44,503 bases of DNA. Source: Acidimicrobiaceae bacterium (GTDB taxonomy: Bacteria; Actinomycetota; Acidimicrobiia; Acidimicrobiales; RAAP-2). Below, piece after piece: positions 1 through 44,503 of this stretch (its first letter is position 1; every line of letters starts with the position of its first letter). The stretch covers positions 23,388 through 67,890 of the forward strand of contig PKXA01000049.1 in assembly GCA_003133325.1 (NCBI GenBank), in the 5' to 3' direction. Both the position numbers and the translations under genes were made by a program. The notes beneath the pieces are model-generated. The model worked only from the letters and a program-made list of their open reading frames with translations, ran no database searches and was not told the origin of the DNA.

Positions 1-576
<576 letters not shown>

Positions 577-671
577 TAGCAAACCACGCCGGACGGCAAT
601 CCGCAACCGCACCCCGCCTGAATTGACTGTCTTTCCTGGTCAGCCGCCAACCGCACCTCCCGGCCGGGCAC

Positions 672-689
672 GACCCCAGAGCCGGGGTC
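672..689 (-). terminator. Possible hairpin downstream of the sulfur-carrier gene
   Basis: GACCCC-AGAGCC-GGGGTC forms a six-base-pair stem 36 bp past the stop codon of the sulfur-carrier gene. There is no T-run, which is common in high-GC actinobacteria. It could end the riboswitch operon. Confidence 0.35.
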
Positions 690-693
690 ATCC

Positions 694-739
694 GCTCCCG
701 GTCAGCCTCCGGCGACGCTCCCGGTCAGCCTCCGGCGAC
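694..739. repeat. 23-bp perfect tandem duplication at the 3' end of the sulfur-carrier gene
   Basis: Two identical 23-bp units (694-716 and 717-739). The inner unit contains the final Ala-Gly-Gly codons and the stop. The outer unit is a non-coding copy just past the stop, so the coding end has been duplicated in place. Confidence 0.9.
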
Positions 740-1000
740 GGCCGGGACGATCGAGAGAGTCTGGCCGTCGGTGACCGGCGTGTTCAGGCCATCGAGAAAG
801 CGCACATCCTCGTCGGCCAGGAACACGTTCACGAAGCGTCGCAACTGGCCGGCATCGTCGAAAAGACGCGCGGCGAACCCGGGATGGGCAGCATCGAGCG
901 CCTTCAGGGCCTCGCCCACGGTCGACCCATCGACAGCCACCTCACCGGCGCCACCCGTGAGGGTACGAAGCTGGGCGGGAACGCGGACAGAGATACTCAT
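725..1000 (-). CDS. ThiS/MoaD-family sulfur carrier protein
   Basis: 91-residue ubiquitin-like protein ending in AVAGG. In this family the C-terminal Gly-Gly is adenylated and converted to a thiocarboxylate that donates sulfur to a partner enzyme. The sequence shows the beta-grasp pattern (SISVRVPAQLRTLTG at the start, DGQTLSIVPAVAGG at the end). Its ATG overlaps the stop of the threonine-synthase-like gene as TGATG, so the two are translationally coupled and probably work together. With a SAM riboswitch at the head of the operon, the likeliest role is sulfur supply for homocysteine/methionine formation. No activating E1-like enzyme or JAMM protease is in the window. A molybdopterin or thiamine role is less likely because no moa or thi gene is adjacent. 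Confidence 0.85.
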   Translation of the reverse strand: MSISVRVPAQLRTLTGGAGEVAVDGSTVGEALKALDAAHPGFAARLFDDAGQLRRFVNVFLADEDVRFLDGLNTPVTDGQTLSIVPAVAGG

Positions 1001-2313
1001 CAGTTGCTCCTTGCTACCTGGACAGAGGGGTTGGTGGTGGTGGCTGCGGTGGTGGCGGGACCACCTGTGGGGTCATACTCCTCGAACCGGCCGAAGGCCT
1101 CGTCGAAGGCATCGAGGGTCGGGGGGATGGTGGCGGAGGGCCCGGCGGTTCCCGACAGAGCCTCCACAGTTTTCAAACCGTGACCGGTGACCATGGCCAC
1201 CACCCTCTCATCGGAGCGAACCACGCCCTGAGCTGCCAGTTTGGCCAACGTGGCGATGGTCACCCCTCCGGCGGTCTCGGCGAAGATCCCCTCGGTGCGG
1301 GCCAGTAGGCGGATTCCCTCGAGGACCTCGTCGTCGGTCACCGACGCACACGATCCCCCCGACTTGCGGATGACATCGAGTGCGTACCAACCATCGGCCG
1401 GATTACCGATAGCCAGCGATTTAGCGATGGTGGACGGCTTCACCGGTCGGATGGCATCGGTTCCCTCGGCAAAGGCCGTGGCCACCGGGGAGCACCCTTC
1501 GGCCTGAGCCCCGGAGATCCGGACCGACGGGGCCTCGTCGAGCAGACCCACCCGGCCCAATTCGTCGAAGCCTTTGGCCACTTTGGTCAGCTGACTGCCC
1601 GAGCCGATGGGCACCACCACGTGGTCGGGCGCCTGCCATCCCAGTTGCTCGGCTACTTCGAAGGCCAGGGTCTTGGACCCCTCGGCGTAATAGGTACGGA
1701 CATTGACATTGACGAAGGCCCACGACGGCCGCTCGCTGGTCAACTCGGCACACAGCCGGTTGACGTCGTCATAGTTGCCCTCGACGGCGATGACCCGGCC
1801 GCCGTAGACGGTGGTCATGGTGATCTTGGCCGTCTCGAGATCAGAGGGGATCAGCACCACCGACCCCATGCCGGCCCGCGCCGCGTGGGCGGCGACCGAG
1901 TTGGCCAGGTTCCCCGTCGAGGCACACGCCGCCACCTTAAAACCGAGCTGGCGTGCCTTGGTCAGCGCCACCGACACCACCCGGTCCTTGAACGATCCCG
2001 TCGGATTGGCGGTGTCGTCCTTGATCCACAGCTCGCCCAGGCCCAGTTCTGCGGCCAACCGGTCGGCCCGCACCAGCGGGGTGAACCCGGCACCCAGGTC
2101 GACGGGATTGGCATCGGCCACCGGCAACAGGTCGCCGTATCGCCAGATCGTCCGGGGCCCGCTCGCGATTCGCTCGCGGGTCACGGTGGCCCCGATGCGC
2201 TCGTAGTCGTAGGTCACTTCGAGGGGCCCGAAGCAGTAGTCGCACACGTGTAAGGCTTCGGCCGGATAGGCGCGCCCACACTCTCGACAGCGCAGCCCGG
2301 TTACAAAGTCCAC
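1000..2313 (-). CDS. thrC: Threonine synthase-family PLP enzyme, possibly a carrier-dependent homocysteine synthase
   Basis: 437-residue fold-type II PLP enzyme. A zinc ribbon sits at the N-terminus (CRECG at about residue 9, CDYCFGP about 15 residues later). The PLP lysine lies in NPTGSFKDRV near residue 107, and the phosphate-binding loop is probably ASTGNLANS. Threonine synthase converts O-phosphohomoserine to threonine. The start is GTG at 2311-2313, with AGGAG six bases upstream lying inside the closing stem of a SAM-I riboswitch. Control by SAM and coupling to a thiocarboxylate-type carrier are unusual for threonine synthesis. I recall recent Streptomyces work describing a threonine-synthase-like enzyme that makes homocysteine from O-phosphohomoserine with a sulfur carrier protein. 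The same role is inferred here, not shown. Confidence 0.85.
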   Translation of the reverse strand: MDFVTGLRCRECGRAYPAEALHVCDYCFGPLEVTYDYERIGATVTRERIASGPRTIWRYGDLLPVADANPVDLGAGFTPLVRADRLAAELGLGELWIKDDTANPTGSFKDRVVSVALTKARQLGFKVAACASTGNLANSVAAHAARAGMGSVVLIPSDLETAKITMTTVYGGRVIAVEGNYDDVNRLCAELTSERPSWAFVNVNVRTYYAEGSKTLAFEVAEQLGWQAPDHVVVPIGSGSQLTKVAKGFDELGRVGLLDEAPSVRISGAQAEGCSPVATAFAEGTDAIRPVKPSTIAKSLAIGNPADGWYALDVIRKSGGSCASVTDDEVLEGIRLLARTEGIFAETAGGVTIATLAKLAAQGVVRSDERVVAMVTGHGLKTVEALSGTAGPSATIPPTLDAFDEAFGRFEEYDPTGGPATTAATTTNPSVQVARSN

Positions 2314-2321
2314 GTTGGTCT

Positions 2322-2440
2322 CCTCATCGCTCGGGCATTGGCACCTGCCACGAGCCCCGGCCCATTTGGGCGAGTCGAAGTTCGTTCTGGTTGCCGCGGC
2401 GTCACAGGGCCCGGTCCCTCAACCGCTCTGGATGATGTCC
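2322..2440 (-). promoter_or_regulatory. SAM-I (S-box) riboswitch, translational type
   Basis: Read on the minus strand, the leader contains the conserved S-box blocks in order: ATCATCCAGAGCGG, TTGAGGGACCGGGCCC, TGACGCCGCGGCAACC and GGTGCCAATGCCCGAGCGATGAGG. P1 pairs TCATC at the 5' end with GATGA at the 3' end. The 3' strand of P1 runs directly into the Shine-Dalgarno GAGGAG of the downstream gene, so SAM binding should hide the ribosome site. No terminator hairpin separates it from the GTG start. Confidence 0.9.
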
Positions 2441-2443
2441 TCT

Positions 2444-2472
2444 ATCGTGGACGATCCGAGGCCCCGCGTCAA
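2444..2472 (-). promoter_or_regulatory. Promoter of the riboswitch operon
   Basis: TTGACG at 2472-2467 and CACGAT at 2449-2444 are separated by exactly 17 bp on the minus strand, a good housekeeping-sigma match. Transcription would begin a few bases before the first riboswitch stem. Confidence 0.65.
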
Positions 2473-2522
2473 TATCGGGCCCCGGATCACCAGTGGATAC
2501 CGGCGCATACAGTGGTGCCACC

Positions 2523-3374
2523 ATGCCCCAGCCGCTCAACGACGACTACCGGATGTTGGCGGTTCCCCCCCTCGGGACCGGGGCGCGCCGTTATCCCCAT
2601 GCCCGCTTCGATGCCCCGACGTTGGTGGAGGCCAAGGGCGATCGCCATATCTCGGTCTGCATCCCGGCCCGCAACGAAGCCGCCACCGTGGGCACCATCG
2701 TGGCGGCCATTGTCAACGCCCTCACCGCCGTCCCCGGCGGAGTTCCCCTGGTCGACGAAGTGCTGGTCGTCGACGACGGTTCGACCGACAGGACCAGGGA
2801 TATGGCGCAAGATGCGGGAGCCTGGGTGATCCCCGCCGAGCCCGGAGCCGCCGGGCCGACTGCCGGCAGCAAGGGACAGGCAATGCAGACTGCACTGGAA
2901 ATGGCCCACGGGGATCTCATCGCCTTTGTGGACGCCGACGTCACCAACTTCGGCCCCCACTTTGTCACCGGGCTGCTCGGGCCGCTTCTGCTCGACGACT
3001 CCACCACACTGGTCAAGGGGTATTACGAGCGCCCGCTCCACGGCGCCCCGCAAGGCGGGGGCCGGGTCACCGAGCTGGTGGCCAAACCGGTCATCGAACT
3101 GCTCTTTCCCGACCTGACCGGCATCATCCAACCGCTGGCCGGCGAGACTGCCGCTCCCCGATCGGTCCTCGAGAAGTGTGGCTTGGCCGACGGGTACCAG
3201 GTGGAGCTGGCCCTGTTGATCGACGTGGCTGTCAACTTCGGAGCGGAGACCATCGCCCAGGTGGACCTCGGGGTCCGGGTCCACCGGAACCGGCCTCTTT
3301 CTGAGCTACGCCCGCAGGCCACCGACATTCTGCGGACCGCCCTGGCCCGGGCCGACGTGAACCACAGCCACTGA
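2523..3374 (+). CDS. gpgS: Glucosyl-3-phosphoglycerate synthase
   Basis: GT-A fold glycosyltransferase (GT81 family) that joins glucose from an NDP-glucose donor to 3-phosphoglycerate, the first step toward glucosylglycerate and methylglucose lipopolysaccharides. Visible motifs are the donor-binding start HISVCIPARNEAATVG, VVDDGSTDRT, the metal site FVDADVTNF, KGYYERPL, and IIQPLAGE followed by the acceptor-site stretch GYQVELALLID. At about 283 residues it is a normal length. I chose the ATG at 2523 (MPQPLNDDYR); an in-frame start 30 bp upstream is possible. Neither has a good Shine-Dalgarno, and CATACAGT about 15 bp upstream could be a -10 for a near-leaderless transcript. Confidence 0.92.
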   Translation: MPQPLNDDYRMLAVPPLGTGARRYPHARFDAPTLVEAKGDRHISVCIPARNEAATVGTIVAAIVNALTAVPGGVPLVDEVLVVDDGSTDRTRDMAQDAGAWVIPAEPGAAGPTAGSKGQAMQTALEMAHGDLIAFVDADVTNFGPHFVTGLLGPLLLDDSTTLVKGYYERPLHGAPQGGGRVTELVAKPVIELLFPDLTGIIQPLAGETAAPRSVLEKCGLADGYQVELALLIDVAVNFGAETIAQVDLGVRVHRNRPLSELRPQATDILRTALARADVNHSH

Positions 3375-3695
3375 CCCGGGCCGGAACACACCGATCACCC
3401 CCGGCAAGGGCTGTGGATGGAGCGGGATCGGCCCCTCAGACCGAGGCTTCGGCACCTCAAATCATTCCACCTCGCGGCGAAAGGGAGCACTTCTGTCGGG
3501 CGAGATGACACCCGGGTGCCGGTGAACTCACGAATCGCCGCAATTAGAACTGGTGCTGGTGCCAATTCGCCGGGAGGCGGAATGAATCAAGTGTGCGGCC
3601 CTTCGCCGGCCCTGCCCGGTCCCTTCGCCGGCCCTGCCCCGTCCCCACCAGATCCCCGCGACATTCTTCGGTGGGCTCGACGCCGACGATTGCTG
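3375..3695. other. Intergenic stretch with a tandem repeat
   Basis: Contains no convincing gene. It lies between two convergent genes and includes the 22-bp tandem repeat listed separately. No clear T-tailed terminator was seen. Confidence 0.6.
3599..3642. repeat. 22-bp tandem repeat
   Basis: Two adjacent 22-bp units (3599-3620 and 3621-3642) differ at one base near the end. They lie about 55 bp beyond the stop of the secreted repeat protein, a position like that of the 23-bp duplication after the sulfur-carrier gene. Confidence 0.8.
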
Positions 3696-4616
3696 TCAGC
3701 CGCCGGCGGCGATTCCGTAGACCCGACTCTCGAGGACCTGATTGGCCATGGAGCCGAGGAACGGTGCATCCCCGAAGGCAAATACACCCCCGTCCTGAGC
3801 CACGGTCCAGTAGCCGGTCCCGTCCGGATTGGCGGCGATACCGATCGTGAGCGCGTTGAGCGGCTTGCCTCCCATGGATCCGGAGAACCTGGCGTCGCCG
3901 AACGAGAAGACGCCACCGTCCCACGCCACGAGCCAGTAACCACCACCGTCGTTGGTGCGGGCGATCCCCGCGACCGGGGCGTCTGGCCGATGGCTGCCCA
4001 TTGACCCGTAGAAGGTGGCATCCCCGTATGCGAACACCCCCCCGTCGACACCCACGAGCCAGTACCCACCTCCATCTGGAGTCGACGCGATTCCCTGGAA
4101 GTAGTCGATTGCGCTGCCGAACGGCGGCCACGTCACGACGTGGGGGCCCAGGTTCGAGCCGTCGCCGAACCACGTTGCGTCACCGAAGGGCACCACGGTG
4201 CCGGTGGAGCCATAAAGAATCCACCCTCCCTTGCTCGATGGAGTCGAGGCGACGGCCGTAGCATCGCCACCTGCGTTGGGCACCTGAACGTCGAAGGCGC
4301 TGCCATACCCGTAGAGCTCGGTCACCTCGGGGTCCGCCTCTGGGAAGAAATCCACGACCCAGTAGCCCTTTCCGTCAGCAGTCGCGCCGAATCCAAAACA
4401 CTCGAAGGTGCAGCGCTGGGTCGCGGACCCGAGGAACGGCGCGTGTCCAAATGCGAACACACCCCCGTCTGCAGCCTCCATCCAGTAGCCAGGCCCAGAG
4501 GACGCCGACGCCGACGCCGGACCAGCGCCGGCGCCGGTGCTCACCAGTAGGACCGAAATCAGGAGAAGCATGCTGCCCAGTCGCACGAGGGCGCCCGTCA
4601 TGCACCTCACACTCAT
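3696..4616 (-). CDS. Secreted GYW/DGGVF-repeat protein (downstream paralogue)
   Basis: 306 residues. The N-terminus is a signal peptide (SMLLLISVLLVSTGAGAG, then ASASASS). The mature part is about six units of the form GYWLV...DGGVFAFGDA.F.GSMG..P, each followed by a PDGGGYW strand. The pattern suggests a repeated beta structure, probably a propeller, facing the outside of the cell. Function is unknown. Cys-containing unit 1 (TQRCTFECFG) differs from the rest. Its ATG overlaps the stop of the upstream paralogue by four bases (ATGA), so the two form an operon and probably an assembly. Confidence 0.8.
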   Translation of the reverse strand: MSVRCMTGALVRLGSMLLLISVLLVSTGAGAGPASASASSGPGYWMEAADGGVFAFGHAPFLGSATQRCTFECFGFGATADGKGYWVVDFFPEADPEVTELYGYGSAFDVQVPNAGGDATAVASTPSSKGGWILYGSTGTVVPFGDATWFGDGSNLGPHVVTWPPFGSAIDYFQGIASTPDGGGYWLVGVDGGVFAYGDATFYGSMGSHRPDAPVAGIARTNDGGGYWLVAWDGGVFSFGDARFSGSMGGKPLNALTIGIAANPDGTGYWTVAQDGGVFAFGDAPFLGSMANQVLESRVYGIAAGG

Positions 4617-5560
4617 CCGGTCATTGCCGGTGCGGCGCTGATGCCGATCACCGGATCATTCAGAGGTTGGCCACCCATGGAGCCCATGAAGGGGGCGCCA
4701 CCGAGTGCGAACACCCCGCCGTCGGCGGCGGCCAACCAGTAGCCTGACCCCGACGGGTCGGCGGCGATGCCGATCACCGGCTTGGCCAGCACGGCAGTGG
4801 CCATGGATCCGCCGAAAACGGCGTCGCCGAAGCTGAACACGCCGCCGTCGGGGCCTGCCAGCCAGTAGCCCTTGCCGTCGGGAGTGGTGGCCATGCCGAC
4901 CACGGGAGCGTTGAGCGGCTTGCCACCCATCGACCCGAAGAATGTGGCGTCACCGAAGCTGAACACGCCGCCGTCGCTGTCGACGATCCAGTAGCCCTTG
5001 CCGTCGGAGGTTTCGGCCATGGCGACTGGGGTGCCGACGTGCCCCGTGGCGTGGGCGATCGTGATCTCGTCACCGTAGAAGGTGGCATCGCCGAAGGGCT
5101 GGACTGAACCCAGGCCACTGGGCCCTTCTTCCAACACCCAGTAGCCCCTGCCGTCGGGAGTTGCGACGATGCCGATGCTGTTGGGCCACAGATCGGCTCC
5201 TCCGCCGTAGGCGGCCGTGTCGGCGGGCTGCCCGTAAGAGACAGCGTCACCATAGGGGTAGATGACCCCGCTGTAGGCGTTCAGGATCCAGTACCCACCG
5301 CCGTCAGGAGTTGGGGCCATGGACGAGCATGAGCCGTTTGGCATGGACCGCGCCGGGGGGTTGGGCGGGCAGCGGGTGGTGTTCGAGGCGGCCGAACCGT
5401 GGAACGATGCCCCGAAGGCGAACACGCCACCGTCTCCGGTCCCCAGCCAGTAGCCAGTACTGGTAGGGGAAGCCGATGCCTGGTGCAAGCCAATTGGACA
5501 GCAGAAGACCAGAGTCAAGGCCAAGCCGAACAGACCACCTGCTCGGAGCAGTAGTTTCAC
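4613..5560 (-). CDS. Secreted GYW/DGGVF-repeat protein (upstream paralogue)
   Basis: 315-residue secreted protein. The signal peptide LFGLALTLVFCCPIG is followed by an ASASP cleavage region, then six to seven repeats GYWL..GDGGVFAFG, ending GGAPFMGSMGGQPLNDPVIGI. One unit carries a cysteine pair (NTTRCPPN...NGSCSSM) at the same place as the cysteines of the downstream paralogue, so the two arose by duplication. The start is GTG at 5558-5560, preceded by GGGAGGTGGAAG, a strong ribosome site. No known enzymatic motif is seen; an extracellular binding or surface role is inference. Confidence 0.8.
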   Translation of the reverse strand: MKLLLRAGGLFGLALTLVFCCPIGLHQASASPTSTGYWLGTGDGGVFAFGASFHGSAASNTTRCPPNPPARSMPNGSCSSMAPTPDGGGYWILNAYSGVIYPYGDAVSYGQPADTAAYGGGADLWPNSIGIVATPDGRGYWVLEEGPSGLGSVQPFGDATFYGDEITIAHATGHVGTPVAMAETSDGKGYWIVDSDGGVFSFGDATFFGSMGGKPLNAPVVGMATTPDGKGYWLAGPDGGVFSFGDAVFGGSMATAVLAKPVIGIAADPSGSGYWLAAADGGVFALGGAPFMGSMGGQPLNDPVIGISAAPAMTG

Positions 5561-5935
5561 CTTCCACCTCCCACGTACGGCCGCAGCGACAGGGCCACTT
5601 CATCGGAACCGTGCTGGTAAGCATCGACGGTCCAATGACCAACTCCCAGAGGCGAAAGTCCTTATCGGCGTCAAGGCATGCCACCACCTGGAATCTGACC
5701 GGTGTCCCTGATCCCCGATACGGGGTCCCAACTCACAAATCGTGCAAACGTCGCCAGACACGGCACCGGTTACCTTCGGTGGTGGCGGCAACCAGCACGG
5801 TGGTGCGACGCTCCTTCGCTGTCCGGCGAGCGGAAACCATCAATCCGCGGTTGTGTGTGCTGACTCACTGACTTGGCGAGTGGTCACGCTCGAGGCTCGG
5901 AGATGGGGACCCGGCCAACCGGGTATCGTCGGGGC
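5561..5935. other. Divergent intergenic region between the repeat-protein operon and otsA
   Basis: Must hold the promoters of both flanking transcription units, but no strong -35/-10 pair stands out. A short GC hairpin with a bulge lies at 5710-5727 (CCCCG-ATA-CGGGG core). I could not match the region to a known riboswitch. Confidence 0.5.
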
Positions 5936-7363
5936 ATGGCAGGCGTCCCCTCGGCCCGTGTCGGCGACAATTCTCTCGCCGACACGGTGATCGTCTCGAA
6001 TCGGGGGCCCCTGTCGTTCCACCTCGAAGAAGGTCGTCCCGTGGCCGGCGTGTCAGCCGGAGGCCTGGCCGGTTCCCTCCATCCTCTGGTGACCGGCACC
6101 GGTGCCACCTGGGTGGCCTGTGCCCTGGGTGATGCCGACCGGATGGCCATCGCCGAGGGAATGACCAACGAGGCCGGGCTGCATCTCGAGCTCCTCGAGC
6201 CTGACCCGGCGCTCTACCAAATGGCCTACGACGTGGTCTCCAACGCCACCCTCTGGTTCTGCCACCACCATCTGTTCGACGCCGCCCGCCGGCCCCGCTC
6301 CGACGGGCACTGGTCCGAAGCCTGGCATGCCTACCGCGACTACAACCGTCTCTTCGCCGATCGGGTCGCCGAGGTGGCGCCCGACGGGGGGCGAGTCCTG
6401 GTCCAGGACTACCACCTCTCCTTGCTGGGGTCCGAACTTCTTCGGATGCGGCCCGATCTCCGCACTGTCCATTTCACCCATACCCCGTTTGCCGACCCCT
6501 CGGCTCTGCGGATGCTCCCGGCGTCGGTGACAGATGAGCTGCTGACCGGGATGGCCGGGTACCACGCCCGCGGTTTCCACTCTGAACGCTGGGCCAGCGG
6601 TTACCGGGCGTGTCAACGCGAGATAGGCCCGAGCCGACTACGCGACGGCGACCATCTCTCCACGTTCACCTCCGCGCTCACCCCCGACCCCGAAGAGTTG
6701 GCTGCCTCCGCCGCCGAACCGGCGGTGCAGGTGGCGTTGGAGGCCCTCGAGGAGGCGATTGGGGGTATGGATCGCAAGGTGATCGTGCGGGTCGACAGGA
6801 TGGAGCTCTCCAAAAACCTCCTTCGAGGTTTCTGGGCCTTTGAGGAGCTCCTCGAGCAGCAGCCGCTCTGGCGCGAGCGGGTGGTCTTCGTGGCCATGGC
6901 CTATCCCTCCCGTCAGGGCCTGGCCGAATATCTCGCCTACCAGAACGAGGTGGAGTCCACGGTGGCCCGCATCAACGAGCAGTGGGCCACCCCGGGTTGG
7001 GATCCGATCATCCTCTTCGTCGAAGACGACTACCCGCGGTCGCTGGCCGCCCTCACCCGCTATGACGTTCTTCTGGTCAATCCGATTCGCGACGGGTTGA
7101 ACCTGGTGGCCAAAGAAGGGCCACTGGTGAACACCCACAACGGCGTGGTGGTCCTGTCCCGGGAGGCGGGCGCCTTCGATGAGCTGTGGCCGGGGGTGCT
7201 CGAAGTCAATCCCTTTGACGTGGCCGGCACCGTCGAGGTGCTCAACACGGCACTCGACATGGAGGGCGCCGAGCGCGCCGCCATGGCCAAGACGCTCCGC
7301 GAGCTCGTCCTCAGCCGGAAGCCGGCCGCCTGGTTGCACGACCTACTCGAAGCCGCCGACTAG
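5936..7363 (+). CDS. otsA: Trehalose-6-phosphate synthase
   Basis: GT20 glycosyltransferase making trehalose 6-phosphate from an NDP-glucose and glucose 6-phosphate. About 475 residues. Family signatures are VSNRGPLSFH at the N-terminus, GGLAGSLHPL, FCHHHLFD, VQDYHLSLLG, HFTHTPFADPS, RVDRMELSKNLLRG and the C-terminal NPIRDGLNLVAKEG and LSREAGAFDEL donor-site motifs. I prefer the ATG at 5936 because homology starts soon after it; an upstream ATG at 5873 would add 21 residues without family character. It converges on otsB with four bases between stop codons, so the two-step pathway is split over both strands. Confidence 0.93.
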   Translation: MAGVPSARVGDNSLADTVIVSNRGPLSFHLEEGRPVAGVSAGGLAGSLHPLVTGTGATWVACALGDADRMAIAEGMTNEAGLHLELLEPDPALYQMAYDVVSNATLWFCHHHLFDAARRPRSDGHWSEAWHAYRDYNRLFADRVAEVAPDGGRVLVQDYHLSLLGSELLRMRPDLRTVHFTHTPFADPSALRMLPASVTDELLTGMAGYHARGFHSERWASGYRACQREIGPSRLRDGDHLSTFTSALTPDPEELAASAAEPAVQVALEALEEAIGGMDRKVIVRVDRMELSKNLLRGFWAFEELLEQQPLWRERVVFVAMAYPSRQGLAEYLAYQNEVESTVARINEQWATPGWDPIILFVEDDYPRSLAALTRYDVLLVNPIRDGLNLVAKEGPLVNTHNGVVVLSREAGAFDELWPGVLEVNPFDVAGTVEVLNTALDMEGAERAAMAKTLRELVLSRKPAAWLHDLLEAAD

Positions 7364-7367
7364 ACGA

Positions 7368-8129
7368 TCAACGCCGGCTGTCCGCGGCGTGGTCAGCCAG
7401 CCACCTCAGCACGTCGAGGGCTCCTTGCGGGCCGCTCACGACGACATCAGCGGCGGCCTCCATCTCCGGTGGGCTCTCGTCGTCTACAGCGGCAATCGTC
7501 ACTGTGAAGATCCCTTCTGCGGCGGACGCCCGGTCGAGAGCCGCGAACGCCGGGAGATCGCCGAGGTCATCGCCCACGAAACAGGCCGCCGAGTATCCAG
7601 GCACGAGTGCTCCCACTGCTGAGCCCTTGTCAATATCCATGGGCGGTCGCAACTCAAGATTCATCCGGCCTGGGTGGGCCTTCAATCCGGTGCTGGCGGC
7701 CACACGCTCTGCCGCGGCGGCGGCAATGCCGGCCATGGCCGGCACCGACCTCCAGTGGACGGCGACCGTCAGCCCCTTCGATTCGACAGTCACATCGGCC
7801 GGAAGTTCCTGCTTTAGGCGTCGGGCGGCATGCTCCACCACCGAACGCCACTTTTCGGCCTCCGGTTCAACGATCACCTCGCCCCGGGCTCCCGAGCGCT
7901 CGAACCCGTAGAGGCCCACCAGAGCCACCTCGTCTACCACGGCAAGTCGCTCGGACAGAAACGCCACCGGTCGGCCCGAGACCACCGCCACCAGTCCGAA
8001 CTGCGAGGCCAACCGGTTGAGGGTGGGCCCAATTCCGGGCAGGGGTCGCACCGCGGCCGGGTCGGTGATGATGGGGGCCAGGGTGCCGTCGAAGTCGGTG
8101 AGGATGGCGGTGGAGGAGGGATCTGCCAC
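7368..8129 (-). CDS. otsB: Trehalose-6-phosphate phosphatase
   Basis: 253-residue HAD-superfamily phosphatase that dephosphorylates trehalose 6-phosphate. Motif I is LTDFDGTLAPI with both catalytic aspartates, motif II is VVSGRP, and the cap region has HPGRMNLELRPPMDIDKG with the conserved lysine. Motif IV is CFVGDDLGDLPAF. It lies tail to tail with otsA and about 60 bp downstream of a LytR C-terminal-domain gene on the same strand. Confidence 0.92.
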   Translation of the reverse strand: MADPSSTAILTDFDGTLAPIITDPAAVRPLPGIGPTLNRLASQFGLVAVVSGRPVAFLSERLAVVDEVALVGLYGFERSGARGEVIVEPEAEKWRSVVEHAARRLKQELPADVTVESKGLTVAVHWRSVPAMAGIAAAAAERVAASTGLKAHPGRMNLELRPPMDIDKGSAVGALVPGYSAACFVGDDLGDLPAFAALDRASAAEGIFTVTIAAVDDESPPEMEAAADVVVSGPQGALDVLRWLADHAADSRR

Positions 8130-8191
8130 CAGAGGGGACAGTGCGGAAGCCGCCTCGGGGGCCAGGCCGGATCCACCCGCCTCTAACTTGC

Positions 8192-8800
8192 TCAGTGGGA
8201 TTTGGCCTTGGTAGTGGTCGTGGTGGCGACAGTCGTCGTGGTGGACGAACGACCTCTCGATGCCACGTCAGGCCCGACCACCACCACCACGTCGGCGGTA
8301 CCCACCGCTCCCACCGGGGCCGAAGAGGTGAGCGGCTGCACCGCGCTGGTGGCAACACCGAGAGACTTGGCAATGACCGCCGCCGACGGCTGGTATCCGG
8401 CCACGTAGTAGACGACCGAGGCGGTGACGTTCGACGAGGCATTCACCGGCGGCAGCAACTTCCATCCCCCGGCCTGCAATTGGGTGGAGGTGGTGCCGGC
8501 CGCACCCGAGACATTCGAGGCGTTGGCCACCAGCACCGACACCTTCGCCGGAGGGATCGTAGTGGTCGAGGGTGTGGTGGTGGCCGGGTGCGCAGCCGGA
8601 TGGGTGGTGGAGGTGACCGGGGTTGTCGTGGCAACGGCAGCCGAGGTGGAATGGTCGGCCGGATGCACCTGCCCGAGTGCCACCGCGGTGGCAACGATGA
8701 AAGCGATCAACACCATCGCCGCCCGACCCACCAGGGGAGCATGTTCCGGTTCCGGCGTACGCCCGGAAGTTGGTCCGCCGTGTTCGGGTTGGTCGGTCAT
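8192..8800 (-). CDS. Membrane-anchored LytR C-terminal-domain protein
   Basis: About 202 residues. A short cytoplasmic tail is followed by one membrane segment (AAMVLIAFIVATAVALG). Then come a Thr/Ser/Pro/Ala-rich linker and a domain starting VSVLVANASNVSGAAGTTSTQL, which resembles the LytR_C domain found alone or after LytR-CpsA-Psr ligases. The catalytic LCP domain is absent, so it may assist cell-wall glycopolymer attachment rather than perform it. I chose ATG at 8798-8800 (MTDQPEHGG); a TTG 18 bp upstream is the alternative. The C-terminus is Thr/Lys-rich. Confidence 0.7.
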   Translation of the reverse strand: MTDQPEHGGPTSGRTPEPEHAPLVGRAAMVLIAFIVATAVALGQVHPADHSTSAAVATTTPVTSTTHPAAHPATTTPSTTTIPPAKVSVLVANASNVSGAAGTTSTQLQAGGWKLLPPVNASSNVTASVVYYVAGYQPSAAVIAKSLGVATSAVQPLTSSAPVGAVGTADVVVVVGPDVASRGRSSTTTTVATTTTTKAKSH

Positions 8801-8949
8801 TCTGGTCCAGCCTGCCAACCTCGGGGTGCCGATGCAAGCATTTCCGGTTTGGGGGTTCCCAGCGACGGCCGGTGGAAGGCCGGGTCGGCCCCGGGTCGTC
8901 TGCTTTCGACCGGTAGGATGCCCGGGGAATCGGGGCCACCCGGTTTCAG

Positions 8950-9022
8950 GCCGGTGTGGCGCAGTTGGTAGCGCAGACGATTTGTAATCGTCAGGTCGTG
9001 GGTTCGATTCCCACCGCCGGCT
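8950..9022 (+). tRNA. tRNA-Thr (anticodon TGT)
   Basis: Full cloverleaf. The acceptor stem GCCGGTG pairs with CGCCGGC including one G-U. The anticodon arm is GACGA-TTTGTAA-TCGTC with anticodon TGT, and the T arm is GTGGG-TTCGATT-CCCAC. The discriminator is T and no CCA is encoded. An integrase gene begins 144 bp downstream, so the 3' end of this gene is the likely chromosomal attachment site. Confidence 0.97.
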
Positions 9023-9081
9023 CGATATAAGTCCTAGTAGAGCGAGTTTACCCTCTTTGATCGAGGCCCTGGTACTCTCTA

Positions 9082-9145
9082 GTCCCTACGTCTGTCCCTA
9101 CAAGGTTCGAAATTCCCGTTGGGACAGGGCGACTGAAGTAGGGAC
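9082..9145. promoter_or_regulatory. Candidate integrase arm-type binding sites
   Basis: GTCCCTAC occurs at 9082-9089 and 9094-9101, and its inverse GTAGGGAC at 9138-9145. All lie between the tRNA end and the integrase start. Clustered short repeats at this position are typical arm sites of tyrosine integrases and may also let the integrase control its own promoter. Confidence 0.55.
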
Positions 9146-9166
9146 GACGCGAGGAGGTTCCGGGGC

Positions 9167-10417
9167 ATGGCGGGAAGCATCCGCAAGAGAGAGGACCGGG
9201 GGCTGGACGCCTGGGAGCTCCGCATCTTTCTCGGCCGAGACGCCAATAACCGGCCGAAACAGCGCAGCGTCCTGTTCCGGGGAGGGAAGCGGGCGGCCGA
9301 GAAGGAGCTGACTCGATTGGTCGCCCTTCAGGAGGAGGATCCTGTCCCCATCCCCGCTCCCGAGGAGGATCGCCGCTGGGGAGCTTCGACGACGATCAAC
9401 GATGCCGTCGAAGGATGGCGCTCCAACGGTTGGCAGGATCTGAGCCCGAGCACCGTTCGAGGCTACGAGGGGGTGTGGCGGCGCTACGTCGAGAACTCGA
9501 TCGGCACGCGGAGGATCGTCTCCCTCGGTCCATACGACATCGAACGGTACCTTCGCCAGCTCCAGGAGAACGGAGTCGGCCAGACCACCTTGCGCCTCGT
9601 CCGGGCGCTGCTCCATCGTGCGTGCCGGCTCGCTCGGAAGTGGAGCGGAAACACCCTCCCGAACCCGATCGCCGATACGGAGCTGCCGGCACGAACACTG
9701 AAAGACCGCCCACATCCCGTCCGGTCTCCCGAACTTTCAGAGGTGACAGCCATCATGGAGGAGGCACGGAAGGAAGATCCTCGCATCCCAACCTTCATCC
9801 GGCTGGTCGCAGCGACCGGCTGCCGGCGGGGCGAGGCGTGCGCTATTCGCTACAACGACATCGATCCCGACTCGCGCTCGCTTCTCATCGACGAGGGGAT
9901 CATCAGTTCCGGCGGCACCGCCACCGTGAAGTCTCCGAAGACCCGGGCAAGCATCCGCCGACTCGCGCTCGACGACGACACGTTCCAGGAGCTGGCCGCG
10001 CTGCGCGCTGTCCAGGAGAAGCTGGCCGGCGCCTGCGGCGTGGGGATCAGACCTGAATCGTTCGTCTTCTCCTTCGAGCCCGGCGGCTCCGTTCCTCCGC
10101 ATCCCGACTCCATGAGCCACGCCTTTTCACGTATCAGGAAGAAGGCGGGCGTGGCGGAAGACCTCCATCTCCACTCCCTACGGCATTTCCAGGCCACGAT
10201 CCTGGACCCCGTGATCTCGGAGAAGCAGAAGCAGGCCCGCCTCGGCTGGTCCACCGTCCACATGGCCCGCCATTACACGGACGCCATCGCCGAGGAGGAC
10301 CGCCGAGCGGCCGACCACGTCGGGATGGTGCTCAGGGGTGGCGCTGCGGAGGGCTCGATCGATGTCCCGCAGGTCGGGCAGCGGTCGCCTTCGGATGCAG
10401 CCCCTCCGGCGTCGTAA
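9167..10417 (+). CDS. int: Tyrosine-recombinase integrase
   Basis: 416 residues. The N-terminal arm-binding region (SIRKREDRGLDAWELRIFLG) is followed by a SAM-like core-binding domain at about 75-175 and a catalytic domain at about 190-385. Catalytic residues visible are Arg220 in TGCRRGE, Lys258 in SPKTRAS, His336 and Arg339 in LHSLRH, Trp361 in LGWST at the usual His/Trp position, and the nucleophile Tyr370 in ARHYTD. The start has GAGGAGG nine bases upstream. It catalyses element integration and excision at the adjacent tRNA-Thr. Its last 145 bp overlap the excisionase-like gene on the other strand. Confidence 0.95.
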   Translation: MAGSIRKREDRGLDAWELRIFLGRDANNRPKQRSVLFRGGKRAAEKELTRLVALQEEDPVPIPAPEEDRRWGASTTINDAVEGWRSNGWQDLSPSTVRGYEGVWRRYVENSIGTRRIVSLGPYDIERYLRQLQENGVGQTTLRLVRALLHRACRLARKWSGNTLPNPIADTELPARTLKDRPHPVRSPELSEVTAIMEEARKEDPRIPTFIRLVAATGCRRGEACAIRYNDIDPDSRSLLIDEGIISSGGTATVKSPKTRASIRRLALDDDTFQELAALRAVQEKLAGACGVGIRPESFVFSFEPGGSVPPHPDSMSHAFSRIRKKAGVAEDLHLHSLRHFQATILDPVISEKQKQARLGWSTVHMARHYTDAIAEEDRRAADHVGMVLRGGAAEGSIDVPQVGQRSPSDAAPPAS

Positions 10418-10689
10418 TCCAGCTCGCCACTGATGAGACGGTCCAGCGCAGCACGCGGGATGAGAATCTGTCGGTTCAACCGGATCACCGGCAGGGGGAA
10501 GCGGTTGTCCCCAATCGCTTTGTAGAGCGTTGAGCGGTCCGTGCCGAGCAGGACGGCCGCCTGGGTCACGGTGAGTAGCGGCCTTCCATGGATAGAGCCC
10601 GAACGGGCCTTCGCAGAGATCTTCGAGATCGGCTGCTGGTCGGACAAGACCATCTCACTACCTCTCTTAGCCTCGGCGATGACGCTCAT
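10273..10689 (-). CDS. Excisionase/AlpA-like helix-turn-helix protein with C-terminal CxxC
   Basis: 138 residues. The central segment LLTVTQAAVLLGTDRSTLYKAIGDNRFPLPVIRLNR is a MerR/AlpA-type winged HTH typical of recombination directionality factors. After it comes an acidic linker and CPTCGT, a lone zinc-knuckle half. The start ATG overlaps the upstream gene's stop (ATGA at 10686-10689), so both are one transcript. The last 145 bp run antisense to the integrase 3' end, giving potential for transcriptional interference between integration and excision. Confidence 0.75.
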   Translation of the reverse strand: MSVIAEAKRGSEMVLSDQQPISKISAKARSGSIHGRPLLTVTQAAVLLGTDRSTLYKAIGDNRFPLPVIRLNRQILIPRAALDRLISGELDYDAGGAASEGDRCPTCGTSIEPSAAPPLSTIPTWSAARRSSSAMASV

Positions 10690-11087
10690 AGTTCGGGTCC
10701 CCCACCGTCCGTGAGAGCGACATCGGCAGAGGCTCGACCCGCAAGGTTCGGAACGAGACGCAGGGACTTGAACCGGTCCAAGCAGGACCGGTCATTTGCC
10801 CAGCCGAGAATGGTCGTCGTTGCACTGTCGGCAGATGCCACGAAGAAGATCACGGTGTCGGAGGCCTGCGCCATCCCCACCTCGCCAGCGCGCCGGAGGC
10901 CCTCGGTGGCCATCCGTTCGGCAAAGGCATATGTGACATGCACGCCCATCGAGTCGGACGCGTGCCGTAGGCGGCGGGCGATCGTCCGGATCTCCCATGG
11001 AGAGACCGCAGGTGTGTTCCGCACCCGTTCGGCCTGGTGAACGGGTGCACCGATGTCTTCGATGTCCCGTGTGGTCTTGATGGCCAC
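10686..11087 (-). CDS. Conserved-looking protein of unknown function in the excision operon
   Basis: 133 residues, not recognised. It begins GTG ... AIKTTRDIEDIGAPVH and has a basic amphipathic stretch IRTIARRLRHASDSM. A mixed alpha/beta middle (MAQASDTVIFFVASADSATTTILG) could be a small fold. The GTG at 11085-11087 is preceded by GGGGAGGTAAAC at the end of the structured leader described at 11088-11165. Translational coupling to the excisionase-like gene suggests a role in element control, such as stability or excision. Confidence 0.6.
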   Translation of the reverse strand: MAIKTTRDIEDIGAPVHQAERVRNTPAVSPWEIRTIARRLRHASDSMGVHVTYAFAERMATEGLRRAGEVGMAQASDTVIFFVASADSATTTILGWANDRSCLDRFKSLRLVPNLAGRASADVALTDGGGPEL

Positions 11088-11165
11088 GGTGTTTACCTCC
11101 CCGTCGGGCCACGCCGCTGGTAGCCCGTCATCTCATGCGGGGAGGGATCCAGCTAATCGGGCACT
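11088..11165 (-). promoter_or_regulatory. Recurrent hairpin leader, copy A
   Basis: On the minus strand the block ATTAGCTGGATCCCTCCCCG is followed by an inner stem CGGGCTAC/GTGGCCCG, then the ribosome site CGGGGAGG and GTG. CCTCCCCG pairs perfectly over eight bases with CGGGGAGG, so the leader can fold into a two-stem hairpin hiding the Shine-Dalgarno. The same layout recurs at 37050-37118 and 42552-42623, and its 5' half at whiB. Confidence 0.7.
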
Positions 11166-11488
11166 TGTTGTCGTTCAGACGCATGGTGTTCGACAGGGAG
11201 CGGAGACGGTCGTCCCCATCAGTCACGACGCACGATGGTCGCTGATGTCACGTCATCTCGCCAGGTGCTGGGCGTCGAATCACGTCCTCCACTTCGCCCA
11301 GTCAGCGCTACCGCGAGGATCCACCGGATTTGTCAACGGACACCTACGACGGTGGGGTTGGAATAACACAACGACGCGGATCATCTCAAGGGATCCGGTC
11401 AATCGAAGCTCGGACCAGACCGAGCGAAGTGCAGGCCAGGCATTCCTTTAGATTGGAGGCTTTGGCAGGTGCAAGCAGGTCAAACCTC
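11166..11488. other. Intergenic stretch
   Basis: No gene or RNA recognised. It should hold the promoter for the leader A transcript and the end of the minus-strand gene at 11489, but I see no clear -35/-10 pair or terminator hairpin. Confidence 0.5.
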
Positions 11489-12943
11489 TTACGAGTTGGT
11501 GTTGTTCTCCATGCGTCGGACGACCTCATGCCAGGCATCATCGGTTAGTTGCCCTGGGCTCACATCGACCCAGTCAGGGTTCTTGGTCAGAAGGTCGTTG
11601 CGGGCCGCCTCGCCAATGTCGAGCCAAAAGCGTGTCAACGTCCACCAGTTCGGTTCTTTGGACATCTCGTAGACCGTCTGAATAACCGCATCAAACCCGA
11701 ATCGCTGTTCGAGGAAGTCTCCAGTCGGGTGGGCTACGACTTGGGGAAACATCCACCAAGGGCGGATTCCTTTGTCCATAACGCTGATGTTGGTCAAGCC
11801 AGCTGGGCGATTGTCAGGCGAGAAGAGTTCAGCCACAACTCCGGCTGCATCATCGGCGAAGGTCGCATAGTCCTGCTCGGATGCCAGCCGGAGGTCCCAG
11901 TTCGACCAAGCGGACCAGCTGGCGTACCGGCCTCGCCAGAATCCAATCTGAGGGTGGTTCTGGGAATCGACATAGTCGCTGCCGATATGAAGAACAGCAT
12001 CATTGCGAAGCAGCGCCAGCCCAGGAACCGTGTTGGGAACCTTGGGATTGCGCTCAGATGCCCAAGTGACCCAGGCCATTTGATACTGAGCGCCGTTCAC
12101 ATTTCCGACCCGGCCGGACTCGGCCGGGACATAATTCTCGGCGGTCATCAGCACTTCCGCCAACTGGTGGGCCTCTGCTGTGGCAGAACCTTGCTTGGCC
12201 CGAGCGGATTGCAAGCTATGTACAGCTCGGTTGACATTCCAACGCCGCTTTCGATCTTTGGGGCGGATCACCAGTTCCACTGCGCTCGCAGGGAACCATT
12301 TGCGCCACTCAGCAGTGTCATCGAGCGAGGGAAGGCGGTGCATCGACTCTGCCTGGTCGATGGTCATACCGGCCTTGCGAAATCGGATGGCATCAGCCAG
12401 GTCGAGGGCAAAGTCGACGTTCGGCTCTTCGGGCGTCTCGAACCAGCCGCTCGGAGGGTAGAGGCGGTCCGACCCCAAAGCTTCCCAACGCTTGGCTTCG
12501 TCCAAATCGCCATAGATGGCCAACCACTCGGCCACATCGTCGTACGAACTGTCCAGGGAATCCCAAGCGTCGTCTTTCGTCGAGTTGTCGTCACTGAGCA
12601 TCAGCTTGCAGATCGGGCAGCTTTCGAACTCAAACTCATGATTGCGCTCGTTGTGAGTGCGCTGTTCCTGGGCCACATCTTCGGCCTTGGCCTCCCGCTC
12701 GTATTCAGCTTCCTCCTGACGGTTCTCGTCCTCGATCTCCAACCGGTTGCGCTCGTCTTCATAGAGGGTCTCGTAGATCTCGTCCCAATCATCCCCAAGA
12801 TGGCACCAGCTATCGAGACCGTCTGTTGGGCCAACGAAGCCCTCTGTAAGGAAGGAAGGGGCGCCCGCCCGCCAACTACCAGCGTCTACGTCAAAGGGGG
12901 GGTGAGTAGAAAGGCAACTGTCCGGGTGGCATCGTGATACCAC
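11489..12943 (-). CDS. Large protein of unknown function, C-terminal part of a frame-disrupted gene
   Basis: Not recognised. After a frame change near 12900 the text FDVDAGSWRAGAPSFL continues the repeat that begins in the adjacent frame (12886-13488). It runs through an acidic, charged helix (ERNRLEIEDENRQEEAEYE), a CPICKLML half-knuckle and a long C-terminal region with ALDLADAIRFRKAGMTIDQAE and several W-rich segments. The nominal first codon at 12943 gives about 20 residues (MVSRCHPD...) with no similarity to the repeat, so translation probably does not start there. GC content looks lower than in the flanking genes, suggesting separate acquisition. Intact, the gene would encode about 667 residues. 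Confidence 0.55.
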   Translation of the reverse strand: MVSRCHPDSCLSTHPPFDVDAGSWRAGAPSFLTEGFVGPTDGLDSWCHLGDDWDEIYETLYEDERNRLEIEDENRQEEAEYEREAKAEDVAQEQRTHNERNHEFEFESCPICKLMLSDDNSTKDDAWDSLDSSYDDVAEWLAIYGDLDEAKRWEALGSDRLYPPSGWFETPEEPNVDFALDLADAIRFRKAGMTIDQAESMHRLPSLDDTAEWRKWFPASAVELVIRPKDRKRRWNVNRAVHSLQSARAKQGSATAEAHQLAEVLMTAENYVPAESGRVGNVNGAQYQMAWVTWASERNPKVPNTVPGLALLRNDAVLHIGSDYVDSQNHPQIGFWRGRYASWSAWSNWDLRLASEQDYATFADDAAGVVAELFSPDNRPAGLTNISVMDKGIRPWWMFPQVVAHPTGDFLEQRFGFDAVIQTVYEMSKEPNWWTLTRFWLDIGEAARNDLLTKNPDWVDVSPGQLTDDAWHEVVRRMENNTNS

Positions 12944-13488
12944 CAGCGAAGGACATTGTCAGAAGTTTGGACAGCAAACAGTCCCCGCCTGGCTTCGCAC
13001 CATTGATCTGTCCCGGGGATGCGGAAGTCACCAGGCGATGGCTTCCAATCCCCAATCCATCCTGGCTCTCGCTCCTCATCCACCCCCCGACCGTATTGGT
13101 CCTCAGCGTCTTGCCAGTAGAGCTCGTAGACCCCATCCCAGCTGTTCGCGTCCAAAGGCGTGAGGTCAAGTTCCTCCGTCGGAATCGCTTGGTGGTCACC
13201 GCCGAAGAATGGTGGGAACCCGGAGTTCCAGGATTTGTTAGGTAAATCAAAAGACGGCTGGGCGAGATCGATGGTTTTTTCCTCGTCGTGCCACCACCAC
13301 TCCATTGCCCCTGTCGTTCTCTTGACAGCGAACAGACAAGAACGTACTTCCGCCCACTCCTGACGAGAGGGTGCCGGATGCGGGGCAGACACTGTTTGGA
13401 GTTGACCTGTGGTCTGGGCGATCATCAAATCGGGCACCGGAACCGGATTTGGCAAAGGCACCCGTTCCATTGCGCCATCGACGTCCAT
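12886..13488 (-). CDS. N-terminal part of the same frame-disrupted gene, with an internal duplication
   Basis: 200-residue reading frame from ATG 13486-13488. It contains unit 1 (RSCLFAVKRTTGAMEWWWHD, then a QPSFDLPNKSWNSG stretch and DGVYELYWQDAED) and the beginning of unit 2 (RGLFAVQTSDNVLRWWYHD...LLTPP). Unit 2 is finished in the next frame (PPFDVDAGSWRAG, DEIYETLYEDERN). The switch lies in a run of seven C on the coding strand (12902-12896). One extra C restores a continuous reading. This could be a real mutation, phase-variable slippage, programmed frameshifting or a sequencing error. Confidence 0.6.
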   Translation of the reverse strand: MDVDGAMERVPLPNPVPVPDLMIAQTTGQLQTVSAPHPAPSRQEWAEVRSCLFAVKRTTGAMEWWWHDEEKTIDLAQPSFDLPNKSWNSGFPPFFGGDHQAIPTEELDLTPLDANSWDGVYELYWQDAEDQYGRGVDEEREPGWIGDWKPSPGDFRIPGTDQWCEARRGLFAVQTSDNVLRWWYHDATRTVAFLLTPPLT

Positions 13489-13831
13489 CGGCGTCCCTTC
13501 GTTCGCTCTAGCTCAATATAGGTTAAAGAGCCCGTTTGCTGAAGGGGAGGGCTGCCTTCTCTGCACGGAATTCGGTCCTTAACTGGTGGGCGTGGAAACT
13601 TCGAGGTCAACTACATCCCCTACATCGGCCCCGGTGGCTTGGTTGACGATCCCGTGGCGGTGGACCAGCCTCTTCGGAGAGGCACCACTGACTTGACCGA
13701 GTTCTGCTGGCAGCAGACGTCGACGTGCAGGAGGGGTCAAGGGAATCTGCCATTGACCCTGATAGTGATCAGCTGGGCGCGCCTTATGAGGGTGCCCTAA
13801 CTCTCACGTCGATTCGTCGCGCGGTGTCTGG

Positions 13832-13978
13832 GTCCGCATCAACTCGGGCATGAAGCCAGCCGAAGTCGCCGACCTCTTGGGGATCGACGGTAAGGAGCTG
13901 CGCGTCCTTCGTTCAACTGCGCAGAGCATCAATCTGAACGGCGTCGTTGATCAAGATATCGGAGGGGCGAATTCCTAA
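13832..13978 (+). pseudogene. 3' fragment of an HTH-coding gene, copy 1
   Basis: Frame reads INSGMKPAEVADLLGIDGK, then ELRVLRSTAQS, and stops at TAA 13976-13978. It matches the end of the frame at 15033-15302 closely in protein and clearly in DNA, including a shared CCTAACG.CTCCTAAAA tail. There is no plausible start in this copy. It sits about 105 bp upstream of the Fic antitoxin gene. Confidence 0.6.
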
Positions 13979-13990
13979 CGACTCCTAAAA
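13973..13990 (+). promoter_or_regulatory. CCTAA-N5-CCTAA direct-repeat operator, copy 1
   Basis: TCCTAACGACTCCTAAAA: two CCTAA half sites ten bases apart, about 95 bp upstream of the VbhA-like antitoxin gene. Four further copies with the same spacing exist in the element. Confidence 0.6.
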
Positions 13991-14084
13991 TCTTCCGTTG
14001 GACTGGCCGGCGTCGGTGCAAAAGAGCCGCCGTCACCAGCATGAATTCGGGCCACAGCGACCTCCCACCTGATAAACTTCAGGC

Positions 14085-14279
14085 ATGGAACGGTCTATCG
14101 CTGTCGTTGATTCCGAGAGGGAAATCCGTGCCTGGGGCATCGCACAAGCCCGTGCTTCGTCTCGGTTGGAGGGTGTCGATCTGAGTCCCGGCGGTCAGGC
14201 CGTGGCCCAGCGCTACATCGACGGCGAGATCGACTCAGACCAGCTGGTCCAGGAGATGGCCAAACTCCATTTGGGATGA
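14085..14279 (+). CDS. VbhA-like antitoxin of a Fic toxin
   Basis: 64 residues. The inhibitory helix motif of class I Fic antitoxins, S/T-xxx-E-G/N, is present as SSRLEG in RASSRLEGVDLSPGG. In this family the glutamate enters the Fic active site and blocks productive ATP binding. The rest (GQAVAQRYIDGEIDSDQLVQEM) is helical. Its stop overlaps the fic start (GGATGACC, ATGA type), as expected for a co-translated toxin-antitoxin pair. Confidence 0.85.
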   Translation: MERSIAVVDSEREIRAWGIAQARASSRLEGVDLSPGGQAVAQRYIDGEIDSDQLVQEMAKLHLG

Positions 14280-15019
14280 CCGAAGATCCGTACCTCATCC
14301 CGGGTACGGAAGTTCTCCGCAACATTCCCGGGCTGACCAACACCGCCCAGCTCGAGGAGTTCGAGGCCAACATGGCGGCCGCCCGGGTAGCCCAGCTGGA
14401 AACCGTCGCCGTCAAGATCCCCGGTAACTGTGACCTCGATCACCTCCTGGCACACCACCGACACGTCTTCCAGGACGTCTACTCGTGGGCCGGCGTGCCC
14501 CGCACCGTATCCATCAGCAAGCCCGGCACCACCTTCTGTGAGCCTCGGTGGATCGAAAGTTCCGCAGCCACCATCTTCCAGGACTTGGCCCAGGCCAACC
14601 GCCTCCAGGGCCTGGAGCGCCCCGAGTTCGTCGCTGGGGCTGCCCACGTGCTGACCGAGATCAATGTCTTACATCCCGTGCGGGAGGGGAACGGCAGAGC
14701 CCAGCGCTCCTTTATGGGCACCCTGGCCCGACAGGCCGGCTGGCAGCTCGACTGGTCAAGGGTTGACCCAGCTCGCAACATCGAAGCGTCGATCGCCGGC
14801 TACCGGGGTGACGAACGTCCCATGGCTGAACTGCTCGACGACATCACCTCTCGACTCCCGCCTGGCTGGGAAACCGAGTCTTCTGGATCTCCGCCTGGCC
14901 GCTCCCCTACCCCGTCTCGTGGCCGGGGCTCCATCGGCCGACCAGCGGGGATCAGTGGTGCGCTGCCTCGCCTTCCCCGAAGCCGCCCCGGCCGCAACAA
15001 TCCGGGCTTCGGCCGCTAG
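14276..15019 (+). CDS. fic: Fic-domain AMP transferase toxin
   Basis: 247 residues. The Fic core covers about 40-185, with the catalytic loop HPVREGNGRAQR near residue 138. The canonical third residue Phe is Val here; the catalytic His, acidic residue, GNGR and final Arg are all kept. Fic proteins transfer AMP to hydroxyl side chains, and VbhT-type enzymes target DNA gyrase or topoisomerase IV. The last 55 residues are a Pro/Arg/Ser-rich tail with no domain, perhaps from fusion to foreign sequence. The module lies between two copies of an HTH-coding segment. Confidence 0.88.
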   Translation: MTEDPYLIPGTEVLRNIPGLTNTAQLEEFEANMAAARVAQLETVAVKIPGNCDLDHLLAHHRHVFQDVYSWAGVPRTVSISKPGTTFCEPRWIESSAATIFQDLAQANRLQGLERPEFVAGAAHVLTEINVLHPVREGNGRAQRSFMGTLARQAGWQLDWSRVDPARNIEASIAGYRGDERPMAELLDDITSRLPPGWETESSGSPPGRSPTPSRGRGSIGRPAGISGALPRLPRSRPGRNNPGFGR

Positions 15020-15032
15020 CCCTCCGCCAGGT

Positions 15033-15302
15033 GTGGGGATAGCCTCGACCTGTCCTCGGCAGCGGATTCCGCACGGCACCCCTCCGACGACATGGGCTCT
15101 GGCCCGGGAGGAGGCGACCCGCCGGAAGGCGGGCGCTGTAGAGAGCCTCATCAACTCGGGGATGAAAGCGGCCGAAGTCGCCCAGCTTCTCGGAATCGAG
15201 GGGAAGGAGCTGCGCACCCTTCGTGCGGCTGCGCCGAACAGCAATCCCAACAACGGCAGTGGTCGTGGAGCCAGTGACGGCGAGAACCCTAACGGCTCCT
15301 AA
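15033..15302 (+). CDS. Small HTH-like protein or gene fragment, copy 2
   Basis: If started at GTG 15033 it has 89 residues. The informative part is REEATRRKAGAVESLINSGM, then KAAEVAQLLGIEGKELRTLR and a low-complexity Asn/Ser/Gly tail. The KAAEVAQLLGIEGKELRTL segment reads as a helix-turn-helix. A second, diverged copy lies at 13832-13978. It begins 13 bp after the fic stop and lacks a clear ribosome site, so it may be the surviving end of a longer gene. It could encode the protein that binds the CCTAA operators carried at the end of both copies; that is speculation. Confidence 0.4.
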   Translation: MGIASTCPRQRIPHGTPPTTWALAREEATRRKAGAVESLINSGMKAAEVAQLLGIEGKELRTLRAAAPNSNPNNGSGRGASDGENPNGS

Positions 15303-15304
15303 AA
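15287..15304 (+). promoter_or_regulatory. CCTAA-N5-CCTAA direct-repeat operator, copy 2
   Basis: CCCTAACGGCTCCTAAAA lies immediately upstream of the -35 of the Xre regulator promoter, a good place for repression or activation. It has the same ten-base period as the other copies. Confidence 0.6.
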
Positions 15305-15314
15305 CGCCGTCCGG

Positions 15315-15342
15315 TTCACGCTCGCTCGAGGCAGGATACAAT
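15315..15342 (+). promoter_or_regulatory. Promoter of the Xre regulator, leaderless type
   Basis: TTCACG at 15315-15320, 16-bp spacer, TACAAT at 15337-15342. Transcription would begin at about 15350, on the start codon itself, and no ribosome site precedes it. Confidence 0.6.
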
Positions 15343-15349
15343 CGTATTC

Positions 15350-15730
15350 GTGATGGAATTGAAGGACTTGATGCCCTCGCCCGCCGCCGGCCTTTTGCGA
15401 TACGCACGGTTGAAGGCCGGGTTGAGCCAGGCCGACATGGCCCACCGAGCCGGGATAGCCAGGACCATGGTGTCTGCCTACGAGCGCGACCTGCGCCAGC
15501 CGACCCTTCCGACACTCAGCCGGCTCTTGAAGGCGACCGGCTACGAGCTACGGATGCACTTGGAGCCCTATGACGACCATGACGACGTGCTCGCCGTCCT
15601 CGAGGAGCGCCGCTCGCCCGAGGAGCGCCAGGCGTGGAATGACTACCAGTCCAAAAGGGTTGCCGCGGCTAAGGCCCGGGACCAGGCCGCTGCTCGTAGT
15701 GTCCGGAGGCGCCGGGCCGCCCCGAACTGA
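15350..15730 (+). CDS. Xre-family transcriptional regulator
   Basis: 126 residues. The Cro/CI-type HTH at about 15-70 reads LLRYARLKAGLSQADMAHRA, then GIARTMVSAYERDLRQPTLPTLSRLLKATGYEL. A charged C-terminal helix (ERRSPEERQAWNDYQSKRVAAAKARD) follows, ending in a basic RRRRAAPN. The likely start is GTG 15350 or the next codon ATG 15353; both suit a leaderless mRNA. It may regulate the downstream HNH/TA genes. As a DNA-binding protein next to operator copy 2, it is also a candidate for the CCTAA regulator. Confidence 0.85.
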   Translation: MMELKDLMPSPAAGLLRYARLKAGLSQADMAHRAGIARTMVSAYERDLRQPTLPTLSRLLKATGYELRMHLEPYDDHDDVLAVLEERRSPEERQAWNDYQSKRVAAAKARDQAAARSVRRRRAAPN

Positions 15731-15927
15731 CGATCACCGAGGCAGCGAAGGCCACGGGTGTCGATCGACGGACGATCAGCCGACGCCTCGACGCCCTGCG
15801 AGTCACCGTGCAGGCCCTCCGTGCCCTCGGCACCGGAGCGGGCACCATGGCCCTCGACGTGACCACGGGCCGACCCGAGCCAACCGACCAGCCACCTCGA
15901 CGCCGTTGGTGGAACCGTGGAGCCTGA
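15727..15927 (+). CDS. Small HTH protein, probable non-standard start
   Basis: A 66-residue open frame begins with LTITEAAKATGVDRRTISRR, a clear HTH, and ends PPRRRWWNRGA. The only start in range is CTG at 15727, overlapping the stop of the Xre gene. The frame upstream is closed at 15697-15699. The PRRRWW.RG ending is shared with the next gene, which starts 11 bp before this one stops. Either it is a translationally coupled CTG-start gene or the remains of a longer regulator. Confidence 0.45.
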   Translation: MTITEAAKATGVDRRTISRRLDALRVTVQALRALGTGAGTMALDVTTGRPEPTDQPPRRRWWNRGA

Positions 15928-16630
15928 CCACACCCGATCCGAAAAGGTGCGGCTAACCGCCGAGGCCATGGGGATCGCCGTCCCCGCTGCCGGAGGTCCG
16001 AAGGTGCTCATGGGCGGGCAGTGGTCGAAGCCGAACCCGCCGAGGTACCGCCCGCTTTCATCGGGGATCTACACCCGCACCAGATCCAAGCGGGCCGCTC
16101 GGGCGCTGGTCGACGTGCTGACGTGTTCGTACTGCGGGCGCGACGGCACCGTCGCCGCCGGGCCTGACGGCAAGTCCTGGCATATGGACCACGTTGTCCC
16201 CCTCTCTGTTGGTGGCGAAGATGCCCTCTGGAACATCGTCAAAGCGTGCGCAACCTGCAACATGCGGAAGGCCGGAAAGTTCTGGACACCACGCCCTGGC
16301 GCTCGCCGAGCTGCACTTGCTCCCACTAGTGCCCACCACCACCACCGGCCCGAGCCGAAAGCGACCGACGACACCGACCTCCGGGCCGAGCTGGCCGCCG
16401 CCCTCCGCCGGGCCGAGATCGCCGAGCACCGCCGAGAGCTGGCGGAGCATGACCGGGACGCAGCCCGGGCCGTGGCCACCGAACGGGCCGAGTCGCTGGC
16501 CGACCTTCGCGTGGCCCTTCGGGTGTTGGCTGCCGGTCCGCAGACACCGACGCCGGCACCGTCCACCGAGCCATCGTCGCCGCCCTCAGCACCACCGCCT
16601 CGCCGCCGCTGGTGGGCCCGTGGTGGCTGA
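15917..16630 (+). CDS. HNH endonuclease with C-terminal coiled coil
   Basis: 237 residues. HNH core at about 70-125: CSYCGRDG, WHMDHVVPLSVGGEDALWN and CATCNMRKAGK give the two zinc CxxC knuckles, the D-H catalytic pair and the Asn. From about 150 on there is a long charged helix (LRAELAAALRRAEIAEHRRE...) resembling the dimerisation helices of plasmid and ICE regulators. It is followed by a Pro-rich linker and the ending PPRRRWWARGG. That ending also closes the small HTH protein upstream, suggesting an HTH-regulator tail fused to a nuclease. Start GTG 15917. Confidence 0.8.
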   Translation: MEPDHTRSEKVRLTAEAMGIAVPAAGGPKVLMGGQWSKPNPPRYRPLSSGIYTRTRSKRAARALVDVLTCSYCGRDGTVAAGPDGKSWHMDHVVPLSVGGEDALWNIVKACATCNMRKAGKFWTPRPGARRAALAPTSAHHHHRPEPKATDDTDLRAELAAALRRAEIAEHRRELAEHDRDAARAVATERAESLADLRVALRVLAAGPQTPTPAPSTEPSSPPSAPPPRRRWWARGG

Positions 16631-16653
16631 CCGGCGCGGGTAGCCTTCTACCC

Positions 16654-16962
16654 ATGGCCATCGCCGACCCGTACCGCGAGCAAGCCCGCGCCGACCTCAT
16701 AGAGCAGATCGCCAAGGGGACGCCGCACGACTGGTTCAACATGAGCACTTCCCAGCTGCTCGGCGACCGGACCCCGACGGAAGCGTGGCAAGCGGGCGAC
16801 CACGAGGCCGTTGAGCGACTGATCGACCAGTGGTACGCCGAGGCCGAGGCCCACGCCGAGCGACGCCGGAACGATCCGAAGTTCATGGCAATGCTCGAAC
16901 GACGGAGCGAAGAACTCGACGCCAAGCGCGCCGAGGCCGACAAGCACCGCCGCTCCGCATAG
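16654..16962 (+). CDS. Putative antitoxin, MbcA/ParS-like C-terminal motif
   Basis: 102 residues from ATG 16654. The segment MSTSQLLGDRTPTEAWQAGD resembles the toxin-binding LGGRTP.E....G motif of Xre/MbcA/ParS antitoxins (DUF2384). It is followed by a long charged helix, AEAEAHAERRRNDPKFMAML. The stop is directly followed by the GTG of the next gene with no gap, an arrangement typical of toxin-antitoxin pairs. The family call rests on the short motif only. Confidence 0.5.
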   Translation: MAIADPYREQARADLIEQIAKGTPHDWFNMSTSQLLGDRTPTEAWQAGDHEAVERLIDQWYAEAEAHAERRRNDPKFMAMLERRSEELDAKRAEADKHRRSA

Positions 16963-17229
16963 GTGCCGATCGGCAATATCGACCCCTTCCGTCAGTGGGC
17001 GGAAAGCGCGAACCCGAGCGACTCGCTGTGGCGCCAGGTGGCCGAGGTCATCTTCCGGTTGGGCGACGTTCCCTGGCGAGCGCCGAGCACTCCGCAGACC
17101 TTCACCGAAGGCCAGCCGACCGAGATCCGAGCCATGCCCGTCGCGGGTACCGGGCTGGTGATCCTCTACGAAAACCGGCACGCCGACCGTCTGGTGACGT
17201 TGCTCTACGTCGGCCCCGACACACCCTGA
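16963..17229 (+). CDS. Putative small toxin partner
   Basis: 88 residues, starting GTG immediately after the upstream stop. The C-terminal half (TEIRAMPVAGTGLVILYENR, then HADRLVTLLYVGP) has the alternating strands and the R...Y pattern seen in RelE/ParE-type toxins and other small beta-sheet proteins. No catalytic set can be named with confidence. Its position after an MbcA-like gene is the main reason for the toxin suggestion. Confidence 0.45.
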   Translation: MPIGNIDPFRQWAESANPSDSLWRQVAEVIFRLGDVPWRAPSTPQTFTEGQPTEIRAMPVAGTGLVILYENRHADRLVTLLYVGPDTP

Positions 17230-17276
17230 CCGCGACCATCCGCACCTCGCGGCGCAAAGCGCGCGAGGGTTTGCAC

Positions 17277-17456
17277 ATGGCCCAAGCTCCGCTAGTCCCC
17301 GGTCAGTCAGGTAAGTCCCCCGTGGTGGCTCTCAGGATTCCGGCTCACCAGTTCGCCGAGCTCAACAAGCGCGCCGCCGAGCGGTCGATCACACAGAGCG
17401 CCGTCATGCGCGAGGCCCTCGACGCGTTCTTCGCCGAGGAGGCCACCACCGCCTGA
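17277..17456 (+). CDS. Ribbon-helix-helix (CopG/Arc-like) protein
   Basis: 59 residues from ATG 17277 with GAGGG upstream. KSPVVALRIPAHQFAELNKRAAERSITQSAVMREALDAFFAEE is a classic RHH fold: one strand, helix, turn, helix. It could be an antitoxin without a visible toxin or an autoregulator of this cluster. A perfect hairpin follows 16 bp after the stop. Confidence 0.8.
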   Translation: MAQAPLVPGQSGKSPVVALRIPAHQFAELNKRAAERSITQSAVMREALDAFFAEEATTA

Positions 17457-17472
17457 TCCCGTACAAAGCGAA

Positions 17473-17498
17473 ACGCCACAGCATGACCGCTGTGGCGT
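17473..17498 (+). terminator. Hairpin terminator after the RHH gene
   Basis: ACGCCACAGC-ATGACC-GCTGTGGCGT: ten-base-pair perfect stem with a six-base loop, 16 bp beyond the stop codon and followed by CTCTTCG rather than a T-run. It closes the plus-strand gene cluster. Confidence 0.75.
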
Positions 17499-18123
17499 CT
17501 CTTCGATCTGACCAAACCAACTGGAAGGAAAGGAAAGGTGATCTTTCGACATCTTACCCCTACCGGCTAGCGGTGGCGAGGTTTTCTCTCGCCCCCAGTC
17601 CGGCAGCCCCCACGGCGACCGCCGTTCACCGACAAAGGACCAGCGCTGACGCGCTCCGAGGAGCGGCACTGGTGCGATTCGTGCGCCCCACCACCCGGAG
17701 CCGCAAGCTGGTCCCGCAGCTGACCGAAAGCCGGTCAGGAAGGTGGCGTCGTCCCCGGAGGGGTGGTCATTGGGGGTACAGGCCCAACGTTTCGCAGTCC
17801 ACAACGAGCGGCGCTATCGACCCGTTGACCGCTGTCACGTCTCCGGTCGGCTCGACACTCGGACCTTTCTCAACAGTTGGTCGGTGACCGGGACGAACAG
17901 GCGGCACCGGCCACACCAGGCGACCGGGGCGCTGCGGTCTGCGGGATGGACCAGCGCGCCGCAGTACTGGCAGCGGTGGGTCTCGGACGGGGTAGGTCGT
18001 GATGGTTCGGTCGGCACGGGTGTCACCGTAGGCGGAGTGTTGGTGTTGGGGGTCGAGGAATAGTTGTACAGCCGTTGGCGCTAGCGATGATCTTCACTAT
18101 CTGCCGTAGTGTCTGGCCTGGCT
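17499..18123. other. Mostly non-coding spacer
   Basis: Besides the small zinc-ribbon frame at 17835-18026 on the minus strand I see no gene or repeat here. The left boundary is the terminator hairpin, and the right boundary is the end of the resolvase gene. Confidence 0.5.
17835..18026 (-). CDS. Small zinc-ribbon protein
   Basis: 63 residues with two CxxC knuckles: HRCQYCGALV near the middle and AWCGRCRLFV about 14 residues later, a rubredoxin/zinc-ribbon arrangement. The start is GTG, and no good ribosome site is visible. It stands alone on the minus strand. It could be a real mini-protein or the end of a decayed gene. Confidence 0.45.
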   Translation of the reverse strand: MTPVPTEPSRPTPSETHRCQYCGALVHPADRSAPVAWCGRCRLFVPVTDQLLRKVRVSSRPET

Positions 18124-18726
18124 TTATATCCCCGGGAGTTCTTCCCCGGTGACAACGTGGCGATATACGCTGGCACGGGAGATGCCAAGGGCTCTGGCGA
18201 TGTCGGTGGGGCTCTCGCCGCCAGCGCGGCGGGCTTTGGCGGCGGCAAGTTTGTCGGGGTCCATGACGGTGGGCCGTCCGCCGACGCGGCCTTGGGCTCG
18301 AGCGGCGGCGAGGCCGGCCATGGTCCTGTCGTGGATCATGTCTCGTTCGAGCTCGGCGAATGCGGCCATCATGGTGAAGAAGAACTTTCCCTCACCGCTG
18401 GGGGTGTAGGTGCCGGCGAGCTTACCGGTCAGGATGCGCACGCCGATGCCCTGGGCGTGCAGGTCGTCAGCGATGGTCAGGACGTCTTTGACGGAGCGGC
18501 CAAGGCGGTCGAGCTTCCAGACGCACAGGGTGTCTCCGGCCTCGGGGCGCAGGTAGTCCAGCGCGGCGGTCAGGCCCGGGCGGTCGGTCTTGCGGGTGGA
18601 GACCTTCTCCTCGAAGATCCGGATGCACCCGGCCGCGTTCAACGCGTCGCGTTGCAACGCGGTGTCCTGGCTGTCGGTGGACACGCGGGCAAGTCCGACA
18701 AGGTTTTGAGGGGTAGCCATTCCCAT
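18124..18726 (-). CDS. Serine resolvase/invertase
   Basis: 200 residues. The small serine recombinase domain has the nucleophile Ser in GLARVSTDSQDTALQRDAL and the conserved VWKLDRLGRS, GEGKFFFTMMAAFAELERD and AARAQGRVGGRPT. The C-terminus has an HTH, ESPTDIARALGISRASVYRH. It resembles Tn3-family resolvases and DNA invertases. No transposase accompanies it, so it is probably a resolution system for the element or a leftover of a transposon. A second in-frame ATG two codons in is an equal start choice. Confidence 0.92.
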   Translation of the reverse strand: MGMATPQNLVGLARVSTDSQDTALQRDALNAAGCIRIFEEKVSTRKTDRPGLTAALDYLRPEAGDTLCVWKLDRLGRSVKDVLTIADDLHAQGIGVRILTGKLAGTYTPSGEGKFFFTMMAAFAELERDMIHDRTMAGLAAARAQGRVGGRPTVMDPDKLAAAKARRAGGESPTDIARALGISRASVYRHVVTGEELPGI

Positions 18727-19050
18727 CAGCGTTGCAAAATCCGTCTCAGAAGTCCAGAGCGGGCACCCGGGTTATGAGACTGGTTTCGGACGCTTCTCCG
18801 GTCTGTGGATTTACCTTGGGGAACCATCTCACAAACGAAGGTTTGTGCCCCAGTTCTCCAAAGCGGCCTGGCCCCCGGCGGGTGGCCAGGCGCTCGCATT
18901 GGGACAGGGATCTGACCAGGATCGGTACGGAATTTAGCGGTAGCCCATCAATGGAGGCCCGCCAGCGGAAACAGCGTCGGCGTCAGCCCCTCGGGGTCAT
19001 GAACGATCGGGTCTTGCCGGGGCGGCGTTTCGGACCGTCAGAGCGGTGGC
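18727..19050. other. Non-coding region upstream of the resolvase, including possible res dyad
   Basis: No gene seen. Immediately upstream of the resolvase start, GTCTCA at 18743-18748 and TGAGAC at 18775-18780 form an inverted repeat 38 bp long overall, suitable for a res-type crossover or regulatory site. The remainder holds no feature I can name. Confidence 0.45.
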
Positions 19051-19263
19051 CTAGACAGCGACAGCGGCTACGTCAACACTCCCAGGGTCGGGGACCGGCA
19101 GCCCCTCCTCAGCGAGCCCCTCGAGGTGGAAAGGGATACCCTCGCGGATGAGCTGTTCGACCTCGGCCCGGGTCTCCCCGGTAACGCCGAGCCCGGGGAG
19201 GGCGGGCACGTAGGCACTCCACCCTGTCGAGGTGCGCTCGTAGACAACGCTCCACATGGTCAC
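19051..19263 (-). CDS. hicB: HicB-like antitoxin
   Basis: 70 residues. The text VVYERTSTGWSAYVPALPGLG, then VTGETRAEVEQLIREGIPFH, is the partial RNase H-like fold of HicB antitoxins, ending with a short acidic/Val tail and no DNA-binding domain. The start GTG overlaps the hicA stop (GTGA); an internal ATG two codons later is the alternative. HicB binds and neutralises HicA. Confidence 0.85.
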   Translation of the reverse strand: MTMWSVVYERTSTGWSAYVPALPGLGVTGETRAEVEQLIREGIPFHLEGLAEEGLPVPDPGSVDVAAVAV

Positions 19264-19463
19264 CGGTTCCCCTCCCCTCTGTCGATGCCAGCCTGGCGGA
19301 AGATGCTCCCCAGTGTACCAGCGGCCATCTCGTCGCTGGGTTTGCCGGCCACGGTGACCTTGCCAGGTTTGCTGCGGTGGCGGTACTGGCGGTGGCTGCC
19401 TCGCTGGCCGACGAAGTACCAGCCGTCTTGCTCCACGAGCCGTATCACGTCTCGAACCTTCAC
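19260..19463 (-). CDS. hicA: HicA-like mRNA interferase toxin
   Basis: 67 residues from GTG 19461-19463. The dsRBD-like fold reads VRDVIRLVEQDGWYFVGQRG, then GSHRQYRH with the catalytic His, then GKVTVAGKPSDEMAAGTLGSI. HicA cleaves mRNA when free of HicB. Longer starts upstream would add a Gly-rich stretch foreign to the family. It is translationally coupled to hicB. Confidence 0.87.
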   Translation of the reverse strand: MKVRDVIRLVEQDGWYFVGQRGSHRQYRHRSKPGKVTVAGKPSDEMAAGTLGSIFRQAGIDRGEGNR

Positions 19464-19622
19464 TGGGTGTTCGATCGGAGCGTCAGCACCCCCGCCTCCC
19501 ACGGTTTGTCCCACTCTCGTGACAGACCCCCAGCAGATCCCCGAAGGCGCCAGAGGTTCTCACCGGCCGGCTCGATGCCGGAGGCGGGGACGAGCTGTTG
19601 CCCGCTCGACGAGCGAACGCGG

Positions 19623-19648
19623 AAAAGCGGGGCCCGCAGGCCCCGCTT
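19623..19648 (-). terminator. Strong hairpin terminator after the ssb remnant
   Basis: AAGCGGGGCC-TGCG-GGCCCCGCTT, a ten-base-pair perfect stem followed by TTCC on the minus strand. It begins ten bases past the ssb-like stop codon. The T-tail is short but this is the clearest intrinsic terminator in the window. Confidence 0.8.
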
Positions 19649-19657
19649 CCCTGGTGG

Positions 19658-19837
19658 TCAGATGACCGCTTCGGATGACTCTGCCTCCTCGGTTGGGGCG
19701 TGCCGCTCCACCTTGTGGATGTCCACGGTGGCATACCGCATGGCGGCGCCGATCTCCTCGGCCACCAGCTCCACTTTGAAGCGGCGATCGCCGTCGTCGG
19801 TTTCCCAGCTGCGCTGCTCTGTGCGCCGGAAATGCCC
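19658..19837 (-). pseudogene. 3' remnant of a single-stranded DNA-binding protein gene
   Basis: The last about 58 residues, RRTEQRSWETDDGDRRFKVE, then LVAEEIGAAMRYATVDIHKVER, match the final strands of the bacterial SSB OB-fold (QRSWET..G..R..VEL...EIG.S.RYA). The preceding frame back to 19933 has no SSB character, so the N-terminal two thirds are gone. Plasmids and ICEs often carry their own ssb, so this was probably a transfer gene lost by deletion. The intact terminator behind it supports former expression. Confidence 0.6.
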
Positions 19838-19868
19838 ATCCGGTGACCTCGCTGTTCGCGAAAGTTGC

Positions 19869-20177
19869 ATGCTCCCGACACATTGGGGCGTGTTGAAAAG
19901 CACCCGCGTGGATCCGGGAACCTCGAAACTCAAACCCTATGAAGTTACGCTCACTGTCCCTAGCCATGCAGGCATAGCCGATCGCGTAGCCGGAGTGATC
20001 GTGGCATACAGCAGGCTCGTGCCAGGACGAAGTGCTACCAGAATCGTGCGCCTGCTGTGGTTGGGCAAAGAGACCGAGCACTTCTCTTTCAGTAATAGAT
20101 GGTTAGCAACAGTGACGTCGGTGTCTTCTTCTGAACTTGCCGGGGTCAATGGGGGGCGATGGCTGGACAACCGGTAG
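19869..20177 (+). CDS. Hypothetical protein, weak
   Basis: 102-residue frame from ATG 19869: GTSKLKPYEVTLTVPSHAGI and RVAGVIVAYSRLVPGRSATR look protein-like, and GC appears lower than in the neighbours. There is no clear ribosome site and no recognised family. It overlaps nothing else of substance except a few bases near the ssb remnant. Could be spurious. Confidence 0.3.
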   Translation: MLPTHWGVLKSTRVDPGTSKLKPYEVTLTVPSHAGIADRVAGVIVAYSRLVPGRSATRIVRLLWLGKETEHFSFSNRWLATVTSVSSSELAGVNGGRWLDNR

Positions 20178-20260
20178 GGCCAGCATCGCAGGGTTTAGGA
20201 GAGCTAGGTGAAGTTGGGGCACGGCGAATGGCGCTTCAGGACCTGGGGCTGCCCCGGGCA

Positions 20261-20842
20261 TCAGGCTGATGACGAGCGGCCCCGTTTCGGAGCCTGTCGG
20301 TCGAGGGCTACCGGCTCGAGGAGACCGAGAAGATCAGCTCGGGCACGAGCCACCCGAGAGCGGATCGTGCCGACCGGACATTCGCACACCTGTGCCGCCT
20401 CCTGGTACGTAAGACCCAGTAATTGGGTGAGAACGAAGGCGGCCCGTCGTTCCGGCTGGAGACGGCTGATCAGGTCGGCAACGGTAATCTCCTGGCTGGC
20501 GTCGGGCGCGAGATCGACACATTCATAACCCGCCTGCAACACCATGTCGCGCCGGCGCCGCCGACTTCGCGATCGAAGCTCGTCCATGCACGTATTCCGG
20601 GTGATCGCCAGCAACCAGGTTCTGGCCGATGCATCCCCCCGGAATTGCGGAAGGGCGCGGACCGCACGGATGAAGGTCTCTTGGGCAAGGTCTTCCGCAC
20701 TCTCGTTGTCCACCAGGCTGGCGCACAGTCGCCAGACCGGCTCGTAGGCCCCATCGATGAAGGCCTCGAGGGCGGCGTCATCACCGCCTCGAGCAGTATG
20801 AGCGAGGCGGGTGAGAGCATTCACGCCGGCCACTATAAGCAT
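20261..20842 (-). CDS. ECF-type RNA polymerase sigma factor
   Basis: 193 residues from ATG 20840-20842, preceded by GGAGAG. Region 2 reads AYEPVWRLCASLVDNESAED, then LAQETFIRAVRALPQFRGDA and ARTWLLAITRNTCMDELRSR. Region 4 reads RAAFVLTQLLGLTYQEAAQV, then CECPVGTIRSRVARARADLL. It is transcribed divergently from an operon starting with a zinc-binding anti-sigma factor, 86 bp away. An ECF-type promoter lies in that gap. It probably switches on the Sco/CtaG operon in response to an envelope, redox or metal signal; the inducer is not evident. Confidence 0.93.
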   Translation of the reverse strand: MLIVAGVNALTRLAHTARGGDDAALEAFIDGAYEPVWRLCASLVDNESAEDLAQETFIRAVRALPQFRGDASARTWLLAITRNTCMDELRSRSRRRRRDMVLQAGYECVDLAPDASQEITVADLISRLQPERRAAFVLTQLLGLTYQEAAQVCECPVGTIRSRVARARADLLGLLEPVALDRQAPKRGRSSSA

Positions 20843-20892
20843 TGGCTCGCACCGCTCTCCAATCGACGGAGATCGCTCCCGGAAGAATCCGT

Positions 20893-20923
20893 GGGAACTT
20901 TGGCGGAGCGCGGATCGACTATC
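20893..20923 (+). promoter_or_regulatory. ECF-type promoter of the anti-sigma/Sco operon
   Basis: GGGAACTTT at 20893-20901 carries the GGAAC -35 core of many ECF sigma factors. CGACTATC at 20916-20923 is a plausible -10, 17 bp after GGAAC. The start codon at 20929 follows so closely that the transcript would be leaderless or nearly so. Autoregulation by the divergent ECF factor is the simple reading. Confidence 0.6.
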
Positions 20924-20928
20924 AGGGT

Positions 20929-21735
20929 ATGAACTGTCAGGAGGCTCGCGGGGCGATTTCGGCGTTGCTGGACGGAGAACCACCGGGCGTCGCCGAGGGG
21001 GACCTCGAAGAGCACCTGTCCGGATGCACGGAGTGCCGGAGCTGGCAAGAGCGAGCCCATCATCTGACCAGACGAGTACGGCTGCAGGGCGTCCGGTCAA
21101 CGCCACGACCGACCGCCCACCTCATGGAGGCGGTCGCCCAGCAACGCCACGCGGGCCGATGGCGACCGGGGTCGATGGCGGCAGCTCGGATCGGCTTGGT
21201 CATGGTGGCTGTCACCCAGTTGCTGTTATGGGTGCCGGTGCTGCTCTTTGGCCACGACCGTGGCGCGCCGGTGCATGTGGCTCACGAGATGGGCGCGTTC
21301 GATGTGGCGGTGGCAATTGGCTTTCTGGTCGCCGCCCGGCGGCCGGGAAGGGCGATGGGCATGCTCTCGCTGGTAGGTGTAGCCGCCGGGCTGCTCGTGG
21401 TGACCGCGGCGGTGGATCTGGTGGCGGCCCGCACCGACGTGAGTGACGAGGCGCCCCATCTGCTGGTGGTGGCCGGATGGCTCCTGCTCTGGCGCCTCGC
21501 CGCCATCGCGCCCCCGACATGGGAACGCCCACAGGCCGTGTCGGCAGCCCTCGGATCGGCGTGGGCCGCACTGACCAGACGACAGGTGGCTGCTCGACAA
21601 CCCGCCGTATCCGGGAACCTATCCGCCGGCAGCCTTGCGACCGAGGCGGCATCGGTTTCACTCCCGGTGCCGGATCTGGCGGCCGATCGTCCGGATGGGC
21701 CAGCGAGCCGCCAGCCCGATGAGGCGGTGGGCTGA
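20929..21735 (+). CDS. ZAS-type anti-sigma factor with multiple membrane segments
   Basis: 268 residues from ATG 20929 (MNCQEARGAISALLDGEPPG). The N-terminal zinc-binding anti-sigma domain carries HLSGCTECRSW (HxxxCxxC). It is followed by about four to five hydrophobic segments (RIGLVMVAVTQLLLWVPVLL, AFDVAVAIGFLVAA, LVGVAAGLLVVTAAVDLV, LLVVAGWLLLWRLAA) and an Ala/Pro-rich C-terminal tail. It should hold the divergent ECF sigma at the membrane until signalled. A second ZAS protein is encoded three genes downstream. Confidence 0.85.
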   Translation: MNCQEARGAISALLDGEPPGVAEGDLEEHLSGCTECRSWQERAHHLTRRVRLQGVRSTPRPTAHLMEAVAQQRHAGRWRPGSMAAARIGLVMVAVTQLLLWVPVLLFGHDRGAPVHVAHEMGAFDVAVAIGFLVAARRPGRAMGMLSLVGVAAGLLVVTAAVDLVAARTDVSDEAPHLLVVAGWLLLWRLAAIAPPTWERPQAVSAALGSAWAALTRRQVAARQPAVSGNLSAGSLATEAASVSLPVPDLAADRPDGPASRQPDEAVG

Positions 21736-21786
21736 TATGTCATTGGCCATCTCGCCATCGATGTTCCGGCCGAGGAGTTAGTACCC

Positions 21787-23634
21787 ATGCCGGGCATGAA
21801 CACCGGGCTCAGTGCCAACAACCCCACCGTCGTCTCCGCCTTCCACGCGACCCTGCTCCGCCAGGGGTTCGTGGTGTTTGCCATCCTTGCCATCATCGGG
21901 TTGGCCTGGAACGTCCTGCGTTCGTTGCAACTGCGGCGCGCCAGCGGTGATGACGCCGGCCTGGGGGCTCCCTCCTCGTTCCCCGACCCCGAACCGGTGG
22001 CACGACGGCTCCTCCGGATCTCGTTCGGGCTCATTTGGATCTTCGACGGGATTCTCCAAGCCCAGGCGTCCATGCCTCTCGGCATGGCTCCTCAGGTCAT
22101 GAAGCCGGCGGCAGCCGCCTCTCCGGGATGGGTGCAACACCTCGTGAACGCGGTGGCCTCTACCTGGAGTTATCACCCGATCGCGGTCCCGGCATCGGCC
22201 GTGTGGATCCAGATCGGCATCGGCGTCTGGCTGCTCGCCGCCCCGAGGGGGAAGTGGTCACGGATGGCCGGGCTGGCCAGTGTCGGATGGGGGCTCATCG
22301 TCTGGGTCTTCGGGGAGGCTTTCGGGGGGATCTTCGCTCCGGGGCTCACCTGGGCGTTCGGGGCGCCGGGAGCCGCCTTGTTCTACTGCGTCGCAGGGAT
22401 TCTCATCGCCGTGCCCGAGCGCTGGTGGTCCAGCCCGCGGCTGGGTCGAGCCGTTCTTTCGACCATGGGCCTGTTCTTCGTAGGCATGGCCGTTCTCCAG
22501 GCGTGGCCGGGGCGAGGCTTCTGGCAGGGCCAGTCACCCCACGTGGCTACTCCCGGAACGCTCACCGGGATGGTCCAACAGATGTCCCAGACTCCCGAGC
22601 CCAACTTTCTCTCCTCGATGGTGACGGGCTTCGCCTCCTTTGACGCCGCCCACGGCTGGGCTGTCAATCTCTTTCTGGTGGTCGCCCTGGCCGCCATCGG
22701 AGCGACATTCCTGACCGGACGGCCGCGGATTGTGCGCTACGGGGTCGCCGCCGGGGTGGTCCTGTGCCTGGCCGACTGGGTGCTGGTGGAGGACTTCGGT
22801 TTCTTGGGCGGTGTCGGCACCGACCCGAACAGCATGATCCCGATTGCGCTGGTGTTTGTAGCCGGCTACCTGGCCATCAGCCGGCTCCCCACCACCGCCG
22901 GTGCGCCGGTGGTCCCGATCTCTGCGGCGTTGGGTGCCGGTCGTCCCTGGCGGGAACGACTCACCGCCAATCCGGTGTACGCCTTCCGAGCCATCGCCGC
23001 CCTTGGTGCCATCGGGATCGTGCTGGTCGGCGCCGCCCCGATGGCGGTAGCCGTCACCAATCCCAACGCCGATCCCATCCTTTCCCAGGCAATCGACGGC
23101 ACTCCGGAATCGACCGACACCCCCGCACCGGCATTCCAGCTCGTTGATCAGGACAACCGGACGGTGTCGCTGTCCAGCCTCCACGGCAAGGCGGTCGCCC
23201 TCACCTTCCTCGACCCGGTCTGCACCTCGGACTGTCCGACCATCGCCCAGGAGTTCCGCATCGCCGACGGTCTGCTCGGCACCGAAGCCAATCGGGTCGA
23301 ACTGGTTGCCGTCAACCTCAGTCCCCGTTACATCAGTCAGGACTTCCTGGTTGCCTTCGACAACCAGGAAGGTCTCAGTGCCCTGCCGAACTGGCACTAT
23401 CTGACGGGGTCGTTGCCGCAGCTCACGACCGTTTGGAACTCGTTCGGCGCCCAGAGTGCCTATTCGCCGGGTGGAGCGATGATCGCCCACAGCGACATCA
23501 GCTACGTCATCGACCCGAGCGGGCATACCCGCTACATCTTGGATACCGACCCCGGTCCGGGCAGCCAGGCGACGAACTCGTCGTTTGCCGTCACGCTGGC
23601 GAACGCGATCACGAACGCCCTCCGCTCGCCATGA
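21787..23634 (+). CDS. Polytopic membrane protein fused to a Sco1/SenC copper-chaperone domain
   Basis: 615 residues. The first about 420 form a membrane domain of eight to ten segments (FVVFAILAIIGLAWNVL, ISFGLIWIFDGILQAQ, IQIGIGVWLLAAP, ALFYCVAGILIAVP and others); I do not assign its family with certainty. The last about 190 are a thioredoxin-like Sco domain: FQLVDQDNRTVSLSSLHGKAV, then LTFLDPVCTSDCPT with the CxxxC metal ligands, and the ligand His likely in MIAHSDISYVIDPSGHTRYIL. Sco proteins deliver copper to the CuA site of cytochrome oxidase or act as thiol redox partners. Fusion to a large membrane module is unusual. The start has GAGGAG ten bases upstream. Confidence 0.85.
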   Translation: MPGMNTGLSANNPTVVSAFHATLLRQGFVVFAILAIIGLAWNVLRSLQLRRASGDDAGLGAPSSFPDPEPVARRLLRISFGLIWIFDGILQAQASMPLGMAPQVMKPAAAASPGWVQHLVNAVASTWSYHPIAVPASAVWIQIGIGVWLLAAPRGKWSRMAGLASVGWGLIVWVFGEAFGGIFAPGLTWAFGAPGAALFYCVAGILIAVPERWWSSPRLGRAVLSTMGLFFVGMAVLQAWPGRGFWQGQSPHVATPGTLTGMVQQMSQTPEPNFLSSMVTGFASFDAAHGWAVNLFLVVALAAIGATFLTGRPRIVRYGVAAGVVLCLADWVLVEDFGFLGGVGTDPNSMIPIALVFVAGYLAISRLPTTAGAPVVPISAALGAGRPWRERLTANPVYAFRAIAALGAIGIVLVGAAPMAVAVTNPNADPILSQAIDGTPESTDTPAPAFQLVDQDNRTVSLSSLHGKAVALTFLDPVCTSDCPTIAQEFRIADGLLGTEANRVELVAVNLSPRYISQDFLVAFDNQEGLSALPNWHYLTGSLPQLTTVWNSFGAQSAYSPGGAMIAHSDISYVIDPSGHTRYILDTDPGPGSQATNSSFAVTLANAITNALRSP

Positions 23635-24848
23635 ACCGGACGGCCGTTTATCGACGAGAGCCGTCGAACCTGGGTGGGCGGGTGGCGATGGCCGTGGCGG
23701 CGTTGACCCTTGGCGCCCTTCTCTGCGCTTGCTCTCACTCTTCGTCACCCAGCGGTGATGCCGCCACCACGGCCATCGCCCCCATCCCTACGCCGATGGC
23801 GACATCGATCGAGACCGCCGATGGGACATGGTCCTCGATTCCCATGGGCCATCTCGATCAGCCGCTCAATACCTTCTGGCAACTGTTCTTTTTGCCCTCG
23901 GGTTCCTCAACCTGGTCGAATCAGGTGGAAGCCACCGCCGTTGCCACCAACGGGGGCATCGTTCTCGCCTCCGACGGCCACTCGCTGCTCGCCGGCATTC
24001 GCCCGTCGAACTTGCTTACTTACTCTCCGCTTATCGACACCTCTGACGCCGGCAATACCTGGTCCAACGGGCTCCTCACCGAGGCGCTCACCGCTCATCC
24101 CAATGCGCTGGCGGTCAACGCCAATGGTCAAGGCTTGGCCCTCGTCAACGGCCCAGGCAGCATCCGGGTCCTCTCCAGTGACAACCTGTCCACCTGGCGA
24201 ACGCTGGTGAGCGAACCCACCCTCGCCGCCTCGATCCCGGGGCGCGACTGCGGCCTCGCCTCCATCGACGCCCTCGCCTACAGCTCGGGGGAGCCGGTGG
24301 TCGGGGCACAATGCAGCCGACCCGGGGTGGTGGGGATCTTTGCCGATGACCCGGGCGGTTGGCGACTTGTCGGTCCCCTTCTTCCCTCCTCGCGGCGTGG
24401 GGCCGGCGTCGAAGTCTTGTCCCTCGATGCCACCGACACCGGACTTTCGGCCCTGCTCGGTGTCTCCGACCCGTCGGGCACCAGCCTGGTCGGGGCCACC
24501 ACCGCCAATGGCGGCGTCAACTGGGCTCTGTCCCCGGCATTCCGCCTCAAGGCCTCCGAACAGGTGGCGTCCTTCGGGCCCGCCCCCGATGCCGGGTTCT
24601 TTGTGCTGTCGTCCGGGCCATCGGGGGACAACCTCGAGGTGCTCGACGGCCCGAACTCGACCTGGGCTGCCCTCCCTCCGCCACCCACGGGGACCGCGAC
24701 CGTCGCATTCGGTCCCGCCCCGACGGTCGATGCGCTGGTGGTCGACCAGACAGTGATGACGGTCTGGACCCTCAGCACCGGGTCGTCGAGTGGATGGGTG
24801 AAAGGCCAGGTCGTCAACGTCCCGATCCAGTTCGGTTCCTCCTCATGA
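23631..24848 (+). CDS. Secreted lipoprotein with Asp-box (BNR) propeller repeats
   Basis: 405 residues, ATG overlapping the Sco stop (ATGA). The signal peptide ends in a lipobox LGALLCAC, so the mature protein is tethered to the membrane. Repeated TSDAGNTWS, SSDNLSTWR and TTANGGVNW segments are Asp-box-like turns of sialidase/BNR beta-propellers. Function is unknown; by context it may sense or bind something outside the membrane for the Sco/CtaG system. The C-terminal edge is again translationally coupled to the next gene. Confidence 0.75.
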   Translation: MNRTAVYRREPSNLGGRVAMAVAALTLGALLCACSHSSSPSGDAATTAIAPIPTPMATSIETADGTWSSIPMGHLDQPLNTFWQLFFLPSGSSTWSNQVEATAVATNGGIVLASDGHSLLAGIRPSNLLTYSPLIDTSDAGNTWSNGLLTEALTAHPNALAVNANGQGLALVNGPGSIRVLSSDNLSTWRTLVSEPTLAASIPGRDCGLASIDALAYSSGEPVVGAQCSRPGVVGIFADDPGGWRLVGPLLPSSRRGAGVEVLSLDATDTGLSALLGVSDPSGTSLVGATTANGGVNWALSPAFRLKASEQVASFGPAPDAGFFVLSSGPSGDNLEVLDGPNSTWAALPPPPTGTATVAFGPAPTVDALVVDQTVMTVWTLSTGSSSGWVKGQVVNVPIQFGSSS

Positions 24849-25327
24849 CTTCTCGGCGAAAGTCCGATCACGTCGTCCACCGCGATGCTGCCGGTTGCGA
24901 TGAAGTTCGCCTCGCGGTCTCGGCTCGGCTTGACGGCGAGGCGGGCCATGTTCCCGAAGCGATACTCGAGGACCATTTGGCCGTCTGTGAGCTCTGCCGA
25001 ACCTTTCGGGCCGAGGTGGTCTCGCTGACTCGACAGGTTCGCCTGCGAGTTCCGAAGCCGGCCCCCAAGGGCCTGGTGCCATTGCTCGTCTCGCTAAGGG
25101 CCGGCGACCCGCAGGCAGCAAAGGGTCCGTCGCGGCCGGGTCGTTTCCTTCGTCGGTCCCGCCATGGCTGGCTACGGGTCACCCAGTGGACCGCGGCGGG
25201 CGCACCCGCCGTCATCGCCATTCCGGTTCTCGCCCTCGGAGCCTTTGGCCACCCCCACATCGTCGCCTCCCACGTCCCGACTCCGTGCACGTTCTACCTG
25301 TTGGCCCACCATGCGCGCTCCCACTAA
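24845..25327 (+). CDS. Second ZAS-type anti-sigma-like protein
   Basis: 160 residues, ATG overlapping the lipoprotein stop (ATGA). The N-terminal domain CDEVRLAVSARLDGEAGHVP and HLAVCELCRTFRAE (HxxxCxxC) matches the anti-sigma factor at 20929. The following SLTRQVRLRVPKP matches its HLTRRVRLQGVRS. There is one membrane segment (AAGAPAVIAIPVLALGAFG). Two ZAS proteins for one visible ECF factor suggests duplication with a divided sensing role. Confidence 0.75.
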   Translation: MTSRRKSDHVVHRDAAGCDEVRLAVSARLDGEAGHVPEAILEDHLAVCELCRTFRAEVVSLTRQVRLRVPKPAPKGLVPLLVSLRAGDPQAAKGPSRPGRFLRRSRHGWLRVTQWTAAGAPAVIAIPVLALGAFGHPHIVASHVPTPCTFYLLAHHARSH

Positions 25328-25416
25328 CTGCGCGGTGTTTGGACATGATCGTTGGCCGCCGACAGCCCAACATGCGCAAACGGGCCACGTGATCAAGGCC
25401 GAACGAAGGAGCCGTC

Positions 25417-26427
25417 ATGCCTAAGATGAACATGCCGGGGATGGGACGGGTCACCTTCACCGCCCACCATGCCCTCACCCTCTGGCAGTGGAGCCCGTTC
25501 CCTCTCTTGGTGGTGGCTGCGTTGATCGCCATCGCCTACTGGTACCTCCGAGCCGACTGGCGACTTGCCGCTCGAGGTCGACGCTGGCCGGGTCATCGCA
25601 CGGCTGCCTTCCTTGCGGGTTTGGTGACGGTCGATCTGGCCCTGCAGTCTCCCGTCGCCACATTCACTGGGACCTACTTCCAAGCCCACATCATCCAGCA
25701 CCTCCTCCTTATGCTGGTCGCCCCCCCGCTGTTGGCGCTCGGCGCCCCGTCGACCTTGCTGCTCAAGACGGCCAACCGCCGGACCAAGGTCGCCTGGCTG
25801 AAGTTCCTGCGATCCCGGCCGTTCACGGTGGCGACCAACCCGTTCTTCGTGTGGCTCCTCTACTTCGGGCTCATGTTCGGGTTCTTCCTCACCCCGCTCA
25901 TCAATGTGGCCATGCTTCACATGCCGCTCATGGATGTCCTGAATCTGTCGTTCCTGTTAGGAGGCTCCCTCTACTGGTGGCCCATGGTCGGCATCGACCC
26001 CATAGTGCACTGGAAGATGGGGTACCCGGGGAGGATGCTCAACGTCCTCCTCGGCGGATTCCCCGATGTGATCCTGGGGCTGGCCATCCTCTCGGCTCGC
26101 ACGCCAATCGCATCGATGTACACGTTGGCCAGTACCCACGCCGGTGGTGGATTGTTGTGGATGTCGACCGAGGTCTCCGCCCTCGGCGGAGCCGTGCCCA
26201 TATTCTTCCAGTGGATGCGCTCTGACGAACGAGCCGCAGCCCGAGACGCGGTCCGAGATGCCCGGATTGAGAGTTCGACCGCGGCCGACAAGATAGCCAC
26301 TCCGACTCTACAGACCGAGGGTTCGGAGCCACAGGTGACCGCCTGGGAGGAGGCGTGGCTGGCGCGGACGGGCTCGATCCCAACCCAGATGGCCGCTCTC
26401 TCTCGCACCGCCAAACGCTCACCGTGA
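25417..26427 (+). CDS. ctaG: CtaG-type cytochrome c oxidase assembly factor
   Basis: 336 residues of the caa3-type CtaG family. About seven membrane segments carry conserved motifs FQAHIIQHLLLMLVAPPLLALGAP, ALQSPVATFTGTYF and GSLYWWPMVGIDP, plus the His-rich start MPKMNMPGMG and TAHHALTLWQW. These proteins assist assembly of, and copper supply to, heme-copper oxidases. AAGGAG lies upstream of the ATG. It follows the Sco1-fusion operon, so both steps of oxidase copper loading are in one cargo. No oxidase subunits are present, so it would serve a host enzyme. Confidence 0.9.
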   Translation: MPKMNMPGMGRVTFTAHHALTLWQWSPFPLLVVAALIAIAYWYLRADWRLAARGRRWPGHRTAAFLAGLVTVDLALQSPVATFTGTYFQAHIIQHLLLMLVAPPLLALGAPSTLLLKTANRRTKVAWLKFLRSRPFTVATNPFFVWLLYFGLMFGFFLTPLINVAMLHMPLMDVLNLSFLLGGSLYWWPMVGIDPIVHWKMGYPGRMLNVLLGGFPDVILGLAILSARTPIASMYTLASTHAGGGLLWMSTEVSALGGAVPIFFQWMRSDERAAARDAVRDARIESSTAADKIATPTLQTEGSEPQVTAWEEAWLARTGSIPTQMAALSRTAKRSP

Positions 26428-26486
26428 CGTTGGAACGGAGCGGTTGTCTCTCTAGCGTCGAGCGAAGATTCGTGGGACGACGCCGG

Positions 26487-26600
26487 ATGACTCGACTTGG
26501 TGAGCTGGAACGGAGAGTGATGGAGGAACTGTGGGCATCACCGTGCTCGATCATCGGCCCAGGGTGGGATCCGGGCCGGTACCCCGAGGACGATCGATGA
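26487..26600 (+). pseudogene. Truncated BlaI/MecI/CopY-family repressor gene
   Basis: The first about 16 residues, MTRLGELERRVMEELW, are the standard N-terminus of BlaI/CopY winged-helix repressors. After ASP the frame turns into unrelated text (CSIIGPGWDPGRYPEDDR) and stops. CtaG is often followed by a BlaI-type gene and a BlaR/M56 peptidase in actinobacteria. Here the gene is cut at about 26535, next to the end of the transfer backbone, marking a recombination junction. Confidence 0.65.
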
Positions 26601-27417
26601 TCGTCTTCTTGACGAACCGGTCCCTCGCCGCCACCGGCTTGGTTTGCTTCCCAGGGGGGCGTGATCCCTTGGCTGTCTGCCTCCCGGCCCGGCTCGCCCT
26701 CGGAGCCTGAGCGGACCGGTCGGCGCCATCCTTTAAGCGCCATACCAAGGTGGTGCCTTTGTCCTGGGCGGTGTCCAGCTCCCGTTGGGAGACTGCGTCC
26801 CGCAGTCGACCGACACCATCGCCGCCGTTCCCGTCGATCTCGGTCAGACGGGATTGCAACGTGGTCCATCCATCCGAGGCCAGAATTTGAGCGCCGACGC
26901 CCTCCCCAGCGATGCTGAGCACTTCCGCCTCCCATGGCTTTCTTGCCGCTTCGGCTACCCCCCCCTGGGACGCCTGCTGTGCCTTGACTCGCCCGGCGAC
27001 GGCTGCTGGGACGGTGCCCGCCTCCGTGTGCCGGTAGAGATCCTCTAGGTCGATCCCGAAGCGCCTTTCGAGTTCATGGCCGATGCGATCCAGGGCGTTG
27101 GCTGCCTTCGGGTCGCTGGTCGCCCAGGTCCCCGCCGCTTCGACAGCGGTGGCCACACCTTCTGGCGATGCCTTGTCCCACCAGCGGTCTTGGTGAACCC
27201 GCTCGTACACGAGCTGGGCCGTCTGTCGCTCGGACCGAAGACGGTCCTCCATGGCCTGGCGAATCTGGGCCGATTGATTGGCGGCCGCCCGCTGCTCGGC
27301 CTCGCGTCGCTGGACCCGCTTCTCGGCCATGCCGGCGGCGGACGTTACCAACGTCCGGAGCAAGTTGCTGATGTGGGCGTGGGCCTCGGCTGTCGGGTCA
27401 AGGTGTTCTTCAATCAT
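26551..27417 (-). CDS. Coiled-coil protein of unknown function at the end of the transfer operon
   Basis: 288 residues, not recognised. Predicted largely helical: a charged coiled-coil N-terminus (MAEKRVQRREAEQRAAANQS), a middle with NALDRIGHELERRFGIDLED and LYRHTEAGTV, and a very basic C-terminus (GRQTAKGSRPPGKQTKPVAA, VKKTIIDRPRGTG). The basic tail suggests DNA or RNA contact, and a mobilisation accessory role is possible given the position. Start ATG with GGGAG upstream, 16 bp after the previous stop. Confidence 0.65.
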   Translation of the reverse strand: MIEEHLDPTAEAHAHISNLLRTLVTSAAGMAEKRVQRREAEQRAAANQSAQIRQAMEDRLRSERQTAQLVYERVHQDRWWDKASPEGVATAVEAAGTWATSDPKAANALDRIGHELERRFGIDLEDLYRHTEAGTVPAAVAGRVKAQQASQGGVAEAARKPWEAEVLSIAGEGVGAQILASDGWTTLQSRLTEIDGNGGDGVGRLRDAVSQRELDTAQDKGTTLVWRLKDGADRSAQAPRASRAGRQTAKGSRPPGKQTKPVAARDRFVKKTIIDRPRGTGPDPTLGR

Positions 27418-27433
27418 GGTGGGCTCCCTTGAA

Positions 27434-27700
27434 CTAGCGAGTGAAGTCGGGTGAGAAGGGTTGGTGGTTTGCCTTGACCTGGCCGATCGCGTTTCGCTGG
27501 CGATCTTTCAGCGCGTGCAGTTTGCGCTCGTCTTCTACTGCCAACGCCTCGTAGCGTGCGGCGTCGGCCAGGGCCTGGTCGGCGTTGGCGTGGTCCCCCC
27601 CGGCGGCAGCCAGCTCGGCATCCGCTCGGCTGCGCCGAGCGAGGGCCAGGTGGAGTTCGTGTTGTTGTTCAAGGCCGGCGATACCATCGAGTTCGGACAT
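27434..27700 (-). CDS. Small helical protein of unknown function
   Basis: 88 residues, entirely helix-forming and charged (LEQQHELHLALARRSRADAE, then YEALAVEDERKLHALKDRQR). It lies two bases downstream of the AAA ATPase stop and 16 bp upstream of the next gene, so it is part of that operon. Probably a coiled-coil partner; no family recognised. Confidence 0.6.
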   Translation of the reverse strand: MSELDGIAGLEQQHELHLALARRSRADAELAAAGGDHANADQALADAARYEALAVEDERKLHALKDRQRNAIGQVKANHQPFSPDFTR

Positions 27701-27702
27701 GG

Positions 27703-28956
27703 CTACCGCTCAAATCCCCGCCCAGGCTGGGGCCGGGCACGGATGGCCTTGATGTTTTGGGCCTGTTGGCTGGTGTTGGGGCGAATAGGACTGGCCACCA
27801 CGGCGTGGTTCTCCGAAACCCAGTCCCCGAACTGGTGACTGTGGAACTGGACCTGACCCCGTCCCGGCGATCGCAGCAAGCCGTGTTGATACACGAGGCG
27901 GTTGCGGGCCACATCGAGCTGGCCGGTGCTCCGCTTCAGCGAAGCTGCGACGGCGACGATCGGCACCGGCTCGCTCCCGCCGATGACGGCCACGGCGGAA
28001 AGAAAAGACTGCTCCTGGGGCCGAAGACGGCCCCAGGTCCCCTCAAACTGACCGTGGAGATCCGTCTCGGCGACCCGGATACCCGCTTCGACGTGGGCCA
28101 CCGTCAACTCTTCCGCCCCACCGCCGGCTTCCCAGGAGTGATAGCCAAACAGCTGTACGTAGTACGGGTGCCCAGCCGAGCGGGCGGTTACCAGATCGAG
28201 GGCCTCGGGCGCCCAGCGCACGCCGAGCTGGGCGGCCGGCTCGACCAGAGCGAGCCGGGATGCGTCCGGGCTCAGGTCGGCAAGGTTCTGCACCGACAGC
28301 CGTTCAGCAAAGGTCCCGGCGACGCCGATGGCCTCGCGGAAAGAGGGCAGCCCGGCGAAGATCACCGCAATGGGCAGCTGTGATCGGTTCACTACGGTCT
28401 GGATGGCGCCGGCCATGCCCACCAGGTCCGGCCGCCGAGCGGTCATGGCTTCGTCAATGGTGATGAGCACGCCGCTGTCGTGGTCCCGAGCGAAGGTACC
28501 AACCTTCCTCAGTAGTTCGACAAACGCACCGGGGCCAGAACCCTCCGCCGTCGCCGTGGAGTGGACATTGGCCTTGGCCTTGGCCTTGGCCGAGACCACC
28601 CCCAGGTTGAAACCGATCGACAGGTCCTTTTCCAGATGCCGGTAGTCACGACCGAGACGGTTCCAGTGACCGAGGGCCGGTATCAGGCCCTCGCCGACAT
28701 CGCCCAATAGGTCGCCCTCTCGCATGGCCTGACGGTGGACCACGGGCCAGCCCAGCTCACTAGTGGCTCGCTCCCCGATGGCATCGAGGACGCTCGTCTT
28801 GCCCACCCCCCGGTGGCCAAGAAGGGCGAAGCAGAACCGGGGATGACGCGGGCCGGCTCGAAGGGCGGCCAGCGTCTCGTCAATGACTCCGGCTCGACCG
28901 GCCAAGGTGGGAGGGCTCAGTCCGAAGCCTGGGGTGTACGGATTCCGATTAGGCAT
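27703..28956 (-). CDS. Orc1/Cdc6-like AAA ATPase
   Basis: 417 residues. P-loop GHRGVGKTSVLDAIG near residue 48, Walker B GVLITIDEAM near 165, sensor-type IAVIFAGLPSF, and a C-terminal winged-helix-like region (GQLDVARNRLVYQHGLLRSP) of the AAA_16/Orc type. Such ATPases act in replication initiation, partition or NTPase signalling. With no rep gene visible it is the best candidate for an element replication/maintenance ATPase. Its ATG lies inside the third CCTAA-N5-CCTAA site, so regulation could block translation start or transcription. Confidence 0.82.
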   Translation of the reverse strand: MPNRNPYTPGFGLSPPTLAGRAGVIDETLAALRAGPRHPRFCFALLGHRGVGKTSVLDAIGERATSELGWPVVHRQAMREGDLLGDVGEGLIPALGHWNRLGRDYRHLEKDLSIGFNLGVVSAKAKAKANVHSTATAEGSGPGAFVELLRKVGTFARDHDSGVLITIDEAMTARRPDLVGMAGAIQTVVNRSQLPIAVIFAGLPSFREAIGVAGTFAERLSVQNLADLSPDASRLALVEPAAQLGVRWAPEALDLVTARSAGHPYYVQLFGYHSWEAGGGAEELTVAHVEAGIRVAETDLHGQFEGTWGRLRPQEQSFLSAVAVIGGSEPVPIVAVAASLKRSTGQLDVARNRLVYQHGLLRSPGRGQVQFHSHQFGDWVSENHAVVASPIRPNTSQQAQNIKAIRARPQPGRGFER

Positions 28957-28965
28957 TGTTAGGGT
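28948..28965 (-). promoter_or_regulatory. CCTAA-N5-CCTAA direct-repeat operator, copy 3
   Basis: On the minus strand CCCTAACAATGCCTAAT spans the start codon of the AAA ATPase. The two CCTAA units again start ten bases apart. The sequence before it (CGAGAACCCTAAC) is identical to that at copy 2. Confidence 0.55.
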
Positions 28966-29015
28966 TCTCGCTCGACCGCTGCACAGTTGCCACGTTATCC
29001 CTCTTCATCGTGTGA

Positions 29016-29035
29016 TTTAGGACTTATTAGGAATC
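29016..29035 (-). promoter_or_regulatory. CCTAA-N5-CCTAA direct-repeat operator, copy 4
   Basis: Minus strand GATTCCTAATAAGTCCTAAA, about 60 bp upstream of the AAA ATPase start. It matches copy 5 at 17 of 20 bases. Confidence 0.6.
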
Positions 29036-29037
29036 TA

Positions 29038-29075
29038 CTCTACCGTGCTCTACCAGCTCTACCGTGCTCTACCAG
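29038..29075. repeat. 19-bp perfect tandem repeat
   Basis: Two identical units of CTCTACCGTGCTCTACCAG. Each unit itself contains CTCTACC twice, giving four CTCTACC steps. It lies between operator copies 4 and 5 upstream of the AAA ATPase and could be a protein-binding array or an origin iteron set. Confidence 0.8.
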
Positions 29076-29150
29076 CACCCGGCGGTTCTGACATTTAGGG
29101 TTGCCCCCGGGCGGCGGTATCGCCCCCACGTTTCCGCACCTCAGACGGCT

Positions 29151-29170
29151 TTTAGGATGAATTAGGAATC
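29151..29170 (-). promoter_or_regulatory. CCTAA-N5-CCTAA direct-repeat operator, copy 5
   Basis: Minus strand GATTCCTAATTCATCCTAAA, just past the stop of the helicase gene and about 195 bp upstream of the AAA ATPase. Confidence 0.6.
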
Positions 29171-29175
29171 CCCCC

Positions 29176-32100
29176 TCACCGGCCAAATCCTCGGTCAGCC
29201 TGGTGCACCCGGCGGAGCGTCGCCTGCTCCCGAGCCCGCACGGCGGCTTCAGCCGCCCCCGGCCGCGCCGGGCCTGGTACATCTCCCCCCGGTTCCGGCA
29301 CTTCGGACTCGACCTGGGCTTCGTCCGGGGCTGGGACAAGCGCAGCGTCGATGGCGGCGAGTCGTTGCCGCAGCGAGTCGATGCGCTGCGTACTCTCGAA
29401 GGGCTGGCCGATACGAGCGGCAGCTTTGGCGGCCTCGGAGCGAGCCGCCTGCGCCTTGTCTTCGGCCTGGTGGCCTCGTTCCTCCAAATCGCCGGCCAGG
29501 TTCTCCAGGCGCGTCAGGAGCCCGAGCGGAGAATTGTTCCGCAGCTCGTGACGGGCAAGGGTCGGAGTGGACCGGGGAACACCACGGAGGCTCAGGCTGG
29601 CGGTCGACTCGGAGCTGTCTTTGGAGAGCGTCGCCAGTACGTCGAAACCGCCCAACTCGCCCACCGTCACGGTCCGACGCTCCCCGACCGGGAGCTGTCG
29701 TTGTACCTCCAGCACGTGAGTTTGTAACGCCGTGGCGGCATCGGTTCGGTGATCGTAGGACTGCCGGTCGACCAGCATGGCGAACTGACCCGCCGACGTG
29801 TCGACGGCCCGCCCGCCCGCCGCGTGGTAGGCGGCCGCCATCCCCGCCTGGTCGGTGGCCTCCCGCTCTGACGAGCGAATCCGCTGCGCCAGGCGGGCCT
29901 GATCGTCTCGATGGGCCGACTGAAGCCGCTGCAGCTTGGTCAGTTCTTGTTCGACGCCGGCTCGCTCCATGATGAGCGGGTTACCGGTGGCGAGGGCCTT
30001 TACCTCCGCGTACGACAGCGCCTGGTCGCCGATGTCGTCGATCGAGCGTTCGGTCACGTCGCCTCGCATCACCTGGTCGATGAAGGCGGCCTTGCGTTCG
30101 ACGGTCTGCCAACTGAACACGTCGAAACTGCCTTCGGTGACGTACCGGATCACCTGGACTTCCTCGTTCTGGTTGCCCTGCCGCAATATTCGGCCGTCTC
30201 GTTGTTCGAGATCGGCCGGTCGCCAGGGGCAGTCCATGTGATGGAGGGCGAGGGCTCTGTCCTGCACATTCGTACCCACCCCCATCTTCTCCGTCGAGCC
30301 GATCAGCACGGCGATGCTCCCTGCCCTCGCCGCCGCAAACAAGCGCGCCTTCTCGGCATCGTTCCGAGCTTCGTGCATGAACCGAATGGCCTCCCCTGGG
30401 ACGCCGCGGGCGACCAGCTCGGCCCGCAGTTGGTCGTAGACCGTCCAACGATCGTCGCTGTGTGGAGTCCCGAGGTCACAAAAGACCAGCTGCAGAGCCC
30501 CCGTGCGTGGAGACTCGACGCCATCTCCGTCGAGGTACACACGGTCGAGGCTCTGGCGATAGACACCACCGATGCGATCTGCCGCCACGGTGATCTTGCC
30601 CCCGGTCGGGTCCGGGGCCAGGCCCACCAGCCGAAGGTCCAACGCGGCTTTGCGTCCGTCTCCGGAGACCTTCAGCATGTTGTCTTCTTCGGGCCGCACC
30701 ATCCGGTTCCGGATCTGCTCCGCTCGATCGGCCAGGGTTCCGACGTACTCGGTGAGCTCGGAGGAGGGGGCCACCACCACGGTTTCCGCTTTGTCACCGA
30801 CCAGGCCAGGGGTGGGTAGCCCGATTTGCTCGCTGGTACGGACGTCGGCGACCGAACGGAACATCCGCAACAGGTCGGGCACGTTGGCGAACCGGGCGAA
30901 TCGGGTGTTCATCCGGTAGGTGGTGCTGTCCGGGGCCAGCTCCAGGGCGGTGACGGTGCGCCCGAAATTGGCCGCCCACCCGTCGAAGTGCTCGATGCCG
31001 GCGGCGCGAAGCGTCTCTGGTTGCAGGTAGTGCTGCATCACGTACATCTCGGCCACGCTGTTGGCGATGGGGGTGGCCGTGGCGAAGGTGGCCACCCGGC
31101 CGCCGTGGGTGTCCCGCAACCAGCCGATCTTCATGGCCAGGTCCGCGGCCCGTTTGGACCCCGTCCCGTTGACGCCGTCGATGTGCGTCGGGAACTCCAG
31201 GTTCTTGAACGAGTGGGCTTCGTCGACCACGGCGTAGTCGATGCCGGTGGCTTCCCAGGTCACGCCCCCCTCGTCCCGGCGCCTGTCGTCGAGGAGCCGG
31301 GCGTGGCGCTCCTCGGAGCGGGCCAGGGCCTTCTCGAGCTTCTTCACGCTGAGGCCCTGGCCGTCATTGCTGGCGGCGATGGCCGCCCGCAGCTCGGCCA
31401 TGCCCGCATTAAGAAAACCTTGCTCGGTCTCCTTGGAGACCGGGATCCGCTCGAAGCTGGACATGGTCATAATGACCGCGTCCCAGTCCTCGGCCGCACA
31501 GCGGGCCACGAACTCCTTGCGCGAAGACGGTGACACGTCGTCCTTGTTTGCCACCAGGATCTTCGCCTGCGGGTACAGCTGGAGGTACTCCCGGGAGAAC
31601 TGCTCCAGCATGTGGTTGGGGACCACGAACGCCGGCTTGTTCACCATCCCGAGCCGCTTCAGTTCATAACCTCCCATCACCATGCTGGCGGTCTTCCCAC
31701 TTCCGACCGCGTGAGCCAGCAGCACCGAATCACTCGACAGGATGCGCCATACGGCGTCTCGTTGGTGCGGGTGGGGCCGGAAGTTGTCGGCCAGGCCCGG
31801 GAAGCTCAAGTGCGACCCGTCGTAGGCGGGTAACACGATGGAGTTGAACCGTTCGTTGTACTCACCGGCCAGGCGGCCAGCCCGCATCTGGTCTTCCCAG
31901 ACCCAGGCAGCGAAGCGCTCGCCGATCATCTCTTGCTTCTCGCGGGCCGCCAGAGTCTCGGCCAGGTTCGGGACCCGCTCACCGTTCGGGCCTTCGTCGA
32001 AGACCGACACCACCCGTTGGTTGGCGCTCGCCTCGACCAGGCGAACGCCGTCGACCCTACGAGTCCCCCAGTCCGAGGTCAGGGCGATCGACGACCGGCT

Positions 32101-32925
32101 ACCCGTGGAGAGCCGCACGGTCCACTCGCCGGTGGCGCTGGCGTACTCGGCGGTCACGCCGGCCTCCAGGACCTCGACACAGAAGCTCTCGACGTCGGCC
32201 GCTGGGATCCACGGAACCCCCAGGCGAGCATCGATCTCGCCCGGCTCCAGGTCACGGGGTTGGACGGCTTCGAGGGCCTCGACGTTCCCCTGCCAGGCCG
32301 GGTCCGACTCGACGGCGGCCCGGGCGGTGGCCAGGCGGGCCCGGACGTTGCCGGAGAGATAGTCGGCCGCGGTGAGGGGCGGTCCGCCGTCCGGGTCGTC
32401 GTAGACCAGCGTGCCCAGCCGTTCCCGGGCCTCAGCGGAACTACAGCCGAGCAGCCGGCCGATGGTCTCGACGTCCACCGTGCCTCGCTCGTCGAGGCAC
32501 ACGGCCAGGGCGTCCTCGGGGCTATCGGCCGCTTCTACGACACGTCGGGGCGTGAGGATCCGCCGCTCGAACACCGCAGCCTTGGTGGCGGTACGGGTGG
32601 CTTGACCGAAGTTCTCCAGGGAACGGACCACCGGCATACCGGGGTCCTTTTTGAACCCGCCCATCGGCGGGTAGCGCCGGGCCATGGTCGGCTCACCGTG
32701 CTCGTCAAAGCGCCCGGTCGGAGACTCCCTGTACCGGTTGATCGGCCCGTAGATCCGCTCGTAGCGGTCATAGAGGTCGTGGAGCCGATCCCGATTGGCC
32801 GCCCAAGCGCTGTCGTCTGAGCTGGTCGCCTGGGCGTCGATCAGGTCGAAATAGGTGTCTCGCAGCTTGATCAGCCTGCGCAACTCGTCGACCTGAGTCC
32901 GGGGTGGCTCATAGGCAACAGTCAC
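29176..32925 (-). CDS. SF2/SNF2-type helicase of the plasmid methylase-helicase family, 5'-truncated
   Basis: 1249 residues from the first available start, GTG at 32925. SF2 motifs: FRPHPHQRDAVWRIL, Walker A LLAHAVGSGKTASMV, DEAH box YAVVDEAHSFKNLEFP, motif III ATFATATPIAN, and motif VI LEQRDGRILRQGNQN. Coiled coils fill the last 250 residues. Related element proteins usually start with a DNA methyltransferase domain, absent here. The frame stays open upstream of 32925 for about 60 codons, with family-like text (NARQIAGYLVLTESGGFAQV) but no ATG, GTG or TTG. The gene has therefore probably lost its 5' end. No ribosome site precedes the GTG. Confidence 0.88.
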   Translation of the reverse strand: MTVAYEPPRTQVDELRRLIKLRDTYFDLIDAQATSSDDSAWAANRDRLHDLYDRYERIYGPINRYRESPTGRFDEHGEPTMARRYPPMGGFKKDPGMPVVRSLENFGQATRTATKAAVFERRILTPRRVVEAADSPEDALAVCLDERGTVDVETIGRLLGCSSAEARERLGTLVYDDPDGGPPLTAADYLSGNVRARLATARAAVESDPAWQGNVEALEAVQPRDLEPGEIDARLGVPWIPAADVESFCVEVLEAGVTAEYASATGEWTVRLSTGSRSSIALTSDWGTRRVDGVRLVEASANQRVVSVFDEGPNGERVPNLAETLAAREKQEMIGERFAAWVWEDQMRAGRLAGEYNERFNSIVLPAYDGSHLSFPGLADNFRPHPHQRDAVWRILSSDSVLLAHAVGSGKTASMVMGGYELKRLGMVNKPAFVVPNHMLEQFSREYLQLYPQAKILVANKDDVSPSSRKEFVARCAAEDWDAVIMTMSSFERIPVSKETEQGFLNAGMAELRAAIAASNDGQGLSVKKLEKALARSEERHARLLDDRRRDEGGVTWEATGIDYAVVDEAHSFKNLEFPTHIDGVNGTGSKRAADLAMKIGWLRDTHGGRVATFATATPIANSVAEMYVMQHYLQPETLRAAGIEHFDGWAANFGRTVTALELAPDSTTYRMNTRFARFANVPDLLRMFRSVADVRTSEQIGLPTPGLVGDKAETVVVAPSSELTEYVGTLADRAEQIRNRMVRPEEDNMLKVSGDGRKAALDLRLVGLAPDPTGGKITVAADRIGGVYRQSLDRVYLDGDGVESPRTGALQLVFCDLGTPHSDDRWTVYDQLRAELVARGVPGEAIRFMHEARNDAEKARLFAAARAGSIAVLIGSTEKMGVGTNVQDRALALHHMDCPWRPADLEQRDGRILRQGNQNEEVQVIRYVTEGSFDVFSWQTVERKAAFIDQVMRGDVTERSIDDIGDQALSYAEVKALATGNPLIMERAGVEQELTKLQRLQSAHRDDQARLAQRIRSSEREATDQAGMAAAYHAAGGRAVDTSAGQFAMLVDRQSYDHRTDAATALQTHVLEVQRQLPVGERRTVTVGELGGFDVLATLSKDSSESTASLSLRGVPRSTPTLARHELRNNSPLGLLTRLENLAGDLEERGHQAEDKAQAARSEAAKAAARIGQPFESTQRIDSLRQRLAAIDAALVPAPDEAQVESEVPEPGGDVPGPARPGAAEAAVRAREQATLRRVHQADRGFGR

Positions 32926-33050
32926 ACCGTCCCGAACCTGCGCAAACCCGCCGCTCTCGGTCAGAACCAGATAACCGGCGATCTGCCTCGCGTTGGACTC
33001 GTTGCCAGCATCACTGAATCCGATACCCCAAGCGGATTCCGGAGGAGCCG

Positions 33051-33569
33051 CTACACCGCCTTGGCGGCGGCCGAGGCTGACCGTGCCTCGACATCTGCCT
33101 TCACATGCTCAACGAAGTCCTCGTCGTCATCCGGTAGGTGTGGGGTCGGGGGTGACGTATGGGTCCCCGCACAGCCGCTCAGCCCGGTCCACGCGCGGAG
33201 AAGTGCCGTGATGTCACGAAACGCCCGGAACCAGTCCACCGGTGCAGTGGAAGGAGCCATGTCGGAGAACGACGCTCGCTCGTGGTCCCGGAGCGCAGCG
33301 AGGGCTTCGACGTGCTCGTTGTGCCTCCACCAGCAGTTGGGGACGACGTGGTGGTCGACCGAGTCGAACCGGGCTTTGAGCTCCAGCACCCACGCCCGCA
33401 GCTCGGCCCACTCATCCTTGGCGTCGGACACCGGAATGGATGACCAGTGCGTTGCCGCGGGGATCTCGTCATCGGTCGGCTCGGCACTCCCATTGGATGA
33501 GTACAAGGCCTTCATGCCGTCCAGCGGCGGGAAGCTCGAGTGCGCGGCGGGGTCACTGTGTTCATCCAT
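33051..33569 (-). CDS. DUF4913-like protein
   Basis: 172 residues. The core WAELRAWVLELKARFDSVDH, then PNCWWRHNEHVEALAALRDHERA and VDWFRAFRDITALLRAW, matches DUF4913, a small family found in actinobacterial plasmids and ICEs next to coupling-protein genes. Role unknown. Acidic C-terminus. The ATG overlaps the HNH gene stop by eight bases. Confidence 0.75.
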   Translation of the reverse strand: MDEHSDPAAHSSFPPLDGMKALYSSNGSAEPTDDEIPAATHWSSIPVSDAKDEWAELRAWVLELKARFDSVDHHVVPNCWWRHNEHVEALAALRDHERASFSDMAPSTAPVDWFRAFRDITALLRAWTGLSGCAGTHTSPPTPHLPDDDEDFVEHVKADVEARSASAAAKAV

Positions 33570-33957
33570 CGCCTACCCCCTCTCTGGTCGCGTGTCGCAC
33601 GGCCAGAGTGGTCACGATCAGGTCGGTCGCGTGTCTCCGGCCCATCTTTCGCCAGGCTGGGGTGGACTCCATGATCTGGTGTAGTCGGTCGTGACACGGG
33701 CGACAGAGCGAGATCACATCGGTGAACCATTCGTGCCCAAGCCGGGCGTAGGTCCGGTGGTGAAGATCGCCGCCTCTCAACGTCCAAGCCCCGCCACAAA
33801 TCACGCAGAACGGTTCAGTGCCGTGCGCGTCTACCCACTGGTTCCGCCACGCTTCACGACGCCGATGCCAAGCGGCAGAGGCCATCCAGTCGGCGTAGGC
33901 CCGCCGTCTGGCCACGCGCCCCCGGCTCCATGCCAGGCCAGGGCGGGGGTCACGCAT
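33562..33957 (-). CDS. HNH endonuclease of the transfer operon
   Basis: 131 residues from ATG 33955-33957, overlapping the coupling-protein stop by eight bases. The HNH fold is complete: FCVICGG, DLHHRTYARLGHEWFTDVIS and LCRPCHDRLH give both CxxC knuckles and the catalytic His pair. The length is that of a stand-alone HNH protein. Its place between the coupling protein and DUF4913 suggests a conserved transfer-cluster nuclease, perhaps acting on incoming or competing DNA. It is not a recognised relaxase. Confidence 0.8.
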   Translation of the reverse strand: MRDPRPGLAWSRGRVARRRAYADWMASAAWHRRREAWRNQWVDAHGTEPFCVICGGAWTLRGGDLHHRTYARLGHEWFTDVISLCRPCHDRLHQIMESTPAWRKMGRRHATDLIVTTLAVRHATREGVGDG

Positions 33958-35725
33958 GGTTGGCTCCGGCCTGCATGGCGGCCTCGAACTTTGAGCGAGC
34001 TCGGGCGAGCTCATTCGCATCGTCCCGGTCGGTCCACGGTGACAGTCGCATCATGATCGGCGGGGCCGATCGCAGCAACAGCAGCCCGTGTCCCAACTTG
34101 ATCCGCCGGATCTCTGCCGGCTCGAGGATCGGCCGTTGTCGAATCTGCATGGACACCGACCGACCTTGGGGTCCGGCACCGTGGGTCTCCGACCACTCGT
34201 GGACGGCGCGATCGCCGATCAGGCGAGAGATGTCCGAGAGGTCGTCCGCGTTCGCCGAGCCACCGAGGATCAACTTCACGATGGCAGAGTCCCAAATCGC
34301 CCCGGCTGCCTCTTGGCCCCACTTGTCCCGGGCCTGGGCGAGAGACTGGAGGACGGCGAGCGTCGTGATCCCGGTGCCGCCACCTTCGGACATCAGAGCG
34401 GGCAGTGAAGGCAATGGGTAGTTGGCCGCCTCGTCGAGAACGAGGGCCAGCGGAGGGTCGAGCCGAGCGCCGGTGGAGCGGGCCGCCATGCGTCGAGCAG
34501 CATCCACGACGTCTTCAACCAACGCAGCCACGAAGTTGGCGGTGGCGTTGGAGCCGGACGCGGTTCCCAACAAATAGAGCGTTCCGTGCGCTGCAAGGAA
34601 GTGGGCCGGGTCGAAGGCCTCTCCCATTGCAGGGGTAACCGCAGCCAGGACGGCGGGGTCGGCCAGCGGGGAGAAGGTGTTCGCCACCATGGCCCACACC
34701 GAGTCTCGTGTGCGTTGGTCGGCGGAGATGATTGCATCCAACGCCCGGTCCCAGCCCGGCGTTGCTCCCGGTGTCTGGGTGAGGATGGTGACGGCCTCAC
34801 GGGCGCCGCCGGCCGCATGGGACCAGCGGTAGAGGTCGGCTGGTGGCCGATCGTCCAGAGCGGCGGCGTGCAACAGACAGCGGACTGCCGCCACGGTCTG
34901 TTGTTGCCAGAAGGTGCCGTTCTCCACCGACCCTGCCGAGTCGGACACCAGAGCAGCAGCCCGCACCATCGCCGTCTGCGGGCGCTCGCAGCCCCGGACC
35001 GGGGACCATCGCAGAGAGGGGAGGTGTGTACCGGCGGGAGCGAGGCCCTGGGGGTCGAACACCGCCACTGGTCGATCACCGGAGGAGCGGGCCGCCAGGG
35101 TGACGGTCAGATTGTCGGGTCGGGTCGAAGTGGTCACGACGGCGCCCGGCGCATCGAGGATCATCGGGATCACGACGTTGTGGCCCTTGCCGGAACGTGG
35201 TGGCCCGAGCAGCAGCATGGAGTCTTCCACCGAGGCCCAGCACGCCACGCCCCGGCTGGCCCCGAGCCGGTAGCCGACATCTTGCGGCCGAGGCTTGTCG
35301 ATCGACGGGCGCAACGTCCGGCCACGAGCCATCAGTGGTTTCGGGCCGGCAGAAGCGGCCACCTGGCGGCGATCAGCCAGGCCTTCGGCCTTGGTCGGAT
35401 CCGAGGTGGCCCGGTTGCCTTCGCGACGGAACAGCCGGAGGCCGGCCCACACCAAGACGGCGAACACCACCAGAAACAAGGTGGTCACGGCCCAGTAGAG
35501 GGTGGCCGGGCCCACCGAAGCGTGCCAGACGAGGGTTGGATTGCCGGGGTGCCCGAAGGCGCGAAGGGGAGCGAACGCATCGGCGTGCGGAGCTGGGTGG
35601 CCCGACACCCTGGCCGAGGTTTCGCCGGCGAGCCAGAGGACACCGTCGAGGACGGCGCAACCGAGGATGGCAAAGAGTGCGTGGTCCCTGCCGTCACGAG
35701 GGAGCGTAGGAGTGGACGTCATCAC
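33950..35725 (-). CDS. Type IV coupling protein (VirD4/TraG-like)
   Basis: 591 residues. Two N-terminal membrane segments (about 15-34 and 75-97), Walker A LLLGPPRSGKGHNVV at 174-181, Walker B LALVLDEAANYPLP, and SEGGGTGITTLAVLQSLAQA of the TraG/TraD C-terminal ATPase. It links the DNA-relaxase complex to the secretion channel. Start GTG or the adjoining ATG; both overlap the upstream stop. Confidence 0.92.
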   Translation of the reverse strand: MMTSTPTLPRDGRDHALFAILGCAVLDGVLWLAGETSARVSGHPAPHADAFAPLRAFGHPGNPTLVWHASVGPATLYWAVTTLFLVVFAVLVWAGLRLFRREGNRATSDPTKAEGLADRRQVAASAGPKPLMARGRTLRPSIDKPRPQDVGYRLGASRGVACWASVEDSMLLLGPPRSGKGHNVVIPMILDAPGAVVTTSTRPDNLTVTLAARSSGDRPVAVFDPQGLAPAGTHLPSLRWSPVRGCERPQTAMVRAAALVSDSAGSVENGTFWQQQTVAAVRCLLHAAALDDRPPADLYRWSHAAGGAREAVTILTQTPGATPGWDRALDAIISADQRTRDSVWAMVANTFSPLADPAVLAAVTPAMGEAFDPAHFLAAHGTLYLLGTASGSNATANFVAALVEDVVDAARRMAARSTGARLDPPLALVLDEAANYPLPSLPALMSEGGGTGITTLAVLQSLAQARDKWGQEAAGAIWDSAIVKLILGGSANADDLSDISRLIGDRAVHEWSETHGAGPQGRSVSMQIRQRPILEPAEIRRIKLGHGLLLLRSAPPIMMRLSPWTDRDDANELARARSKFEAAMQAGANHA

Positions 35726-35994
35726 TCGTCGTCCCCTTCGCCGTCGAGTGAAGTAATTGCCAGCAGCCGCGTCAATGTGGAGCGCCAGGAGCCCGGGTCG
35801 GAGCGGATCAGACGTTCGGTGCCGCCAGGCCTGATGGCCATCTCACCGAGGGCGTCGGCGACCTGGTCGGCAAAGGGAGGGCCACCGGTCTCTGCCTGGT
35901 CCCACATCAGCCACAGCACCTCGACCAAGGCGTCGAACGCCAGGGCGATCTCATCGGCGGTGGGCGGCGTCAAGGGGGAAGGGCGCCGTGTCAC
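35722..35994 (-). CDS. Small protein of unknown function between ardC and the coupling protein
   Basis: 90 residues, acidic and helical (ADEIALAFDALVEVLWLMWD, WRSTLTRLLAITSLDGEGDD). Four-base overlaps at both ends (GTGA types) embed it in the operon, which supports expression. No family recognised; perhaps a soluble partner of the coupling protein. Confidence 0.65.
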   Translation of the reverse strand: MTRRPSPLTPPTADEIALAFDALVEVLWLMWDQAETGGPPFADQVADALGEMAIRPGGTERLIRSDPGSWRSTLTRLLAITSLDGEGDDE

Positions 35995-37049
35995 ACACCT
36001 ACCCCTGTTTCGAGCGGATCGACGGTGGGAACCTGTTCGAGCCTCGCCTGACGGGCGGCCTCGACGGCTGCAGCTGCCCCGGGCACCTTGCCGCCGGTTT
36101 CGTGGGGAGCGGGGCTCGCCTCGATGATGAGCCGGGCCGCTTGGCCGACCCGCGCCTGAGTCGCCTGGATGGCCTTTGCAGGGTCGTCGCCCCCGGCCCA
36201 GCCTGCGACATAGGGGAAGCTGTAGTCGTCGGTGTGCATCCCGTGGGCGGCGGCCACCACGAAGGCCACCGACTCGGCTTCGACTTCCTTCACCGGCCGG
36301 CGGAGGTAGTACCCGGGAGGATCGACGTGGAGCAGGCAGTGCCCTGCTTCGTGGATCAGCGTCTTGACCATGGCTGCGTCGTCCATGTCGGCCCGGACCA
36401 CGACGGACTTGGCTCCCCAGTTCGTCTGGCCGTTCGCCCCATTGATGGACCCCGCATCAGGCACCGTATTGACGGTGAACCCCCGGGATTCGATCAGCGC
36501 CATCACGGCGGCTCCGAGCCCTTCTGGGGCCTCGCCGGCGAGCAGTCTTGGGCGGGGAACGTCGGGCACGGGCTCACCGGAGGTCTGTCCGACCTCGAAA
36601 ACGTGCTCGACCTTGAATCCGTACAGCGCCTTGCGGCGCTCCTCGGTTTCCCCCGGTTGCGCCGCCCCTTCCTTTCCCAGCGGGCGCACGTGGCCGTCCT
36701 CGTCCAGGGCGCTCCGACGGTGTCCGATGACCGGGGCCAGGACTGCGTAGCCGTGTTGGCCCTTGTCCACGGGGCGGCCCAACGCCTTCCAGGTGTTGAA
36801 CCCGGCCACGAAGGACGGCACCGGATCGGGTACCCGTCCATCGATGAACGCCTTCGTGTGCTGGCGGGCGATCAACATGATGTTGTTCGGGCTGTAGTTG
36901 TGCAGCCTGGCCTGGAACGCAAGGTAGGCCATCCAGTCCTCACCGGTGACCAAGGTCGACACCGATTCAGCCAGCGCTGCCTGGGCGGCAGCGACCTTTT
37001 CGGCCGACTTTTCGGCCCACTCCTGTCTCGACATCCGTGGTTTCGACAC
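35991..37049 (-). CDS. ardC: ArdC-like antirestriction protein with metallopeptidase motif
   Basis: 352 residues. The N-terminal ssDNA-binding domain typical of ArdC has LAFQARLHNYSPNNIMLIAR and TWKALGRPVDKGQHGYAVLA. The C-terminal zinc metallopeptidase-like domain has MVKTLIHEAGHCLLH (HExxH, here HEAGH) and a downstream EVEAESVAF glutamate. ArdC proteins protect transferred DNA from host restriction during conjugation. The start GTG is preceded by AGGAGG within hairpin leader B. The gene is placed between VirB4 and VirD4 genes. Confidence 0.85.
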   Translation of the reverse strand: MSKPRMSRQEWAEKSAEKVAAAQAALAESVSTLVTGEDWMAYLAFQARLHNYSPNNIMLIARQHTKAFIDGRVPDPVPSFVAGFNTWKALGRPVDKGQHGYAVLAPVIGHRRSALDEDGHVRPLGKEGAAQPGETEERRKALYGFKVEHVFEVGQTSGEPVPDVPRPRLLAGEAPEGLGAAVMALIESRGFTVNTVPDAGSINGANGQTNWGAKSVVVRADMDDAAMVKTLIHEAGHCLLHVDPPGYYLRRPVKEVEAESVAFVVAAAHGMHTDDYSFPYVAGWAGGDDPAKAIQATQARVGQAARLIIEASPAPHETGGKVPGAAAAVEAARQARLEQVPTVDPLETGVGV

Positions 37050-37118
37050 CGGCCTCGCCTCCTGTGGGCCACCCCGGTGGCAGCCCTTGTCTATGGCGGG
37101 CCGGAGTCCAGCTAACGG
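37050..37118 (-). promoter_or_regulatory. Recurrent hairpin leader, copy B
   Basis: Minus strand: CCCGTTAGCTGGACTCC at the virB4 stop codon (the TAG is the stop), CGCCAT, inner stem GGGCTGCC/GGTGGCCC, then ACAGGAGG and the ardC start. CTCC can pair with GGAG of the ribosome site, a weaker version of copy A. As it lies between co-directional genes it acts inside the operon. Confidence 0.65.
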
Positions 37119-38728
37119 GCCGGGAACCCGAGAGGGTTGTCGATCATGCGGGCGTTGGTGTCGGTCAGGGCCAGCTCGCTCGGGGTGCAGAGGTGGCGCA
37201 CCACGAAGGCGCGCTCGTTGACCCGCCAGAGCCCCTCTCCTCGGGCGAGCTCGGGGAGCTGGCGAACCTCGGTACTGGACAGGCCGAGCACTTTCCCGGC
37301 GGCCACCGCTTCGTCGGTCGGCTCGTTGTAGAGGATGCGGGTGGCCGTGTCACCGAGGAGCCCTTGGGCGAGTCCTCGGGCCTCCGAGCCGCTTTCACCG
37401 ACGGCCTCCAGATCGGACAGCCGGTGGACGACCATCAGGTTGGCCAGGCCCCACGCACGAGACAGCTTCCAGTGACTTTGCATCCGGGCCAACAGCGCGG
37501 GCTGGGCCATCAGCCGCCATGCCTCGTCGTAGACGACGAGGCGTTGCCCGCCGTCGGGGTCACGGAGCGCCGCTTCCATCCATGCCGACGTGCAGGTCAT
37601 GACCAGTCCGAGCAGGGTGTCCGATCCGGAGATCCGCGACAGGTCCAATGACAGCATGGGGAGGGAAGGATCGAAGCGCACCGTGGACGGACCGTCGAAC
37701 AGGCCGGCTAGGTCGCCGGACACCAGCCGAGCCAGCGCGTGGGCGACCTCCCGCCCGTCATCGAGCAGCTGCGCGACGGTCGACCCGGCGACAGCGGTGC
37801 CGGGGGCGTGCAGGGCATCAACCACGTGGGGAAGGATCGGGATGGAGTGGCCGGCGACGGCCGAAGACAGGGCGGAGTCGAGCGCGGTGCGCTCCACAGC
37901 CCGGAGCGACCGGCCGAGGGTGGTGGTGGCAAGGGCTGCCAGCAACGCCTGGCGATCGCTCGTCACCTGGGCGTGCCAGGCGGTATCAGACTGTCCTGAC
38001 GGTCTCGGCCCTTCGTCCAACGGATTCAGCCGGGCCCTGGCTCCAACTCCCAGTTCGATGACCTGACCGCCGATGGCACGGGAAACGACGGACCACTCGC
38101 CCTTCGGGTCGCCGGGGACATAGACCCGTCGACCGAAGGCGATGTAACGAGTCGCCAGCGACTTCGCCAACGTGGACTTGCCACGACCGATCTGACCGGC
38201 GAGAAAGATGTTCGGGTTGGTCAGCGAGCCTCGGCGGTACAGGTCCCAGGGGTCGAAGCAGAAAGCGGTGCCGGACCATGAATCCTGACCAATAAGCGCA
38301 CCTTCCGACCCCAAGCCTTCCTCTGCGAGGAACGGGTACGCACCGGCCAGCACTTCGCTGGTGGCCCGGTGGGGAGCGACCTTCAGTCGGCGATAGGTCC
38401 GTCCGGCCATCGGTCCTGCTTCCCCGCCCTTCGGCAGGAAGGCCGCCTGGCGCTGCTCGGCCCGCAGAGTCTCGCCCTCTGCCTTGCGGAGGGCCATCAA
38501 CCGTTGCCGGTGGGAGTGGTCGACTTGGTGTGCTGCCTTGGCCGCCTCGCGGCGAAGGCGGCGCTCGGGCGGTGCGTAGCCGGGAGCAGCGAACACCCTC
38601 CCGTCGTCACCGACCGGCAACGATGGCAACGAAAGCGGCGCTGGCGGGGCGGCCGGGCTGGGGATGGGCGTGGGGCTGGGATATCCGAACCCGGGTGCAT
38701 CGCCGTCGGGCTTCTTACGACCCCGCAT
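37112..38728 (-). CDS. virB4: VirB4-like conjugation ATPase (C-terminal motor part)
   Basis: 538 residues. A Pro-rich N-terminus is followed by a basic helix and a TraC/VirB4 ATPase with Walker A FLAGQIGRGKSTLAKS at about 177-185, PGDPKGEWSVVS, and Walker B QRLVVYDEAWRLM near residue 400. The usual N-terminal VirB4 region is not here. It is supplied by the preceding SCO6880-like gene, whose stop overlaps this start by one base (TGATG). It powers assembly of the transfer channel. Confidence 0.9.
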   Translation of the reverse strand: MRGRKKPDGDAPGFGYPSPTPIPSPAAPPAPLSLPSLPVGDDGRVFAAPGYAPPERRLRREAAKAAHQVDHSHRQRLMALRKAEGETLRAEQRQAAFLPKGGEAGPMAGRTYRRLKVAPHRATSEVLAGAYPFLAEEGLGSEGALIGQDSWSGTAFCFDPWDLYRRGSLTNPNIFLAGQIGRGKSTLAKSLATRYIAFGRRVYVPGDPKGEWSVVSRAIGGQVIELGVGARARLNPLDEGPRPSGQSDTAWHAQVTSDRQALLAALATTTLGRSLRAVERTALDSALSSAVAGHSIPILPHVVDALHAPGTAVAGSTVAQLLDDGREVAHALARLVSGDLAGLFDGPSTVRFDPSLPMLSLDLSRISGSDTLLGLVMTCTSAWMEAALRDPDGGQRLVVYDEAWRLMAQPALLARMQSHWKLSRAWGLANLMVVHRLSDLEAVGESGSEARGLAQGLLGDTATRILYNEPTDEAVAAGKVLGLSSTEVRQLPELARGEGLWRVNERAFVVRHLCTPSELALTDTNARMIDNPLGFPAR

Positions 38729-40170
38729 CAGAACGCCCTCCGGGCGAGGGGAAGGGTAGCGAGCACGAACCCTTGGAGCTGGCGGCCATAAAGCGGGCGC
38801 ACCTCACACGCCGCCTGGCTGGCAGCCCGGGTCACGAGCGAACGGGCGGCCTCGAGGGTTTCCATGGTCGGGGCCGTCACGGTCACGAACCCCGAGAACT
38901 CGACGTCGGTGTGGCCGGAAACCACCGAACGTTCTCTGGCTTGCAGATCGGCATACTCCTGGGCGTCGGACATGTCAGCGATCTGGCCGACCTTGGCCTT
39001 CTGCGCGGCGTCGGCCACCGCCTCGGTCTTTTCCTTGCGGATCTGACGCAGGGCGTCATCGGTCGGAAGGGGGTGAGCGACCAGCGACAGTGTGCGACGA
39101 ACGTCGGGAGTGAAGATCAGATGGTGCAAGAAGTCCGGAGGCACGTCGATGCGGGGCCACTCACTGATCCAGAGCACCGCAGAAAACGCAGAGTCGTGGC
39201 GCAGGTACTCCCAGTGCTCGGAGACAGCGAGCGGTCCGGCATGGGCCAGGTTGGCTCCGGGGTCGTGGCGAGCATCGAGTGGGGTGGTCGGGTCGTAGGC
39301 GCTGCGGATGATGGCGGCCAGCTCGGATTCACAGAGCCATTCCCCGGCCCGCAAGTCGGCCGAGCGCAGCGAGTCGACCAGCGATGCCATGTCTCCCCGT
39401 AGGACGGTGGCCGCACCGACCATCCCTCGGCCGGCGGCCTTGATGGCACGGTTGGCGGCTTTCATGTCGAGTGACAGGGAGATAGTGGTCCGGTGGGTGC
39501 CGGCCGCGAGGCGAGCCTGGTCGAGTAGCTGGCGGTACTCGACGTCGGCCCAGCTGCCGTCGTGGACACCGTTGGCCGCGTACCATTCGGCCTGCCCGGT
39601 TGCAGGATCGGGGAGAGTGGCTTCGAGAACCTGGAGGGCAGCACAGGTCCCTGACTGGGCGAGCGCGGCGTAGAGGCGGCCCCAACGGCTGACCCGCTGG
39701 TTGCGCTCGTCGGGGTCGAGCAGCACGAAGGCCGGGTGCGACACGCTGACAACAGCCGTCAGTGTGTGCCGGTGCGGATCGTGGATCATGGCCGCACCGG
39801 TCACCGGGTCGTTGTAGACGCGCAAGCGTGCCGCATCGCCGACCAGCGCGAGTGTGCCAGCAGGTCGGGGGCGGACCGGGTGTTGCGAGTGGTACTCGAG
39901 TTGCCCGGTCAGCTTCCGGGCCTCGAAGTGCGCAGCTGTCCCAGCCCACTCCACCGCCGGCCGGCCGGCCACTCGTACGAGGGCAGACGCAGCCAACGGC
40001 CCCCACAGGATGCCTGCGACGATGAAACCGAACCCGCCGGCAGATACGAGTCCTGCGATGGCGATCGATCCAGCGGTGGCCAGGGCGACGACTCTCGGCG
40101 TCGAGAACCCGAGGATCAAACCTCTGGTGGGGCGCCGCCCGAAGCGGACAGTGGGGGTGGTGCTTGCCAT
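38728..40170 (-). CDS. SCO6880-family protein (PrgI/VirB3-like plus VirB4 N-terminal region)
   Basis: 480 residues. Two hydrophobic segments at about 28-65 are followed by a soluble domain with EARKLTGQLEYHSQ, SHPAFVLLDPDERNQRVSRW, TTISLSLDMKAANRAIKAAG and WPRIDVPPDFLHHLIF. This arrangement is that of SCO6880-type proteins, partners of the ATPase encoded directly downstream. In function it corresponds to the membrane-anchoring half of a split VirB4. RBS GGAG before the ATG. Confidence 0.85.
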   Translation of the reverse strand: MASTTPTVRFGRRPTRGLILGFSTPRVVALATAGSIAIAGLVSAGGFGFIVAGILWGPLAASALVRVAGRPAVEWAGTAAHFEARKLTGQLEYHSQHPVRPRPAGTLALVGDAARLRVYNDPVTGAAMIHDPHRHTLTAVVSVSHPAFVLLDPDERNQRVSRWGRLYAALAQSGTCAALQVLEATLPDPATGQAEWYAANGVHDGSWADVEYRQLLDQARLAAGTHRTTISLSLDMKAANRAIKAAGRGMVGAATVLRGDMASLVDSLRSADLRAGEWLCESELAAIIRSAYDPTTPLDARHDPGANLAHAGPLAVSEHWEYLRHDSAFSAVLWISEWPRIDVPPDFLHHLIFTPDVRRTLSLVAHPLPTDDALRQIRKEKTEAVADAAQKAKVGQIADMSDAQEYADLQARERSVVSGHTDVEFSGFVTVTAPTMETLEAARSLVTRAASQAACEVRPLYGRQLQGFVLATLPLARRAF

Positions 40171-40179
40171 GGTGATCTC

Positions 40180-41409
40180 CTATTGCAGGATCGGCTCGGG
40201 AGCGGGGTGAGGTACTGGGGTCGCCGGTGGCGGGAGGGTCGGTGCGGCCGCCGGTGATGGTGTTCCACCCGCACCGGAGGTTTCCGGGCCCGGGCCAGAC
40301 GTCCGATCCCCACCTGTCATCGCCGCTGAGCCGTTGCCGACTTGGTCTGTGGCACCTTTCAACACGCTTGCACCAGCTGAGGCAGCCACAACCGGAGCAG
40401 CCACACCAGCTCCGCCGGCCGCCCCGCCCGCCGCCGCTCCGACGGACGGGCTTGCGCCGGTCATGCGGGCAGCCGAGCTACCGATCGACGCGGCTTTTTG
40501 CGGGGCGCTCACCGCCGCCGCCGCTCCAGCGGCAGCAGCCCCGCTCATGGAATGGAGCTGATGAAAATGGTCGCCGGAGAAGTGGACCAGTTTCAGTGCC
40601 ATCCACGGAGCCAGGCCGGCAACCCCGAGGATGAGGATGCCGCTCGCCACCTGCGTGACGCCTTGGCCTGCCCCCGTGCCAGATTGGCCGACGTGGGAGA
40701 GCAGCACGCCCCATCCGACGATGAAGATGATCACCAGGATCAACTTGGAGAAGATCAGGGCAATCATGATCTCGATCCACTTTCGTGTCCACGACACGGT
40801 GATGTCGGCCAGGCTGCCGGCGAAGGCCAGTGGGGCGAACACTGCCGACACGACGATCAAGACCTTGCGCACCATGAGCGCGAACCAGACGATCATGACG
40901 GCGGCGATGGTGGCGATGGCCGCCAACAACATGACGGACGGGTTCTGCATCGTCAGGATTGCGTTGGCGGCCAGGATTTTCCCGCCCATCCCCGAGAGCG
41001 TCGTACCCATCGCCGCTTTGACGACCCCGGCCGAAAGAGCGTCAGTGGCCTGCAGCAGCAGGTTGGTGATGGCGATGGCCACGCCACCGCCGAGGAAGGC
41101 GATAAGCAGTCCCTTTCCTGCTCGGGCCAGGCCGTGACCGTCCCGACGCAGGACGGACGTGATGATCTGGACCATGAACAGCCCGACCGCGACGGTGAGG
41201 GCGATGGTCCCGACGATGGCGAGGTCGAGGTCGAAGCCTTGGCCGCCGAGTTGAACTGTGGTGGCCGAGGACATCTGGCCCCACATCCAGTTGGTGACGC
41301 TGTCGGCCGCCTTGGCGAAGTCGTTGGCGATCGCCTGGAACGCGTCACCGGCGACCGACTTGGCGATGGACGTGGCGCAACCAGCGATGTCGAGAGGGGA
41401 ACAAGCCAT
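40180..41409 (-). CDS. VirB6/TrbL-like channel protein
   Basis: 409 residues. A short N-terminal region with Cys residues (CSPLDIAGCA) and an amphipathic stretch is followed by seven or so membrane segments (DLAIVGTIALTVAVGLFMVQ, LLIAFLGGGVAIAITNLLLQ, LIFSKLILVIIFIVGWGVLL, VASGILILGVAGLAPWMALK). The tail is long, Ala/Gly/Pro-rich and low-complexity, typical of TrbL/VirB6 proteins of Gram-positive elements. It forms part of the inner-membrane transfer pore. Confidence 0.85.
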   Translation of the reverse strand: MACSPLDIAGCATSIAKSVAGDAFQAIANDFAKAADSVTNWMWGQMSSATTVQLGGQGFDLDLAIVGTIALTVAVGLFMVQIITSVLRRDGHGLARAGKGLLIAFLGGGVAIAITNLLLQATDALSAGVVKAAMGTTLSGMGGKILAANAILTMQNPSVMLLAAIATIAAVMIVWFALMVRKVLIVVSAVFAPLAFAGSLADITVSWTRKWIEIMIALIFSKLILVIIFIVGWGVLLSHVGQSGTGAGQGVTQVASGILILGVAGLAPWMALKLVHFSGDHFHQLHSMSGAAAAGAAAAVSAPQKAASIGSSAARMTGASPSVGAAAGGAAGGAGVAAPVVAASAGASVLKGATDQVGNGSAAMTGGDRTSGPGPETSGAGGTPSPAAAPTLPPPATPVPHPAPEPILQ

Positions 41410-41412
41410 GGC

Positions 41413-42258
41413 TCAGCTCTCCGACCAGCTGCTCACGGACACGGTGCCGTAGCCCTGGTGCCAGTGAGCGGACCCGACGTAGATCTGCATCGAGAAGGGG
41501 AGTGTCGTAGTCGGCTGGCCGGGCTGATTCACGGTGAGGACCCCGGAGACGTCGTAGTCGCAGAACCGGGTATCGGTCGGTTCCCACCCACTGGCGACGA
41601 TCTGTGACCACTGCGGATCCATCTCGATCAGCAGTTGGGACGCCGACCAGACGACACCGGAGCTGGCATTCGCCTGCCACTGATCGGTTGAAGGGATTGG
41701 AGAGGAGGTGCCGCCGCCGGCGGACTGGTCGAAGAGCGACACGTAGAGCACCGTGTCCTGGACCCAAGGGACGACGCCGGGGACCATCTCGGGCGCTTCG
41801 TTGGCGACCGCCCAAGCGGCCAGTCCGGTCCGGGACTGGTGGGCAAAGTCGATACCGAGCAACGCGGCGGTGAACTGGGTCACCCACTGATCAGGCTGGT
41901 AGCTGACCGGGAGGAGTTCCCACCCACCGGCATACGCCGGAGCGGGCATATGCTGGCCGGCCGCCTCGATCCCGGGCATGGCCGGGGCCAAGCCACTCTC
42001 GAACTGCGAGTCGTACTGCAGCTGCACCGGGGTCTGTGGTGGCACGGTCGTCGCCGGGGGCACCGGAACCCACTGGCGTGCCGAGGCCGGCAGAGAGGCG
42101 GAGGGATGTCGACGAGGCCGTATTGCTGTCGTCGACTTTGTTCCACTGGTGGAGGGTCGAGGATGGTGGGTGCCGAGAGCCGCCCAGGCCACACAGACGA
42201 TGACCAGGATGATGAGGACCATCCCTGTCCCCGCAGTGATCTTCCGGGAGCGAGTCAT
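41413..42258 (-). CDS. Single-pass membrane protein, VirB8-like candidate
   Basis: 281 residues from ATG 42256-42258 (MTRSRKITAGTGMVLIILVI). One N-terminal membrane segment, a Thr/Pro/Ser-rich linker, then an extracellular domain of mixed helix and strand (QWVTQFTAALLGIDFAHQSR near the start, ending WHQGYGTVSVSSWSES). Size and topology fit TcpC/VirB8 proteins that organise the channel outside the membrane, but there is no decisive motif. Its start overlaps the pilin-like gene stop (TGATG). Confidence 0.7.
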   Translation of the reverse strand: MTRSRKITAGTGMVLIILVIVCVAWAALGTHHPRPSTSGTKSTTAIRPRRHPSASLPASARQWVPVPPATTVPPQTPVQLQYDSQFESGLAPAMPGIEAAGQHMPAPAYAGGWELLPVSYQPDQWVTQFTAALLGIDFAHQSRTGLAAWAVANEAPEMVPGVVPWVQDTVLYVSLFDQSAGGGTSSPIPSTDQWQANASSGVVWSASQLLIEMDPQWSQIVASGWEPTDTRFCDYDVSGVLTVNQPGQPTTTLPFSMQIYVGSAHWHQGYGTVSVSSWSES

Positions 42259-42551
42259 CAGAGCTGGCCGCCCGCACTGGCGAAGAAGTTGATGAGCACA
42301 ATGGCCCCGCCGGTCAAAGCGGCGGCGGCGAAGGCCACCAGCACGCCAGTCTTCCCCCGTCCGGCGAGCACCGGGTTCGAACTGTGGGATCCGAGCGCCC
42401 ACACGATGGCGGCGATGACCAGCCCAGCGACTGAGGCCACGAGCCCGATAGTGAGCAACGCACCGACGATGTTCTGGAGCTCGTTGATGCCGGGCAGGCC
42501 CGACGCGTTGGGCGAGATGTTGACTCCGGCGAGGGTGGGCTGGATTGGCAT
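42258..42551 (-). CDS. Pilin/VirB2-like small membrane protein (DUF6112 type)
   Basis: 97 residues with two membrane segments (IVGALLTIGLVASVAGLVIA and VLVAFAAAALTGGAIVLINF) joined by a short basic loop, GRGKTG. This is the layout of VirB2/TrbC pilins and of DUF6112 proteins from actinobacterial ICEs. The N-terminus QPTLAGVNISPNASGLPG is short and may be processed. Leader C ends 4 bp before the start with AGGAGG, which should control its high expected output. Confidence 0.78.
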   Translation of the reverse strand: MPIQPTLAGVNISPNASGLPGINELQNIVGALLTIGLVASVAGLVIAAIVWALGSHSSNPVLAGRGKTGVLVAFAAAALTGGAIVLINFFASAGGQL

Positions 42552-42623
42552 GATGACCTCCTGTCGGGCGACCCCGGTGGTGACCCGTCACCCATGGCGG
42601 GGAGGGATCCAGCCAACGAACGG
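42552..42623 (-). promoter_or_regulatory. Recurrent hairpin leader, copy C (best 16S-tail mimic)
   Basis: Minus strand TTGGCTGGATCCCTCCCCG, CGCCATGGGTGACGGG, then inner stem CGGGT.ACC/GG.TCGCCCG with the loop ACCGGG region, and ACAGGAGG four bases before the ATG. GGCTGGATCCCTCC equals the 16S rRNA 3' end GGCTGGATCACCTCC less one A. The CCTCC can pair with the leader's own GGAGG. It begins right after the stop of the NlpC/P60 gene. Confidence 0.7.
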
Positions 42624-43697
42624 TTAGCCGTCAGCCGGGGCCGGATCGCGGAGAGCATCGAGGCCACCGGAAATGAACGTCTGCCACGACTGGACCTCCA
42701 CTCCCATTTGCGGATCGATCGCACTCTCCACCAGGCCGTAGCCGAGGTAGATCCCGACATGGCCGGCCTCGCCCGGACCAGGCGAGTCTGATCCCGGTGT
42801 GAGCACCAGGTCGCCGGCCATGAGCTCCGACGCAGTGCCCGCCACACCCTCGCTCTGCTGGGACACGGTGTAGTGGTCCAAGGTGACCCCGGCGGTCACC
42901 CATGCCGCCATGGTCAGACCTGAACAGTCATATGCGTTCGGGCCAGCGGCGGCCCACACGTAGGGCTTGCCGAGCTGAGCGATGGCGAAACTGACGACTT
43001 CTGCATGCTCGGGGCCCGTTCCGGGCGGGACGGTGTAGCCGAGCGGGAGACCGAAGGAAGAGGCAGGTCCGGTGATGCCACCGGGGACCCCTTGGCCACA
43101 CGTCCCGGCCGTGTTCCCGTTGGACAGAACGGCGGTGAGGATTGTACCTGCCTGCGCCCAGTTCGCTTGGTAGTTCTGCCCGAAGGCGAACGCGGAGCGC
43201 TGAACGGATTGGGCGGCCAGCCACGGAGCCGTCGCTTGCCAGTCGGGGGTGGCGATCAGACGTTCGACGAACATGCCGGTGGCCGCAGGCGGGTCCATCT
43301 CTTGGGCCGCCGTTCCCCACCCCTGGCTGACCCGCTGTTGGAACAGACCGAGCGACCCGGCGTTCCCAGGTCTCGGACCGAGGTTTTGGAGACCCGACTC
43401 CGTAAGGGCGACCATCACGGTGATCTGCGCGGCTGTCTGGTTTTCCCCCGAGTCAGCAAACGTAGCGGCGACGGTCTGGTCGGCATAGCCCGCTTGGGAC
43501 GGGGAGAGCCCGGGGACCGGGCCCGACGGTGTGCACGCCTGGCTGGCTTGGAGTGCCGCGGCCGTGAGCGACATAGCGGCGCTCTGATAACCGGGGACAC
43601 CGCCCACGACAGCAACGAACCCGATGAGAACCGCGAGTGCGGCAGCGGCGAGGCCGATGGCGATCATCGGCGCGGCCGAGGTGTCCTGGTCACTCAC
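42624..43697 (-). CDS. Bifunctional peptidoglycan hydrolase: lysozyme-like plus NlpC/P60
   Basis: 357 residues from GTG 43695-43697, overlapping the whiB stop (GTGA). An N-terminal membrane segment (MIAIGLAAAALAVLIGFVAV) is followed by a transglycosylase-like domain with the catalytic Glu in MVALTESGLQN and GSLGLFQQR. The C-terminal C40 peptidase has the Cys in NAYDCSGLTMAAW, the His in GEAGHVGIYLG and ELMAGDLVLTPG. Such proteins open the wall for the conjugative channel (VirB1/TcpG role). It starts the visible transfer operon after whiB. Confidence 0.9.
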   Translation of the reverse strand: MSDQDTSAAPMIAIGLAAAALAVLIGFVAVVGGVPGYQSAAMSLTAAALQASQACTPSGPVPGLSPSQAGYADQTVAATFADSGENQTAAQITVMVALTESGLQNLGPRPGNAGSLGLFQQRVSQGWGTAAQEMDPPAATGMFVERLIATPDWQATAPWLAAQSVQRSAFAFGQNYQANWAQAGTILTAVLSNGNTAGTCGQGVPGGITGPASSFGLPLGYTVPPGTGPEHAEVVSFAIAQLGKPYVWAAAGPNAYDCSGLTMAAWVTAGVTLDHYTVSQQSEGVAGTASELMAGDLVLTPGSDSPGPGEAGHVGIYLGYGLVESAIDPQMGVEVQSWQTFISGGLDALRDPAPADG

Positions 43698-43945
43698 GTC
43701 AGCTGCTCGCCACGTCCCCGACGACACTGCCACTCGGTCAAGCCACCCGAGATGCCAACCTCGTCAGCGTTCCCCATGGAAACCGTCTGGCAGGAGTCGA
43801 TCACCGGGCAGTTGGTGCACACGGCCAGCGCCTGACTCGCCGTCCGGTCGTCGGATGACTCGTGGAACCAGATTCCGGTATTGCCACCACGACATGCTGC
43901 TTGGCCTCGCCACGGCGGAGTGGGGAGTGGAGGGGTCATACCCAT
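43694..43945 (-). CDS. WhiB-family iron-sulfur regulator
   Basis: 83 residues from ATG 43943-43945 (a second ATG two codons later is equally possible). Four cysteines C18, C43, C46 and C52 give the C-x24-CxxC-x5-C cluster ligand pattern. The G-rich turn GISGGLTEWQCRRGRGE follows with a basic end. Wbl proteins bind [4Fe-4S] and the primary sigma factor. At the head of the transfer operon it probably controls conjugation in response to redox or development. The start codon lies inside a predicted hairpin. Confidence 0.9.
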   Translation of the reverse strand: MGMTPPLPTPPWRGQAACRGGNTGIWFHESSDDRTASQALAVCTNCPVIDSCQTVSMGNADEVGISGGLTEWQCRRGRGEQLT

Positions 43946-43972
43946 GGCGAGCGGGGATCCGGCTAACGGGAT
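43906..43972 (-). promoter_or_regulatory. Recurrent leader, partial copy D, with start-codon hairpin of whiB
   Basis: Minus strand CCCGTTAGCCGGATCCCCG, CTCGCCATGGG shares the 5' half of leaders A-C. The lower half differs: CTCGCCATGG pairs with CCGTGGCGAG 26 bases downstream (one G-U), placing the whiB ATG in a stem. No strong ribosome site is present. Confidence 0.5.
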
Positions 43973-44055
43973 CTCGAGTGGGTCGGCGGGCCCCCGAAAC
44001 GCGGCGCCGTTCGGTTCGACGGGTTGTCCTTGGCTTCCACAGGATGTGTTCCGCT

Positions 44056-44095
44056 ACTACAGGTAGGTGTTTCACTACAGGAATAGCACTACAGG
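44056..44095. repeat. Three ACTACAGG repeats
   Basis: ACTACAGG at 44056-44063, 44074-44081 and 44088-44095, all the same orientation, with starts 18 and 14 bp apart. Probably a protein-binding array upstream of whiB. Confidence 0.7.
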
Positions 44096-44141
44096 GGACC
44101 CCCAAAAAAGGTCGTCTGACCAGGAGTTTGGTCGAGGGGTG

Positions 44142-44213
44142 CGGGACCTCTTCAGCGCGTGGCCGGGACCTCTTCAGCGCGGGCATGGGCAAGGAGCCGG
44201 GACCTCTTCAGCG
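44142..44213. repeat. Three 16-bp iteron-like repeats
   Basis: CGGGACCTCTTCAGCG is exactly repeated at 44142-44157, 44164-44179 and 44198-44213, starts 22 and 34 bp apart (about two and three helical turns). Perfect copies at near-helical spacing are typical of iterons or operators. Confidence 0.85.
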
Positions 44214-44257
44214 TGGATAACTTCGTTGGGCCGCGGCTGTCCACAGGCACGAGGCTG

Positions 44258-44281
44258 GACTCACGAGTGGGAACGTGAGTC
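44258..44281. repeat. Inverted repeat
   Basis: GACTCACG-AGTGGGAA-CGTGAGTC, eight-base-pair perfect stem. It could be a terminator of the IS30-type gene, which ends 70 bp to the right on the minus strand, or part of a transfer origin. Confidence 0.55.
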
Positions 44282-44351
44282 GATGCCAGCAGCTCGCGTT
44301 GAAGGAGCATCTCGCCCCCCCAGGTGTCGATGGCCAGCTGGACCGGCGGGC

Positions 44352-44503
44352 TCAACCGGTCAGCGCAAGAAGTTCGGCAAGCTTCTCCAATGGCTTCATG
44401 AATCCTAGGGTCTCCCGGGGACGGTTATTGAGGCTTCTTGCGATCCGAGCAAGATCCTCAGCGGAGTGGACGGAAAGGTCCGTTCCCTTCGGCATGTACT
44501 GGC
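44352..44503 (-). CDS. IS30-family transposase, C-terminal end (runs off the right edge)
   Basis: The last 49 residues are visible: YMPKGTDLSVHSAEDLARIA, then RSLNNRPRETLGFMKPLEKL and a short LAELLALTG. The FPKGTDLS...LN.RPR.TLG...P.E pattern is the end of the IS30 DDE transposase catalytic domain. The rest lies beyond the window. No terminal inverted repeat could be identified from the short downstream stretch. Confidence 0.85.
   Translation of the reverse strand, partial: QYMPKGTDLSVHSAEDLARIARSLNNRPRETLGFMKPLEKLAELLALTG

Follow-up and report, generated by a model that had tools for sequence, protein, structure and literature searches.

A probable self-regulated SigC-like operon for extracytoplasmic copper delivery as cargo of an integrative conjugative element

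A six-gene cluster on an integrative conjugative element (ICE) was analysed and is probably a self-regulated operon for extracytoplasmic copper delivery, controlled by a SigC-like ECF sigma factor. Its novelty lies in the conserved link of a sigma factor, ZAS proteins and a promoter to extracytoplasmic copper genes in the order, and in the carriage of such a cluster by a conjugative element. Copper genes on mobile elements are usually regarded as resistance genes, and the genes carried here would instead serve the copper loading of oxidases. Because extracytoplasmic copper genes occur with this SigC-like sigma factor, its precise promoter and candidate membrane anti-sigma factors in several families of the order, an ECF-type copper-delivery regulon becomes directly testable.

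Overall organisation of the operon

The window, that is, the whole stretch of 44,503 nucleotides that was analysed, covers the right-hand portion of contig C49 of the host assembly. All six genes were intact at 20261–26427, where a sequence-only reading of this DNA had placed them (Table 1). As that reading had described, the sigma gene diverges from an operon encoding zas1, the Sco fusion, the lipoprotein, zas2 and CtaG, in this order (20929–26427). The mechanical open reading frame of the sigma gene opens at GTG 21106, and the likely start is ATG 20842. ATGA overlaps were present at the Sco/lipoprotein and lipoprotein/zas2 junctions.

A short open frame after CtaG (26487–26600) resembled a truncated BlaI-type regulator by sequence reading and gave no Pfam match. 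No BlaI partner for this fragment was found in the host genome or the fetched loci. Because of this frame, the right edge of the block may be a recombination scar.

Table 1. Features of the operon and of the conjugative element in the window
Feature	Position	Strand	Evidence
tRNA-Thr (TGT), integration target	8950–9023	+	tRNA search
attL, last 45 bases of the tRNA	8979–9023		perfect 45-bp repeat on C56
Tyrosine integrase	9167–10417	+	PF00589, E=9.5e-16
ECF sigma factor, SigC-like	20261–20842	-	PF04542, PF08281
Predicted sigma-dependent promoter, GGGAAC-N17-CGACTA	20893–20921	+	conserved motif, genome-wide pattern search
zas1, candidate anti-sigma factor, cytosolic zf-HC2 and four predicted TM helices	20929–21735	+	PF13490, E=8e-8
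Polytopic membrane domain and extracytoplasmic Sco domain	21787–23634	+	PF02630, E=4.5e-9
Lipoprotein, predicted beta-propeller, lipobox LCAC	23631–24848	+	pLDDT 87.6
zas2, short candidate anti-sigma factor, zf-HC2 and one TM helix	24845–25327	+	PF13490, E=5.9e-6
CtaG-family membrane protein	25417–26427	+	PF09678, E=2.4e-56
TraG/VirD4 coupling protein (T4SS)	33950–35725	-	PF12696, E=3.6e-27; PF02534
NlpC/P60 cell-wall hydrolase, transfer region	42624–43733	-	PF00877, E=1.2e-13

Sigma factor and its relation to SigC

The sigma factor matched PF04542 with 62.9 bits and PF08281 with 57.6 bits, both above the cut-off, and showed no region 3 match, which placed it among the ECF sigma factors. The nearest NCBIfam models were PRK12535 (154 bits) and the SigC model PRK09649 (151 bits), both under their cut-offs, and the next family scored about 100 bits. 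Against the SigC equivalog NF007231 the protein reached 150.7 bits, compared with a curated cut-off of 219, and judged by these scores it is SigC-like but not SigC. Its PDB matches included the SigC domains 2o7g and 2o8x (regions 2 and 4).

SigC of M. tuberculosis, represented by one of the two nearest models, has a copper-related regulon and was reported to prevent copper starvation (PMC7924339). In ECF36, the group to which SigC was assigned, some sigma factors carry a fused anti-sigma domain of three to four TM helices (PMC8999054), a topology that resembles that of zas1. However, control by conformational change with no anti-sigma factor was proposed for SigC (PMC8999054), whereas the sigma factor of the window has ZAS partners, and the reported SigC targets were ctpB and the nrp operon, not Sco or CtaG genes. 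CorE of Myxococcus xanthus is likewise an ECF sigma factor tied to copper (PMC3107203), but CorE itself responds to copper (PMC8999054), whereas separate membrane ZAS proteins are encoded in the window. No literature linking this type of sigma factor to Sco or CtaG was found.

Promoter

The predicted promoter lies between the divergent genes and is of the GGAAC type proposed earlier. The ATG of zas1 is located only 7 nt after its end, so a leaderless zas1 mRNA is predicted. When 24 sigma-bearing loci were compared, which are related to each other and hence do not represent 24 independent events, GGAAC-N17-CGAC[CT] was found between the sigma gene and the next gene in 18 of them. In 500 first-order resamplings of the same stretch over the 24 loci, the mean was 0.026 and the maximum was 1. 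The motif pointed towards the sigma gene in none of the 24, and in Sco-fusion loci without a sigma factor it was not found upstream of Sco, apart from chance-like matches. The promoter is conserved together with the sigma factor.

Over the 4.05 Mb host assembly, GGAAC-N17-CGACTA occurred once and a backwards control pattern three times; the single genomic match is therefore no evidence by itself, and its position and conservation count instead. A wider regulon of the sigma factor in the host was sought with a relaxed motif, which gave 20 matches over the genome compared with 11 in the control, mostly within long open frames; these matches elsewhere were near chance.

ZAS proteins

Both ZAS proteins scored above the PF13490 cut-off, contained H-x3-C-x2-C (HLSGCTEC and HLAVCELC by sequence reading) and were encoded with an ECF sigma factor. 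The TM helices of zas1 carried the motifs HVAHE and EAPH, and the predicted extracytoplasmic tail of zas2 contained SHVPTPC. All 13 aligned full-length relatives of zas2 had a predicted TM helix and, in the tail, a His near a Cys, with a wider His–Cys gap in L093. These tail residues were taken as a lead for a sensor.

Paired ZAS proteins were indeed rare, as had been supposed. Among the 17 sigma-linked Sco loci, both types were found at the window only; L068 had zas1 only, and the remaining loci had no room for zas1 between the sigma and Sco genes. The two proteins might be two different copper sensors acting on one sigma factor, zas2 by binding copper directly with its tail and zas1 through its membrane His motifs, which would constitute a previously undescribed mobile dual-sensor switch setting the copper loading of oxidases. 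This elaboration is considered unlikely.

Sco fusion, lipoprotein and CtaG

The Sco fusion was composed of a membrane domain with about nine predicted TM helices (residues 1–421) and a Sco domain (residues 449–580) containing C479-x3-C483 and H568. These three residues were kept in 96–100% of 54 sequences, and the copper ligand His568 in 96%, in line with a Sco chaperone, which has a thioredoxin-like fold with C-x3-C and a distal His ligand. The model of the fusion had a pLDDT of 86.8, and its ten best Sco matches in Foldseek gave TM-scores, by target length, of 0.72–0.86; the Foldseek results, obtained with the whole fusion protein, were swamped by the Sco domain. The membrane domain gave no convincing Pfam or PDB match, with a weak DUF6041 match in 8 of the 54 members. 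Although the fusion of Sco to a membrane module had been regarded as unusual, the 54 aligned sequences indicated that it is the normal form in the lineage.

The lipoprotein was confidently modelled as a beta-propeller, and its residues C207 and C228 were invariant. CtaG matched PF09678 with 191 bits, compared with a cut-off of 27.7, whereas its score against the caa3-type equivalog TIGR02737 was 51.2 bits, compared with 279. By these scores it belongs to the CtaG family but is not the TIGR02737 equivalog.

Integrative conjugative element

The attL sequence was repeated perfectly on contig C56 (G000:C56:23961–24005), where no tRNA was detected by ARAGORN, and the two 45-bp repeats are read as attL and attR. 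A TrwC relaxase was encoded on C56 beside the repeat. By gene content, namely the tyrosine integrase at tRNA-Thr, the direct att repeats, the TraG/VirD4 coupling protein and the relaxase, the location of the operon in an ICE, as claimed from the sequence, was confirmed, with the join between C49 and C56 inferred. The known parts of the element total about 60 kb over these two contigs. All of these features are shared with actinobacterial tRNA-integrated conjugative elements, from which the element differs in nothing basic; its copper cargo is an added feature. The end of C49 looked like an IS30-type transposase fragment by sequence reading.

The only COX1 genes of the host above the family cut-off are two, on C16 and C118. 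The two known contigs of the element thus lack an oxidase core gene, as the sequence-only reading had stated for the cargo. When the cluster was compared with known plasmids, no match reached 80% coverage of the query, and those listed were all confined to the Sco domain.

Sco module in relatives

Matches to the Sco fusion were detected in 40 of 61 whole genomes (host and relatives), many covering one domain only, and a second collection comprised 69 loci with such matches. Most carriers were Acidimicrobiales and Streptosporangiaceae MAGs. As judged from synteny determined by tblastn, the Sco fusion and the lipoprotein form a lineage-wide module with two main settings. The first has no sigma gene, and COX2, COX1 and further oxidase genes lie downstream of the Sco fusion, the lipoprotein and a CtaG. 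The chromosomal paralog of the host on C118 belongs to this setting, as do L046, L047, L077, L085 and others. The gene order of Sco fusion, lipoprotein and CtaG is the same as in the window, but these operons carry oxidase genes, lack the sigma and ZAS genes and occupy a separate part of the Sco tree. The second setting has a divergent sigma gene ahead of the Sco fusion and the lipoprotein; a short ZAS is usually present as well, CtaG is often encoded too, and an oxidase gene is mostly lacking.

L075, L090 and L104 had a sigma factor and ZAS with the other CtaG type, and in L104 the sigma, ZAS, Sco, lipoprotein and CtaG genes continued into oxidase genes, which makes an origin of the sigma-linked setting from a sigma-controlled oxidase operon plausible.

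The window sequence grouped in the Sco tree with mostly sigma-linked sequences, with moderate support inside its group, and the C118 copy with oxidase-linked ones. That the window locus arose by recent duplication from the chromosomal Sco locus of the host was ruled out, since the copies were 57% identical and lay in different parts of the tree. The nearest Sco relatives (L063–L067, 65–68%) had neither a sigma gene nor the promoter upstream of Sco; sigma control is therefore not essential to the Sco module.

Fixed chromosomal synteny in relatives, which the sequence-only reading had held to be incompatible with its proposal, was found in part, because the sigma-linked cluster of L069 and L071 lies in shared, chromosomal-looking synteny, with a CopA-type P-type ATPase gene upstream and zwf on the other side. 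Sigma-linked versions without oxidase genes occurred in other MAGs, and the cluster is not special to the element.

Sigma/zas1 pair in other families

Among the genomes searched, only one further genome of the host's family (G016) had a zas1 homolog, but eight genomes of other families in the order had one, in one case a weak match. In the seven neighbourhoods fetched (L156–L162), zas1 was divergent from a sigma factor 43–52% identical to that of the window. Pfam-confirmed CopC–CopD, DUF1775/YcnI, PCuAC or Sco genes were present in six of the seven (L156 and L158–L162). The strict motif occurred at 14 sites, compared with a shuffled mean of 0.275; these included sites before zas1, YcnI (L158), PCuAC (L159 and L161) and Sco (L159, and also L161, where the gene is Sco-like by open reading frame reading, not by a Pfam scan). 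These neighbourhoods shared with the window the sigma family, a ZAS with four TM helices, the promoter motif and, in most, the leaderless-type spacing. However, their copper cargo was different, and the Sco–membrane fusion and the propeller lipoprotein were not detected there. The copper genes and motifs of these loci are the strongest evidence pointing to a copper role of the sigma factor.

Proposed mechanism and alternative explanations

In the proposed copper-delivery operon, the ZAS proteins would keep the sigma factor bound at the membrane, and a signal from outside the cytoplasm, most likely copper status, would free it. The freed sigma factor would then transcribe the operon, with zas1 first on the leaderless mRNA providing negative feedback, and Sco and CtaG would help to load the copper sites of the chromosomal heme-copper oxidases of the host. 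By analogy with M. tuberculosis SigC, copper shortage is slightly favoured as the inducing signal over copper excess or redox. Points against this model are that the cluster of the window has no CopA, CopCD or PCuAC gene seen next to it, that the SigC cut-offs were not reached, that the nearest Sco relatives lack the sigma gene and the promoter, and that the looser motif matches were near chance. The sequence-only reading had suggested that the element may retune host respiration or copper handling. It was only partly right about copper overall, a copper-delivery role of the cargo being the part that found support; a retuning of host respiration is possible.

Copper detoxification would offer a different account of the same genes, in which an excess of copper would trigger the sigma factor, and copper outside the membrane would be buffered or sequestered by Sco, the propeller and CtaG. 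Metal-resistance cargo is a common type of mobile-element load, and the carriage of the cluster on an ICE would fit it, as would the CopA-type P-type ATPase gene, for which an export direction is inferred, that is next to the cluster in L069 and L071 and near the related loci L092, L124, L127 and L128. However, the element genes that were examined included no recognisable efflux ATPase or multicopper oxidase. The Sco fusion also lies within oxidase operons in many of its versions, and the CopCD and YcnI partners are tied to copper acquisition in Bacillus (PMC12362106, PMC13344008). Detoxification is considered unlikely.

A redox or thiol-stress module, in which the ZAS proteins respond to oxidants and Sco is a thiol-disulfide oxidoreductase and not a copper chaperone, is very unlikely. 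ZAS zinc sites of the RsrA type can be redox-sensitive, and the Sco domain also matched AhpC-TSA and Redoxin, but the conservation of His568 described above, the usual company of CtaG with Sco and the copper proteins found as partners of sigma/zas1 elsewhere argue for copper. Least probable of all is an inert piece of chromosome that was picked up by the element and now has no role. The possible scar at the truncated BlaI-like frame would be in keeping with such a passenger, but none of the six frames is disrupted and the promoter agrees with the conserved form.

Genes bordering the copper block and related loci

The immediate left neighbour of the copper block was a HicA/HicB-like pair, in which a small HicB-like ORF adjoined the HicA toxin gene. 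At the right edge, the short frame MTRLGELERRVMEELW possibly marks a recombination scar; no PF03965 protein was found elsewhere in the host genome, which was searched for a partner of this frame. The window also carried a Fic-domain gene and a helicase gene, and a Qat system was located within the element, close to its attR end.

Features around the copper block, elsewhere in the element and in related loci
Feature	Locus	Position	Match or likeness
Fic-domain protein	window	14276-15019	PDC-S04, a candidate defence family in PADLOC (E=6e-69)
HicA toxin	window	19051-19514	PF07927, E=1e-20
Short frame	window	26487-26600	resembles the truncated start of a BlaI/MecI-type regulator
Helicase, 1249 aa	window	29176-32925	weakly similar to BREX/DISARM helicases (BrxHI, DrmD)
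Qat anti-phage defence system, complete (QatA-D)	L141 (G000:C56:8000-27999)	8417-13529	PADLOC models
SIR2-domain protein	L068	9249-11042	candidate defence family PDC-S65
Stand-alone protein	L128	8001-10306	relative of Sco fusion membrane domain

In L068, the sigma/zas1/Sco/CtaG cluster was located ~2 kb upstream of the SIR2-domain protein gene. The stand-alone membrane-domain relative of L128 adjoined a relative of the membrane protein of L069, a sigma-linked Sco locus, and a CopA-type P-type ATPase gene.
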